Shown piece by piece: positions 1 to 64,000 of a DNA stretch of 64,000 nucleotides. How positions within the stretch are numbered: position 1 is the stretch's first letter; every line of letters starts with the position of its first letter. Below the pieces are notes generated by a model. That model was not told where the DNA came from. It was given only the letters and a program-made list of their open reading frames with translations, and did no database searches. Origin of the DNA: Cymbomonas tetramitiformis (Eukaryota; Chlorophyta; Pyramimonadophyceae; Pyramimonadales; Pyramimonadaceae); assembly GCA_001247695.2 (NCBI GenBank), contig LGRX02024720.1, positions 1 to 64,000 of the forward strand, written 5' to 3'. Made by a program: the position numbers and the translations under genes.

Positions 1-101
1 CCTCCGCCCTACTGGCGCCATCACCCCTCGCTTCCTCCGCCCTACTGGCATTATTACCCCTCGCTCCCTCCGCCCTACTGGCGCCATCACCTCTTGAGGA
101 G
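1..101. repeat. 33-bp tandem repeat, about 3 copies
   Basis: Three units begin cctccgccctactggc and are followed by a variable catcacccctcgct-like tail; the second unit differs (cattattacccc). The array runs off the left edge of the window. It sits just before the splice acceptor at 135-136, so it is probably intronic in the GTPase gene. Confidence 0.8.
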
Positions 102-136
102 TAGGGTGCCTGGCGTGGGGATGAGGTGACTTGCAG

Positions 137-3100
137 GACCGAGTGGGGCCGGCAAATCGAGCCTGATCAACCGACTTCGGGTTCAACCTACGGTGCAGGA
201 AGATGGGTGCGTCCTGCCCTGAACAGGCCGGCTCGTGACAGGGGCAGGATTATTTACCCAGGGTGGGCTCACTGTGTGTTGACCCGACTGAAGCATGCAA
301 GCGCCCACGTGGCACCCATTCGCTTTGGTTGATCCCAGGAAGCATTCGGAAATGTGCCGAGGTGTTCCCTGGCCGATTCTACTAGCTGAGCTGAGGTGAT
401 GTGTGGCGTAAGGGCGATGGTACTGGATGACCAATGCGTAAGTTGTATGGATGTGATGGGCAGGAAGGAAACGCCGCCAGCTCCATTCGGCAGTTTTGAT
501 GTTTCCGTCAACATTCTCGGTGAGAGAGCGATGCTCCCGTGTGTCCACGATGGTGCCCTGGGTCCCCTGCGATCTCGTAGATCTGTCATTGCAGTGGTGG
601 CCCGGCAGTGCATGCGGGGTGACACTGCTGCACGTTTGCAACTCCAAGTGCTCCTTTCTGTTTTGCCCTTTCACGCTTGAATCATTTTGTAGTGCGGGGA
701 GCCTGGTAATGATCCAGTTCCACCGCGACACATGGAACCGTGTAAACCGTGTAGAGGCGCCGAGTTCCTGCTACGGTGAGCAGGGACGGTGCCACTTCTC
801 TTTCATGGTATGCGGGGGTCGCTTTCCTTAGATAGTATGCGGGGGCAGCGCACTCTTATGAGTCCCTTAGAAAGTGTCCCGTCTCCCCGTACTCCAGAGA
901 GCTTTCCGGTTGCATGTGCTTCACTTCCTCTCATCCAACGATTCCAACTGGACATACTGTTTTGACTGTCCGATCGTCTTTGCCAGAGTCGGAATTGGCC
1001 AACAATACCAGCGGAACCAGCGTGGGTTCGGTGCTGGCTGCTGGCACGCGCTGCACCTGGAACCTGCAACATGGGCTTCTTGATGATAGCTGCAATCGAG
1101 ACGGGTAGATGTATGCACGAGTGCAGCAGGCGATGCACATGCACCTGTTCTGCGCCTCGACATTGCGCTGACGACAGCGGCATCCGTGTCTACACTGTAT
1201 GTTCCGCAGGAGACGGTGGCGGCGGCGCTGGGAAGGGATCCGCCAGTATCTTGGTGGTGTGTTGCATCTGCCAGCATCCCCTGCATCCTTCTCCGCCAGT
1301 GCCCGCCCGGCTCCTCCAGTGCCCGCCACTGCCCGCCCTTCACTGCCAGTGCCCGCCCTTCTCCGCGAGTGCCCGCCCTTCTCCGCCACCTAAGCTGGTG
1401 CGCAGATGGGATCGTACCTTGTCCCTGTGGAATCGGGGTACGGCCTGGCGGAGAGTTGAAGAGTGAGGGGGAGCGCATGCAGGAGAACATGCAGTCCGTG
1501 GCCTCCGTGGCTCCGCGCACAGGTCCCCCCTCTCGCACCCCCCGGCTCACTGCGCCCGCTCTCCACTGTTTAGATGCCTGCATGCGCGGCTGTCGAGCAG
1601 TGCAAATGCTCTTACCGGGCGGTGCTTGGGGACAAGCTGGCGGCTGCATCGGGCCTTGAGCTTCCAGCGAGCTTACTGCTCTGTCCACGTCATCTCTGAA
1701 GCCCGCTTTGAACTTTCAGGGACTCTCGGGCAATGTAGATACTCCATTGTACGCAGCACAGCAAGCCTCCCCCTGGCCTCTGGGGTCGAGTCATGTGCGC
1801 CCAACATGCTAGAAATCAACGGTCATGTGCGCCCAACATGCTAGAAATCAACGGTCATGTGCGCCCAACATGCTAGAAATCAACGGTGAGTTCCCGGCCG
1901 GGATGTTCACGGCTGGGGACTGGTTTGGGTGGGTCTGGGGTTGGGTCTTGCTATCCCCAGGTCGTGGGCGCCACACAACCAGGTGCGCCAGGGTGTGCAT
2001 AGCACCCTAATTCGAGACAGCTTCCCCCCCCGCAGCCCCTTCCCTACCCCTTGCTGCCTCACGCGCCCAAATCGTATTCTCCGTACCCTCCAGCTCGACG
2101 CTCTCGCTCATTGCCACGATACTCAGGCGCCACATCAGGCGCATGGCCGGGGATGGCTAAGGATTCCTGCGATGCCACGAGCCGGCCTGGCTCAGAGTGG
2201 GCTGCCCGGCGCTATGCGAAGGACGCAGCTGCGATCGCGCTAGCCACACCGGGCAGGGTGTCGGGCAGGGGCCTCGAGGCTTCTCCCCTCAGGAGAGGCC
2301 CAGGGCCTGCTGTTTCAGCTTTGAACATCACGCAGTGGTGTGAGGAGTAGCAGGGTGGTTGCGGATCATCTACGAGTGTTCGGGGGCGGCTTCACAGGCA
2401 TGTCTCCCTGCTCCAGATGCCTGGTGGGGGCCTCCTTGCCGACACCCCGGGATTCGGCAACCCGGTGCGCGCCCTGCCGCTCCCCACCGGACCGCCCTAG
2501 AGCCTCCTGACGCTGACAGAGGAATCCAGCATCACCATGGGCTCGAGCGGAGGGAATTATTTCTACCTTGAGTTGCGGCAGCTTGGAAGGCGCAAGGGTA
2601 GAGAGTCCTGATAGCAGCATGACACCATGAGATGGATGGGCGCGGGGACGCGCGGAGGGCAACGCACAAGGTCGGCGGAGCAAGACAGTGGCGTGCACAG
2701 GTGGGGCGGATTGCAGAGGGAGCTAGCAGCCACAGCGGGGATTGGCGGCAGTCGCGAGAGGGTGCGGGGAGGGGGCGTGCTGCGCAGGGCTTGGAGAGCG
2801 TCACCACGTTGGCACTTCAGGCGTGCTTTCCGGTGCGCTCGCCCCGCCCGGCTTGTGTGCCCACCCCTCCCCGGCCTCGAAGCAGTTCTGGTAGAAGAGA
2901 TAGTCATGTGAGGGGACTTACTCAGGAGAGGGATGTGATCACACATGGGGAAATTTCCCGTCTTGACCAACCTACCTACACGTCGATACGTTTCCCCGCA
3001 GGGGGGGCCATGCATGAGGCTTCCCTCTCGATTAGATAAGCACGTCGATGCAGGAATGTACGCCGACGGGCGCACTGATAGCACGGATGGACTCACTATT

Positions 3101-4909
3101 AGTGCCATCAGTGCGCCCGCCGGCGTACATTCTTGCATCGACGTGCTTATCAAATCGAGAGGGAAGCCTCATGCATGGGGCCCCCTGCGGGGAAACGTAT
3201 CGACGTGTAGGTAGGTTGGTCAAGTCGGGAAATTTCCCCATGTGTGATCACACCCCTCTCCTGATTAAGTCCCCTCACATGACCATCTTTTTGAGACATC
3301 GTGTCGTTAGTGGTTCCCAACGATTTTACGACACCACAGGAGGCACATGTAGGGGGCCTGTGTGTCTGTTTCAGTAGGTGCAAGCGTCTTGTGACGGATG
3401 ATAAACGTAGCTGGTGGTGGGGGTGGGGGGGGCGGGGGTGGGGAGGGCAGGAGATCCGCCTCGCACTGCAAGACCCGGAGCACAGCTGTGCCTTTGGCAA
3501 TTGCACGCACCGCCGAGAGCCCGGCTGTGCGGTGCGAGCACGCGCCACGCGCCGCGCCGCGCTCACTCCTCCACACTCCAGGCGTGACTCATTCGGCCAA
3601 TGTGATCAGTCAAGTGCCCTGCAGCTTGCCAACGGGTCCCTCCGCGGAGGGCGCAACTACTGGCTGGCAGTAGGAGGTAATCGGAGTTTAGCCGCGGTGG
3701 CATAATGTGGGTGACGGCATGGGCAGGGCGTTCGATGTTCACCCAGGTGGGGACTGACTGGGAACGCTATGAGCACTACCAGTTGCTGTGGGATGAGGTG
3801 ACTTACGCCCACACGCGCCTCGGGCTGCACGAAGTTCCGTGAAGCATCGCGAGTTTCCTGGCACTTCCAGTCGCAGTCTCTATGCGCAGTGCCGCGCGGC
3901 CTCTGGGGGCGGTTATGGCGCGCAGCACGGCGGCGGCGACAATGTCGGAGGGCTTCACCGAGGGGCGTGCCAGGGTTGTGCGTGCTTATGAGGTGCTGTC
4001 GGCTTACAGGTGGAGGCGATAGAGACGACGTTTAGAAGAAACTTTGCAAAGGACGAACGGGAAGGGAATGTGAGGTGACCGCGCTTCACCACATCGCCGC
4101 GACACAGCTCTGCGCGTGCTTGCTGAAGGGTGAAAAGAGGGGGCCCTCCGGGTGCGTCCGGGAGCACGGTGCATCGATGCATGCCCAGGACACGCGAACC
4201 TGTTTAATCTCATCGCCAAGCAAACAGTGTGGGAAACTCTCATGGAAACGATCCGAAGGCAACTCCCGACGTCAGGGCGATAGTCAGCAACGGCAACAAC
4301 AGAATAGTTGGTGTACACCCATCATGTATAGCTAGCTTGCTGTGCAGTGGGGGCTCCGCAAAGTGTACCTTCGAGCTGGATTTGTGAAGCACCCGCCACG
4401 CTCAGGATGGGGAAACGAGGAGGATCCGAGTTGGGAGATGTCCTCCAGGTCTGAGCTGTCCTCGGGCGCAGCAAGTGTATAGATGATGATCGTTTCGTTA
4501 AGGCATGACTCAGATTTCAGCGTTGGTAGATGAGGGCGGGGTTTCCAATCCAGAAGGCTCTTGTCTCGCGTTTTCAGCCTTTGGCTCAGCGCGGTTCTTC
4601 TGCCCTCGCAGTCGAGTTGCCGAGGGCAGCTTGTCTCTCACTCCCCGCGCGACTCTTTCCAAAGTCCACACTCACGCTCCGGCTATCCCAATCATGTTGT
4701 GCTTGATGGGAAGTCGATGCCAAAGAGCCGCCAAAGCTCTGCTCTCCGGCGTCCGGTGCGTCCCTCAGGCAGGACGGAAGGCTGGGGGGGGAGGAGGGGC
4801 TGGGGTGGCTGTGGTTGGTCGTGTCAGATACAAGAGCGGTGCACAAGGGCAGCGTCGGCCGGAGGCGAGGTTAAATCAAAAGAAACATCGCCGCACCTCG
4901 CGCACACAG
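137..4909 (+). CDS. RSGA: RsgA/YjeQ-like circularly permuted GTPase, multi-exon, 5' end outside window
   Basis: Small-subunit ribosome-assembly GTPase, likely organelle-targeted (inference). Exons I can place, all with GT..AG borders and matching phase: 137-206 (P-loop GPSGAGKSSLIN), 1961-1982 (switch GRGRHTT), 2319-2337, 2417-2464 (G3, GGGLLADTPGFGNP), 2788-2832, 3451-3531 (zinc motif C-x4-C-x-H-x5-C, read as SCAFGNCTHRREPGCA), 3747-3797 (DWERYEHYQLL), 4010-4074 (ending DEREGNVR) and 4828-4909 (YKSG, then KKHRRTSR). The order G1-switch-G3-zinc motif-basic tail is that of RsgA C-terminal halves. The OB domain and the G4 NKxD motif must lie before base 1. At least one exon between 207 and 1960 and the last exon after 4909 were not found, and the 19-nt exon is the least certain. 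The exons are unusually small. The 2833-3450 intron carries a foldback element. Confidence 0.88.
207..1960. other. GTPase intron region with an unlocated exon and short GC-rich repeats
   Basis: The exon ending at 206 leaves phase 2 and the next identified exon at 1961 needs one preceding base. At least one exon carrying the residues before GRGRHTT must therefore lie here, but I could not place it. The stretch also contains degenerate units of ccgccagtgcccgcc type at about 1270-1390 and the 32-bp triplet at 1793-1887. The overlapping long frames on both strands look non-coding. Confidence 0.5.
1793..1887. repeat. 32-bp tandem repeat, 3 copies
   Basis: The unit tcatgtgcgcccaacatgct followed by agaaatcaacgg occurs three times with essentially no differences, implying recent expansion. 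The third copy runs into gtgagttc, a good splice-donor sequence, so the array may touch an exon edge of the GTPase gene. Confidence 0.85.
2903..3283. mobile_element. 381-bp foldback MITE in a GTPase intron
   Basis: Bases from gtcatgtgaggggactta at 2903 pair with the complementary end ccctcacatgac at 3283. Almost the whole element is an inverted repeat of roughly 170-bp arms around a short centre near 3080-3105. The arms differ at only a few positions. No convincing target duplication is visible. It lies in the intron between the exons at 2788-2832 and 3451-3531. Confidence 0.85.
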
Positions 4910-5309
4910 GTAGGGAACCTCTTCACGTCACAGCGATCAGCCACCGCTTGCAAACCCCGGGGGCTGCTCGCGGGGGGTCCCTTCGACGGCCTCGGCGTCG
5001 TCTTCTGCCCTCCCATCTGATGGAGGGCTTGACCACAACCATGGGTGCAAGTGGTAGCCCTGCCCTCCGTCATCCCGTTTAGCTCCGGTCATGGCACCTG
5101 CTCGTATATGGCCGGGAGTGCGGCTGCTTGCGTGCTGGGCGCCGTATTCGGACTGGGTAGAACTTGTGGGCTGATCACTTGTGGGCTGATCCGCGCGAGC
5201 TAGCTCGGTTTTCCGAAAACAGGATGAACCTTGAGGAAGCTCATGCGGCTTGAGGATATGCCAGATATGGAGGTACCTTGGTGAAGATGCATGTCTGCAG
5301 AGTCCACAC

Positions 5310-6310
5310 GACCTGGTCATGCGGCTTGCGTCATGCGGCTTGCGTCATATGCCTTGCGTCATGCGGTTGGGTCATGCGGCTTGCGTCATGCGGCTTGATC
5401 ATATGGCTTGGGTCATGCGGCTTGGGTCATGCGACTGGGTCATACAGGTTGGGTCATGCAGGTTGGGTCATGCGGCTTTTGTCATACGGCTTGCGTAATG
5501 CGGCTTGCGCCATGCGGTTAGGTCATGCGGCTTGCGTCACGCGGCTTGGTCATGCGGCTTGGGTCATGCGACTTGGGTCATATGGCTTGGTCACGCGGTT
5601 GGGTCATGCGGCTTGGGTCATATGGCTTGGGTCACGCGGCTTGGTCATGCGGCTTGATCATATGGCTTGGGTCATGCGGTTGGGTCATGCGGCTTTGGTC
5701 ATGCGGCTTGGGTCATATGGCTTGGGTCATGCGGTTGGGTCATGCGACTGGGTCATATGGCTTGGGTCATGGTTGGGTCATGCGGCTTGGGTCATATGTC
5801 TTGGGTCATGCGGCTTGATCATATGGCTTGGGTCATGCGGTTTGGGTCCCGGCTTGGGTCACGCGGCTTGGTTATGCGGCTTGCGTCATATGCTGTGCGT
5901 CATGCGGCTTGGGTCACGCGGCTTGATCATATGGCTTGGGTCGTGCGGCTTGAGTCACATGGTTGGGTCACGCGGTTGGGTCACGCGGTTGGGTCATGGG
6001 ACTGGATCATGCGACTGGGTCATGCGGATTGGTCATGCGACTGGGTCATGCGGATTAGGTCATGCGGCAGCGTCATGGGCTTGGGTCATGCGGCTTGGGT
6101 CATGCGACTGGGTCATGCGCCTTGGGTCATGCGGCTGGGTCATGCGACTGGGTCATGGGCTTGGGTCATGGGCTTGGGTCATGCGACTGGGTGATGCGAC
6201 TTGGGTGATGCGGCTTTGGTGATGCGGCTTGGGTCATGGGACTGGGTGATGCGGCTTGGGTCATGCGACTGGGGTCATGCGGCTTGGGCCATGCGGCTGG
6301 GTCATGCGGT
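5310..6310. repeat. 1-kb minisatellite of about 15-bp units (gtcatgcggcttgg)
   Basis: About 65-70 degenerate copies of gtcatgcggcttggg and variants (gtcatatggcttgg, gtcatgcgactgg). Because units are near 15 bp the array stays open in several + strand frames, giving a false 314-residue frame of repeated GHAAWVMRL-type residues. It follows the last identified GTPase exon, so it is either intronic or 3' of that gene. Confidence 0.92.
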
Positions 6311-6319
6311 GCGTTAGAT

Positions 6320-7894
6320 CAGAGAGAGCAGAAAGGTTTTTGTGCAACATCAAAAGTCGACACAGTGCATAGGTTGCAAGGAGTTGACGGAGGGAAGGGT
6401 GGGGGTTGGGTGACCTCTTACTCCAGTCTCGGCGAGACTTGAAGAATGTGATAGAAATGGAAGAAGATGATGACGAATATTAGTATCAAAATACAGCTGC
6501 AGATAAGCGTCCATTGTGGCCTGCACCGCGGGTAGAGCTGACAGCGTAGAGTACCTTGCTGCAAATAATGGAATGCGAGCTGAACGCTTTTGCTGCGGGT
6601 TGACATGCCGGTCAATGGAAGCAGAGTGTGTTCGACACAAATAGCAACCCGGAGAATTAGACTCTTGAGTGCACGAACAATGCCACGTGTCCACCCTAAT
6701 AAGGACTAGCAGTAGGTGTACCATATGTTACTCAAGGATACATGTGTACGGGCATGGCTTATCCTTGGACCGATTACTTTGGCACTACGTAGCCAAAGAA
6801 GATGCCACTATGTACCCATACCTGGGATCAAAGGATTCAGCACACACTTTGGGAGTAAAGCTTTGGCGCTGGACGCCCTGCGAGTAAGCTGCGATCTTGA
6901 GTAATGCACTCCGCACTTGCACTGCAACTGCTGTTCTGCACTGCTTCTACTTGGGGTCCCCTCCCCACGTATACCTGTGTGTCCCAAGCCCTCTTGGTGG
7001 CGAATAGTTCACCAATCGGCCATTGCCTTCCCGACAACTATCAATCGCTGTTAGTCTCAGCACAGCTAGCAACCTCGCCACGTAGGCAGGGAAGTTGATG
7101 AGATGCCGCAGGTTGTAAGTGGTCATCGTTGCCAGGATGGGCCCCCGGGCTTTGAGGGGCCCAGCATGTGTCGACTTCATTACCACCCATCCACCCACAC
7201 CACGCTTAACACTCTCCCAACGGTCCCCCGTGCCAACAGCCCCCTCAAATTGGCCACCCGCCTCTTGCCCCTATCAAAATGACCATCCCTTCCTCAGCTA
7301 GGAAAATCGCCTAACATTTGCTTTGGTAAGGCTCCGCTTTGCTCCTGAGTCCTGACCTGATGCCCTGGGCCCGGCGATAAGCGGGGCCACCCCCCTCTAC
7401 CAAGATATATCCTGGACGCTCATGTGATGAGACGAGACCAGCTTGTGCCCCGCTGCTGGGCCCCGCTTGTGCTCACGGACACCTCTGCACCGGTCCTCCA
7501 CAATAACTAGCCCCTGAAATTCATCTCCATATCCATCTATATAACCTGAAGGAGATTCTGATTGGCCCATCATCGAAAATTTATTGAGATGAACCATCTG
7601 CATAACCTATCTCCACATTCCATCTCCTTGAATGTTTATGGATATGGATCTTTAGAAGTCGCAGGATCTGCGGAATATTCATCTCCATAACAATAACTCC
7701 ATAAATGTATATTGTTGACACATCTAGATGCGACCCATTAAAGCTTTCCACGACGGCGGCTTATTTTCAGTGTTTTGTTGAAATTTTCTGAGCTGGATAT
7801 TTTTTGCATTTTGATTTGCCACGTGTTCAGAACTGGATTGGTCACAGGGAATTAGCATCTTTCATCAAGTAGTATATGAAGATTCTCTTGAATG
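6320..7894. other. No supported gene
   Basis: I see no splice-consistent coding segment, RNA gene or repeat here. Open frames are short and show no family motif. The terminal exon of the GTPase gene could lie here or upstream, but I cannot identify it. Confidence 0.45.
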
Positions 7895-8245
7895 TTGGTG
7901 CTAAGTAGCACCAATTAAAATTCAGAGCATTGGTGCTAAGTACCACCAGTTAATATTCAGAGTATTGATGCTAAGTAGCACAAATCAATATTCATCAGAG
8001 TATTTTGGCGTTAAGTAGCACCAATTAATATTCAGCGTATTGGTGCTAAGTAGCGCCAATTAATATCCATCAGGGTATTATTAATGCTAAGTAGCACCAA
8101 TTAATATTTAGAGCATTGTTGCTAAGTAACACCAATTAATATTCAGAGTTTTGGTGCTAAGTAGCACCAAGTATAATATTCATCAGGGTATTGGTGCTAA
8201 GTAGCACCAATATTCAGAGTGTTGTTGCTAAGTAGCACCAATATT
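7895..8245. repeat. Minisatellite in which every unit is a small palindrome
   Basis: About nine units of 35-40 bp of the form ttggtgctaagtagcaccaa plus an AT-rich linker ttaatattcagagta. The core ttggtgcta-ag-tagcaccaa is a perfect 9-bp inverted repeat with a 2-base centre, and most copies keep both arms. The array is AT-rich within a GC-rich region. Confidence 0.9.
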
Positions 8246-8990
8246 CAAGGGAACCCCCCGATACTTGGGAGATGCTAATGCACGGTGGCCTACCCATCAG
8301 GTCTGAACACGTTGCACTAGCAGCTTTGAGCGGAGATTAGGTCAAAGCCGATAGTGCGTGCGAAACGCTGTGGCATGCCTAATTATGTTCGAATGCATGG
8401 CATGCAAAATTGCAATATGCAAATAAGACAAACCAGGCAAAAGGATAGCGGGGATCCCCGGTGCATGGAGATATGCGAGAGAAACCGGAGTCCCGCCGGA
8501 TCCCGCACAACACCTCGCGGAAACATAGCAAACGATAAAAACCAGCGAATGCGAGATACAAACATAAGCGGGGGCGGCATGCAAGATGATGCGGAACATC
8601 ACGCAAGCGGTTTGGCATACACAAGGGGTATTCGTACATGGGGGCATGTGTTTCAGCATGCGCAGATGGGACATGAGGCATATAGCGTTTGGGGATTGGG
8701 AAATGGGGACTTGGCGGGGTATGCATACAAGTGGTCCAAGGACATGGGAGGTGTACATAGGAAATGCATGTGGGACCTAAAGTAATGACGTGCGATGCTT
8801 GCAGCCAGGGTTGGTGAGCGTTGAGCATGGAGTCGGTCGAAGATGGCGGATACGACCGGAAAGGGGTTGGCCGGTGTTGAAGGTCGTCATGCGGTCGAAC
8901 ACTGATCCTGGATTTAAGCAAAACGTTAGGCCTGCGCACATATATGCATATACATTCAACGCCAATCGTAGAAAGATTATGCGCAATGAT
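8246..8990. other. No supported gene
   Basis: Overlapping open frames on both strands at 8340-8940 have no recognisable motif and no clear splice structure. I regard them as chance frames. Confidence 0.4.
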
Positions 8991-9393
8991 GTGACTACAT
9001 CCACGACTCAGATATGATGCTTATAGTGGTGAGCTGATAATGGGCGTCTCAGGGCATTTTTCAGGGTACCCACAAGTTCCAGTCGATAATACGTGTTATT
9101 TAAAATAAGTCCCTTTGCATTTGCAATCACATTTTTCGCCACTCGTTGGATTATTGGGGCCCAAAAACAACGAAAAAATGCCGTTTTCATGATATTTCTA
9201 TTTTTTTTTATTTGGGATATGACGAAAACATAAGTTCTCAGGTCAGATTGGGCTTCTGCATGTTACTTTGTAGTTTCGTCCTAGACCTAATGTAATATGA
9301 TAGTCGTGGTCCCACCCAAAAACCGCGCGATATGCAAAAGTTGAAAATTGGCCGTTATCACTCTCATCATATCTGAGTCGTGGATGTAGTCAT
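8991..9393. mobile_element. 403-bp element with 28-bp terminal inverted repeats
   Basis: The 28 bases starting tgactacatccacgactcag near 8992 recur as the exact reverse complement at 9365-9392. Weaker complementarity continues inwards. No coding capacity was seen, so this is a probable MITE. A target duplication could not be defined. Confidence 0.7.
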
Positions 9394-10070
9394 GTTCACA
9401 GTCACAGCAAACAGGGTCACAACAGGTAGAGTCACAGCAGGCATGAGGTGCAAACGCGAAAATGCATGCAACGAAGAAATGAGCCCAGTAGAATCGCATC
9501 AGAACTAAACTTTGGGTAAATTTCAAAGTTCGATCATAAAACACAAATTCAAAGACATTGATCGGCTGCATTATTCTTATTGTCACAGACGACTGAAAGC
9601 TCGAACGATCTTGGAAATCTGATTTTTAACAACGCCTGCACCGTTCTACCACCAACGCATTTGTCATCACCCTCTCTCATCTTGCGAGTACATACGCCAG
9701 TAAGTATGAATTATTGGGGATTATGGTAGTGTCCATCAGCGAAACTGGTTACTTCAGTAGAAAAATTCCACGAATGTTATTCACGTTGCTGTCAACCGAC
9801 ATAATTATGCAGTAGATTAAGTTCAGCAGTGGGAGTTCAAGCGCAAAGCGCAGGGGCACTTTGATGCAATCTGGGCTAGTCCTCCATGTACTGAGTACAG
9901 TCATCGCAAAACTACTGGGGTAATGTACTTGCGGCAGGCGGATCGGGCGTGTGATCAGCGCAGCCACGTTGCACATATTATTGACTTCCTTATTAAGTCA
10001 CAACCGGCACTGCGGTTTCTGCAAAACCCAATGGGAAGGTTTCCCTTTGATCCAAGCTTCAGATAATCAA
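9394..10070. other. No supported gene
   Basis: AT-rich stretch with one direct repeat of short cacagc-type motifs near 9400-9450. No motif-bearing frame or RNA gene was recognised. Confidence 0.4.
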
Positions 10071-10317
10071 TACAGTAATCACTCACTTTTAAGAAAACCC
10101 GACGTTAAGAAAGCAGCCAGCGTTTCGGGGGGGGTACCCAACTCGATGAGTACGGCTGGCTGGCTTTTCTCTCGACAGTGTTAAGAAATAAGAAATAAGA
10201 GAACACAGTGTTAAGCTAAGAAAATGGGGGTGCTGGCGCGGGGGGGGTACCCAACTCGATGAGTACGGCTGGCTGGCCCAAAATCCCCTGTATTCTTAAA
10301 TATGGGCGATTACTGTA
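10071..10317. mobile_element. mariner-like MITE, copy 1 (TA target, CAGTAATC termini)
   Basis: It starts TACAGTAATCACTCAC and ends GATTACTGTA, so a TA duplication flanks CAGTAATC...GATTACTG inverted ends. The interior holds two copies of a ggggggtacccaactcgatg block. The same family recurs at 49126-49360 and 49944-51340. TA duplication and CAGT ends are typical of Tc1/mariner-pogo non-autonomous elements. Confidence 0.85.
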
Positions 10318-11023
10318 GTAGGCTCCCTACCACCACGACTATTCTGTTATTACTGCATGTATTGCACCAGCTATAGGAAGCATATACATGTATCTGGACT
10401 TCATCAACACCGCCTCCATCGCCTTTGTTACAATGTACAATTGAGACTCAGTGTATACAGCGCAAGGTTCTGGGAGCTGACCCGGAGACTGCTCAGCATC
10501 AGCTGGGGCGCATCCTAGACAACAATGTGCTGGAATTGTTACTGGTGTTTATCCACTACCAGTAACTCTACTCCATCACCTCGATTTTTGGTATTCTTTT
10601 CATAAGCATGTCAAGTATACTACAGTACGCATACCACGCATACTGATGGTTTGTCCAAGCATCATTTCCTTCCTGTCGCAGAAGCAACCAACTACCTCGC
10701 TGCAGTTCTGATTGCTAAGAGGGGGGGAGTTGTAGCAGGAGACAAAGCAAGACACTTTCCTTTGCTCTGGTGACAAGTTTTGATCATTTCCAGTGGAGCC
10801 GCGAAGTAGAGTCGAAAACCTACCCTCCGTTCACTTTTGAACCTCTGACTGCGATGTTAGAAGACCCCGAAGTCCGATACGGAGGAGCTTGGCAACATAC
10901 AGTTGGCATGCCCGATAGGACTTCGTCGCTGGGAGCGTAAGAGAGGCTCTGTATGATTTCTCGATGGCGCGCCACGAAGGGGAAAGAGTTCGTCGTGCCC
11001 TTATTCGAGTCTTCTGATCTCGA
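10318..11023. other. No supported gene
   Basis: I see no coding or RNA signal. The sequence becomes GC-rich towards the inverted-repeat element at 11024. Confidence 0.4.
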
Positions 11024-11750
11024 GAGCTTCCGAGGATTGATAGCAGGGGGCAGGGGGTTCTGTGACTTCCGGGGGGGCTCACCCCCAAGGGTAGAATGCA
11101 AGTCCTAGGGGGGTGTCTGAGCACAGCCCCTTGCCTCAGAATAACTCCAGTGTTCAACAAAAAAGTCGGGAACGATGTTCAAAAATTCGCGCCTGCGGCG
11201 CATGATGATATGACATGTGAGGCGATAGCGCGGGGCACTCCCACCCCCACCATCCTTGCGTGACTAGTCCGCGCCCGTGATGGTGGTATCGTGGGACACT
11301 CCCGCCCGCCCCACGCGCGCGATGGTGGTATCGTGGGACACTCCCGCCCGCCCCACGCGCGCGATGGTGGTCTCGTGGGGCACTCCTGCCCGCCCCGCGA
11401 GCGTGATGGGGGTATCGTAGGGCACTCCCGTCCCCCGCGAGCGTGATGGTGGTATCACAGGGCACGTATCGTGGGGCACTCCCACCCGACCCGCGCGCGT
11501 TATGGTGGTATCGTGGGGCACTCCCGCTCGCCCCGCGCGCGTTATGGTGGTACCGTGGGGCACTCCCGCCCGCCCCGCAGTGTGCGCGAGTGCAAGTTCT
11601 AGGGGGGGGGTGCTGACCCCCCAACGGCAAAAAGCAACTCCTAGGGGGGGGGTGCTAACCCCCCAAAGGCAAAATGCAAGTTCTAGGGGGGGGGTATTTC
11701 TAGAACACCGCTGCGCCCCCCCACCACCCGCTATCAATCCTCGGAAGCTC
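11024..11750. mobile_element. 727-bp inverted-repeat element with G-runs and an internal minisatellite
   Basis: A perfect 21-bp inverted repeat bounds it: gagcttccgaggattgatag at 11024 and its complement ending at 11750. Both ends continue into G/C runs. Inside are about seven units of roughly 50 bp (ggtggtatcgtggggcactc) at 11270-11580, then three units containing aagttctaggggggg at 11592-11700. A related unit lies near 11098. It may be a foldback transposon; no target duplication was seen. Confidence 0.65.
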
Positions 11751-11833
11751 CGACACTGATTTCAAGAGTTTCCCCATACTATGGGCGCAAGTATGGTATC
11801 TGCCAACCTGGATATAGGCAGGCTTGCGGTTAC

Positions 11834-12291
11834 ATGCTTGCTGGCAGCGATGACAGTGGGGACAGGGATGATGCCGATGCCATTGATGACCATGGTGGCA
11901 TTGCCAATGGCGAGGTATCAACCGGACTGACATCATCAAGGGAGCTCACTGACCTCATCAAGGAAGATGACGATGAAGATGACGATATACTGACGATGAA
12001 GTGCCCTTCGATTGTTCGATATCAAGTCTGCAATCTCGTCTTCATCAGGGAATTTCAAAGGTACAAGAACGAAAGGCATACATATTGCAACCTATGGAAA
12101 GGGAATCTCCGCTCATCATAAGATCCTGTAAGCCCATCGAAATAGACAACCCGGAAGATTATCTGTTGGGTGACCCCTCAGCAGCTGAGTTGGCCGGTCA
12201 GGATTATCACTCTGGAAAGATGAAAAGAGGAACACATAGGACTTCGGTGACGAAGCTCACGAAGATGCTGACAATGTGGCCGCTCCTCTGA
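11834..12291 (+). pseudogene. Possible degraded acidic protein fragment, two overlapping frames
   Basis: One frame reads an acidic stretch (SDDSGDRDDADA, later KEDDDEDDDILT) and a second frame continues with EIDNPEDYLLGDPSAAELAG. Runs of aspartate followed by this kind of segment are common at the N-termini of transposon proteins. The change of frame near 12000-12120 would make this a remnant, or two exons. No family can be named. Confidence 0.3.
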
Positions 12292-12916
12292 GGAAAAGGG
12301 CACCAAGAGATTAAGCACGCTAAGAATGACCATCAAAGGACAAGTCGTATAGATTACTCCTGCGACATATGTGAATCTAGGCTGCATGCATTTGATGCAA
12401 TGACGAGGTGGCAGCATCTGCTCGATGAAAGAACTGGCGTTTTGCTGACGATGAGATGAAATCTAGAGCAGGACAGTTGCTTATAAGACCTGAGTATATA
12501 TGCATGCAAATTCAGGTTGAACCGTCTTACGGCGTAAGATCATATGTAAAAACGCGACGGATATCAGTCAAAATTATAAATAATTATAGCGTTAATATTG
12601 GGATTGCTTATATGCAGCCGCCCCGGAACGTGCAGGTGCAGAATTAGCATACCAATTTGTGTCGAAAGGGCATTCTGAAGGTTTGAGGTAGTCGAGGGCT
12701 TAGGTCCTCACACTCGTACTTTGGGGATTTGCGTGAATCCAATTTCTCGCAAAGATTTGGCATGCTACTTCTTTACATCATCTCCAGAGATGTACGAATG
12801 CAGCTGTTCCCATCGGTTTCTCGCAAAGCCCCAAGTAACGTTTGTTCAACAGCCCATATGGACGTACTGCCTGCGTTGGTTTGCGTATTTAGTAACTTAC
12901 ACGCGCCATCCCGGAT

Positions 12917-13148
12917 GTGCCGCGGGGCTCGAAGCGTGTGAACCAAATGACCAAATGAAACACAGATGCACACATACAACGTTGAAAATATGTTTCAGTC
13001 GTTGTTATTACTATTTCTTAGCGTTCCCTTCGGCAGGATACCGAAGGGAATGCCGTTTTGTGGATCCCGGTTCCCGCTTCCGCCACGCGAAGTGGGGACT
13101 CCGGGGTCTGCTTCCAGTCACCGAATCTGTGGTGGGATGCTTCCTAGC
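12917..13148. repeat. Dispersed repeat, copy 1 (inverted copy at 33508-33757)
   Basis: The segment shares tgaaacacagatgcacacat, ttgaaaatatgtttcag, a cccttcggcaggataccgaaggg palindrome, cgcttccgccacgcgaag and cttccagtcaccgaat with 33508-33757 in reverse orientation. Similarity is high but imperfect. No coding content is evident; an old non-autonomous element is likely. Confidence 0.75.
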
Positions 13149-14149
13149 GTTCAGAATACCATATTCAACATTATTCGCTTCTAATAGATCGCGAAGACTT
13201 GTCAATCTCTTCATTAATCTACCCTGCGCACTAGGTTTTCAAAGTGTAAAGCGCTTAAGAAGCGCGAACGGAAGCGGACAGATTCCAGAAAGATACCGGC
13301 GTGATTTCGATAACGGCTTAGATGTCTTTCCTATCTAATCCAACGGCTGTTTAGTATTCGTAAGCAATGCAAAATATAATTCGCATATGAGGAATCAAAC
13401 AGGAACCCATCGCGCTTTTCATTACACTCTTGATACGCCGTACGTCTGCTATTCAAGTCTGGGATAACGTTTCTAAGGATATGCTGTCCTGATTATCAGT
13501 CAATAGGGCTCTATATATACTGGGTGATCTTTACTGCAATAAATATATTGCTGTAAATTACCATTGTGTACCTCGAGCATGGCTAATATTGGCCCGGTTT
13601 AATGGGCGCATTTCCTTATTTAACAAATGGCATCGTTCAAAGAGTGGCGCACTTAGCGAGGCGCATGTATTGTTACGACTCTAGGATGATCACCCTCATT
13701 TCCAGCCCCATCCTGAGGGCACAATTAAAAGGAGCACTAACTTATTCTGTTATTTCATGGACATGTACCGAAGCGTCCTGAATTACTCCAGTTTCAATCA
13801 AATTCACGAGTCAACCCTCCCCTCACCCTTCACCTCCTTACGATATGTTTGACATACATTATTATTACAGAGGTAATACTTTTAGAATTCGGCCATCATT
13901 TGGCTACTTGAATTTTCACACAAAAATTTATGTAGAAAGTGCACTCCCAAATCTCCAAACATACAAAGTATATCAGGATAGTTATGCACGGTACTGCTAC
14001 GGAATTGCAACTCTGGAGTTCTCAAAATGGAGCAATATTCATTCCCGCGTTAAATTCAAGCATTGCACACAGGTCGTAGCCGTGGGAACCACCGTGATTT
14101 CTAAACAACTGGACTGCCGAGGCAAACTGCCAAAAAATTGGACTGAATT
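13149..14149. other. No supported gene; AT-rich
   Basis: Only short frames without motifs are present. The 108-residue + strand frame at 13845-14171 has no recognisable domain. I treat this as the 3' flank of the large - strand gene. Confidence 0.4.
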
Positions 14150-17100
14150 TCAGATCATAACGCGCGAATAAATTGAACTCCGGGAAGCGCCTCTTGGTGA
14201 AGATATCGATCTAGGAGAGCCTCTTGGTGATGCCATTGATCCAGGTCGAGGGGTGTATCCTTTGGGATGAGCATATTGTCCTCTCTTCACCTTGGCCTCA
14301 ACATCACGCAGAACGAACTGCAGATAGCTTGAAAGCTCAAACTGTACATAACCAACCCGCATGTTTTCACTCTTGAGTCCATATGTATCAATCCGCCGCT
14401 TGGCACGGCCCACTTCGACTAAATGAGGTCACGACTATTTTGCGCATAATTGTGTACGACAACATCACTAAGCAAATGCTTCTGGCAGGCGTGGATGGTG
14501 TTCCGCTTGGAAGCGCCTCAGTAACGTGCACACCTTCGATTCCATCGCCTTTAGTATCGCAATTGCGAGCATTGGGTTTATCTCTCGCACCACGAGTGCA
14601 ATCTGCGTCAGACGTCCTCCAAACCTCATCCCAAATCAGGCATCATCCTGCCTGCAACCCGAGCCCTATCATCCTGTAGACAACGCGGCTTGCCACCACC
14701 AAAAGTCGCAGCGAAGGCAGCAAGGGCAGGGAGGTTACTTGTGCAGGGCGCACCTGTGATGCTTCCAGCTTCTGCATCAAATACACGCTGGTGTTTATGG
14801 ACTGCACCTGCATTAGTACAGCGACACACTGCACAACCCCAGTGCCGCCACGTGTCAAGCGCAACCCCGATGCCGCCACGTGTCAAGCGCAACCCCCCAT
14901 AGGGCCTCGATGACACAAGGGGCCCCTTGATGACACGGGAGCCCGACAGCATGCATTCCAGCCCTGCTCAAGGGCACACCCCACTTTGATGCAAGGCTTC
15001 AAAGTATAAGCTCAGATCCCTGTGAGCAGAACTGAGGAGGGGTACCGGCCGACCCCTGCGAAGATGTGAATAACTCCCTGAGGCGTGACAGAGGGTACGA
15101 TACAGCATCACCTCGAAGGAATTGACTTCCAACTTGGACACCTCGCTCTGGAGCGGGCCGCACATTCACGGAGGCGGCGAGCGGTGCGCGTGGGGCGAGG
15201 GAATCAGGGCAGACGAGCGCAGGGTGTGGGTGGCAGGAGGAGCGTGAGAGGGTCCGTCACCCTTGGCTCTAGAGCTCCCAGCATTTCGCCCACATCCTGC
15301 CATATCCCAGGAGGCCCTCTCACTGCCGGGCTTCAGGATACACGGCCACGGGGCTCCTAGGGTCGTCTGTCGGTCACAGAGATGCCAAAAAAATGCCAAA
15401 AAGATGCCGGCGGTGCAGCAGCAAGCAGCCAAGTCTGGACCGCTGCGCTGCTCGGAGCAGGGGAGAAGGCGGGCGGCCGGGCACGGAGGCTGCCCGTTGC
15501 TGGTTACATGGCTGTACAAACATCGCACAACAACTGCCTGAAGGGGGGCGGACGGGGGACGCGCTGGTGCAGGCAACGGGGCACATAGCGGGCGCAGGGG
15601 GGTGGGAGAGAGAAGGGAGAAGGGAGAAGGCCGGGAGGGAAGCGGGCACACGGCGAGGAGCAGACCTCGTCTCTCAGAAGCTGCAAGATCTGCGCCACGT
15701 TGTTCGAGTGCATCCTCGACAATACCGACCCTCTCACCTGCGCCCAGGGCAGCAGACTCCACGCTGGGTCGAAGGACGCCCAGACGCCACCGTGGGCTGG
15801 CACGCGGGTGGCACGGTGAGATGCGCCAGCTCTCAGAGGCCGCGACTTCCCTTCGGGGAATGCGGGGGGCGCTTCGCGGTTGCAGGGGGGTGGAGAGAGG
15901 GGGCACCTGGATTGGGAGCGACTGCAGCTGTCCCAGGCACGTTCGGGGAGGCATTTGCTCCAGCCCTGTGGACCGTCAGCGCGTCATCCCCTCCCCGGCT
16001 CAGTCCCTGCTCTAACCAGCAGCGTTAACCAGCGGCGTGTGCTTGAGCCTCCCACCTTCCACTATGTCCTCTCGCCTTGCGCTGCCCCTTGTGAACGCGG
16101 CTTGGCGCAGCAGCACGGCGACCCTAGAGCCCTGGAGTGGCGCATGCCTCACAGAGCCGCGCGTCCCACCAATGGGGACTCTGTTTTAACCCTTCAGACT
16201 TTCCGGCCAGAAATTTTGTGAGTTCAAAATCCCAGATCCCTGTCCAGCGCACGCTGCGCTCCGCGCGGCCCAGCTCGCAGTTCGCAGCCTGAGGCATGCT
16301 TGCATTCGGGACGCGGTGCCTTTCAAAAGTGAGTTTGAGAATCACACGCGCACAGCATGTCAAGGCGCGAGCAGCTCGCAAAGGAGCGTCCCCTCGCCTC
16401 GCCTGAAACACCACGCCTGCAACTCCGACACTCGCCTCGACGGTGATCCGCACTGGTCGATGAGTGCAAGAGAGCGCGCGATGCACGCGGCGAGACCCGC
16501 GAGACGGAGATGGGGCCCTAATTCGTCGCAGACCAAGACGAGCAGGAAAGGGGGGGGGGCGGAAGGGGGTAGGGCCGAGCGAAGAACTGCAGAGCTACGC
16601 ACATTTGATGAATGCGTAGAGGTTCTTGACCGCTGCCGCCGCGCTTGGCGGCTGGATGTGGCGCAGCAGAACAATCACCTGCTGTGGGGTGATCGCTGCC
16701 CGCCCATGCCCGCCACGCATCGCCTCAGAGCCCTCTCCCAGCTACCCCTCCCAAATTCACCGGTGTGAGGCTGCAGTCTCTCGCCAGCAACCACATGGAC
16801 GGCTAAATCATGGCTTCCTCGTTCGGGCGGTCAATCCCCCCTGTTTAGTGCGCGGTCACATATCCCTGACTGCTACGTTCCAGGTAAGTCGATGGCGGTC
16901 GGGCTTCTGCGGGGACGACGTGGGGGGGCGGCTCACCTTCCATCACCCGGGAGGCTACTGTGACGGACGCCCTTCCCAGCTCATCCGCGCCCTTCGTCGG
17001 ATTGGACTCACACAATTTGCACAATTTAGCTTCTTCTGCGGTGTGACCCCGGCATCCCCCCTCCCCAGATGTCATCCACGACTGCATCACTGCAACTTGA

Positions 17101-20100
17101 ATCCGCCAAGACTCCAGCGCCGCCGACGCGCTCCAGCAAAACGCAGGGAGAAAACTGTAGGGGTGGCCGTTCAGAGGGCTACATGTTCGTCGCTGGTGGA
17201 GAGGAAAAGTCGACGGCTAGCAAGCAGGTTGACCATCTACAGCAATCAGCAGGCTGGACAGCAGTGGTGACAGGGACCACTCCGCCTTGCTCCATTCGGC
17301 ACTCGTATCGGCTGTGCACGGGCCCAGCCCCTGGCAGAAAGGGGTGCGGGCAGGCGGGCACCTTTCTCGCTTTGTAGGCGTCTCTCGTCGCCGCATTCTA
17401 GGGTTGGGGGGGATGGCGAGGTTGGCCGTGGCCGTGATTTCGGGCTTTGCATTTGGGAAGCGCCGAACACCGCCTTCACGGAGTACCGGCGATCCTTCCC
17501 CGGGAGCACCGTCTCCCCCGCCGCCGGGAGGTGCTCCGCTGCGAATGGTCCCCGGTCACCACATCACCAATCACGCGCAAGCCGCGAGCTCGGATGGATG
17601 GCCTGGATTGGGAGGGCGAACCCTAACGGCCGCAGGGATGTCTGCCTTCTTCCCAATTCGCTTGGTTCCTCCGGAGGCAGTGGCAGGGCAAGGGTGGAAG
17701 AGCACAGAGGGACAGGGATATAAGTACGCAATCAATGCACGGTGTAAGGCGAGGTGGCGCACGGGGCGCATGGGTAGCTGGGTACCTTTGGGAGGGACCA
17801 AGCGGCCTGTTAGTTCCGTCAGCACCAAACGCCCACCAAACCCCGCGCGTCATTCACGGACGCGTGACAGAGAGCCGCGCAGTCCAACAGAGTTTAGCGG
17901 GCGCACCAAGAGGTGGATGCGCATGCGGATGCCTGGAGGATGCTGCCAGGAAGTGGGCGTGTGGGCAGCGGACAATGGAGGGAAATAATGGCGGCACTGC
18001 GGCACTGGCGGTCTGCATCGAAAGGGCCGTAGGGGACGCCTCCCAAGTGCCTCAAAACAGGGATCCAACGCCACGAGGTGGGCGATAATTTGGGGCCAAA
18101 GTGGGCACAGGGTGATACGCCACGCACCAAGGTTCTGGGACGTGCCGAAGCCGACAGGTCGACCTATTGACACAGGCCCCGCCAGCTGGTGAACCCAGCG
18201 AACATTGCGAAGGCGGACTCGGCACAACCGCGCCGCACAGTCTCAGTTCGCTCCCCTATTAGGAGAAGCAATTCATGGATCGGGGAACGCACGTGGGGAA
18301 GGGCGGCGCTTGGGAGGGTCACCTGGCGATACAGCGCTCCTGGCCGGAGATTTACTAGGCGATGATCTGACGGGTGACCTGCTATGTGATGTCCGCGTGT
18401 GCGACGACGTGGAGGGTGAGATGTCGCCTGGAGGAGGGGGAAAGTGCGCGGAAGCCGGGAGAGACATTAGGCACCACAGCGTGCGAACCTGAGAAATAGC
18501 ACAATGATGCAGGTGCAGGGAACGCCGTTCGCGCGCAGCAGAGAATGACTCACCTTTACGACCATGAACCGGGCTCAGCCGCTCTGCACACCCCCAAGGC
18601 ACCCGCTCCTTCGGTACAACCAGGTCCTGACCCAGACAACCACGGGTCGGATGGCAGCGCGCGTTGCCGTGCATCCCGAGGCCTGACTACGACCCCTGTG
18701 GCACTGCGAAGCATGGCCTGCGACTGCCCCTCTACAATCTGAGCCTCCACCCGCCATTAGGGTGTCTGCGGCTACTCTCTCCCAGTGCTTCCCCCCATCT
18801 GCCCGCGGATCTTGCGCAGCAGCTCAGTGGGCCCGCAGGATGCCCGGGCAGCATGCATTAAAGCTCAGAGGCGCCCGGCACACTGCGCTCTCCGGCTCTC
18901 AAGGGCGGGTCCGCCACACTGCGCTCGCCGGCTCTCAAGGGCGGGTCCAGCACCCAATACACAACCCAGATTGCACTGCAGCCGATTGGTCCATCACCCG
19001 ACTGTCACCTTCCCGAACAGCTGTAAGTGGGCAGAGGTGACAGCACTGACTACCAGGCTCCGAGGATTCCAAAGTGCTGCACTACCCACCACCCCCGCAC
19101 CCATCCTACCCGCAGGCCGCCCAGCATCGTCCTGAGAGGACCGAACGTTCCAGTTTCCACACTCAAGCACCGGCACACGCTGAGGGCCATTCATCCGGAC
19201 TCTCCGGAGCTCCGCGTGCCCTGCACCGCGCCTCCCGGGGGAGTTCGCCACGCAAGGGCCGGGGCTTGCGCGTACTCTTCGACCCGCCCCCATTCCTGCC
19301 AGGGTCCTGTTGCGAGCTCTCGCCGAGCATCCTGACCGCCCGAGAGCCGCCTCCTACACCATCCTGCTGACGCACGACTTCCGGAGCATCCTGGAGTGGC
19401 TGCAAAGCGTCTGTAGCGCGCGCCTACTGTTGCGCTGCTGCTGGCGACCGAGATCCCGGCTAGCAGGCGGCCAGGGAGGGATCGAGGAGGCGAGCTCACC
19501 GGTCTGCGCGGAGCTGCCGAAGCCCTTGGGGTGCGGTTTCTGCTTCCCGGCGACTTCCTCTGGCGATAGCGGGCACTTGGGCTTGTTCAGCCTCTCCCAC
19601 ACAGTGCCCACCCACCCCTGGGTGAACCTGAACTTGCTTCTCTCCTTCTTGCCGGCTTGCGCGCTGCTCGTTTCCCTGCTGCCTCTATCACTGCTGCTGC
19701 CCGTCTCCGCGCTCCACCTCCCCGGGTCATGCTTCCCCGCCTTAACAACAGGCGGGGTGCGCGCCCTCGAGCCCGCCTCCGGCTCCGCCTGCTTCGCGTT
19801 CCTGGAATCCTTGCTCATCGCCAGCCGCTCCCACACCGGAGGTCGATTAGTCGTCTTCCCGATCAGTATTTTGCTTTTTTGTTTGAGCTTGTTCAGCTGT
19901 GTCCGAGTGTTTGATGCGTTGTAGGTTGCCCTTGGCGGTGGTGGCCCGGTGTCTTCCACTGCGATGCCCCAGTCGCCCCCCCCTCCGGTGTCATGTCCCC
20001 CTCCCCACCCCATGAGGTCCGAGGATCCCAGGCAGCAGTCCCAGCCCCTTGTGGCCACCAGGCAAATATTCACAAGAGCCGAGGAGAGGCGCGTCATGCC

Positions 20101-20915
20101 TCCGGAGGGTTGACAGGGATCTCGGGGGGCACCCTGAAATCTGATCATTGACCCCGGCCTCCCACTCCCCTGCGGACCTGCGTCACACGTCAGCACAAGA
20201 CCATCCCCCCCCCTTCTGCGCTCAGCACAAACCCTCGGCCCTGTCATTGTAGATGCGCCATGCTATACAGGCGCAGCTATATTGCGCCTGTATAGCATAA
20301 GTCAGAAGCTGCGCCATGCAGCACAGCGCCCCACAGGGCGGCCACACGAGTGAGAACCCCACAAAAAGCACGGACAAGAGGCGATACTCCCCCGTCTCCA
20401 ACCCTCGCATGGCGGCCACGTGGGACGTCATCAGTTGCTCCCTCGGCAGGCCAGGAGCTCCGCTGCCTCCCCGGCGCCACGTGGAAGCCATGCACGGTTG
20501 GCAACACCCGAGGTCGCCGTCGCGTCACCTTTGAAGCGGGACAGCAAGGAGCCGTCCACGTCATCCTCCTCGTCCTCGTCCTCAGGCATCATGTCCAGGT
20601 CCTGCATACCATGCCGCTCCATCCCGGGGGCCGCGCGCGCGTCCTCCTCCTCGCTCAGATCCTCCTCGCTTCTCTCGTCGCCGCTCTGATCGTACGCCAG
20701 CTCCACCACGGACTCCTCCTCGGTGTCGTAGAATGACGGCCGCTCCGGCATGCTGGAGATGCTGCGCGCCGACTCGAGGCCGCTGCGCGCCGACTCGAGC
20801 GGACTGCGCAGCCCCTCCAGTGGGCTCGCGTCCCAGTCCACCCCCGAGCCCAGCGCCACGATGGGCACAAGCGGCATGGGCCTTCGTATCGAGGGACTCC
20901 TCAGCTCTGGCACCA
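14150..20915 (-). CDS. C-terminal part of large repeat protein: linkers with W-E-R-L motifs plus further helical-repeat exons
   Basis: These - strand segments probably continue the gene at 21284-32763. Listed high to low: about 20529-20915, acidic/Ser-rich (ending DGSLLSRFK before gtgacg); about 19500-19920, Lys-rich with two W-E-R-L motifs (PPVWERLAMSKDS and GTVWERLNKPK); 18323-18427, Ser/Pro/Arg-rich (SPVRSSPSKSPARS); about 16603-16678, helical repeat (VIVLLRHIQPPSAAAAVKNL); 15666-15737, exactly 72 nt, phase 0 (LSRMHSNNVAQILQLL); 14534-14602, 69 nt, phase 0 (INPMLAIAILKAMESK before gtgtgc); and about 14150-14413, ending in an SPRGSPRS-type tail. The helical exons share the pattern of those at 21-26 kb. 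Exon joins in the linkers are unresolved, so a separate neighbouring gene is possible. Function is unknown; cytoplasmic scaffold is my inference. Confidence 0.55.
20261..20297. repeat. Perfect 15-bp inverted repeat with 7-base loop
   Basis: tgctatacaggcgca at 20261-20275 pairs exactly with tgcgcctgtatagca at 20283-20297. It is isolated in a linker/intron of the large - strand gene and has no downstream T-run, so there is no reason to call it a terminator. Confidence 0.85.
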
Positions 20916-21090
20916 CCTGCATTCGGTTACCACCCCCGAAGCTCTCTGGCACCACCTGCATTCGGTTTCCACCCCCTGAAGCTGGCACACGGGGAAGGCT
21001 CTGACACCACCTGCAATCGGCCACCACCCCTGAAGCTTGCACACGGGGAAGGCTCTGGCACCACCTGCATTCGGTTACCACCCCTCGTAC
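20907..21090. repeat. About 50-bp tandem repeat, 4-5 degenerate copies
   Basis: Units contain ctctggcaccacctgcattc, ggttaccacccctgaagct and gcacacggggaagg with partial deletions. The array is intronic between the acidic exon and the helical-repeat exon at 21284-21352. Confidence 0.8.
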
Positions 21091-21283
21091 GGGACACAGG
21101 GAAGGGGGCGCAAACGTGCGGCGCACGGATTCTACAAAGCACTGCATCGCACTCCGGACACAGCTGAGGACTACGGGCATAGGCATTGTTGGCCAAATGG
21201 GAGAGGGGACCCACGTCGCCGCTGTCACCGTCGGCCGCCACGTCACCGCCGTCAAAGGTATCCTCCTCCTTCTCCTCCCCCAC

Positions 21284-24200
21284 CAGGACGGGTATCTCTT
21301 GCATTAACGCAGTGATGGTCGCCCGCTTCCGTATGCCCATGCGGCTCAGAACCTTGCTAGCCTGCGGTGCCCCGACAGAGACCGCCCTCTACTCAGCCCT
21401 GCCCGAGCGCAGCCTCCCCCCACCGAGCGGAGGGCCCCCCTACACTCCCATCAGAGACGATCCCTGCAACCTCCCCAGGGGTGCGGCTCCGCGACGCGCA
21501 CACCAGGGCATTCCTTGGACCGGCACACGGCCGCGCCATCCACTGCGTGCAGGAACTGCGTTCCATGGGCTCTGCGCCCACAGGGCTGCGTAACACCGAA
21601 ATCTTTGAATACTGACCGCTGAGAGTGCTTTTGAGTTCGGCTCAAGGCTGGCTGCGAGTGCCCTCTGCGCTATGCCGGGTGCGGCGCCGAATGGAAGGTC
21701 CTGCGCCGCTTTTGCGCCCCACGTTTGGCGCTGCCCCTTCAGCCTCCCGCGAAGCAGAGAGGCCCCCCTCTCAGAGGCTTCACACCACCAAATCGACTGC
21801 GTGAGAGGCCCGTGGGTGGCATGCGCATAGCAGCGTCGTGGATGAGCAGCAGCACCTCAAAATGCACATACACCTCGAGCGGGTCTCGGCAATGCTTAGG
21901 AAAACATCTCGGCAATGCTTAGGGAAAAGACCAGATTCCCAGCAGTACCATGTGCGGTTGACGACGCAGCGTAGCTTATCTTCCCTTCTGAGCGGAAGGA
22001 CGAACAAGTGTGGAGGACCAGAGCTTTGTGGAAACCGCACCTTATCGTGGTGCAGGTTGTCACAGATCTCCGCCGCCTGTTGAGATTGAAGACCCGCCAC
22101 CATCTCCACGACCTGTGCAAGGATTGTCACAGCCGGCCCGCGCCGCACCCATGGCGATCTGCAATGCTGGTCTAAGGTAAGGTTGTCTCGAAAACAGGCC
22201 GCCCCACGAGCGCCTCGCCCACCTGCGCGCGGAGGGCGTTCCTGTCCTGGCGCGAGATCCCTTGTTGCGCCCGAGGGTGCTTAGAGCACACACCATCGCG
22301 TAACACCCCTGCAGTGAGCGAGGCAATGACCCCCTCTGTGCAGGCCACACCCTGCAGTGAGCGAGGCGATGACCCCCTCAGGCCACACCCTCCAATGAGC
22401 GGCGATGACCCCCTCTGTGCAGGCCACACCCTCCAATGAGCGGGCGATGACCCCCTCCCGTGCAGGCCACACCCTCCAATGAGGCGAGGCGATGACCCCC
22501 TCTGTGCAGGCCACACCCTCCAATGAGCGGCGATGACCCCCTCTGTGTGCAGGCCACACCCTCCAATGGCGGCGATGACCCCTCTGTGCAGGCCACACCT
22601 CCAATGAGCGGGCGATGACCCCCTCTGTGCAGGCCACACCCTCCACTGATGAGTTCCAATGAGTGCAGCGATGAGCCCCTCTGTGCAGGCCACACCCTCC
22701 ACTGAGCGAGGCGATGACCCCCTCTGTGCAGGCCACACCCTCCAATGAGTGCAGCGATGACCCCCTCTGTGCAGGCCACACCCTCCACTGAGCGGCGATG
22801 ACCCTCTGTGCAGGCCACACCCTCCAATGAGCGAGGCGATGACCCCCTCTGCAGGCCACACCTCCACTGAGCGAGGCGATGACCCCTCTGTGCAGGCCAC
22901 ACCTCCAATGAGTGCAGCGATGAGCCCCTCTGTGCAGGCCACACCCTCCACTGAGCGGGCGATGACCCCCTCCGTGCAGGCCACACCCTCCAATGAGCGA
23001 GGCGATGACCCCCTCCGTGCTCCAATGAGTGCAGCGATGAGCCCCTCTGTGCAGGCCACACCCGTAGCACAAGGCGTGCTCGTGCATGGTGCAGAGCAAA
23101 GCACGCGACCAGTTTTGCATCCTCCGCTGCATGAGCGTATCTGAGATGCTGAAGCCAGCTGCCACCCAGCACGCCGCCGCTCTTGCCCAAGTGACAAGTG
23201 CGGGCAGGGGGGCCCATGCCCGGCGCGGGGGGCACAGTAACTCGCACACGTGCGCAGTGTGAAGGGGGGCATACGCGCTCATCCTCGGTACAGGCCAGGA
23301 AGGCAGCCGACTTTTCTACGTCCATGTATCCGATGATCTCGATCGCCTGCGTCACAACCTCGCATGAGTCGCGCAGCGCTGATAGGAGCGTTGCTGGTGT
23401 CGTGCCCCAGCAGGCATCCATCAACCACAGCGCCACCAAGGCTGCTTGCCCCGCCGCCCGCATAAGCACGCACAGGCAGGTGACACAGCACGGCGGCGAT
23501 ACCACAATCGCCAGGACCGAATGAATGTCGAAAAAGCGTCATGGACAGAGCTGTGGCTCCTGGCAGTCCCCAGTCCAGGTCCACTTTGGTACTGTGGCTG
23601 GAAGCGACATGTGTCGTACTGTCCCGGCGGCCACAGCGGTCACGGCTTGTGCTCCAAGACCACTAAAATTCTAACTCGTTCATTCATATCAAAACCATGG
23701 CAGTGCATCCCCCACATCACCCAAAGTGAGGCACAACCCCCCCCGACATGCCCTGCGCCACGTGCCGAGATGCGAGCTCCGTGGACGAGCCCGGCGCTTC
23801 GCATTGAGCCACAGTTCGTGTGGTCCAAAGTGCATGGCGTACGGCGCGGTTCGCCTTTTTGCAGCTTCCTGTCGTGACATCTCTGGCAGGCGGCATGCGG
23901 GCGGCACGTGGGTGGCAGACGCAGCTGCGGGGGGGCGCGGGTCACCGTGCTCGCGGGAAAGATGGCCAGCACTTCCGCCGCTTTATCCATCTCCAACTCA
24001 GCAATCACATCGGACGCCTGATGAGCGCCCCACCCGCCATGCCAACGCTGCATTCCTCATCACCGATCGATCCACGTCACTCGACTGTCGACGTTCTTGC
24101 GGAGGCAGCACCTCTCATGGCAACGCATTCTGGCGGGAACGGCTAGTGTCTCGGCGCAACCTCTCCTGCCCAAGCCTTGCCATCACGCCTCGTCCCTCCG

Positions 24201-26298
24201 GCGCAGGCGCCCTACCATCATTCATTCTCCCCCCCCACCTCCCCGCCGCCCAGAGGGACGGGAGGTCACCGACCAGACGATGCTTTGATGACATCCCTCC
24301 AGCGGCCTCTGCGCGGACTCGACCGCCATCGCCACCCTCGGGCGCGAGCAGTCGGGGCCGCTTACCATTTGGGAGCTCATGTGTGTCATGATGGCGGTCG
24401 CATTCAGGCTGGACCTCCGCCCCAGGATCCGGGACACGACGCCTGTCCCGCAGAGCAGCGCGCGGCATCAGACAGGAAAACACGGTGTGCGTCGACTGTG
24501 TCGCCCGCACCTTGCCGCTCCGAATCTATACCTCCTCCATCCTGATTCATGGAATCCAATATGAATGTTGGGAGTGCCCACCCGCGCCCCGGGATCACAC
24601 CCCACCAATCCTTCTCCAAAGAGCTCCCCAGAAGCCCTGTTGACGCAATGCTGCTGGAAAAGAGACCGCAGGGCGGGCCAGCAGGAACGCCCGATAGAGA
24701 AGGAAAAGGAGCCCGAGCGAGTCAGCGCACGCCATCACCGTGGACATAGAATCGATGCGTCGGCATGCGTTCAGCCGGGGTCCCCATCAGACACGAATGG
24801 ATTCACCGGTGCGCTTCATGCGGTACCTTATCCGTCCGATGAAACGAGGCATGTTTCTGATTGGATCCGCTGGGAAGCCGGGAGGAGGGCCATCGCCCAC
24901 CTGTGCGCATCTGCTTCATCACCTGCGCCTCCTCCTGCACGAGGGAATCCTCACAACGACCAAACAGCGCCCCCACAGCCCGTCAGCTCACACCGTGCGC
25001 CACGTCGGAAAGGCCAGGCGCAGCGTCACGCTCCTCCTGCACCTGCCGCATTCACCGCTGCTGCCAAACGTGGCATGGCGGCCGTCTACGCTCGTCACTT
25101 AACACGCCGAGTCGCCCAACCTCGGTTTGTGAGACTGCCAATTCTGAACCAATGGCATCACGGTATTCTAACGCCGCCGGATTCAGGGACACTCCACGTC
25201 CCCAGAATCTCCTTCCTCCAGGCGGCGGGGAATCTTCAATGTCTCCCATCTTAAAAGCCCCTATCACTACGGTCAATCAGGATCTCCGGAAAAAAAAACT
25301 GACTCCTCTCAGAATAAATATCTCCTCCCGCAGCCTCAAAAACACGAAATACGACCAAATAAGTTCTCTAACGCGATCTTTTAGAAAAGTGCATAGGCTC
25401 GGCCGCTCCATGATCCACGTCAGCCTTGCGCGGCGCCGTGCTCGGACACCGGATGACATCACTGCAGCGTGGGAGGCACTGTGCAGCAACGCGGAGGAGC
25501 TCCCCTCGAGACATGGGCAGGAGGGAAGTCTCAATGCCCGAGAGAACTATAAACATGTTCGCAGCCACTACGCTGCCTGAAGATGAGGACCGAAGCCCGG
25601 CGAAGATGCGCAAGTAGGATTCAGAGGTTACAGTTCCAACGAGCTCTGCTCCCGCGAGCCGCAGAGATGACGGAAGTAAGGCAGTTCAAACAGTGACGTG
25701 ATAGAACAAGAGATCCGATGTGTGGACCGCAGGTTAGGTTCCCCGTGACTGCTTAGAGGGAGAGATCTTGACATTAACCCTGGCGAATGAAAGCTGAGCG
25801 TGAAACATACTGAGAGCAGCGCAAAGCTAAAGTGGTGCAATCCCCCGCCCAAGAGCTGGGCAGAGAACAGATTTTCCCTCCCTCGCAAACATATGGATTA
25901 CGTCCTGAAGCTCTCCTGCATCCCGCTCACTCTTCCCCCGCCTGTCCGTGGTACCTTGAATCTTGGCATGTTCTCAAAGACCTCCACCACGCGGTCCGCA
26001 TCTAGTTTGTTCAGCAGCTGCGCTACCTGCACAGCCGGCCCTCCCCTCCCCATCCCCCCACTCAGCCCCTGCAGCAGCTGCAATGCCAATTGCCACGTGG
26101 ACAGGCACAGATGTCACCGCTCCGGGCCCAGCTCCTCTCGGCGTCTGGGGAGGGCCGCGCCTCTGACGTGGGCAGCTGCTCAATATACAACCCGGCTTCT
26201 TCACCCGTCATCTTGTTGATCATCTCAATTGTGTCGTTGGTCCCGGCTTCTTCACCCGTCATCTCGGTGATCATCTCCATTTTGTCGTCGGACACATT
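21284..26298 (-). CDS. Central part of large protein: exon-per-repeat MgtE_N/FliG-like helical array
   Basis: Seven - strand exons each encode one helical hairpin of pattern hxxhhxxhxxxxAxxhhxxhP. They are 26118-26298 (two repeats, each with MTGEEAG), 25955-26026 (LLNKLDADRVVEVFENMP), about 24366-24442 (ATAIMTHMSSQM), 23946-24017 (VIAELEMDKAAEVLAIF), 23275-23346 (EIIGYMDVEKSAAFLA), 22041-22112 (GLQSQQAAEICDNLHHDK) and 21284-21352 (MGIRKRATITALMQEI). Four are exactly 72 nt and one 69 nt; these five start after cag/aag, end before gt and are phase 0 at both ends. The spacing and A-x-x-h-h-x-x-h signature resemble the MgtE N-domain/FliG superhelix (family knowledge). No membrane segment or CBS motif was seen, so a Mg2+ channel is unlikely. 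Continuity with the C2 exons upstream and the linkers downstream is inferred. Confidence 0.7.
22306..23062. repeat. About 40-bp minisatellite, roughly 19 copies
   Basis: The unit gcaggccacaccctccaatg followed by agcgaggcgatgaccccctctgt is repeated with frequent 1-4 base indels and a variant insert agtgcagcgatgagcccc. It fills the intron between the helical exons 22041-22112 and 23275-23346. It generates false frames of several hundred residues on the - strand. Confidence 0.93.
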
Positions 26299-26701
26299 CT
26301 GAGGCCCCTCCCATGCCCCCCGTCCTGATATACGGCAGCCACGTGCGAGCTCGGAGATGGCCGCGTCCCGAGCACCCGGCGTATGAGACACGTTGAACCC
26401 GTCAATCAACCTAGCGGGGCGAGGGCGAGGGGAGTCGTGGTGGAGACCTTTGCGTTAACACTACAGGGTCCAGGGTTTCACGAGAAGCAAACAAAGCGGA
26501 CAAGGGAAGGCACCGAAGAGGGAGCGCACACGCCCGTGCCTCCCGCTGCCCTCTTCCCCTCTCGCCAGCAGGCCGCTCGTGCGCTCCACCAATTTACAAC
26601 TCTTGCACAGCATGTCCCTCAGAACAGCCCAGGTATAGAACCGGTCTTACAGCTACACCTCGTGTGCCCGTATGGCACGGAACTCTCGCCTGCCGCTGAT
26701 G

Positions 26702-26855
26702 TGCAGGGCCAGGGCACGAAACCGCAAGAGCAGGGGCTGCTGCAGCTTCAGAGGGCCAGGGCACGAAACCGCAAGAGCAGGGGCTGCTGCAGCTTCAGAG
26801 GGCCAGGGCACGAAACCGCAAGAGCAGGGGCTGCTGCAGCTTCAGAGGGGGGTCA
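26702..26855. repeat. About 46-bp tandem repeat, 3 copies
   Basis: The unit gggccagggcacgaaaccgc followed by aagagcaggggctgctgcagcttcaga occurs three times almost identically. It lies in a presumed intron between the C2 exons and the helical-repeat exons. Confidence 0.88.
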
Positions 26856-26859
26856 GGGG

Positions 26860-28003
26860 GGGTCTCACAGCGGCTGCCTCCGGGTGGCTGTCCTTCCACT
26901 CCACCTGCTCCAGCTCAACATCCGCTGGAATGGATACGTTCACAAACACCTCGCCAACAACTCTGCACCAATGCCCATCCGAACTCTATCAGCCCCACTT
27001 AACACATCGCATCGTGTGGCAACGCTCACATCAGCACCCTTATCCTCGCCCCGAATTCCGATCCGATGGTTACCGCCGCCACCAGACTGCAGAGGAAAGC
27101 CTGTTGGGGGAGGCATGTTCCTATGATGGGATCGCACACTCCAGCCGTCGTGACTTGATGGAAGGAAGGAAGGAGGCGAGAAAGGAACGTGCGCATGGAG
27201 ATCGGGTTTGCATTGGCTTGATGTTTGGCATTGGCTCTGCTTGCGTCTCATGCGGCGATGAGCATCATGCGTCACAGGAATATCGAAGGTGCCCTGCACA
27301 AGGTGTGGCACTGGAATGTGACATGCATTAATCGTAACCATCGGATCGCAAAACCTCAACTATTTCCACCGGTCTCTCGCCAGATCAATAGTTGTGGGCA
27401 ATCTCTATGCCGCAGCTTCTTAAAGTTTTTCCATCAACGACGCGTTCCCATGGTAGAAGGAGGACCTAAATGTGGAAGGTCAAAACTGGTTCCCTTCACC
27501 GGTCCAGGTGGTTTGCAAACGCACCCGCGATCATAAAAGCTGGTTTGAAGGCTGTAGCACTTTAGCTGAGACTCGGGTTACGCACGTTTCATGTGTTTGT
27601 TGCAGCAACAGCTGCACTGCCATCTACTGTGTCCTTGAAGCTGACACCCAAAAGTTTCAGGAGCGTTCACTTGTGACCCTCGGAAGCCCTTTGTGCAGCA
27701 ACGAGTGGAGAATCGACCGATGGATTGCGGTCCGCAGAATTCACAGCCGAATGGCATCGCTCGAATAACTGGTCGCGCCTCAAATAGTTCTGGCCGCAGT
27801 GAATGTCTCGATAAAAACAACCACCGAACAAGGACATTATCCTGTCCAGTATACTTTGCAGATGCCGGACCATGTCACACTGTGGTGAGATAACTACGGC
27901 GTGCCGCGAACCATACCGTGCGCACCAGTGTGCCAAGAGCACCGATGGCATTAAATCGGGCCAAGGGACGCACTCGTTTCTGTCTCCAATGACCTCGAGC
28001 CAC
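26860..28003. other. Presumed intronic sequence, no exon identified
   Basis: Between the last C2-region exon (28004-28044) and the first helical exons (26118-26298) I could not place coding segments with confidence. Linker exons may be present. No RNA gene or mobile element was seen. Confidence 0.35.
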
Positions 28004-31000
28004 CTGGACTGGTGATAGCTTACTCCTGATGAACGGTTCTTCACCTGAAGTCGATCAAAGCGCAGCACAGCAGCGTGTCAAGTCGCACCTCCCCGTCACC
28101 AGCAAACACAGCGCCATCGATACAATCTCACTCGACGAGCCGGTGGCGGGTAAAGGCTGCCCAGTGATTGGACACATAAAAGAACAGCTTGCACCTGTAT
28201 GACATCGGCCAGCTCCACCTCCGCGTGCCCCAGACAGGACATGTTCACCACCTGGCAAGTCCATGAGTGCAAGAAAGCTGTCAGGAGCCCTGGGGCAGGT
28301 TCTTTCAAACGGCTCTCGCAAGTGGCGCTCCGGGAGGGTGTGTCATGACCTCCGACATGACATCCGAGCCGAAGCAGGGGCTCTGCTCTGGCGGTATGTG
28401 TGCCCCTCCGCTTCTTGCACAGGAGAGGTATTACATCGCTCAAGAGCCTACAGGGCCCAGGGGGTGGCCTGGGAATACAGGGCACTCAGCGGGGAGGGAA
28501 ACTGACAAATGACGCACCCCGAGAATGACGGATTTTTCCTTGACTTCCAATTTGACCTTGCTCTGCCGCGGCACCGTCGTGGGGCAAGAAAATAGAAGAG
28601 TGTCTTCCCTGCACACCGGCGCACCCACAATGCGATCACTCCCAGGGCATCGCCGCGAGAGTGTGATGAGAAACGTCAGAGAAATCATCGCAACGAGGAG
28701 GCTATCAGAACAGAAGGAACACAAAATCATCGCAACGAGGAGGCTATCAGAACAGAAGGAACACAAAATCATCGCAACGAGGGAGGCTATGGGAACAGAA
28801 GGAACACAAAATCATCGCAACGAGGAGGCTATCAGAACAGAAGGAACACAAAATCATTCGCAACGAGGAGGCTATCAGAACAGAACAGAACACAATCATC
28901 GCAACGAGGGGAGGCTATCAGAACAGAAGGAACACAAAATCATCGCAACGAGGAGGCTATCAGAACAGAAGGAACACAAAATCGCAACGAGGAGGCTATC
29001 AGAACAGAAGGAACACAAAATCATCGCAACGAGGAGGCTATCAGAACAGAAGGAACACAAAATCATCGCAACGCGGAGGCTATCAGAACAGAAGGAACAC
29101 AAGGAGGACGGATGGACCAAGACCAAGAGGGCAAACGAGTCGGAAACGATTGTTGAGCATGGAGACTAGGAAGAGGTGAGCATGCCCCTCGTGCCTATCC
29201 TCGCCGCCGCATGCCTCTCGTGCCTCTCCTCGCTGTCACGTGCCTCTCCTCGCTGCCGCACGCCCCTCGTGCCCCTCAAGCCCCTCCTCGCTGCCGCCTA
29301 AATTAACCATTATCCTGCCGAACCTACTGTGCCAAAAGTTGTCCTATTGGCCCCAAAGATCTTGACACCTACCCTCCACCGGCATCTACACCTCCCCGGT
29401 AAACCCGTCAGCTCAGCTCTGCTGACAAGGATGGGGCTTCCGGCTGGGAATGACCACTGGCACAGGCCGTTGTCTGACATCCTGAAGAGGGTGGACTTGC
29501 GCTCCGAGCTGTACACTCCGCTGACACTCAGACTCAGCTCGTCGATGGTATCCATCTCACGGGCCTCCATCATGCTCAAGGTCATCTTGGGGCCCTGCAT
29601 AGCATGACCCGAGATCACCCCTTCCCTCAATCATGCTCAAGGTCATCTTGGGGCCCTGCACAGCATGACCCGAGATCACCCCTTCCCTCAATCATGCTCA
29701 AGGTCATCTTGGGGCCCTGCATAGCATGACCCGAGATCACCCCTTCCCTCAATCATGCTCAAGGTCATCTTGGGGCCCTGCACAGCATGACCCGAGATCA
29801 CCCCTTCCCTCAATCACACCCCTAGACTCCTGCCCAGCTCCATAGGTCCTGTCCTCACACAAGCGCCGGGCGGAGCATGCAGCCGGGAAGTTGACGGCAC
29901 CGGATGAATTAGGAGGAACACCGGATATGGAGTATCACGGGAAGGGGGGCGCAGGGAGTACCAGATATGCGAGCCACAGGGCCACCGCTCACCGACATAG
30001 TGAGTATCAGCAGCCTAAGCAAGCCAGACTCGTACGAGAGGCCAATTCTGTAGGTAGTAAAGAGAAAGCCTGACATTCCCACTGACCCCAACGTGCTATG
30101 CAGACGAGAGGCGGGGGCCACACCTCAGGGATGTAATAGAGGGAAATCCGCACATTCCCACTGACCCCGACGTGGCCATTCCCCTTCGCATCTCCGGAGG
30201 TGAGGGCATATGCTTCATCATCCGCCAGCGGCTGAACGTCGTTGCCCGATCGGAAGCATCGATTCATCCCAACCTGCAAGTCCCACCCGGTCAGGCCCCC
30301 TCTCACCACAGGGTGCTTCGCCATCACCCTGCTGAGGGCCAGCACACGGCAGCGATTGGAGGCCCGACTGCCTGTCCTACGTAATACCTCCAAGGCAAGA
30401 GACAGGGTAGCAAGGGATACTGCAACGATGGGGAGCCGCAGGCACGGGCGAGGCAGGTCGAAGTGGGGCCGGAGGGAAAGCTTGCTGCACACAAACCCCA
30501 AACTCCACCGAGCCCCGGCGTGTGAAACAAAGAGACATAGCACCCCGTAAGGGGGGGGAAGCACTGTCTGAAACAAAGCGACCAAGCACCCCGTGGGAGG
30601 GGCGTCTGAAACAAAGAGACCGAGCACCACGTGGGGGGGAGGGGTGGCACTGTCTGAAACAAAGAGACCGAGCACCACGTGGGGGGGCCGCCCCGAGACC
30701 TGGAGTCCTCACAACAGGGCGCCTCCCTTTCTCAAGGTAGTGGACAAGACAAGGGAAAACGTGCAACAGAATAAAGAACAAACAAAACACGACGGCCCCA
30801 GCTCCGGCGACAGCTCTGTCTGCGGCTTTGAATTTTGCGAACACAGGTTTGTATGGTCACCTCGAACTGGCCGAGAAAAACGCCGGCCATCACGGAGTTC
30901 TTGTCATACACTTCCACGTGCAGGTATGCGGATGAGTCGTACACCTGCCGCGCGAGCCACAGTGACGAACAATACCGTCCACCACGTCAACAACACGAAG

Positions 31001-32763
31001 GGTTATGAGCCGTTGTTTGGGGGCATCCCAGGGTCAATAGGTCGACCAGCCTCGCTCACTTGGCAGCCCTGCTCGACACTGGGAAGTGGCTGACACGCCA
31101 CGGCGACAGCACGCTATGGAAAACCTTGAGGACAAGCCTAAGTCGTCTCCCCAAGGCCGCTCAGCTCCATGATGTGAGGGTTCGAAGTGGCCCGACGACT
31201 CCAAGTGGCCCGGTGCTATCACGACATCTCGAGAGAATAGCCTCCGGCATATGGTTCGTACGCAAGCTGCGCTGGCAGCAGTCAAAATTCCCTGTAAAAG
31301 TCAGGGAAAGAAGCGGGCACAGTCACAGGGATCGGTACCGGAAGCGTGAAGGTCTCGTTCCATTCAGGGTCCAGCGTGCGGTGCTTCACGCTGGAAGTCC
31401 GCTCTTCCAGGAGGTCCTGCACGAAGTACGTACTGAGTGAAAAGCAACGCTGGAAATGGCTTGGAGCAATTTTTCGGGCACATATACAACTGGTGCCAGT
31501 GCGAAGATATAATGATAGGTGCCGCTGACCTTTTGCGCTTAATACAAGAAGCACGGCAAAATTCGACGCCGCTGTCAAGGTACGCTTCCCACGGGAAGCA
31601 AAACAAACATTGGCGCACGCGACGAGTCCCACAGCCGACTGACAAGACTTCCCTACGGATGGTGTTGGATGTCGTTCGGTGAGTATGAACACGATATCGG
31701 GCGGACGCGTGACGATGGTTAATCACTGGGGTGTACACACTGTAAGAGTCCTACTAACAGCCGAGAACTGGACTGGAAACCAGTGATGATTGATACAGCG
31801 CGTGGTGCCCTATGAGAGACAGCCATGATGTTGTTCAATCGTCTTGCGTATGCAGGCTATTGACCACCATTCAGAATTCATAAGCCCCCGAAGCGATTGG
31901 AGCCCCACCCGAAAGCCGCTTAGGTTGCTGCGAGCGAAAGCGTGTTGAGAGCTAACGGAAAGCCCTACAGAATCAAGCGGCTGAGCAGCCGAAAGAGCGT
32001 GAGCCAAATCAAGGAAATTTTGGCCCACGTTCCTTGGGGAGCGTGCAGGGACACCTGAGGAGCGCTGCTTTCTTGTCTAGAGCCCTCCCGATATTTGACG
32101 CGTAGCTGCATGACACGAACACAACTGACACTTCTGAAAAAACTTCGTGGAAACAATAAAGAAGTGACCAAGAAGCGAGAGGTCCATAGGCTTGGAAGAG
32201 TGTATTAGTGCTTAGTAATCTTAATGTGCAGTTTGAGTGGCGTTCGCTGCAAAACCCTGAGCTCAAGAAAACGTTTCGATGGCAAGACTCAACGCGGTCT
32301 AGAATGCATGAAACGTGTTGTTGAGCTGAACTTTGTTCAGCTGACGAACATCTTCATTCTCAAAACAAGCTACAACTGTTTTCAAGGGCACAGGCGAACA
32401 TTATCGAGCATATAAGTTGGGTCGCAAGACAGTGCTGCCCCTGAACATTTCCAGCATACTGACTGGCGCGAGTTCCACACTTCGAATTCCGCAAGGATCG
32501 AGGCGTAGCTCAGAGCCACTTGGGGCAACGATTTCACTCCGGAACATCCTGAGTGAGGCTGCGTTGGTAACCCCCATTTGCACAGGCATGTATAGGCGCC
32601 GCACCTTTACATACGGATCTGAGAAGCCGTTGGAGTCGGCTGCGGCCAAACCACTGGCGCGATGCAAGGTAACCGTGAGTTCCCCCAGTTTATTCCTTGA
32701 CAATGCTGGTTGTTCCTGGTGTCTGAAGGCATTTGTAAACGGGATAGAGAGGTTCGAAAACAT
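28004..32763 (-). CDS. N-terminal C2-domain part of the large protein
   Basis: A Ca2+/phospholipid-binding type C2 domain read across - strand exons, every internal junction in phase 0. They are about 32605-32763 (GELTVTLHRASGL, then DSNGFSDPYVK), 31339-31416 (VKHRTLDPEWNETFTLP), 30861-30944 (AYLHVEVYDKNSVM, FLGQFE) and 30124-30231 (GNVRISLYYIPE). Aspartates at the expected loop positions (DSNGFSDPY, DPEW, VYDKN) suggest Ca2+ binding. Further exons are about 29517-29594 (GPKMTLSMMEAREMD; 3' border uncertain), 28518-28562 (KVKLEVKEKSVILG), 28195-28251 (CLGHAEVELADVIQ) and 28004-28044 (VKNRSSGVSYHQSR). The last three look like a second C2 fold (LG-x-A-E-V-x-L-x-D-V). The ATG at 32763 is a candidate start, or the first exon begins after an acceptor at 32696. 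Role: probable membrane or Ca2+-responsive anchoring (inference). Confidence 0.8.
28686..29105. repeat. 43-bp minisatellite, about 10 copies
   Basis: The unit aatcatcgcaacgaggaggc followed by tatcagaacagaaggaacacaa is repeated about ten times with few differences, mostly small indels. It lies in the intron between the exons at 29517-29594 and 28518-28562. Confidence 0.92.
29567..29815. repeat. 61-bp minisatellite duplicating a splice acceptor and exon start, about 4-5 copies
   Basis: The unit tcatgctcaaggtcatcttg followed by gggccctgcatagcatgacccgagatcaccccttccctcaa is repeated nearly perfectly. Read on the - strand it contains gctatgcag|ggccccaagatgacc, the acceptor and first codons of the exon ending at 29594. 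The lowest copy overlaps that exon, so the array replicates a working-looking 3' splice site upstream of the real one. Confidence 0.88.
30535..30690. repeat. About 40-bp tandem repeat, 4 copies
   Basis: Units contain tgtctgaaacaaagagaccg, agcaccacgtgggggg and G-runs of variable length. Intronic between the C2 exons 30861-30944 and 30124-30231. Confidence 0.85.
31417..32604. other. Intron of the C2 gene
   Basis: This is the stretch between the exons 32605-32763 and 31339-31416, which join in phase 0 to give a continuous C2 domain (DPYVK then DLLEERTSS). Nothing else was recognised inside. Confidence 0.6.
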
Positions 32764-33044
32764 GTTCTCGAAGTTCCTCGCTTAGGAAGTGTGAATGTTC
32801 CCGATTCGGGGATGTCCCCGACACACCAGGAACTTTGGGGTTATCCCCCAAAGAACTCGTTTTCACAATTTTCGTGTCGTAAGGAGAAGCCGCTAAAGGT
32901 CACTGCGGTTACGAAAATTTGAAGAACCAACACAAGTCTCGTGCCAGTCGAGGTTCTTTTAAACAGTGTCTATAGTGTCTTATTAAACCTTCCCGTTGCA
33001 GTTTCGGTTTCGAGCAGCAGCAGCAGTTCCGAGTTAACTCTGAG

Positions 33045-34308
33045 GCCCGTCCTTAAATCTGGTTTGGGTAAAATGAAAATTCGTCGCGTCGCGTAACTTT
33101 TGATCGCAGCGATTTGATTGGTTGGAAAACTGTAAAGCGCTACGCAAAAGTTACGCAAGAGCGTCGCGTCGCGGAGATGTTATTACGATTATCTTTTGCG
33201 TAGCATGCTACGCAGAGATAATTTGTCCAACATTTACGCGACGCGACGCTCTTGCGTCGCGTTTTTTGGTTCCACGTAGGCAAAAATTGAAAAATGTTCG
33301 TCAGATCAAATCGGAGATAAAAAAAATGGACGCTTCTTGGATATGCGACGCAAGTGTACGCTCCACGTAGGCAATGCGACACTTTGTAGGTCAAACGTTT
33401 GACCTAATTAACATTGTGAAAACCTAGTGCAGCAGGGTAGATTAGTGAAGAAATTGAAGTATTCGCGATATATTAGAAGGAAATAATGTTTACTTGAAGG
33501 TATCATGAACGATAGGAAGCATCCCCGCACATATTCGGTGACTGGAAGCAGATCTCGAATTCTCCGCTTCGTGTGGCGGAAGCGGGAATGGCGGAAGCGG
33601 GAAACCGCATCCGCAAAACGGCATTCCCTTCGGTATCCCGCCGAAGGGAAAGCTAAAAAATACTAATAGCAACAACTGAAACATATTTTCAACGTTGTAT
33701 GTGCGCATCTGTGTTTCATTTGGTCATTTGGTTCACCCGCTTCGAGCCCCGCGGCGGAAACGTGGACGCGGTTGACATCCGCGTTTCCGCTAAAGGTGAC
33801 AGTGCACTGTCAGATGCTCAGAATTGATTTCGTTTGTTCATATGATATGCCTGATATGTTCATGCTGTGCAGTATGAGTCGCTGCTGGGCGTGAGTCGAG
33901 ATTGCTGGCTCGAATCACGCCCATTACCCCCCCTCACAAGAGTCGTCCAGCATCCAGAATCCTGGACGAATCTTGCGCGCAAAAAAAACATGTTGTTCCT
34001 AACACTTATTAGAATTCATATGCAAAGTAATGCTGTGTTTGGTACACGTTAGCATCCCGAAAACAACAGCCGCTGGAAAGCGACTTACGGGGCACTGTCA
34101 ATTTCAACACTGCATTCACGTTTAAGCTTGCGTGCAATTGTTTTGCCGTTGCCACGACGACACCATCCAGACGCCACGTAGACGATAAATGTCGTGCACA
34201 CCGTCGCAGTACGCCGATTTCTTCATCCTTAAATCTGGTCAGACGCGACGCGACGCGACGCGACGCGACGCGACGGCCGTAATCTCCAAACCAGATTTAA
34301 GGACGGGA
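33045..34308. mobile_element. Candidate 1.26-kb element bounded by 22-bp inverted repeats
   Basis: cccgtccttaaatctggttt at 33046 recurs as the exact complement ending at 34307. The pentamer ctgag occurs immediately outside both ends (33040-33044 and 34309-34313), a possible 5-bp target duplication. The interior has cgcgacgc-rich inverted repeats (33080-33270), a (cgacg)n run at 34237-34276 and dispersed repeat copy 2. No transposase frame is present, so it is non-autonomous. Confidence 0.55.
33508..33757. repeat. Dispersed repeat, copy 2 (inverted relative to 12917-13148)
   Basis: Reverse-complement match to 12917-13148, including ggaagcat, attcggtgactggaag, the ccttcggtatcccgccgaagg palindrome and tttcaacgttgtatgtg. 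It lies inside the candidate element 33045-34308 and is therefore either older cargo or a nested insertion. Confidence 0.75.
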
Positions 34309-34962
34309 CTGAGTGATTCAGATTTGGTCACTCGAAGCGGGTCTACAGTACGATCTTGCGTTGGGGTCCCCGTTTGAGCGGGTAGGAGCGGTAAACGCTG
34401 GGTAATATTACAGTTCATTTAGCATTTAGCATTTTTGATTTTACTCGACTCCTCGTTGCGCGGGCGCGACGAGGACAGATTCCTCAAACGTCCAAAAGTC
34501 GCTGAAACGAAATGACGATGACGGCTGACGTGGTATGAACCGCAAATCCAAATGAAAATAACGAGGAACAGAAAGTCCGACCTCCTCAGAGGAGGTCGGG
34601 CGTTTTGTCCTCGGAAATCGGCTCCGGGCGTCAGCCACCATCAGCCATCCCCATCGCGCACGGTGGAAAATTGACCAGGAGAAAACCGAAAATCGGGGAA
34701 GAAGGCTTTCTTTTTTCGAAGCGGCCCGCATTTGAATTTTTTATTGGCCCACTTTCGGCCAGCCCGGCCAATGTTCAAAATTGCCCGCCGCAGGCGCAAA
34801 ATTTTAATTTTAACTACTGTATGGCAAGATCATAGAAATCGCACAATTTTCACGAAAATTTTCATAATCGGGACCCTTGAGAGACGGCCCGCATCCAACA
34901 ATCGAGCGGCCCGCAACCGGCCCGGGCTGACTTCAACGCGGCCCCGGGCCGGCCTCTCACGG

Positions 34963-35139
34963 TACAGTGCGTGCTCACATATAAGAATATCATGCTATAA
35001 GAATATCGGACCGGAAATGTTACGCGACAGCTGTTATGTGCTTATATATGGGCGTAATGTGCTTAAGTATGGAAAATTGCTAAGAATATTCGGTCCAACC
35101 CCGATTTTCCGATATTCTTATATATGAGCACGCACTGTA
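34963..35139. mobile_element. 177-bp mariner-like MITE (TA target, CAGTGCGTGCTCA ends)
   Basis: The ends TACAGTGCGTGCTCA and TGAGCACGCACTGTA are inverted repeats extending about 28 bp through ataagaatatc, with a TA duplication. It is a different terminal sequence from the CAGTAATC family. No coding capacity. Confidence 0.85.
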
Positions 35140-35211
35140 AGTTGGCACCGGGCCAGGATTTTTCAAATTTTGATTAAAAATTTGGGTGCATTTTTGGCCT
35201 AAAAAAATTGA

Positions 35212-35525
35212 GGAAACAGAAACTGTACCGCTAGACCAGAAGCCCGAAAAAGGTGAGCCAGGCCGGGATCGAGCCCGTGACCTCTCGCATACCGGACGAG
35301 CGCTCTGCCATTGAGCTACTCTGGCTTTTGATGGCGATCCTGGTGCGGTACAGAGTACTGAGTCCCCACGGTGCCACGTAGGCGGCGAAGAGTGAAACAC
35401 GAAGGATACAACTTTTCCCCCAATCTGCCGTTGCGGTGCGCTCTCTGTCGGGGCATCGCGCGGCTATGGGCGGCGCGACTGTTGGGGGCGCGCGGCTATG
35501 GGCGGCACGATTGTATCCTTCATGA
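35212..35525 (-). repeat. tRNA-related 314-bp repeat, copy 1
   Basis: Nearly identical to 35625-35938 (offset 413). Both copies contain, on the - strand, a tRNA-like segment at 35255-35326 with the D-arm tagctcaatggcagagc, an anticodon-like stem and the B-box-like ggctcgatcccg. A second A-box-like tggtctagcgg lies further on. The T-loop is one base short and position 33 is not T, so a functional tRNA is doubtful. A tRNA-derived SINE or tRNA pseudogene cluster fits better. Confidence 0.6.
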
Positions 35526-35624
35526 CACAACCTCACTCTGAAGTGTCTACGTGGCACAACCACAACCAGCTGCCGGCGTCACACCTGCGCAGTGGAAGCG
35601 TGGTAAGAGCCCATAACCTCATGG

Positions 35625-35938
35625 GGAAACAGAAACTGTACCGCTAGACCAGAAGCCCGAAAAAGGTGAGCCAGGCCGGGATCGAGCCCGTGACCTCTCG
35701 CATACCGGACGAGCGCTCTGCCGTTGAGCTACTCTGGCTTTTGATGGCGATCCTGGTGCGGTACAGAGTACTGAGTCCCCACGGTGCCACGTAGGCGGCG
35801 AAGAGTGAAACACGAAGGATACAACTTTTCCCCCAATCTGCCGTTGCGGTGCGCTCTCTGTCGGGGCATCGCGCGGCTATGGGCGGCGCGACTGTTGGGG
35901 GCGCGCGGCTATGGGCGGCACGATTGTATCCTTCATGA
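35625..35938 (-). repeat. tRNA-related 314-bp repeat, copy 2
   Basis: Direct duplicate of 35212-35525, with the tRNA-like core at 35668-35739; I noticed only one or two substitutions, including one in the D-arm (gttgagct for attgagct). A 99-bp spacer separates the copies. Similar AT-rich flanks (aaatttgggtgc) lie before copy 1 and after copy 2, suggesting the pair sits inside a larger duplication. Confidence 0.6.
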
Positions 35939-36233
35939 AAAATTTCAAAATTTGATCAAAATTTGGGTGCGTTCTTCAAAATAAGTCAAAATTTGATTAG
36001 AAGATGTAAAAAAATAGAATAAAAATATGGGCGGGATTGGTGAAAAATCTGGGGGGATATCGAATATGTCTCCGCGATCGCGATGGCTGCTGTCATTCCC
36101 ATACTTTACACGTCGACGTGAGACGTGACACAAACGGATACCGCATTACCGCCGCAATTCAAGCTCTGATCTCAAGTATCTTCAAGGCAGTCAAATTGTG
36201 AAAGTGAGGCCATCAGAGTTCTCAGCATTCGGA

Positions 36234-36540
36234 ATGCCTGTCCTATCCCTCGTAGCAGCTTATTCTGATTCTTCCGGAGAGGATTCCGATGGTGAAACAG
36301 GCTTGCGCCCTGTCCACCTGCATGGCGCTGACGGGGAGGGCTCCGATCGTCCGAGCGATAGCGATATCGACGACTCTCTTCGTCGCCCGAGGTCTCGGCT
36401 AGAGCTAGCTTACGCCAGGAACAAGTCGTTGCCTCTGGTTAACGCTTTCGACAGGTTCAAAAGAAAGCGTTCCGAGGACTCCACCAGTGGCCCCGCTTTG
36501 GCAGCTCATGAGAGAGAGCGTGTTATTCGAACGAAACCGC
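36234..36540 (+). pseudogene. hAT transposase, 5' part, cut by an LTR element
   Basis: The first ATG at 36234 gives MPVLSLVAAYSDSSGEDSDG, an acidic N-terminus followed by a basic stretch (FDRFKRKRSE). The frame is interrupted at 36540 by the LTR element. Bases 36536-36540 (accgc) are the left copy of its 5-bp target duplication. Base 36540 is codon position 1, and the 3' part resumes at 42474 as codon position 2, so the two parts form one frame of about 779 residues when the insert is ignored. Confidence 0.85.
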
Positions 36541-36751
36541 TGCTAGATATACAGGGCCGATATATATCTATTTGTCGTTATACCCCAATATAGGGTTTCG
36601 ATATCAGAACGGTCGGATTGATAAGATAAAAGAGATAAACATATACCTGACTTTAAGTTCAGGGATTAGGTTTCGGCCTACGAGTGACGGTCACCCAGAC
36701 TACTCTAGGATGAGGCAGGTGACATATTTTGTCACTGTGCCAAATCCAGCA
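36541..36751 (-). repeat. Long terminal repeat (3' LTR for - strand coding)
   Basis: A 211-bp copy with TG..CA ends. Compared with 42254-42468 it has aaaagagata instead of aaaagggata and lacks the cgggt insertion near its end. Confidence 0.9.
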
Positions 36752-39722
36752 CACCACCTAGTGTGGGGACCAAACTAGGTAGCCGAAACAGGAAACAAAT
36801 GCCTACCGAGAGGCAGAAAAGTCAGTGCTAGTGGGTCAGGAGGCACTGTGCTCATACTGGCCAGGCCCCCTCCCCCGAACAGGCAGTGCAGCAGCCGTGC
36901 CACTACTTTCTACTGCCGAATTCTGATACACTGAAAACCCGAAACAGAGCCCATCTTGGGGCAACCTGCACCTAGAGCATCTCAAACTGAAGGCAGGTTA
37001 ATCTCAATCACGTTAGCACTAGCCACTTCCACAGCGCCCGGGAGGGCCGGTACCACTGTCACAGCGCCCAGGAGAGCTGGTACCACTGTCCGTCGAATCA
37101 TTCGTAGAGCAAATTGAGATAATCGAAGGAGCGCCGATGTCGCCGCAGGCAGTTACACCGGGTGCAATCGGCTCGGTCCTGTGCCGAATTGAGGAAGAAA
37201 GTTCATCCCCGTCCCCACCGTCCCAGGTGGGTGGCTCGTAGTTTGGCGATGGCGGAGCACCACCCGGCGAGGGCGGCGCAGTAATAATCGGAGCTGCCTC
37301 AGGCGGTTGCGGGGGGCCTGGGAGCCACGTCCACCCGTACCCGTACGTAGTACGGTACCAGCCGTGGTACCAGCCCTCCGGCTGCCAGTAGAGACCCGGC
37401 GGGATGGCCGTGGGCGTCAGCCCACCAGCACCACCGACCTCGTCGCCGATGCGCCCTGTCGCCGAAGATGTTGGCGCGGGGCAATCATTTGAAGGCGCGG
37501 CAGTTGCACAAATAACAAGCATTAGGCAGACTGCGAGAGACATGAGGGCAGAGTACCCAAAGCCCAACGGCGGTCTGCCGCAGCCAAGAGCCCGCCGCGG
37601 CGGCGGATCACCCTCGTCGTCATCCTCGGACTCTCCCTCAGTCACCGAAACTGAATCAACGGGTGCCACGGGCCCCATGCAATGCATCGCGAGAGGCGGG
37701 TTAGGGTCAGTGAGTTTAAGCCGCACCGCAAACTTGTCCATGAAGGACGTGTCTGGCTCGTGGGCGTGCAGCGCGCTGACGGGGTACATGCCCTCGTCGG
37801 ACACCACCGATTGCGGAGCGGCAGGCGGTGCCGGCGGTGGCGGCATGTCCAGAGCGTCGCCCGGGATCTTGTCGTGGACTTGGAAGGTGTTGACGTGCAT
37901 GGCACCACCAACCGCGCAGACCCCGAGGCGGGTGTCAGCGGGTTGGCAGCACTCCAGATACTCGTCGATGGCGTGAGTCTCAACGGTGTCGTCCACACAG
38001 AAGGAGGCGGCAGAGAGATCCTCGAGCATCACGGGCTTGCCGCCCGCCAAGAAGCATAGTGCGTCGAAACGGTCGGCGTCGTTGTTGTCGATGGCGTGCT
38101 GGAAGGCAGCGGCGTAGAAGTCGCCCTCCACGTCCTGAACCGCGAAAGAATGCGCCCCAGCAGCTGTCTTCTCCGCACGCGGACCGCCGTGCGGGCAGTC
38201 GCGGTGCCAATGCCTAGCTTGTGCCGACGTACACGTCGAGTGCTGGCAAAGCGGGATCGCCTGTCCAGTCCCACGATGAAACGCGACAAGCTTCGAATTC
38301 CCCTGCGAATAATTCCCCTCCGGGAGCGGAGAGGCTGCGAAGCGGTACTTCAACCCTGTGCGTGGGTTGTGAGGCTTCTCCGCGCGGGGAGTGAAGCCTT
38401 TCCCGTTGACCTTGTCGGAGAGAACGCGCACCTCCTTGCGTAACGCGAGGAGGATCTCCATCACGTCGGCGTCCGCGGAAGTGTGTCCGCTCGGCGGGTC
38501 GCCAAACCTCGCAGGCAACATGTGGCCGCCAACCGCAGCCGACTTCGGCGAAGCCGTGCCAGCCCGCACGTGAGCCGCATGACACTCGCGTGCCCACTGC
38601 TGAATAGTCAACAGGGACACCGCCGCCCGCTGGTCGTGCAGCAGGAGCCGCGACACCACAGGCCTGTAGTAGTCGGCGTCCATGGCCTGGATGAACTGTC
38701 CCTTGACGGGAAGCGCCTTTTTTGTGTCGCGAGGTGTATTTTTTTTGTCGTGTCGCAAACAGATCCGATTATACTCAACATTATACACCGACGGTTCGCA
38801 GCTTTTTCAAAAAAAAGCTGCAAGGTCCTGCGTTTCCCTTATAGGAGCGAAACAGGTTTTCCTGGAAAAAGTGACATCGACGCACACGATACTACCAGAA
38901 CTGTCCACCTTTGGGGCCCTTTTTTACGGAAACAGTGTGATTTCCCTGTCAGATCGGGAGTAACCGCCCATATATAATTATATTGCAGTCCACACCGGTC
39001 ACCTTAAGATGGCAAGCAGGAGAGTTATACAAATCGGTGGAGCATTGCCGCCAATCAGAGACGCATAGAATATTCCTCGGCGTAGTATCGAATTATGGAT
39101 ATTCATGCAGAAGTTATCAGCAAGACAGATTTCAGATGGCGTATAAAAGATATTTCCGACCGATCGCCAATCAGAGGAGCCATGAGATTAGATAAACTCC
39201 ATGAATATGGGTCACACGCGAAATACCATAAGCTGACTGTGCACGTACAAGGAGCACGTTTTTTTTGTATAATTATAGAAGGCGCACGTGCTACAGATTT
39301 CAGGGTGGCTTACATGAGATGTTTTGGACTGATCGCCCATAACCGCCAATAAGAAGTGCGAGCGCCTGAGATAGGCACCATGAATATGGGACGACAAGGG
39401 AAAGGGATCACACGACAAAAACGAGATGGTTTTGCAGACGATGGATAAGCCAATCAGCGACGCGATCAGTTTCGATTTATATATTGGTAAATTAAAAAAC
39501 TGCACCACAAAAAGCCCTTAAGTGTGGCTCCCTCGCGACAAATGCGATGCGACTGGTTCCAGACTTTCGCAACATGCTGACATGGCATGGGTTTGCGACA
39601 CGACAAAAAAAATTCACCTGGCAGACATGCTGACATGGCATGGCTTTGCGACGAAGATTACAGTGTCACAGTTGAATGCCATACAGTACCCGAAACCATA
39701 CTGTACCGTCCCCTACTGCTAC

Positions 39723-39765
39723 TGTCCCATTTTACACCTGTCGAGAACAGGTGTAAAATGGGACA
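39723..39765. repeat. Perfect 19-bp stem-loop
   Basis: tgtcccattttacacctgt, loop cgaga, then acaggtgtaaaatgggaca: a perfect 19-bp hairpin inside the Mutator-like element. Short direct repeats of acatgctgacatggcatgg (about 39571 and 39627) precede it. Confidence 0.9.
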
Positions 39766-40281
39766 GAAGGGGAACAATGGAATCCCACTCGACTGTGTGA
39801 CTACATGACATGGCAACGCATGTCATGTCATGGCGAAATCGGTTCACCGGTGAGACCCACGCGGGCCGCGGCTGGCTGATTTCACATATGAGATATCTCG
39901 ATGTTGACTCTCACATTCATTCTTGACCCTTTCGTTTAGCGGCGCACCTCACAATGTTTTTTGCTGTGCCCTGCTTTGTACTGCTGCATGTATTTTTTCC
40001 CTTCATACTAACTAATTTCCGGTATATCCTAACATCCTTGCAGAGTTGTGTTTCATTGTTCTACAGGTCGCGTTCGTTTTTGCTATATGTGTGACGCCCC
40101 CAGCAACATTCGGGTATTGCTGGCGGCATTCTTGTAGGCCGGCTGACGGGCTGTGCCGCTGCCCGTCGTTTTGATGTTGTCGCAAGCATTCACTGACTGA
40201 TATTTTGCAGGAATTTACTTTTGGTTTTCGAGCTTCTGTTTTGTATTCGTTCTGTTTCTCCTGTGGTGAGTCTATTTTTCG

Positions 40282-40355
40282 AGGGCGATGTCTGCACAGT
40301 TTGTGCAGCGTGGGTTCGAGCCCCACCTCTCTCACTGACTTTTCCCTCCGTAATT
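40282..40355 (+). other. tRNA-like 3' half (T-arm), probable pseudo-tRNA
   Basis: gtgggttcgagccccac is a perfect T-arm, preceded by a ctgca/tgcag stem with a 7-base loop. Loop position 33 is A and no matching 5' acceptor strand is found. On the - strand it translates as VGLEPT, the classic tRNA-shadow peptide. It is likely a tRNA-derived relic within the element. Confidence 0.4.
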
Positions 40356-42253
40356 TTGCAGGATACTTTTCACGTTTTCCTGTTTCGCCGCACTCCTGCA
40401 CGTTTGTTTCGCATTCCTGAACGCCTGTTTCGCATGTGTGCTGTTGGTCGTTGCGTGTACGTTTGGTTTTGTTATTCATTTTATTTCTGACCTGTTTGCG
40501 ATTACCGTGTGCAGGTATTTCAAATATCTCATGCTCGTTGGCGAGACGCATGTTACGGTGTGGAAATTGTGAAGAGTGTTGAATTATTTTGCTTATTGGC
40601 TTCCGATGCGTATTTGCCTGCGTGTTTTTGTGATGATTGCAATATTTTTTCACTTCGTTCTGACGTTTTCGCATTCGCTGTGTGCAGGTAATTCAGGTTC
40701 ACCTTTATCGCTGGCGAATTGCATGTTGCTGTATCCAGCAACCTGCTTAGCCTTTAGATTTTAGAACTTAGAAGTCAATCTTTTATAGGATTTGTTTTGT
40801 TTGTACCTGACTTAATAACAGTATGCACTGCACATTTATTGTTAAGATGTATAAGCATAGTTATGTAATTAAAGTAGAGTAGAAAATAGTGCATGCTGTG
40901 CTAACGTGAGCACATTTCCCTGCCAATTGTTAGTTAATTTGCATATGCTAGCTTGTCAAATTGTTTCTTTTCTTCCGTAAACTGTGATATGGTATACTCC
41001 ATAATCTTTTGTATAAGTTTTGTAGATTCGGTTCAAAAATATAGTCTTCTTTGTGTCGCTGCGACAATAATCAGCCCCGGACTCACTGTTTGTCGCACTG
41101 CGACAATAATGAGTCCCGTACTCACTTTTGTCGTCCCAGAATATAATTGACATGTCGCATGGTGCGACAAAAATAAAAGATCATGCGACACAAGTGAAGT
41201 GCTACCCCCTTGACGTCGTCCTCGTCCAGGGTGTTCTTGCGCTTCGCGGCGGCGAGCGCGGCGTTGAAGTCCATGATCGAGTCGTTGGGGTCCATGCCGT
41301 AGCCCAGTGCAACTGCCAGCAAGTCCGACGTCCCCTGAAAGGGTGCGTCGGCATGAAGCAGTTTACGTGCAAACTCGAGCAGAACACGTTTCCCATCCGC
41401 GGGAAACGTCTGAGCAGAGCTCTCCAACCAGTCCGAAGCCGGACTGGAAGGATGCACGAGGAGCTCAAGGGTGGAGAAGAGGAGCTGATTGCTCTCCTCT
41501 CGCACCGTGATGCCGGCGTCGTCGAGTATAAAGAGGTCGCCCAGCTGCTCGTCCTCGGCCACGAAAGCCTCGCGAAGAGCAGCCACCATGCGGGTAAAGA
41601 TGACGTGCACGTTCTTCTCGTTGCCATGGAAGCGCTCGTCCTTCATACCGAAGCACTTCTTGGCGACAAATTTGGCGGCCTTCTCGTCGTGCCTGGTGCG
41701 GATCAGAGTACGGACAGCTGCCACGAATGCCGCAGGTGGTCCAGACGCTGGAGGGACGGTCGCCGTCGGAGTCCCTGGAGTGGCCGCATGTCGGGCAGCA
41801 GCTTGGTCGAAAATAGTCGCTAGGTTCCTCCTCCGCAGAGGAGCGCTCGAAGTAGATCTGGTGGCAACCATGATGAAATGACAGTAGGGGTGGAGCAAGC
41901 GGGTGTGATCGGGAAGCGGTCGCGGTGGTGGCGGCCAAGGGGCGGTGGTCGTCGAGAGCGTAAACTTGCGGATAAGGACGAAGAACTCGATGAAGTCGTG
42001 TGGACTTAAAGGATTCCCGGGTACCGCAAACGGTGTGATATCGACCAGAAGTACGGCAAAATCCAGCCAACGTAAAATCAACTCGGAAAACGCCCAAGTG
42101 CACCGTCCGCGAAGCCGCTCAATCAACCAAGCTGCCTAGGCCATACCACTGAACCGCGTGTGCCTCCCTAGCGACCGCTCACTCCATCCCAAGCGTCGGC
42201 GTTTAGCCACTCATAGTAGAAGCAGTGTAAAAGCGATGGTGCGAACCAAAACC

Positions 42254-42468
42254 TGCTAGATATACAGGGCCGATATATATCTATTTGTCGTTATACCCCA
42301 ATATAGGGTTTCGATATCAGAACGGTCGGATTGATAAGATAAAAGGGATAAACATATACCTGACTTTAAGTTCAGGGATTAGGTTTCGGCCTACGAGTGA
42401 CGGTCACCCAGACTACTCTAGGATGAGGCAGGTGACATATTTCGGGTGTCACTGTGCCAAATCCAGCA
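42254..42468 (-). repeat. Long terminal repeat (5' LTR for - strand coding)
   Basis: A 215-bp copy with TG..CA ends, followed on the right by the target duplication accgc (42469-42473). Confidence 0.9.
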
Positions 42469-42473
42469 ACCGC

Positions 42474-44506
42474 CTAGTGGACAGCGTCGTGTAGTTAGCG
42501 GTATCCGCATCACCAAGGAGCCCAAGATCAAGCCAACTCAACGCGTCAAAGAATTCCCGAATCAGTATTTGCGTGTCTCCGCCGGACATCTTTTTTGTGG
42601 GGCTTGTAAGGAAACTTTGTCGATACTGAAACAATCTTTCAAAACTCATGTCAGCAGCAATAAACATATTTCAGCGTGTAAACAGCATGCCACGCAGCGC
42701 CAAAACGATGACGAAGTTCGCGAGCTTCTCACACAGTATTTTCAAGAACATGCGGATGAGGCGTCAGCGAGCTTGGACCCAGAAGTACATTTGTACCGAT
42801 ACAGGGTCACAGAGAGCCTCTTGTTCGCTGGAGTTCCTCTCAGCAAAGGCGACTATTTGCGTCCTCTTCTTGAGCGCGCTGATGTGAAGCTCACAGGGTC
42901 AGAGCATCTATCTCAGTATGTCACGAAGATAGAATCTCTCGAGTATGCCACCCTTTGCCATGAGCTATGTGGAGAAAGTGTATTTCTAATGTTCGATGGA
43001 ACTCGCCGCCTTGGCGAGGCCTTAAATACAGTGGGTAGATTTTGCTCGGAGGATTTCGCTATCATCCAACGCCTGGTTAATTTCGTAACCCTGAACGCAA
43101 GCCCTGACAACACAGCGTTGAGTACTGTGTTGTCTAACGTTGCCACACGCGAGTTAGGCTTAGACTTTGACGCTATCACTGGTTGGGGTCGAGATTCAGT
43201 GAAGGTGAATGGGACTGCAACGAACCGCCTCCTCGTGATATTTCCCAGCTCCGTGGATCTGTTGTGCATTTGCCATACCCTGAATAACACTGGCGATAGA
43301 GTAGGCTTTCCGGAGAAACGTGAGTTTATGACTTCGTGGCTCACTTTGGTACAGAACAACAACGCTGCGAAGCAACTTTGGAAGTCCCTCGCCTCCCAAG
43401 CAATTGTTGGGTTTTCTAACATCAGATGGTGGAGCCGCCAAGAGGTTGAAAACGAGATATGTTTGAACTTCGGTTTGTTGCCCTCTTTCCTTGCACAGTT
43501 GGAAAGTGATGGTGTGGGGGATGCCACGACAAAGAAGATGGCGAGCGTGTACGCTAAGGATCCCTTGCGGTTGGAGGTCTCATTTGCGGCGGGGTATGAT
43601 GGCACGCTGCAGCTTTTGAGAACAACGTATGAGCTGGAGGGGGATCGGTTGGAGATCCTGCTTGTGTATCGTCGTGTGGAGGCGTTGCGTGCGTTTGGCC
43701 GCAGCTTGCAGGAGGATGAGGGCAACCGCGGTTTGCTCCCCAATGTGGACGCGGTTATTCGTAGAGCATCGCAGCCGGCTCTGGGTCTGAAGGTCCGCAA
43801 AGAGTTCGCTGGGCACGGAACTTTTACAAGAACTATCAGTAAGATAGATGTGGAGGACCCTGACGAGCCAGTTTACCACATTGTGTATGAGGATGGTGAC
43901 AGGGAGACGATGGTGGATGCTGAGTTGTGCCCTTTGCTGGAGGTTTATGGGGGAGAGATGCGCAAATATGCCGTTCAGGAATTGGTAGGAGCATTCATAT
44001 ATTTGGAGAATCGTCTAACTGGCAACTGTGACCGTTCCTATGACTGCAGTCAAGGATATGAACTTTGCAGGGTGATTCAACTGTTTGACCCCTCGTATGT
44101 GGCAAGTCACCCAAGCATCGACAGTAGCTCGGTTCAGCAGTTGTCCGTGATCACGCCCCTGGCCAGAGGCAACTACGGGAAGCTCCTTCGTGAGCTTGAG
44201 GGCGAGCTGCCAACATACAAGGTTGCAGTTATCGGCTTTCAGTGTGACCACTCCGATGTCTCTGCTTTTACTTCAGCGGTCTTGGCTTGGTGGGCACAGA
44301 ATGCAAAGGAGCTTCCTAAATGGAGCAGTGCAGCTAGGATTTGCTTTTCTTTCTCACCGAACTCCTGTGCGTGTGAGCGTGTATTTTCTTTGCTGAAGGA
44401 GATGTTTGGTGAAGATCAGGACAATTGCCTTGCTGACTATCTGCAGGCAGCTTTGATGCTTAGGTACAACAAGCGGTTGCAAACTTGTAATATGTTTATT
44501 CAGTGA
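42474..44506 (+). pseudogene. hAT transposase, 3' part (catalytic core and dimerisation region)
   Basis: Continues the frame begun at 36234. It shows a BED-like finger (LFCGACKETL, then H-x5-H in THVSSNKH), RNase-H-like core landmarks (VFLMFDGTRR; LLCICHTLNN matching the conserved CxxH; IRWWSRQE) and the C-terminal hAT dimerisation signature (FSFSPNSCACERVFSLL). A Tudor-like insert (FTRTI... VYHIVYEDGDRE) precedes the dimerisation region. An apparent start upstream at 42446 uses LTR sequence and is artificial. Apart from the LTR insertion the frame looks intact. Its terminal inverted repeats were not found. Confidence 0.88.
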
Positions 44507-44614
44507 TTACTTCACTCGTAATAATGATAATCCATCTACTTCGACTGAATATCTTGTTTACTCGTTCTTGATAATAGGATTTGTGATAGGCATCAGCGGA
44601 TCACATATTCACAT

Positions 44615-45100
44615 CAAGGCATGGTATCAGTTGGTACTGATATTCTGATATTCTGATATATTGATAGTATCAGAATATTAGAATCAATTGATACTGAATT
44701 TTGCACTATCAGAATATTGGAATCGATTGATACCTTTGGAGGGTAATCAGAATCAATTGATATGATTGCCCGAAATCTCCCCGGGCATGACTCGGAATTC
44801 CGGTCCATATTTGGCCGTGTTTGAGGTGTCAAATGTGTTCAAGAAGCTAAGAGGCATGACCACGCACTTCAACCACTCCGTCATTGGTGGCAAGTTGTTG
44901 AATAACTGCAAAAAACGCCGATCCGCTTTCCGAGTCCGAATTGATTTATATTGGCAAGGCATCATCAGAATTGATTGATATTGGTGGGACATTATCACAA
45001 TTGATTGATGCAATTTACGTGATATCACAATCATTTGATACCAAAAACAAAATAATCAGAAAGTATCGATACCCCCTGTACCAACTAATACCATGCCTTG
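44615..45100. mobile_element. hAT-type MITE, family A copy 1
   Basis: The 8-bp duplication attcacat (44607-44614, 45101-45108) flanks inverted ends CAAGGCATGGTATCAGTTGG and CCAACTAATACCATGCCTTG. The interior is rich in gaatcaattgatac repeats. No coding capacity. Same family as 47906-48840 and 49880-52102. Confidence 0.9.
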
Positions 45101-45108
45101 ATTCACAT

Positions 45109-46302
45109 TCCAAGGTTGCCTTGTTTCCCGTTGCCCTTGTTGGCAACGACAAGCAAGGTAGCCCCTCCAAACCTCAATTGTGATGCCGCTAAGCAAAACC
45201 TATTGCGTGTCGTAGTCTCATAACCGGTTTAATTAGTCTTGAAACCTGTTATCGATCATATTTCATATAGGTTTTACACGTGTGAAGGTTGCCAAGCTGA
45301 ACAAATTAGTATGAAATAGGTTCTTAGGCCAATTTGGGTGATTGTAAAAGAAATAGGGGCCTAGGGCAAGCGTCTCCGCGTCTCAGCGAACCGGTTTGGG
45401 CGTGTATGGGGCCCGCGAGATCGGCTAATTATTGAAGAAAAAAAATAGGAAAATTTTAGGGGCCTTTTCAAAAAGGGAGGAAAAATTTAGGTGACTTTAG
45501 GAAAAATTTCAAAAAAAAAATTGGGTCAATTTAAAAAAAAAATGTGGGCCAGAGCCAAACTGTAAGCCTCCTTCCCTACCGAAAATGCAGCGTTCGAATT
45601 TCGTCGGTTTGTCCTCGTTATCCGGACCGAATCTGAGGAGTGGAGTAAAATGCAATAACTGTGGCTACCGGTTGTATTCTGGTGGGATAAAAGCGGTTAA
45701 GCTTTCTATCCCACCCGGTCGCCGGTGACCATTGTATAGCTATAGAATAGGCCTGGCTCCGATCGCGCGATTCAACGGATAGCAATGAACGAATGAAGAG
45801 CAGGTGCCATTCGTGTTTTGGGGTGAAATTCGCTACCTTTTCCCCCAGAGCCGAAAGCATTTTCACTGTGCTGAAGCATTTTTTACGGTTGAATATCTAA
45901 CAGAGACGGTGAATAATAATAATAATAAAACATTTACGCTAGCAAAGGGGACAAAGTCCTGAGAGTGCGGTAACCCTGCAAAGCAGGCTAGTGAAAACAC
46001 CAGGGGCTACTCCCTTTGCTATAGCGCGCCCACAAAGGGGCTCACCCCACTTTTCAGCAGGGTGACATCTAGAGAAAAAAGCTAGGTGCTAAGCAAAAAA
46101 CTCTAGAGGATGGAGAAGCAGCCATGGCCGGGTGAGTGGAGGGGTGGCTGAAACTGAGCGGTGGGGAGGGAAGTCGAAGAATTAAGGGGGTATTTGGAGA
46201 CGTTGAGGAAGGGGGTCGGGGTGGGCGGGGGAGGGGGGGTGGGGGAGGGGAGGGGGGTGCTAGGGGACAGAGAAACATCTTATATTGCAAGACTTTTGAA
46301 AA
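45109..46302. other. No supported gene; A-rich low-complexity stretch
   Basis: Bases 45430-45545 are A-rich runs (ggaaaaatttcaaaaaaaaa). Frames elsewhere lack motifs. Bases 46068-46110 and 46205-46260 are G-rich. Confidence 0.45.
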
Positions 46303-47139
46303 TTATTGCAGGAGGGTTTGAAGAAAGTCGTTTGATTGCTGCACAGCTTCTGTTTCTGTCATGGTCTCACTGCTCAAGATGTCAACTGTATGCGGGTTAG
46401 TGTTCGAGGTGGTGGCGGTGTTTAACAGAAACACGTCTCGCCTGTTTTTGGTGTGTTGCCTACAGATTCTTGAAAGTTTTTTAAGGAGAGGTTTAATCTT
46501 GCCACGGGGAACACCTATCGTGTTGAGGACAGTACCAAAGAGGGGAGGGAGGTACCCCATAAGTGTAAGTACTTTGGGCCATTTCACGGTGCTTATGAAG
46601 GGCTTGGAATTTGCATTGGTGATTGTCGTGTCATGGTGACCACCATAATAATGCTTAGCATCATTCTGATGATAGGGAGGGTCTTGAGTGGGCCATGGGC
46701 ACAGCGAAGAAGGAAGTACTTTGTCGCTTTCGTTCAGAACTTCATTCCAAATATCAGGGCTGACTCCTGTGTATTCTAGCCTCTTCTCCGTGACTCTGGA
46801 CTTAGGAAGGACATTGAGGAACCATCTGGCAATCTTTTTCTGTGTAGGCCTCCAGTCAAAGGCTGGTTGAGTATCACTGGGTGCACTGTCTATAGCTATG
46901 ATAACGACATCCGAAAAGTCATCCTTATAGCATCCGCCACCTGGAAGAACGTAGGGGTCGTCACCCGTCCAATAACCATGTGGGATAAATGGAATAGTGT
47001 TATGCGGGAATCTGAAAACAAGTTTAAAGCCTTTATCAAACCATCTTTTTTGGTTTTTGGGAGACAGCGGAAGTATCCATGTTCCTGAAAATCCAGGGAC
47101 GGTGTTGGCCGCTTTATGTCCCATTTCCAAGGTAGTCAT
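46303..47139 (-). CDS. Unrecognised 278-residue protein
   Basis: A single open frame MTTLEMGHKAANT... with a Trp/Pro/Gly-rich N-terminal half (FSGTWILPL, IPHGYWTGDDPYVLPGGGCY, DVVIIAIDSAPSD) and a His/Thr-rich C-terminal half (HYYGGHHDTT, then PLLKKLSRICRQHTKNRR). In the same frame it stays open upstream to 47090 (TVISPYKGKSSAVM), where an acceptor-like ccgtag precedes it, so an upstream exon is possible. Codon texture looks protein-like and there is no repeat. I cannot assign a family; a gene from a mobile or viral-like element is one possibility, without direct support. Confidence 0.5.
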   Translation of the reverse strand: MTTLEMGHKAANTVPGFSGTWILPLSPKNQKRWFDKGFKLVFRFPHNTIPFIPHGYWTGDDPYVLPGGGCYKDDFSDVVIIAIDSAPSDTQPAFDWRPTQKKIARWFLNVLPKSRVTEKRLEYTGVSPDIWNEVLNESDKVLPSSLCPWPTQDPPYHQNDAKHYYGGHHDTTITNANSKPFISTVKWPKVLTLMGYLPPLFGTVLNTIGVPRGKIKPLLKKLSRICRQHTKNRRDVFLLNTATTSNTNPHTVDILSSETMTETEAVQQSNDFLQTLLQ

Positions 47140-47199
47140 AACCGCCGAAGATTTGCCCTTATACGGTGAAATAACGGTGGGTATATTCGACTACGGTGG

Positions 47200-47905
47200 G
47201 ATATACGCGTGTTATCATCAGTCTCCACAAACTCTGTGAAGCTGGGACGAGATGCTCGGGTGGTCTCACAGTCTAAGATGCATGAAAATAAAATACAGGG
47301 GTTTTATTTTCCCCACCACCGATGACGGAGCTGACCTGGCACCTTGGGTCGAGGGGTGACAGAAAGACCGTGGCTCCCTCCCTGGGGGACCGTGTCTCCG
47401 TGAATATCATCGCTTCAGGATTATACTGCAAAGAGCGACAATATGAAAAATGTTTACTTTGTGCTCATATCAGGCATATAAACTCGTAAAGCACTGTGAC
47501 ATCTCATAGGATTGTGCCTACCGCTTTCCCCAAAAGCGCTTTCGAGCGCGCGTTCTTCTACATTTCATGCGTTGCTTACACACGGCCTAATCTCTAATCA
47601 GCGAAGCAAGGGAAAAGAGGAGTCAAAATGAGTCCTAAGGTATACATATATTACTCTTTATTTCAGGATCATCTCCTCGCGCCTTCTTGTTCTTGCAAAC
47701 TGTTGGGCTGAATAGGTTTTTGTTTGATTTAGGCGTTCGCAACCCAAACTTCACGAAAGCATTTCTAGTTCGATACTTTGCGGAATCGAGCCAAATCTCC
47801 GGCAAATCGAAAAGGTACACCTCTGAAATTTCATATTTTATCACTCACGACACCTTAAACCTCCATGAACTTGCATATTTGTCCTTGGCTGAGCAGGGTT
47901 TGGCG
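47200..47905. other. No supported gene
   Basis: No motif-bearing frame or repeat was recognised before the hAT-type MITE at 47906. Confidence 0.4.
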
Positions 47906-48840
47906 CAAGGCAGGGTATCGTCGATATCTCCGATAACCGATATATCGATATATCGGCAATATTCCTATTAGTCGATACCATTTTTTCCCGTTATCGGAAT
48001 ATCAATATCAACTAATACCTCTTTACGTAATATCGATATTGATTGATGCCATCGTGTCAGCACGTATTACTATTAGCTTATTATATACATTCTGGGTAAC
48101 ATATCGGAATATTTGAATATCGGCAGGAATCGATCCTTTGGTTACATAGGGTCATGGTTTCATTCGTCCGCCTATAGCCTCTCCAATGCGAACAGAAAGT
48201 GGTCATCGACATGGTTCGAAAGGCTCGATCCATGAGGATCCAGAATAGCAGAATTCGAACTTCGACGCATATGTAAGAATAAGATGGCCCGTGCCAGCCT
48301 CCATGACTAATATGTCCAACTATTTTTCAACTATTTTCAACTAATAGTCGGATTACCATTATGGGTCAATCCCGAGGTCCAAAGCGCAGAAAGAGCAATC
48401 ACACGGACGTGGTTCTGGTCGCAAGGAAAAGTCTGAAGGAAGGCACAATAGCGAGCACTCCTTGATGGCTGCGATGAACTAGGTGTGTAGTGTGATAGTC
48501 AAGAGTGCTAACTCTTGATTGGTGAAAAGTGGTTGCGATAGCAGTCACTAGTTAGAAAGTTGTAGACAGCAATAGCTAGAAATTATTGGACCGGTGTCTA
48601 AAACCATCCGATATATTAGTATATCAGTTTATTGGTATTAACTTATACATTTTTCTAGGCATATCCGAGTATTGCTATCAACTAATAGCCTGGCAGTGAT
48701 TATTGGTATTGGCTGATAACTTATTGAGATTATCGGTATTGACTAATAGCCAGATTTTATTATCAATATCAACTAATTAGTGTTTGGTGGTTATCGGAAA
48801 CAACTAATAGTGCCTCGTACCAGCCGATACCCCCCCCTTG
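47906..48840. mobile_element. hAT-type MITE, family A copy 2
   Basis: The 8-bp duplication gtttggcg (47898-47905, 48841-48848) flanks CAAGGCAGGGTATCG and CGATACCCCCCCTTG ends. Interior arms consist of gatat/tatcg-rich repeats (ataaccgatatatcgatata; tattggtattgactaatag). The central part, about 48150-48560, is unique sequence without a recognised frame. Confidence 0.88.
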
Positions 48841-49125
48841 GTTTGGCGCTGTTTGACGCATTACTTACCCATATAAGAGTAGGCGCACAAGGCGGAGAAA
48901 TGCGCCGAAATGCCTCATCTTTGGCGCATCTTGAAGGTTACCGTAAGCACATTCATATTTCTTTTTGCATACGGTCATGAACCGGCATTAACTTTCGCAA
49001 TATTGCGAGGGGTGTGTGGTATTGTGGCAGAGCGGTGCTCTATCTACTTCCTCACACAAGATTGGGCGTAGAAGGCGGAGGAATGCTCCGAAATGCACGA
49101 TATTTGGAGAAAATGAAAGGTAACA

Positions 49126-49360
49126 TACAGTAATCACTCACCTTTAAGGAACTCCGACGTTAAGGAACCAGCCAGCTTTTTTTTTTTTCTGGTTAAGTTG
49201 ATGAGAAAAGCTGAGTGGCTTTCCTCTCGACAGTGTTAAGAAATAAGAGAATACAGGTGTTAAGCTAAGAAAATGGGGGTCTTGGCGGGGGTACCCAAGT
49301 TGATGAGAAAAGGTGGCGAATTGGAATTTACGGTTTTCTTAAAGGTGAGTGATTACTGTA
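49126..49360. mobile_element. mariner-like MITE, copy 2 (CAGTAATC family)
   Basis: TACAGTAATCACTCACC...GGTGAGTGATTACTGTA with a TA duplication. It shares cagtgttaagaaataagaga and gttaagctaagaaaatgggg with the copy at 10071-10317. Confidence 0.88.
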
Positions 49361-49554
49361 TAGAACTTTCATATTTTCTATTGCATACGTCCATGAACGC
49401 GTCATGAACTTCCGTAATATTGCGTTGGGTAAAGGGTATTGTGGCAGTGGCGCGCATTGCTTGCCCACGCAAGAATAGGCGCACAATGCGGAGGAACATG
49501 CGCCGAAATGCCTCATCTTTTGTCAAGGATATGACCGATGACATATGTATCATA

Positions 49555-49615
49555 CATGCCATACCTGTCATACATGTCATACATGTCATGTCATGTCATG
49601 TCATGTGTCATAATG
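49555..49615. repeat. Short tandem repeat (tgtcatacatgtcat / gtcat)
   Basis: A run of catacatgtcatacatgtca followed by repeated tgtca pentamers. Simple-sequence expansion, no other signal. Confidence 0.8.
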
Positions 49616-50409
49616 ACATACAGTCGTCAAGTATTGTCAGTACGGTCGACTATGACATGTACAGTCAGAATGTCGGTTATCCACCTAAGGTGAGTGACAT
49701 CTGTCATCGAGAGGCCAAGTATATGGCATCGAGATGGCGAAGCAAGATACATCTTTAAAAGAACGAACTGAATCGTTCTGTCAAGACGCATCTTCGCTTC
49801 CAGCATGCACTTAACAACATGCGAGCATCAATGGCTATACCGTCTAGCCGATGCGTCAAGTTCACCTAGTGCTCTCGGGCAAGGCGTGGTATCGATCTTT
49901 CGATATTTCGATATTTCGATATATCGATATATCGAAATATTGATACAGTAATCACCCACCTTTAAGAAAACAGGAGATATGGGGCCAGCCAGCGATATTC
50001 ACCAACTTGGGTACCCCCCGCCCCCGCCGGGCCGGCGTCTGAAAACGCTATGAATAGTGGACCGCGATCTCTTCACTCGCTGGGCATTTCTTAGCCATCC
50101 ACATGGACACGCACCTAGCCGGACATTTTCTTAAAATTATCACTTTTCGAACGATGGACCCTCAGAAATGTGCACAGCCTTAAGGATCTTAAGCAGGATT
50201 TTGATGACGAAATTATTTCGAGACAACATTATCTAGAACCTGAAGGGCATCGTTCCTAGCTAAGCAAGTCAAAAGTTCGCGTAAGAATGCCGCCGTCGTA
50301 CAACCCGCCTCTCAACATCAACTGCCCAATCGTTTTCTTAGCTATAAGAAATGGAGAATCATATCTTAGGCCGGCGGCACCAATATTTCTTATTTTGGTC
50401 CGTGCCATG

Positions 50410-51235
50410 CTAGGTTGGCCAAAACGTGGGCGAAGTTTTATCGTGCCCCCCCCAAATCCGTTTAAACGGACGTTTAATCGTGGGGGGTCTGACGTTACAT
50501 ACTTAAGGCGACGTTACATACTTAAGGCGACGTTACATACTTAAGGATGTCATGTCACCGGATCGATAATCAATATGACATAATTGAGGTCCTCCGATTG
50601 TTCAAATATGGAATTCTTGCCTTTGATCGGCATTCCGCGACATGGCGGGCAACGCGCAAGCCGCAGACTCCTCGACTCTGTAAATGTTTGCACTGCAATA
50701 GGGTCATCGTTGCTCACACACAAAGAATTCGTTGTCATATTGCTGCCCAGCGCAACGGGGGAATCGACATATGTCTTGGCCTTATCGCGTCTCCATCGTA
50801 TGCCGAGGCTAACTCCGAGGAGAAGGCAGAACGGGTGACACGGTTTCGTGAAGCCAGGAAGCGTTGCCAAGTGTTGTGTGCACTCTGCACAATTATCTAG
50901 CGCACGCTCCTAGCTAGACTCCTGCTACACTTCAAATACATACCGTAACAAAGTGTGTCTTCTGTCTTGACATGATGTTGTGTTGATGTCTAGGTACTAG
51001 GTTCTTTACTCGTTAGCAATGTGCATCAACGGGGAGAGGCACCTGGATACCTTGTAATGCTTATAAAATGCTATAATAAAAGTCAAACAAATGACCATAT
51101 ATAAGGGTTCTATCGCCTGTCCAGTTCCCACCACTATGAATATGCAATAATCGGCAAAGTTTAATCGTGACCCCCCCCAAATACGTTTAAACGTAAGTTT
51201 AATCGTGGGGGGGGGTGACGTTTTGGCCAACCTAG
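50410..51235. mobile_element. 826-bp hAT element nested in the mariner-like element
   Basis: The 8-bp duplication gtgccatg (50402-50409, 51236-51243) flanks perfect inverted ends CTAGGTTGGCCAAAACGT / ACGTTTTGGCCAACCTAG. Inner repeats of aaa(t/c)-cgtttaaacg type near both ends (50455-50500, 51175-51215) strengthen the foldback. It carries a BED-finger frame and no catalytic core. Confidence 0.92.
50547..50900 (+). CDS. Orphan BED-type zinc finger fragment in the nested hAT element
   Basis: A 117-residue frame. After an unremarkable start it reads LCKCLHCNRVIVAHTQRIRCH, i.e. C-x2-C followed by basic residues and a spaced His, as in N-terminal BED fingers of hAT transposases. The rest (RNGGIDICLG, then a charged KAERVTRFREARKR) has no catalytic core, so the element keeps only the DNA-binding end. 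It may be a truncated relic or a small repressor-like protein (inference). Confidence 0.45.
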   Translation: MSCHRIDNQYDIIEVLRLFKYGILAFDRHSATWRATRKPQTPRLCKCLHCNRVIVAHTQRIRCHIAAQRNGGIDICLGLIASPSYAEANSEEKAERVTRFREARKRCQVLCALCTII

Positions 51236-52338
51236 GTGCCATGACCTTCAAAAAAACCAACGATATTCACCAACTTGGGTACCCCCCGAGCTGGCTACTT
51301 TCTTATCGTCGGGTGTTCTTAACGGTGAGTGATTACTGTATCGATTGATATTAATTTTTGTGCATATCGAAATATTGAATATTGATCGATCGGACGGGCG
51401 AAAATATCGTTATTGATCAATATCGTGAATGGAAATGTCGATAGTGATCAATACTAAGACGGCAGATATTGATATTGATCAATATGACGGCGAGAAATCG
51501 CCATATCGATATATTGATATATTGAACGGGAGCGTTGACAGGGTGGCAAATTTTTGCTTCGATCCCGAGATAGCTGTTTTGCTGCCTATTATTGGTCATT
51601 TATCCACCCCCCCACCCCCCCATCGATTCTGCGATTGCCGTTTCGCTTCCCATGACTGGTCCTTACCTCTTATGGTCTCGTAGGATACACATATTTAATT
51701 TTTTTAATGGGCCTCGTGACCAGCACCTACTCCTCATACCCATCATGGGCAAACGCGGTCGTGGCAAGCGCCCATTACGGGGCGCAGAAGATGTATTGTT
51801 TTGCCAGGGGCCTGTTCAGTAATTGGCAGTATCAATATATCGATCCATATATTGTGTGAACGGTTAACATATTGCTATTGATTGATATTCACCTTTAGAA
51901 TATTGATATTGATTGATATTCATCCTTAGAATATTGATATTGATTGATATTCAACCTTGGAATATTGATATTTATTGATATACGGCTAGAATATATTGAT
52001 ATTGATCGATACCCTGAGCCGATATATTGATATTGATCAATATGATTTTTGAAATATCGAAAAAATATCAATACGCCAAAAACACTTCGATACCACGCCC
52101 TGCTCTCGGGTTCACAACCCGATGGTGGTAACGCGTGCGACGCGTGAGAGCACTAGAGTATATGAGGAGCATTGGGCTCAAGCAGGCACTTTTGGTCCCC
52201 AGATTGCTGCACTCATACCCACCAAACTCTTGCGCGTTGCTGTTACAGTTCAATAACAGCCGTGCCATACATCTGGTCCATCCAGGACCGTGACAGTGGT
52301 ATCTCTTCGCTCAGGCGAGAACGCACTAGAACAAGGTT

Positions 52339-52402
52339 TTTGCTTAAGTTTGCTTAAGTTTTCTTAAGTTTTCTTAAGTTTGCTTAAGTTTGCTTAAGTC
52401 GG
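52339..52402. repeat. 11-bp tandem repeat (tttgcttaagt), about 6 copies
   Basis: Units alternate between tttgcttaagt and tttcttaagt. Simple tandem array with no coding context. Confidence 0.85.
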
Positions 52403-52911
52403 TATAAATCGGTAGAATTATACACCCGATGACATAGGAATGTCACCAAGCAAGCTCGCTTCAGGATGCCCCAGGGTTCACGCGAGAGCCCCAGAATGAC
52501 TGGCGCGATGCCAGGAGATATGACTCGAAGAGGCTGGGTTTGTAAAAGGCCAAAGATTTGTCTGGCAGTCGACGATGAGTAATTATATACACTGAATCAG
52601 TCGAGGTATAAAAGTTTGTGGCAACCTGATTCGCGAAGGCTCGCGTGCACTATACATATATGTCAGGGAATGTCGTGAATGGGGAAAGCCTGTCAGTGGT
52701 ATAGTCCAATCAAGATCGCGATCGTCATCATACCCACGCATGTGACATATATACTGTAAAATTATAAATACTTGGAACGCTCGATTTCAAATCAGGCGAG
52801 GGTTTAAACTGCGGCGGGCGGGGCTTATTCTTTCTTTCGAAAGAGAAGGTTTTTTTACCACCTTCCCTTTCCGCCCTAGTAGAAATTTTGAAGTTTGAAT
52901 ATATAATAAAC

Positions 52912-55900
52912 ATGGCGTCTTCTCCTCCCGTACGTGCGTCTGGCAGCAATCGCGCAGCAAGACTCCTTGCTGCGGCGGAACGCTCCAACGGCGGGAACGG
53001 GGGAGATCCACCGGTGCGAGCTTCAGTTTAAATTTTGTGAAACATCATGGTCTTAGACCGACGTTTTTCGTTGGGCGTGTTTTGCGTTTGTTTCCCCCCC
53101 ACACACACAGTCGGGTTATCGGGTGTGCAGGTTGTGGGGCAAGCTGCCCAAGCCGGTGCAGCAGCCGCGTTGGACCTGAATATGGACGTCAACGAGGAGC
53201 CCGCGGGTGAAGAAGGCGGCGCTCCTGAAGAGCCTGCAGAACCGACGGTGAGTTTTCTGTGGCTTTGTGATTTGCTTTATGAACCTGCTTGCTTATCTTA
53301 AAATACGGTCCGCCGTCGGAAAAAAGAGACGTGGGTACAAGCGTGGCTCTCGACGAGGTGCCGGTGGGTCGGGAGCGGCGTGCGCGTGGCCTGATTCAAG
53401 GCTCGCTGCGCGCCCCCTGTACCCGTGGCTACTCGTCATCAATGCATTTTCGGTCGGGGTAGTTGAGGATCCCAGCCGGTGGGTTAGGAGAGGCGTGCGC
53501 GTGTCCTTGTTATTCAAGGCTCGAGGCGCGCCCCCGGACCCGTGGCTCGGTTGAAACGGGGTGTGGTAGCTGGAATTTTTGAGGTTGTTTCGGGTTGGTG
53601 CGGCAGACCGTGGGCGTAAATGGGTAGGGCACATTGAATATGTATGGTGCGGTGTGAGGACAACTCCTCTGACACGCGACCATAAGGGGGTGTGGCCGGT
53701 AGGATCTATGCGGTTGTTTTGGGTCGGTGCGGCAGACCGTGGGCGTAAATGGGTAGGGCACATTGAATATGTATGGTGCGGTGTGAGGACAACTCCTCTA
53801 ACACGCGACCATAAAAAGGGGGTGTGGCCGGTAGGATGTATGTGTTTGTTTTGGGTCGGCGCGGCAGACCGTGGGCGCATGTGGGTTGGGCAAGTCGAAT
53901 ATATATGGTGCGGTGTGAGGACAGCTCCTCTGACACGCGACCATAATAAGGGGGTGTGGCCGGTAGGATGTATGTGGTTGTTTCGGTTTGGTGCGGTGGA
54001 CGGTGGGCGCATGTGGGTTGGGCACACCGAATATCTATGGTGCGGTGTGAGGACAAATCCTCTGACACGCGACCATAACAAGGGGGTGTGGCCGGTAGGA
54101 TGTATGTGTGTTGTTTTGGGTCGGTGCGGTGGACCGTGGGCGCATGTGGGTTGGGCACACCGAATATCTATGGTGCGGTGTGAGGACAAATCCTCTGACA
54201 CGCGACCATAACAAGGGGGTGTGGCCGGTAGGATGTATGTGTTGTTTTGGGTCGGTGCGGTGGACCGTGGGCGCATGTGGGTTGGGCACACGGAATATAT
54301 ATGGTGCGGTGTGAGGACAGCTCCTCTGACACGCGACCATATTAAGGGGGTGTGGCCGGTAGGATGTATGTGTTTGTTTCGGGTCGGTGCGGTGGACCGT
54401 GGGCGCATGTGGGTTGGGCACACGAATATATATGGTGCGGTGTGAGGACAGCTCCTCTGACACGCGACCATAATAAGGGGGTGTGGCCGGTAGGATGTAT
54501 GTGGTTGTTTCGGTTTGGTGCGGTGGACGGTGGGCGCATGTGGGTTGGGCACACCGAATATCTATGGTGCGGTGTGAGGACAGCTCCTCTGACACGCGAC
54601 CATAATAAGGGGGTGTGGCCGGTAGGATGTATGTGGTTGTTTCGGTTTGGTGCGGTGGACGGTGGGCGCATGTGGGTTGGGCACACCGAATATCTATGGT
54701 GCAGGTGTGAGGACAGCTCCTCTGACACGCGACCATATTAAGGGGGTGTGGCCGGTAGGATGTATGTGTTGTTTCGGGTCGGTGCGGTGGACCGTGGGCG
54801 CATGTGGGTTGGGCACACGAATATATATGGTGCGGTGTGAGGACAGCTCCTCTGACACGCGACCATAACAAGGGGGTGTGGCCGGTAGGATGTAGATGTG
54901 TGTGTTTGTTTTGGGTCGGTGCGGTGGACCGTGGGCGCATGTGGTTGGGCACACCGAATATCTATGGTGCGGTGTGAGGACAAATCCTCTGACACGCGAC
55001 CATAACAAGGGGGTGTGGCCGGTAGGATGTAGAAGTGTGTGTTTGTTTCGGGTCGGTGCGGTGGACCGTGGGCGCATGTGGGTTGGGCACACGGAATATA
55101 TATGGTGCGGTGTGAGGACAGCTCCTCTGACACGCGACCATATTAAGGGGGTGTGGCCGGTAGGATGTATGTGGTTGTTTCGGGTTGGTGCGGCGGACCG
55201 TGGGCGCATGTGGGTAGGGCACACGGAATATATATGCTGCGGTGTGAGGACAGCTCCTGTGACACGCGACCATAAAAAGGGGGTGTGGCCGGTAGAATGT
55301 ATGTGGTTGTTTCGGGCCGGTGCGGCAGACCGTGGGCGCATGTGGGTTGTGGCGTGTGGTATGTGTGTAACATCATTAAACCTAATACTAGGTCTGATAG
55401 GGGAGGGCCGTGGCTGCACCTTTTGCAAGACCAAGAAACGCAAAACCCGCAGCCGTAACAACAAGTCCAAGCGTCTTAAGAAAAAATAGTGAAGTTGAAA
55501 AGGGCACATACTGCACTTGAAGCTTCTGTCGAGGAGGAGAAACCCCTTCCACAAGCACCGCTTCCCATATTCGTGGGTGGTTGCTCGGAGTACTACTCCC
55601 AGCTCACGTCCGAGAACAGTCGTCACCCACGCACAACCGCCTGGCGTTACGGCCCGGATATCGTGCGCACTCTGGCGCAGAACTGCAACCTGGGTGAAGT
55701 CTCCTACAATATGGTCACGTTCTCAAATCCCTTAGGTCCGGCGAAAAAATGCGACGGCGGTTTCGCGTCAACCAGAGTCGGTTGCACCCTCAACGGCACA
55801 GTTCCTCTGGTGTACAAAGAGTTCAGTCTAAAGCACTGGCCAAGCGCGTCAACCCGCTTTTCCGAGTTTGCTCGGGAACTATACATGACGACCCTCGCCT

Positions 55901-56628
55901 CGAATTCAGCTCCGCAGTACGTGTCGCCCATACTCCACTTCGGTTTGCGCCAGCTTGGCGAACGAGAACGTCCCGCATGTGCACCGTTCTTACTTTCCAT
56001 GGACCACGGCATCTCCCTGGACGCCTTCCTGGCACAACCGCCCGTGGCTGTTACCATGACCTTCAAGAGAGACCTGTGCACCAGAATCTTGACAGGCTTT
56101 GCTGCGCTGCATGCAGCCGGTATCTCCCACGGGGACGTCCGGGCAACAAACATGGTGCTTTCCCCGACGAGGCCCGACAGCTTGGTCATCATCGACTTCG
56201 GGTTATCAAGGCGGCAGCATAAGGAAGGGCTGCCTGAAGATCACTACCGAAGGCACCGATGGACCTCTGGAACGCCCGCAGATGCACATCAGAAGCCTGG
56301 ATCAGTGTATGCGCCGGAGTACAGTCATGGAGGACCGACATCTGCAACCGACATGTGGGCGATTGCCCCGATCCTCGTGCGCATCTTGATTCGAGATTCA
56401 GAAGACGCCCTGAGGAGAGTTAATGATGATGCCACCAAAGCGACTGTGCATGACATCCTGGGGAAGCGGTCAAGCACTAACTGTGTCAGCCGTGCAATCT
56501 GGAACCCAGTTATGGACTGCGCGCACCGCGAGCCCGGGAAACGGCCAACCGCCGCTAGCCTTGCCCGTCTTTTTGTGGCCTCCGAGGCGGCTACCGATGG
56601 CAAGTTAGTCCGTCGGGGAAAGCAATAA
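52912..56628 (+). CDS. Protein kinase-like gene, three exons around a minisatellite intron
   Basis: Exon 1 52912-53013 (MASSPPVRASGSNRAARLL), exon 2 53131-53247 (acidic, NEEPAGEEGGAPEEPAEP) and a long last exon to the stop at 56628. Joining exon 2 (phase 0) to the AG at 55493-55494 continues in the kinase frame (KRAHTALEAS). The kinase region has a candidate ATP-anchoring Lys (LVYKEFSLKH), a Glu (FARELYM), an HGD-type catalytic loop (HGDVRATNMVL), the metal-binding DFG (VIIDFGLS), an APE-like YAPEY and DMWAI, so it looks catalytically complete. HGD...DFGLS resembles Bud32-type loops, but the APE segment does not fit that family. No in-frame ATG exists early in the last exon, which supports the upstream exons. 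An alternative acceptor would end the protein in a basic tail (CTFCKTKKRKTRSR) at 55489. Confidence 0.72.
53560..55360. repeat. About 131-bp minisatellite, 13-14 copies, inside the kinase intron
   Basis: The unit includes gtgtggccggtaggatgtat, tcggtgcggtggaccgtggg, cgcatgtgggttgggcacac and gaggacagctcctctgacac. Units are about 90% alike with small indels. It produces long false frames on both strands (for example 419 residues at 53293-54552). It lies between exon 2 and the last exon of the kinase gene. Confidence 0.95.
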
Positions 56629-56668
56629 GCGCCTATGGATGCCAACCTAGGAGGTAGGTTCGTCGCTG

Positions 56669-57746
56669 ATGTGCTCGTATAGGGTATTGGATGATGTTCA
56701 TATGTTGCCGCCTGATGCCTGCATTGCGGCTGCAATGCTGCCTTCCTGGCATGCGATAAATCACAGCGATCGAACCAGTCGAATGCAGATGGTTGGTTTT
56801 TTCACTTCTGAAAACCTGCGTACCATGCCTTTTGCCGCAGGTAACATCCACACCTCGTCACGCGTATTGCAGCCAGGTTGGCTTGGAGCGGTGGTCTCTC
56901 TTGAAAATCTGGACGCTTGAGCAACGCCGTCTTGCTGGTGGGTTATGGCCTGAGAGCTCGGCGGACTCCTTTGCGTTGCACGCGCAAAGCTTGCTGCTGG
57001 ACGTCTTTGGTGATCAACATCTTCATCACGCTCTATTCGTGAAGGCCGGGGACTGTCCGCTGACCCCCTCCGCCAACTTTTTCGAGTTTGCAGGGTGGCC
57101 GCGGAGCGGCTGGTCTGTGCCCCAATTGGGACACCCCTACGGCCTACGGGGCCTGCTACGACTTCGTGTATATGCCACGCCCCTCGACGGCAGCGGTTGC
57201 CATGGTTGGTGGGGGGAGGTTGTGCTTGTTCACGGTCCGTGGGGTCACCCTCGGTTACACTTCACCAACGTCTTCCAATCGTTTTTTGGGACGCAACTTC
57301 ACCGAGAGCTTACAGATGCCCCCTCCATTTCAGATGACTCCCCTCTCCTTCCTGTCAGCCGTCTCTTGACCTACGCGGAGCTTGGCGTTCAAGTAGATGC
57401 AGTGAACGCCAAGTGTGCGGCGTTCTCAGCTTGGCGTGCCACCGCACTTCGGATTGGCCGATGCTCATTGTGCAAGACCAGGCTGCCTCGTGGAACCAGG
57501 AGGCGGTGCCCATGCCGGCAAGTACGCTACTGTGACATAGTCTGGCAGCGTGCGCATTGGAGAGCGCTGTTTGGGCATAGGATGGAGTGCACGGCCCGCA
57601 AACCGCCGGCACCTTGGAGGTGGACCATTGAGGATCACCTAGCTTTTATGACAAATTGGAATTGTGATAGTGTTAATAACGAGGCAACAGCTAATTGGCA
57701 ACAGCTAATAACACTCTTGATTAGTGAGGCAGAACACGATATGTGA
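56669..57746 (+). CDS. MYND zinc-finger protein 1
   Basis: The main exon runs from about 56878 to the stop at 57746. It has no ATG before the zinc finger, so translation must start upstream. A candidate first exon, 56669-56790 (MCSYRVLDDVHMLPPDAC), joins in phase 0 across a short intron with a weak donor. The C-terminal finger reads CSLCKTRLPRGTRRRCPCRQ, VRYCDIVWQRAHW, HRMEC: C-x2-C...C-x-C...C-x3-(C replaced)...H...C. The fourth Cys position is occupied by Val-Trp, so the finger may be degenerate. MYND fingers bind proline-containing peptides. The N-terminal half, Trp/Gly/His-rich, is unrecognised. It sits directly after the kinase gene and before a second MYND gene. Confidence 0.7.
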
Positions 57747-58098
57747 TACAATTTGTATACACTTTTTATGTATAAAGCCAAAATGAGCTTCTTTGGGAAT
57801 TGGTGTATTTTGTGTACTCGCGAAATACGGTGCAGTGATTTGGTCGTGATGATTTCCGTGATCGATACTTGTATTGCAACGCACCTGTCCTGCCTGCCGG
57901 TCACGGATGCCTGCACTGCGCACGCGAACTCTGTGAACCTCCCTGGCCATGACTGTTTGCGTGTTTTTGTAGGGGCGCTGTCTCCGAACATGGCATATTG
58001 TACGCGTCCCTGGCGATGGCAAGTGTTTCATATGGTCTCTGGCTGCGGCAACTAGCGGCAAGTAACGTGCGCAGGCCTTGCAGGGAACAGTGGCCAAG
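57747..58098. other. Intergenic, no feature seen
   Basis: Short region between the two MYND genes. No motif, repeat or RNA gene was recognised. Confidence 0.5.
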
Positions 58099-59739
58099 AT
58101 GGCCAACTCTGTGGGTTGGTGTTCAACCCAGGCGGGCATTACTCCTCAACAAAAAAAATATTTGTGTGACCAACACCGGTGTCACTGGGGCTATTTGGTG
58201 AACTACACCCTGACGGTTTATGCGGAACGAGTACACAGCACGGTTCTAGTGTTGAGACTTTCGCGCGGCGGGACTCATGTAGACCTATTTAGGCGAAGGG
58301 GTAGTCCGTGCTGCCTGTAAAGGCTTGTCGATTTGCAAGGGTACGGCATTGTCGTTGAGTGGATTCCGCCCGTGCCCGCCGGTACACTTGTAGACCTCAC
58401 GTGAGCGCGCACCACTACTTGTCCGTTTATTGCTCCAATTATTAAAGGTACATTATGGAGGCACCTAAAACTTCCAGATGAGTAATACTTTTGGCAATAA
58501 AGTGTATTGAAAACCGATTGTGCGGTGTTTTAGGTTGCAGGCACGTTAACCGGTCTGCCGCACGAACCGCTGCGATCCGCGTGTGCGAATGCGTACGACA
58601 CGCTCGACTCTTGGGTGGACATGACTGAATTTTTGCGGTACCGATGTCGGGCGTTCTGCTATGTCCGCCGCATGCGTCAAAATGTGGAGGGAGCCGAATC
58701 GTACTCCTTTGAGTTCACGTTTCACGGGCATTGCCTGTACGGCCCGGATGCATCCTGGGGCTCGCTGTTGGAGGGTGCACGTCCCCAAGGGAATGCAGAG
58801 ATGTTTCTCCTGGATGTGCCGGAAACTGCACAAAGGCAATGGGAGCCCGAAAGCGATGCATGTGCGATGTTCGGTTCGCTAAAGTGCCCGGAACTGCGCT
58901 ATGATCCACGACCGTTTTCTTCGCGTGCCCTTTTCTTGGCGCTGGTGGTTACCGCCGTGCGAACCATGTTCCACCGTGTCGTCCAATGGCGGGTGGAGTC
59001 GCTCCAATCAGGCAATGTTGTCGTGGAAGGTCAGTTGCGTCGCGGATGGTGGAGGAAAAGCTGGGTGACCAATGACCGGCCGGGCGAGACGTTGATGGCG
59101 TTTGTGTATGTGCAAGACAAGTATTCTGCGACAGGGGATCCTGCGCGTGGAGATATCATGGTGGAGGCATGGTGTCCTGAGAATCCCATCGAACCTCTCA
59201 TGAAATGCACTGGATACAATGTATCACAGTTCGCGCCGGAGTGCATATTTCGGCAGATGCGTACCACTCAAAAAATTCCCAAATACGGCAGACCTGACTA
59301 TGCCAATCGTGTGGTATGCATACGTGCAGCGGAAGGTATCTACGCTTCATCGTTTCAAAACCGCGGGCAAAGCGAATCCACCAGTTTTCCGCGCCAGTAC
59401 TCACACGGCCACGAGTGTTGGAGAACAATAATCTACATCCATGCTCACTTTGCGGAATACTGTCAACCGATTCCCCCGAAATCCCTGCCGAAGAGACAAG
59501 AGCCTTGTTCCGTATGTCGCCGTGTCCTGATTGGGAAAGGCGTCCGTCAATGCGGAGGGTGCCTTTCGCGTGTGTACTGTTCACCTGAGTGTCAGCGCGG
59601 AAACTGGCAGCGGACACACCGACACCAATGCAAAGCCATCGCTGTGTCGGAATGGAGGAATATGGCGGGGCTATGGGAATATGGCGGTTATGTGTTCAAG
59701 ACTTGGAGCGTACGCTGCGCTGCCCGTATGAAGGTATGA
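58099..59739 (+). CDS. MYND zinc-finger protein 2
   Basis: Exon 1 58099-58300 (MANSVGWCSTQAGITPQQKK, ending FRRRG in phase 1 before gtagtc) joins exon 2 58541-59739 after gttgcag, restoring a Gly codon and one continuous frame of about 466 residues. The C-terminal MYND finger is complete: CSVCRRVLIGKGVRQCGGC, VYCSPECQRGNWQRTH, HQC. A TTWT-like or SET domain is absent. The N-terminal 350 residues are unrecognised. Neighbour of MYND protein 1 in the same orientation, so possibly a tandem gene pair diverged beyond easy alignment. Confidence 0.78.
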
Positions 59740-61217
59740 TCACGCGGGGGTATATTGGGCCGTTTTCTGCATCAGATACCCGAGCTTCGCGACCTCATGT
59801 CAGCAGTGGGACAAAGTGAACTGTGAACCCCGATAGTGGCTGAGATAGTGGTGGTCTGCGGTGAACTCATCTAAGCAGTGTATTGGCTACTGCCCGGTGG
59901 TCTGGTACTGTCACAAGTACCAAATTGTATGCTTTACTACGGGCACTAGAGGGGGTGTACGAGCCCCATTAAGGTTTCAAAAAATCATTTGGGACCCTTT
60001 TGAATTATTGTTGATGCTGAAATTTACTATGATCAACTTTAGGTATGTGTATGCGCGGTGTACTTTTGGGGGGTGTAATGCCATAAAATTAATTAAAATT
60101 TTTGGTACTATCACAAGTACCAAGCACGCGGTGACTTGAAAGGGCACTCTAGGTGGCCATGGGGTGGCATGCATAATGTCACATTTCATTATTGGGATGT
60201 ATTCTAAGTGTTTGTCATGCGTTGTGCCATTTGAATGTCTTTAACGCTCGTCTTGGGATTCGATAACGCCCAAGGGTATGATAAATTGGCCTTTGAGCAT
60301 GTTTTGGTGAAAAATCCGGAGCGGTTTCATACGAAAGTTCCATATGTAGAGCCCAGGTACCACAACTTTTTACGCATGTTAACCTAAACCGTTTCCTGGG
60401 TCATATATGACCCAAGGGTACCTAAAATTGATTTGCGAAGCCGTCTAAAATCCAAAAATGCTTTTGAAAACAGTTTTGAAAAGGTCTCCCTTTTGCGCAT
60501 CAAACTGCGTGCCCAATGTCTCTCAAAACTGTCGCATGCTTCCAAGATCAAACGATGAAGAGTGTAAAAATCGTTTGACGCAACACACGGTTATGGTTTG
60601 CGCGTATAAATACGCATGTTCAACCCTATTTAGGTCATGTTACATCTTCAACACATAGCTAGGCGTTATGCAAAACATGCTAGGGTCATGATTAGGGTTT
60701 ACACGGGGCAGTGGATACGCATTCAGCGCCGCAATGCGTGAGATATACATTCATTGGTGACATCGCATTTTCACTCGATGCTCAATTTTGAACAATGCAG
60801 TACGGTGCGCCTTTGAAATACGTTTCAAGTGGTATGCTCAAAACGCAAATCGGCCTTCGTATGCGGCGACTATATGGAAAACACTGACTTCAACCAAAAC
60901 CAAAAATAGTTATGACGGTTTAGGGTCTTAAAAAATCGATATGTAGGTTTACTGTCATGTCCTAAACGCTTGTGGGGCAAATCCACGTTATAATATACTT
61001 GTTTCATAGTTTTCATGCCACAACCGCACCAGAAAAAAACACCTATATTATGACACGATATAGTATGCATAAACCCAAACCCAAACCTTTATATCTTGAG
61101 CTGTATTGAGAACTGTGTGAGCTATAAAGCATTACATCCACTTATGTGGTGTCTCTTGGATAATATTCGAATATAAAAAGTAATAATGTACAAAGACAAG
61201 AAGGCTATCGTCGACAC
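59740..61217. other. AT-rich intergenic region with small palindromes
   Basis: Two near-identical palindromic blocks, ggtactgtcacaagtaccaa (59906-59925) and ggtactatcacaagtaccaa (60102-60121), bracket about 200 bp and may bound a small element. An 18-bp perfect palindrome tgggtcatatatgaccca lies at 60397-60414, near gcccaagggta repeats (60268, 60410). These may be subterminal sequence of the adjacent piggyBac element, but I found no ttaa-flanked ends. Confidence 0.5.
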
Positions 61218-63936
61218 TTAGTCCGCGTTAGCAATTTTCTGCTTCTTGCTGGACCCAGTTGGGCGCCCACGCTTGCGCTTCTGAACAGGGCGCACCCCAA
61301 CCATCTGCTGCTGCTGTTCCTCGGAGAGTTCTGAATAGTTTTCAGTCTTGCAAAATATCTTACGGCACTTGGGCACGTGTGCGTGGCCATGCTCCCGAGC
61401 GTGAGCCACATGCTGGAACCAGCAAGTCCTCCCTGATAAAGGATTGCAGATAAACGCGGGCACAGCGCGGTTATCATGAGTCACAAGGTGGCACCTGCCA
61501 CACTTCACCGACGTTTTGAAAGGAGCTTCAGTTACCTGTCCCTTCGTCACGGTGACTGACTTGCAGCCAGGAACACCACACTTGGCTTGAACACCCTTGG
61601 GGAGAGGCTGTGGCGTGCAGTGGTGCTGCATTATCTCAGAAACACTGGCTCCAGAAATATTACTCTGGCCAGCGGTATTCACAGGCACGTGAATATTTCG
61701 TGGAGTGGGAGCACTCCCGACGTTGCTGTTCCTCCCTTGCGATGGCGTACCAGCTGTGGAGGGCGAGGTGTTAGCAGGAGCACACCCTTCGCCCTGGCTG
61801 CACTGTTTCTCACCAGATTTTAAATAGGGATTATTAAAAAGCTCGTTGCACAGTTTGGAAAAAAAGTGTTGCTGAGGTTGAACCTTTTTGCCCGCGAGAT
61901 AGGCAGCTTGCATAGCCTTCCCAGCCACGTCAAAGAACTTCCAGCAATTCAAAGCGTTCACCAAGATGATCATCAGCATTTCACCAAAGTCTCTGTGTTC
62001 CCAACTCTGGGTCCTCCAAACATCATGCATCGCAACAGTGCCCGTCCTCTGTCTGTTCAGGCCGTCAATGATGTGAAATATTTGTCGCCATAAGGCTACA
62101 ATGACTGGCTGAGAAACACTCTTATTGGTTATCTTCAACATACCAGGAACGTTTGCGTCTGGAATGTGCGATCTGTAGTGGCGGTCTATGCCTGGCAAAG
62201 TGGTGCCAACTGAGGACACTAAAAGTAACGGCACCCCACACGCATCCTTCCCCCAACCAGTCGACTTTTTATGCTTGGCATTCATATTGCCAGGCCCTTT
62301 ATGAGCGACTGCGAATACAGTCTTCGCCGGTCGAGACGTTAGTACCTTTACAGACGTAGGATAGCAAACGTGTTCGCCCTTGCCCTTACTCTGCAACTCC
62401 TTCAGTAACCGTTTTTTGGGAAAGAACTTATGAGCGGTTTTCACGTTAAGAATGCTGTAAATACCCCACGAAAGTAGCAATAGGCAGGCTTTCACAGATC
62501 CAAACCACGAGTCAGCTATCAAAATAAAACCTTCAGACTTGTAAGCCTCAAGCATACGTAAAGTCAGTGCAGTGGTTGCACCAAATTCCATGACATACTT
62601 CTTATCATTGTCTGGCACTTTCCCCTCTTGCAACTCGAAACGAAAAAGAATCTTAGAAGCAGCACAGGCGAGCGTCTTTAGTTCATGACCGATCGAGTCA
62701 GGTTTGCGGCCCACTTTCATCCATCCAGGCATTCTAAAGCGACCTAACCATTTGAACATACTTTCATCCAAGCATAGGAACGTGCCTGCTTTGAAAACGC
62801 GATCCCACCGCTCATTACAAGCGTCAAAAAAACGGCGGATGAAAGATAAAGGATCCGTACGGGGTGTATCCTCTGGCGCACCGCAGGCATCAGACGAGTG
62901 AGCCCCAACAAAAGGCGATCCAGTTGTATATTGCGGTAGAGAGAATACCGACAAAATATGGTCGAAATCGTGTCGACTCAGTGAGGTCAAGGCTTTGAGG
63001 TCGTGTGATGGAAGAATGCCGTCTGGGTCAGGTTCTGTATTCCAGTACTCGTGTCGCTGGATGGAGGCCAGGGTTAAGAAGCATAAAGATCCAAATGCCA
63101 AGCCACACAAGAAACAAGCCAACGCTGAGACTGCGCTTGCCAGAAAGAAAAGCGTCTCCATAGCGCGCGTTGCCACTGCTCTGCAGCATAGAAACCCACG
63201 CAGGCAGCAGTAGAACAGGAAAGAAGAGCAAGAAATATTTCAAGTATGAAGTCGCCATAATAGGCTTGTCCAATTCGCTTGCATCCCAGCGAAGCTTTGG
63301 GCTCCAGGTATCGCAGGAACCGCCATCTTTAGCACGCTGGTCTTCGACGACCTCATCTGCCTCCTTGGTCCACTTGAACCGAAACTTCGAACCAGAGAAA
63401 GCCGGAATCTCATGCTCCTCCTCAGACTCTTCACTGTCAGAAGCCAACTCTGGCGTGTCGCCCTCGTCATATTCACCTTCTTTCAACTCGTCCTCAGAGC
63501 TGTCGATATCTCCATCTAACTCATCAACCGTGCGCAAAGTATTAGCGGCACCAGCTGTAACTGTAGCGTGCGAAGCAGTTGTGGGGTTCCTGCTTCGTGG
63601 AATGACAGGAACAACAGGAAATGGCTCGACGAGATAACTTTTCAGAAACTGTAAGGTGACGTGTGGCAGCTTGATAGACGCCTCTGAACTCTGAAGCTCA
63701 ATATCTGACAGAGTCTCGTCGCCATCCTCGTAAACAATTTTCCACCGATCTGTACTCGCTGCACCAGAACCCTTGAAATATTCTGTCACATGGCCAGTGA
63801 AGAACTCGGGAATATTTTGCGCCCGACGCACTGAAACTTTTGTCCACTCTGCGTTAAAGCTTCCTGCTGGGACCTTCACGGCTTTGTCGATAAGTTCGGA
63901 CGCATAGAACGAGCGGGGGCAAGTCGAAGAAAGCAT
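61218..63936 (-). pseudogene. piggyBac transposase with one frame change
   Basis: The 5' frame 63936-63028 and 3' frame 63176-61218 overlap out of phase. The protein features switch frame near 63045-63080, where FLVWLGIWIFMLLNPG (5' frame) should continue to HEYWNTEPD (3' frame). One extra or missing base explains it. The N-terminus has a Tudor-like module (GHVTEYFKG, WKIVYEDGDETLSD) and an acidic stretch. The core has the DDD-type landmarks FLCLDESMFKWLGRF, FILIADSWFGSV and VAMHDVWRTQ. The C-terminal Cys/His-rich domain (CGVPGCKSV, KCGRCHLVTH) ends in a basic AT-hook-like KRKRGRPTGSSKKQK. Total about 900 residues, longer than typical piggyBac transposases because of the N-terminal extension. 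Could be a sequencing error or an inactivated copy. Confidence 0.9.
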
Positions 63937-64000
63937 AGCGAGACTAAACTAGGGTACCTAGCGTAGGTGGTTGATCGATGTTTGTCACGGCGGGGGTAAC

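Follow-up and report, generated by a model that had tools for sequence, protein, structure and literature searches.

The cytosolic N domain of MgtE (PF03448; structures 2yvy, 5x9h and 8gpv) is a superhelix built of short helices. In plants, the cellulose synthase interactive protein CSI1/POM2 combines ARM repeats of ~42 aa with a C2 domain at the other end, and this alpha-solenoid scaffold plus C2 offers a works-like parallel to the algal protein described here, likened by architecture and not by sequence. The bacterial flagellar motor switch protein FliG and the E-ring proteins FlgY/FlbB use an MgtE_N/ARM-like superhelix as a structural, protein-binding part (PMC11870540, PMC13023049, PMC11514114). 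One of these, a recent review of alpha-solenoids, recognizes eight subfolds and files FliG under armadillo repeats, and the word MgtE is absent from it (PMC11514114).

We compared these systems with CYMTET_37123 (P0001), an intron-bearing nuclear gene in a 64,000-nucleotide window of the Cymbomonas tetramitiformis genome. Its protein shares the repeat profile, the predicted fold and the short-helix superhelix with the MgtE N domain, but it lacks a CBS pair and a channel domain, is eukaryotic, contains about 15–16 short helices (12 aa per helix and 24 aa per hairpin, as predicted) and is headed by C2. An MgtE_N/ARM-like superhelix is likewise common to FliG and FlgY/FlbB; the host, however, has no bacterial motor, and membership in the FliG family, raised in a preliminary description of the locus, was not upheld, with FliG_M at 24.4 bits against a cut-off of 25 and neither FliG_N nor FliG_C listed for this protein in the Pfam scan. 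On a shorter preliminary spliced piece FliG_M reached 34.4 bits, above that cut-off. CYMTET_37123 was previously annotated with function unknown; its combination of C2 and MgtE_N seems to be undescribed, and no paper on such a joining was found in the open-licence literature.

The coding region spans 12207–32763 on the minus strand, as do all exons below, and the GenBank protein of 1184 aa was rebuilt letter for letter from the window DNA as an exact spliced match of 35 exons with identical translation. Its introns comprise 33 of GT-AG and one of GC-AG type, no junction having more than one solution up to 9 nt from the matched ends. The reported feature is real. An independent GenBank gene model exists, and all exon and repeat counts for this gene refer to that model and not to the preliminary spliced protein, which lacked some exons and had a different C-terminal end.

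Exons 1–5 (30124–32763) encode a C2 domain, C2A, and its tail. The domain (PF00168, residues 27–129) scored 80.3 bits against a cut-off of 22 (E 1.4e-22), and its fold and loop-1 stretch, DSNGFSDPYVK, resemble those of synaptotagmin and PKC C2 domains. In contrast to these, CYMTET_37123 has a single clear C2, and two of the five acidic loop positions, which we take to be the Ca2+ ligands, are altered: alignment to synaptotagmin-3 shows that D43, D49 and D110 are retained and that the remaining two positions, both in loop 3, carry N112 and V118, so that the full acidic set of a Ca2+-binding C2 (loops 1 and 3) is absent. Exons 6–10 (26869–29594) encode a probable degenerate second C2 (residues 175–325), which gave no Pfam match of its own; the assignment draws on homology to, and introns in common with, the paralogue CYMTET_24166, whose second C2 is itself weak (18.8 bits against 22, E 0.002).

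The repeats that follow had been likened to MgtE_N in the preliminary description, and the Pfam profile bears this out at 96.1 bits (cut-off 25.9; E 2.1e-27, four stretches). The claimed joining to C2 is likewise supported, and it recurs in a paralogue. An MgtE_N-type solenoid was confidently predicted for residues 341–527, and in Foldseek this superhelix, also anticipated, aligned with cytosolic domains of MgtE structures; the 50 matches first listed, of 1201, were C2 proteins, and MgtE appeared in a second pass over the matches. The fold of P0001 alone had a mean pLDDT of 40.3 and was left out of the fold searches. A PDB sequence search with the repeat block alone gave no match at E 10, and an uninterrupted array from the same genome matched MgtE (2oux, E 0.0021) and FliG (3hjl, E 0.018).

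Exon 11 (138 nt; 26161–26298) encodes the first repeat units, contains a 51-nt tandem duplication and precedes the GC-AG intron. One 24-aa hairpin each is encoded by the 72-nt exons 12 (25955–26026), 15 (23946–24017), 16 (23275–23346) and 17 (22041–22112); exons 13 (34 nt; 24901–24934) and 14 (77 nt; 24366–24442) correspond to about one and about two helix units, respectively, and exon 18 (147 nt; 21215–21361) supplies the last hairpin of this block and an acidic tail. Exons 19–27 (16937–20916) encode an acidic, Ser/Pro-rich linker (residues 554–1006) with phase-1 introns among them, which is predicted to be disordered, with low pLDDT and no secondary structure ahead of residue 965. The second helical block, predicted more weakly than the first, begins with exons 28–29 (15907–16695) and continues through exon 30 (72 nt; 15666–15737), a hairpin off register by one residue, exon 31 (36 nt; 15261–15296), a single 12-aa helix unit, exon 32 (75 nt; 14754–14828), exon 33 (69 nt; 14534–14602), again one hairpin, and exon 34 (14291–14341), from which unspliced read-through would stop at 14150. 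A preliminary spliced C-terminal piece scored 22.7 bits for MgtE_N (E 1.5e-4), under the cut-off of 25.9. The annotated exon 35 (12207–12287) is uncertain and is preceded by a 2003-nt intron; because it codes for a strongly hydrophobic tail, with residues 1163–1181 averaging 2.4 in hydropathy, the word 'soluble' used in the preliminary description may not apply.

The preliminary description had presented the repeat part as mostly 69–72-nt exons and had located seven of them. All seven stretches have the lengths claimed, are preceded by AG and followed by GT, and are open in phase 0; six coincide with annotated exons (the five of 72 nt and exon 33), whereas the seventh, 21284–21352, lies inside exon 18. 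'Mostly' was too strong, since only 6 of the 15 exons counted here as repeat exons measure 69–72 nt, five of them exactly 72 nt. Exons 13, 14, 31 and 32 are repeat exons outside those seven, and the preliminary description had mentioned three 'less tidy' exons without coordinates. Among the 20 other exons of the gene, one falls within 69–72 nt (71 nt) and none has 72 nt; one-sided Fisher tests gave 0.016 (69–72 nt) and 0.009 (72 nt), small tests of a pattern that had been spotted beforehand.

Multiples of 36 nt account for 6/15 repeat exons, and 12 of the 15 repeat borders are no more than one residue away from the start of a 12-aa unit, against an expectation of 3 in 12, with the register ill-defined at the three borders (one of them a miss) where the unit score is below zero. 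Each border was scored at the most favourable of 12 offsets, with a unit matrix drawn from arrays at four other loci whose starts were set by eye. Introns at these borders are in phase 0 in 12 cases and in phase 1 in three. The pattern exceeds chance, and what is regular in it is the register of the introns, not a series of equal exons; in both CYMTET_37123 and CYMTET_24166 the introns of the repeats lie mainly at helix-unit borders.

CYMTET_24166 (P0007), encoded in the same genome, has the same C2-C2-MgtE_N order, resembles CYMTET_37123 in its C2 tail, second C2 and MgtE_N repeats, and has its C2-head introns in common with it; by this order and these introns the two genes constitute a C2-C2-MgtE_N family of the Cymbomonas genome. 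It differs in its longer repeat part, low-complexity C-terminus and repeat-exon lengths, with long exons of 432, 387 and 915 nt and only 2/11 multiples of 36 nt, and 8/11 of its repeat borders are in register, one of these eight scoring below zero. Its exons were mapped by a least-cost path whose junctions may have alternatives, with two introns emerging as GC-AG. MgtE_N arrays also occur on at least 19 other contigs, or at least 21 counting the window contig and C9856, some of which may be alleles. An uninterrupted array on C25101 forms a 585-aa open frame of MgtE_N-type units, inside which tandem copies of 36 and 72 nt occur. In 20 pieces searched with the C2 profile and the two C2 heads, only weak, unconvincing matches to C2 exons were found near other arrays, the flanks being short and several arrays lying at contig ends.

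Two accounts of the exon pattern were weighed. The first, to which we give about an even chance, is that the repeat gene was once intron-poor and later gained introns at an equivalent point in many units. The reason would be that a unit border, Lys/Gln followed by Ala/Val (AAG or CAG plus G), offers at 36-nt intervals a sequence suited to the exon side of a splice junction. AAG or CAG ahead of GCG was indeed often seen at unit borders of other arrays, as inspected by eye; exon lengths in unannotated arrays were left uncounted, as such a triplet at every border would bias splice-site choice. The presence of an uninterrupted array in the genome and the combination of a common register with different exon lengths in CYMTET_24166 also point to insertion. 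Against this, an ancestor with one exon per repeat that later lost introns would leave the same picture, and no outgroup dates the introns.

The second account is growth by exon duplication, as the preliminary description suggested, in which single exons were copied together with their introns and the array could still lengthen in this way. Such a history would agree with the six symmetric phase-0 exons, five with exactly 72 nt and one with 36 nt, and with the 12/15 borders in register, but we regard it as unlikely. The five 72-nt exons share only 0–6 of 24 residues without gaps (exon 30 is out of register by one, which lowers its values), their introns are unrelated except for one 35-nt match between neighbouring introns 29–30 and 30–31, and exon 11 holds the sole tandem duplication detected in the coding sequence of the repeats, internal to that exon. 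The long repeat exons of CYMTET_24166 and the tandem copies inside the single open frame on C25101 argue in the same direction. Recent duplication receives no support from exon, intron or tandem-repeat comparison; an ancient one is still conceivable. With head introns in common and different repeat exons, the two genes provide a test case for exon duplication versus repeated insertion at a splice-like point.

It is improbable that the gene model fuses two neighbours, one for C2-C2-MgtE_N that ends near exon 18 and another for the second helical block: the long low-complexity linker with phase-1 introns and the acidic tail closing exon 18 would suit such a boundary, but a single protein is annotated, by BRAKER2 with transcriptome and protein evidence (PMC10675990), and CYMTET_24166 likewise has one long continuous repeat part. 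That the gene descends from an MgtE magnesium channel by decay or rewiring, as the MgtE_N domain and a partial NCBIfam mgtE match of 27.3 bits might suggest, is in the main refuted by the shortfall of that match against the equivalog cut-off of 232.75, the absence of both the CBS pair and the MgtE transmembrane domain (Pfam scan to E 0.1) and the C2 head in two genes, and is barely credible.

The analysis establishes the sequence, the exon model compared with the annotation, the profile-based domain identities, the predicted fold and the paralogue, whereas location, lipid binding and a scaffold role are inferred. CYMTET_37123, in which C2A and a probable degenerate C2B are followed by an MgtE_N-type alpha-solenoid, then a disordered linker and the second helical block, most likely encodes a membrane-associated scaffold, a reading we favour with some reserve. 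In such a scaffold, C2A would dock onto acidic lipid, and its dependence on Ca2+ may be weakened; alternatively, the hydrophobic tail could serve as the anchor if the last annotated exon is correct. The solenoid would bind a protein partner along its face, in the manner of the FliG and FlgY superhelices of bacterial motors.

More tentatively, Cymbomonas, perhaps along with its relatives, may employ the MgtE_N/FliG-type superhelix as a eukaryotic solenoid for protein binding in general, in an ARM/HEAT/TPR-like role, joined to C2 and filamin domains on about twenty contigs, with 12-aa unit borders as preferred intron positions and CYMTET_37123 and CYMTET_24166 founding a C2-anchored scaffold family. 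If so, MgtE_N arrays joined to C2 and filamin would add to the solenoid types known outside bacteria one that is very compact, at 24 aa per hairpin. The same domain order was not found outside Cymbomonas, which is weak evidence of absence as the search needs shared 5-residue words. A repeat-only search for relatives recovered P0001 alone among 2008 candidates, the first search, with the preliminary spliced protein and the best 7992 candidates by shared words, gave five weaker matches with C2 and without MgtE_N, and a search with a joined array gave five matches among the 7993 candidates scored.

A search of 5.8 billion proteins matched the reverse-strand repeat gene to CYMTET_37123 of Cymbomonas tetramitiformis, a protein of 1184 aa that is annotated as a "hypothetical protein" and whose record already carries precomputed Pfam C2 and MgtE_N assignments. 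A hand-made exon chain built around the repeat stretches also matched Pfam C2 (E = 4.7e-21) and MgtE_N (E = 3.8e-18). The gene comprises 35 exons, running from 32763 down to 12207, and its spliced translation is identical to the database protein. Every splice junction has a single solution when positions up to 9 nt from the matched ends are considered; 33 introns are GT-AG and one, intron 11-12 (26160 to 26027), is GC-AG. GC-AG introns are admitted by the gene finder only given read support, and this intron may hint at transcript evidence behind the annotated model. The published annotation is described as a BRAKER2 prediction guided by transcriptome reads from C. tetramitiformis and by proteins from other prasinophytes (PMC10675990). 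Across the genome (851.7 Mb, 25,745 contigs), the gene is present once, weak matches elsewhere being other repeat genes. CYMTET_37123 is a real, annotated and uncharacterised gene, a new variant assembled from known domains. Listings of open-licence PMC papers yielded none on eukaryotic MgtE/C2 or MgtE_N solenoid proteins, in keeping with the preliminary description, which knew of no protein joining the two domain types; the word MgtE is also absent from the main text of both Cymbomonas genome papers.

The same description had proposed a one-exon-one-repeat organization on the basis of seven stretches of 69 or 72 nt. Their lengths, the AG before, the GT after and the open phase-0 frame were all confirmed, and six coincide exactly with annotated exons (12, 15, 16, 17 and 30, each 72 nt; 33, 69 nt), whereas the seventh, 21284-21352, falls within exon 18 (21215-21361, 147 nt). 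Fifteen exons were counted as repeat exons: exons 11-18 (138, 72, 34, 77, 72, 72, 72 and 147 nt) and exons 28-34 (93, 59, 72, 36, 75, 69 and 51 nt). Lengths of 69-72 nt occur in 6 of these 15 versus 1 of the 20 other exons of the gene (one-sided Fisher 0.016), and lengths of exactly 72 nt in five versus none (one-sided Fisher 0.009). The unit register of the exon borders is a stronger regularity than exon length. When scored with a 12-residue unit matrix derived at other loci, the borders in the repeat parts lie no more than one residue from a unit start in 12 of 15 cases for CYMTET_37123 and in 8 of 11 for its paralogue CYMTET_24166 (expected, 3/12 in both). The best score is below zero for three of the 15 and for one of the 11, so that the register is loose there. 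In a structure model, the seven borders of the first repeat block (after residues 371, 395, 406, 432, 456, 480 and 504) fall in the first turn of a helix, 0-2 residues past its first residue. The proposed organization is thus real as a register and, with six of the 15 repeat exons in the 69-72-nt range, overstated as a regular array; its proposed origin by exon duplication is unproven.

The paralogue, a partial protein of 1189 aa found with a joined array query, begins at a residue that corresponds to the opening residue of exon 4 in CYMTET_37123 and runs from a C2 tail through a second C2, which at 18.8 bits stays below cut-off, to MgtE_N repeats (153.4 bits, eight stretches). Its gene lies at the start of its contig (C9856:154-11971) and maps exactly in 19 exons by a least-cost path, from which two introns emerge as GC-AG. 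On the protein alignment, five of six head introns share column and phase between the two genes, and the sixth is one column off with equal phase; this agreement in position and phase shows common descent of the C2 heads. The repeat introns of CYMTET_24166 are phase 0 in 11 of 11 cases, and its repeat exon lengths (153, 72, 174, 123, 432, 81, 135, 111, 387, 123 and 915 nt, two of the 11 being multiples of 36) are unlike those of CYMTET_37123.

PF03448 matches above cut-off occur at no fewer than 50 places on at least 19 contigs of the genome, a lower bound, as scoring covered 150 of 164 candidates and the contigs bearing the two paralogues are not among the 19. Contig C25101 (L011:4588-6342) holds an uninterrupted 585-aa open frame consisting largely of MgtE_N units (seven stretches, 203.5 bits), and contig C87 (L022:2943-4874) combines filamin repeats with MgtE_N and FliG_M matches in a single 644-aa open frame. 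Outside this genome, the array query found unnamed proteins only: P0008, which has a long array and no transporter domain, and three shorter ones. Two other contigs carry the same array stretch with differing upstream flanks (L010:7214-7654 on C4324; L027:4881-5309 on C5213), representing either alleles or a recent copy.

At sequence level, the evidence at present shows repeat growth inside exons and no recent growth by whole exons. The only tandem duplication found by TRF in the repeat coding sequence of CYMTET_37123, of 51 nt, lies inside exon 11 (26191-26288), and on C25101 units have multiplied in tandem, in steps of 36 nt and 72 nt (69-82% matches), within one open frame, which together argue for growth inside exons. 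As the source of the exon pattern, we tentatively favour repeated intron insertion at unit borders. At the border a Lys or Gln is followed by Ala or Val, frequently with AAG or CAG ahead of GCG; this resembles exonic splice-site sequence and returns at 36-nt intervals, making insertion a reasonable alternative to an ancient duplication of exons. Recent growth by exon duplication is without support: the five 72-nt exons agree at 0-6 of 24 residues and at 18-38 of 72 bases, and the introns share a single weak 35-base match, between neighbours.

The C2A domain would dock the protein on acidic membrane. Alignment to synaptotagmin-3 shows D43, D49 and D110 kept, whereas the two remaining acidic loop positions hold N112 and V118. 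Acidic residues at these five positions act as Ca2+ ligands in Ca2+-binding C2 domains, so with the two replacements Ca2+ control of C2A may be weakened or lost. The solenoid could give a partner protein a long binding surface, as is described for MgtE_N-type domains in bacterial motors with their ring of FlgY (PMC11870540, PMC13023049). In the linker, a VWERL motif occurs twice (residues 739-743 and 817-821), alongside Ser-Pro stretches. Residues 1163-1181, encoded by the last annotated exon (12207-12287), make a strongly hydrophobic tail with a mean hydropathy of 2.4, either a tail anchor or a wrong last exon.

Tandem arrays also occupy several introns. At the end of intron 5 (29564-29816), a 61-nt unit is present in 4.1 copies. 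The exon 6 acceptor with its opening codons thereby recurs three more times, each as CAG followed by GPKMTLSM, possibly creating three decoy acceptors adjoining the true one. Minisatellites lie in intron 16-17 (22307-23020; 43 nt, 16.8 copies) and intron 6-7 (28682-29102; 42 nt, 10 copies). Elsewhere in the window, two near-identical reverse-strand stretches at 35200-35960 each bear a tRNA-like sequence by eye, and ARAGORN called no tRNA in the 64 kb. A 694-aa forward-strand open frame (42422-44503) scores 29.2 bits for the hAT dimerisation region, over the cut-off of 21.4, with a Tudor-like match slightly under cut-off, and a 673-aa reverse-strand frame (61221-63239) matches the DDE_Tnp_1_7 transposase (E = 4e-22). 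MYND finger matches occur in open frames at 58534-59736 (E = 1.3e-8) and 56760-57743 (E = 0.0035, below cut-off).
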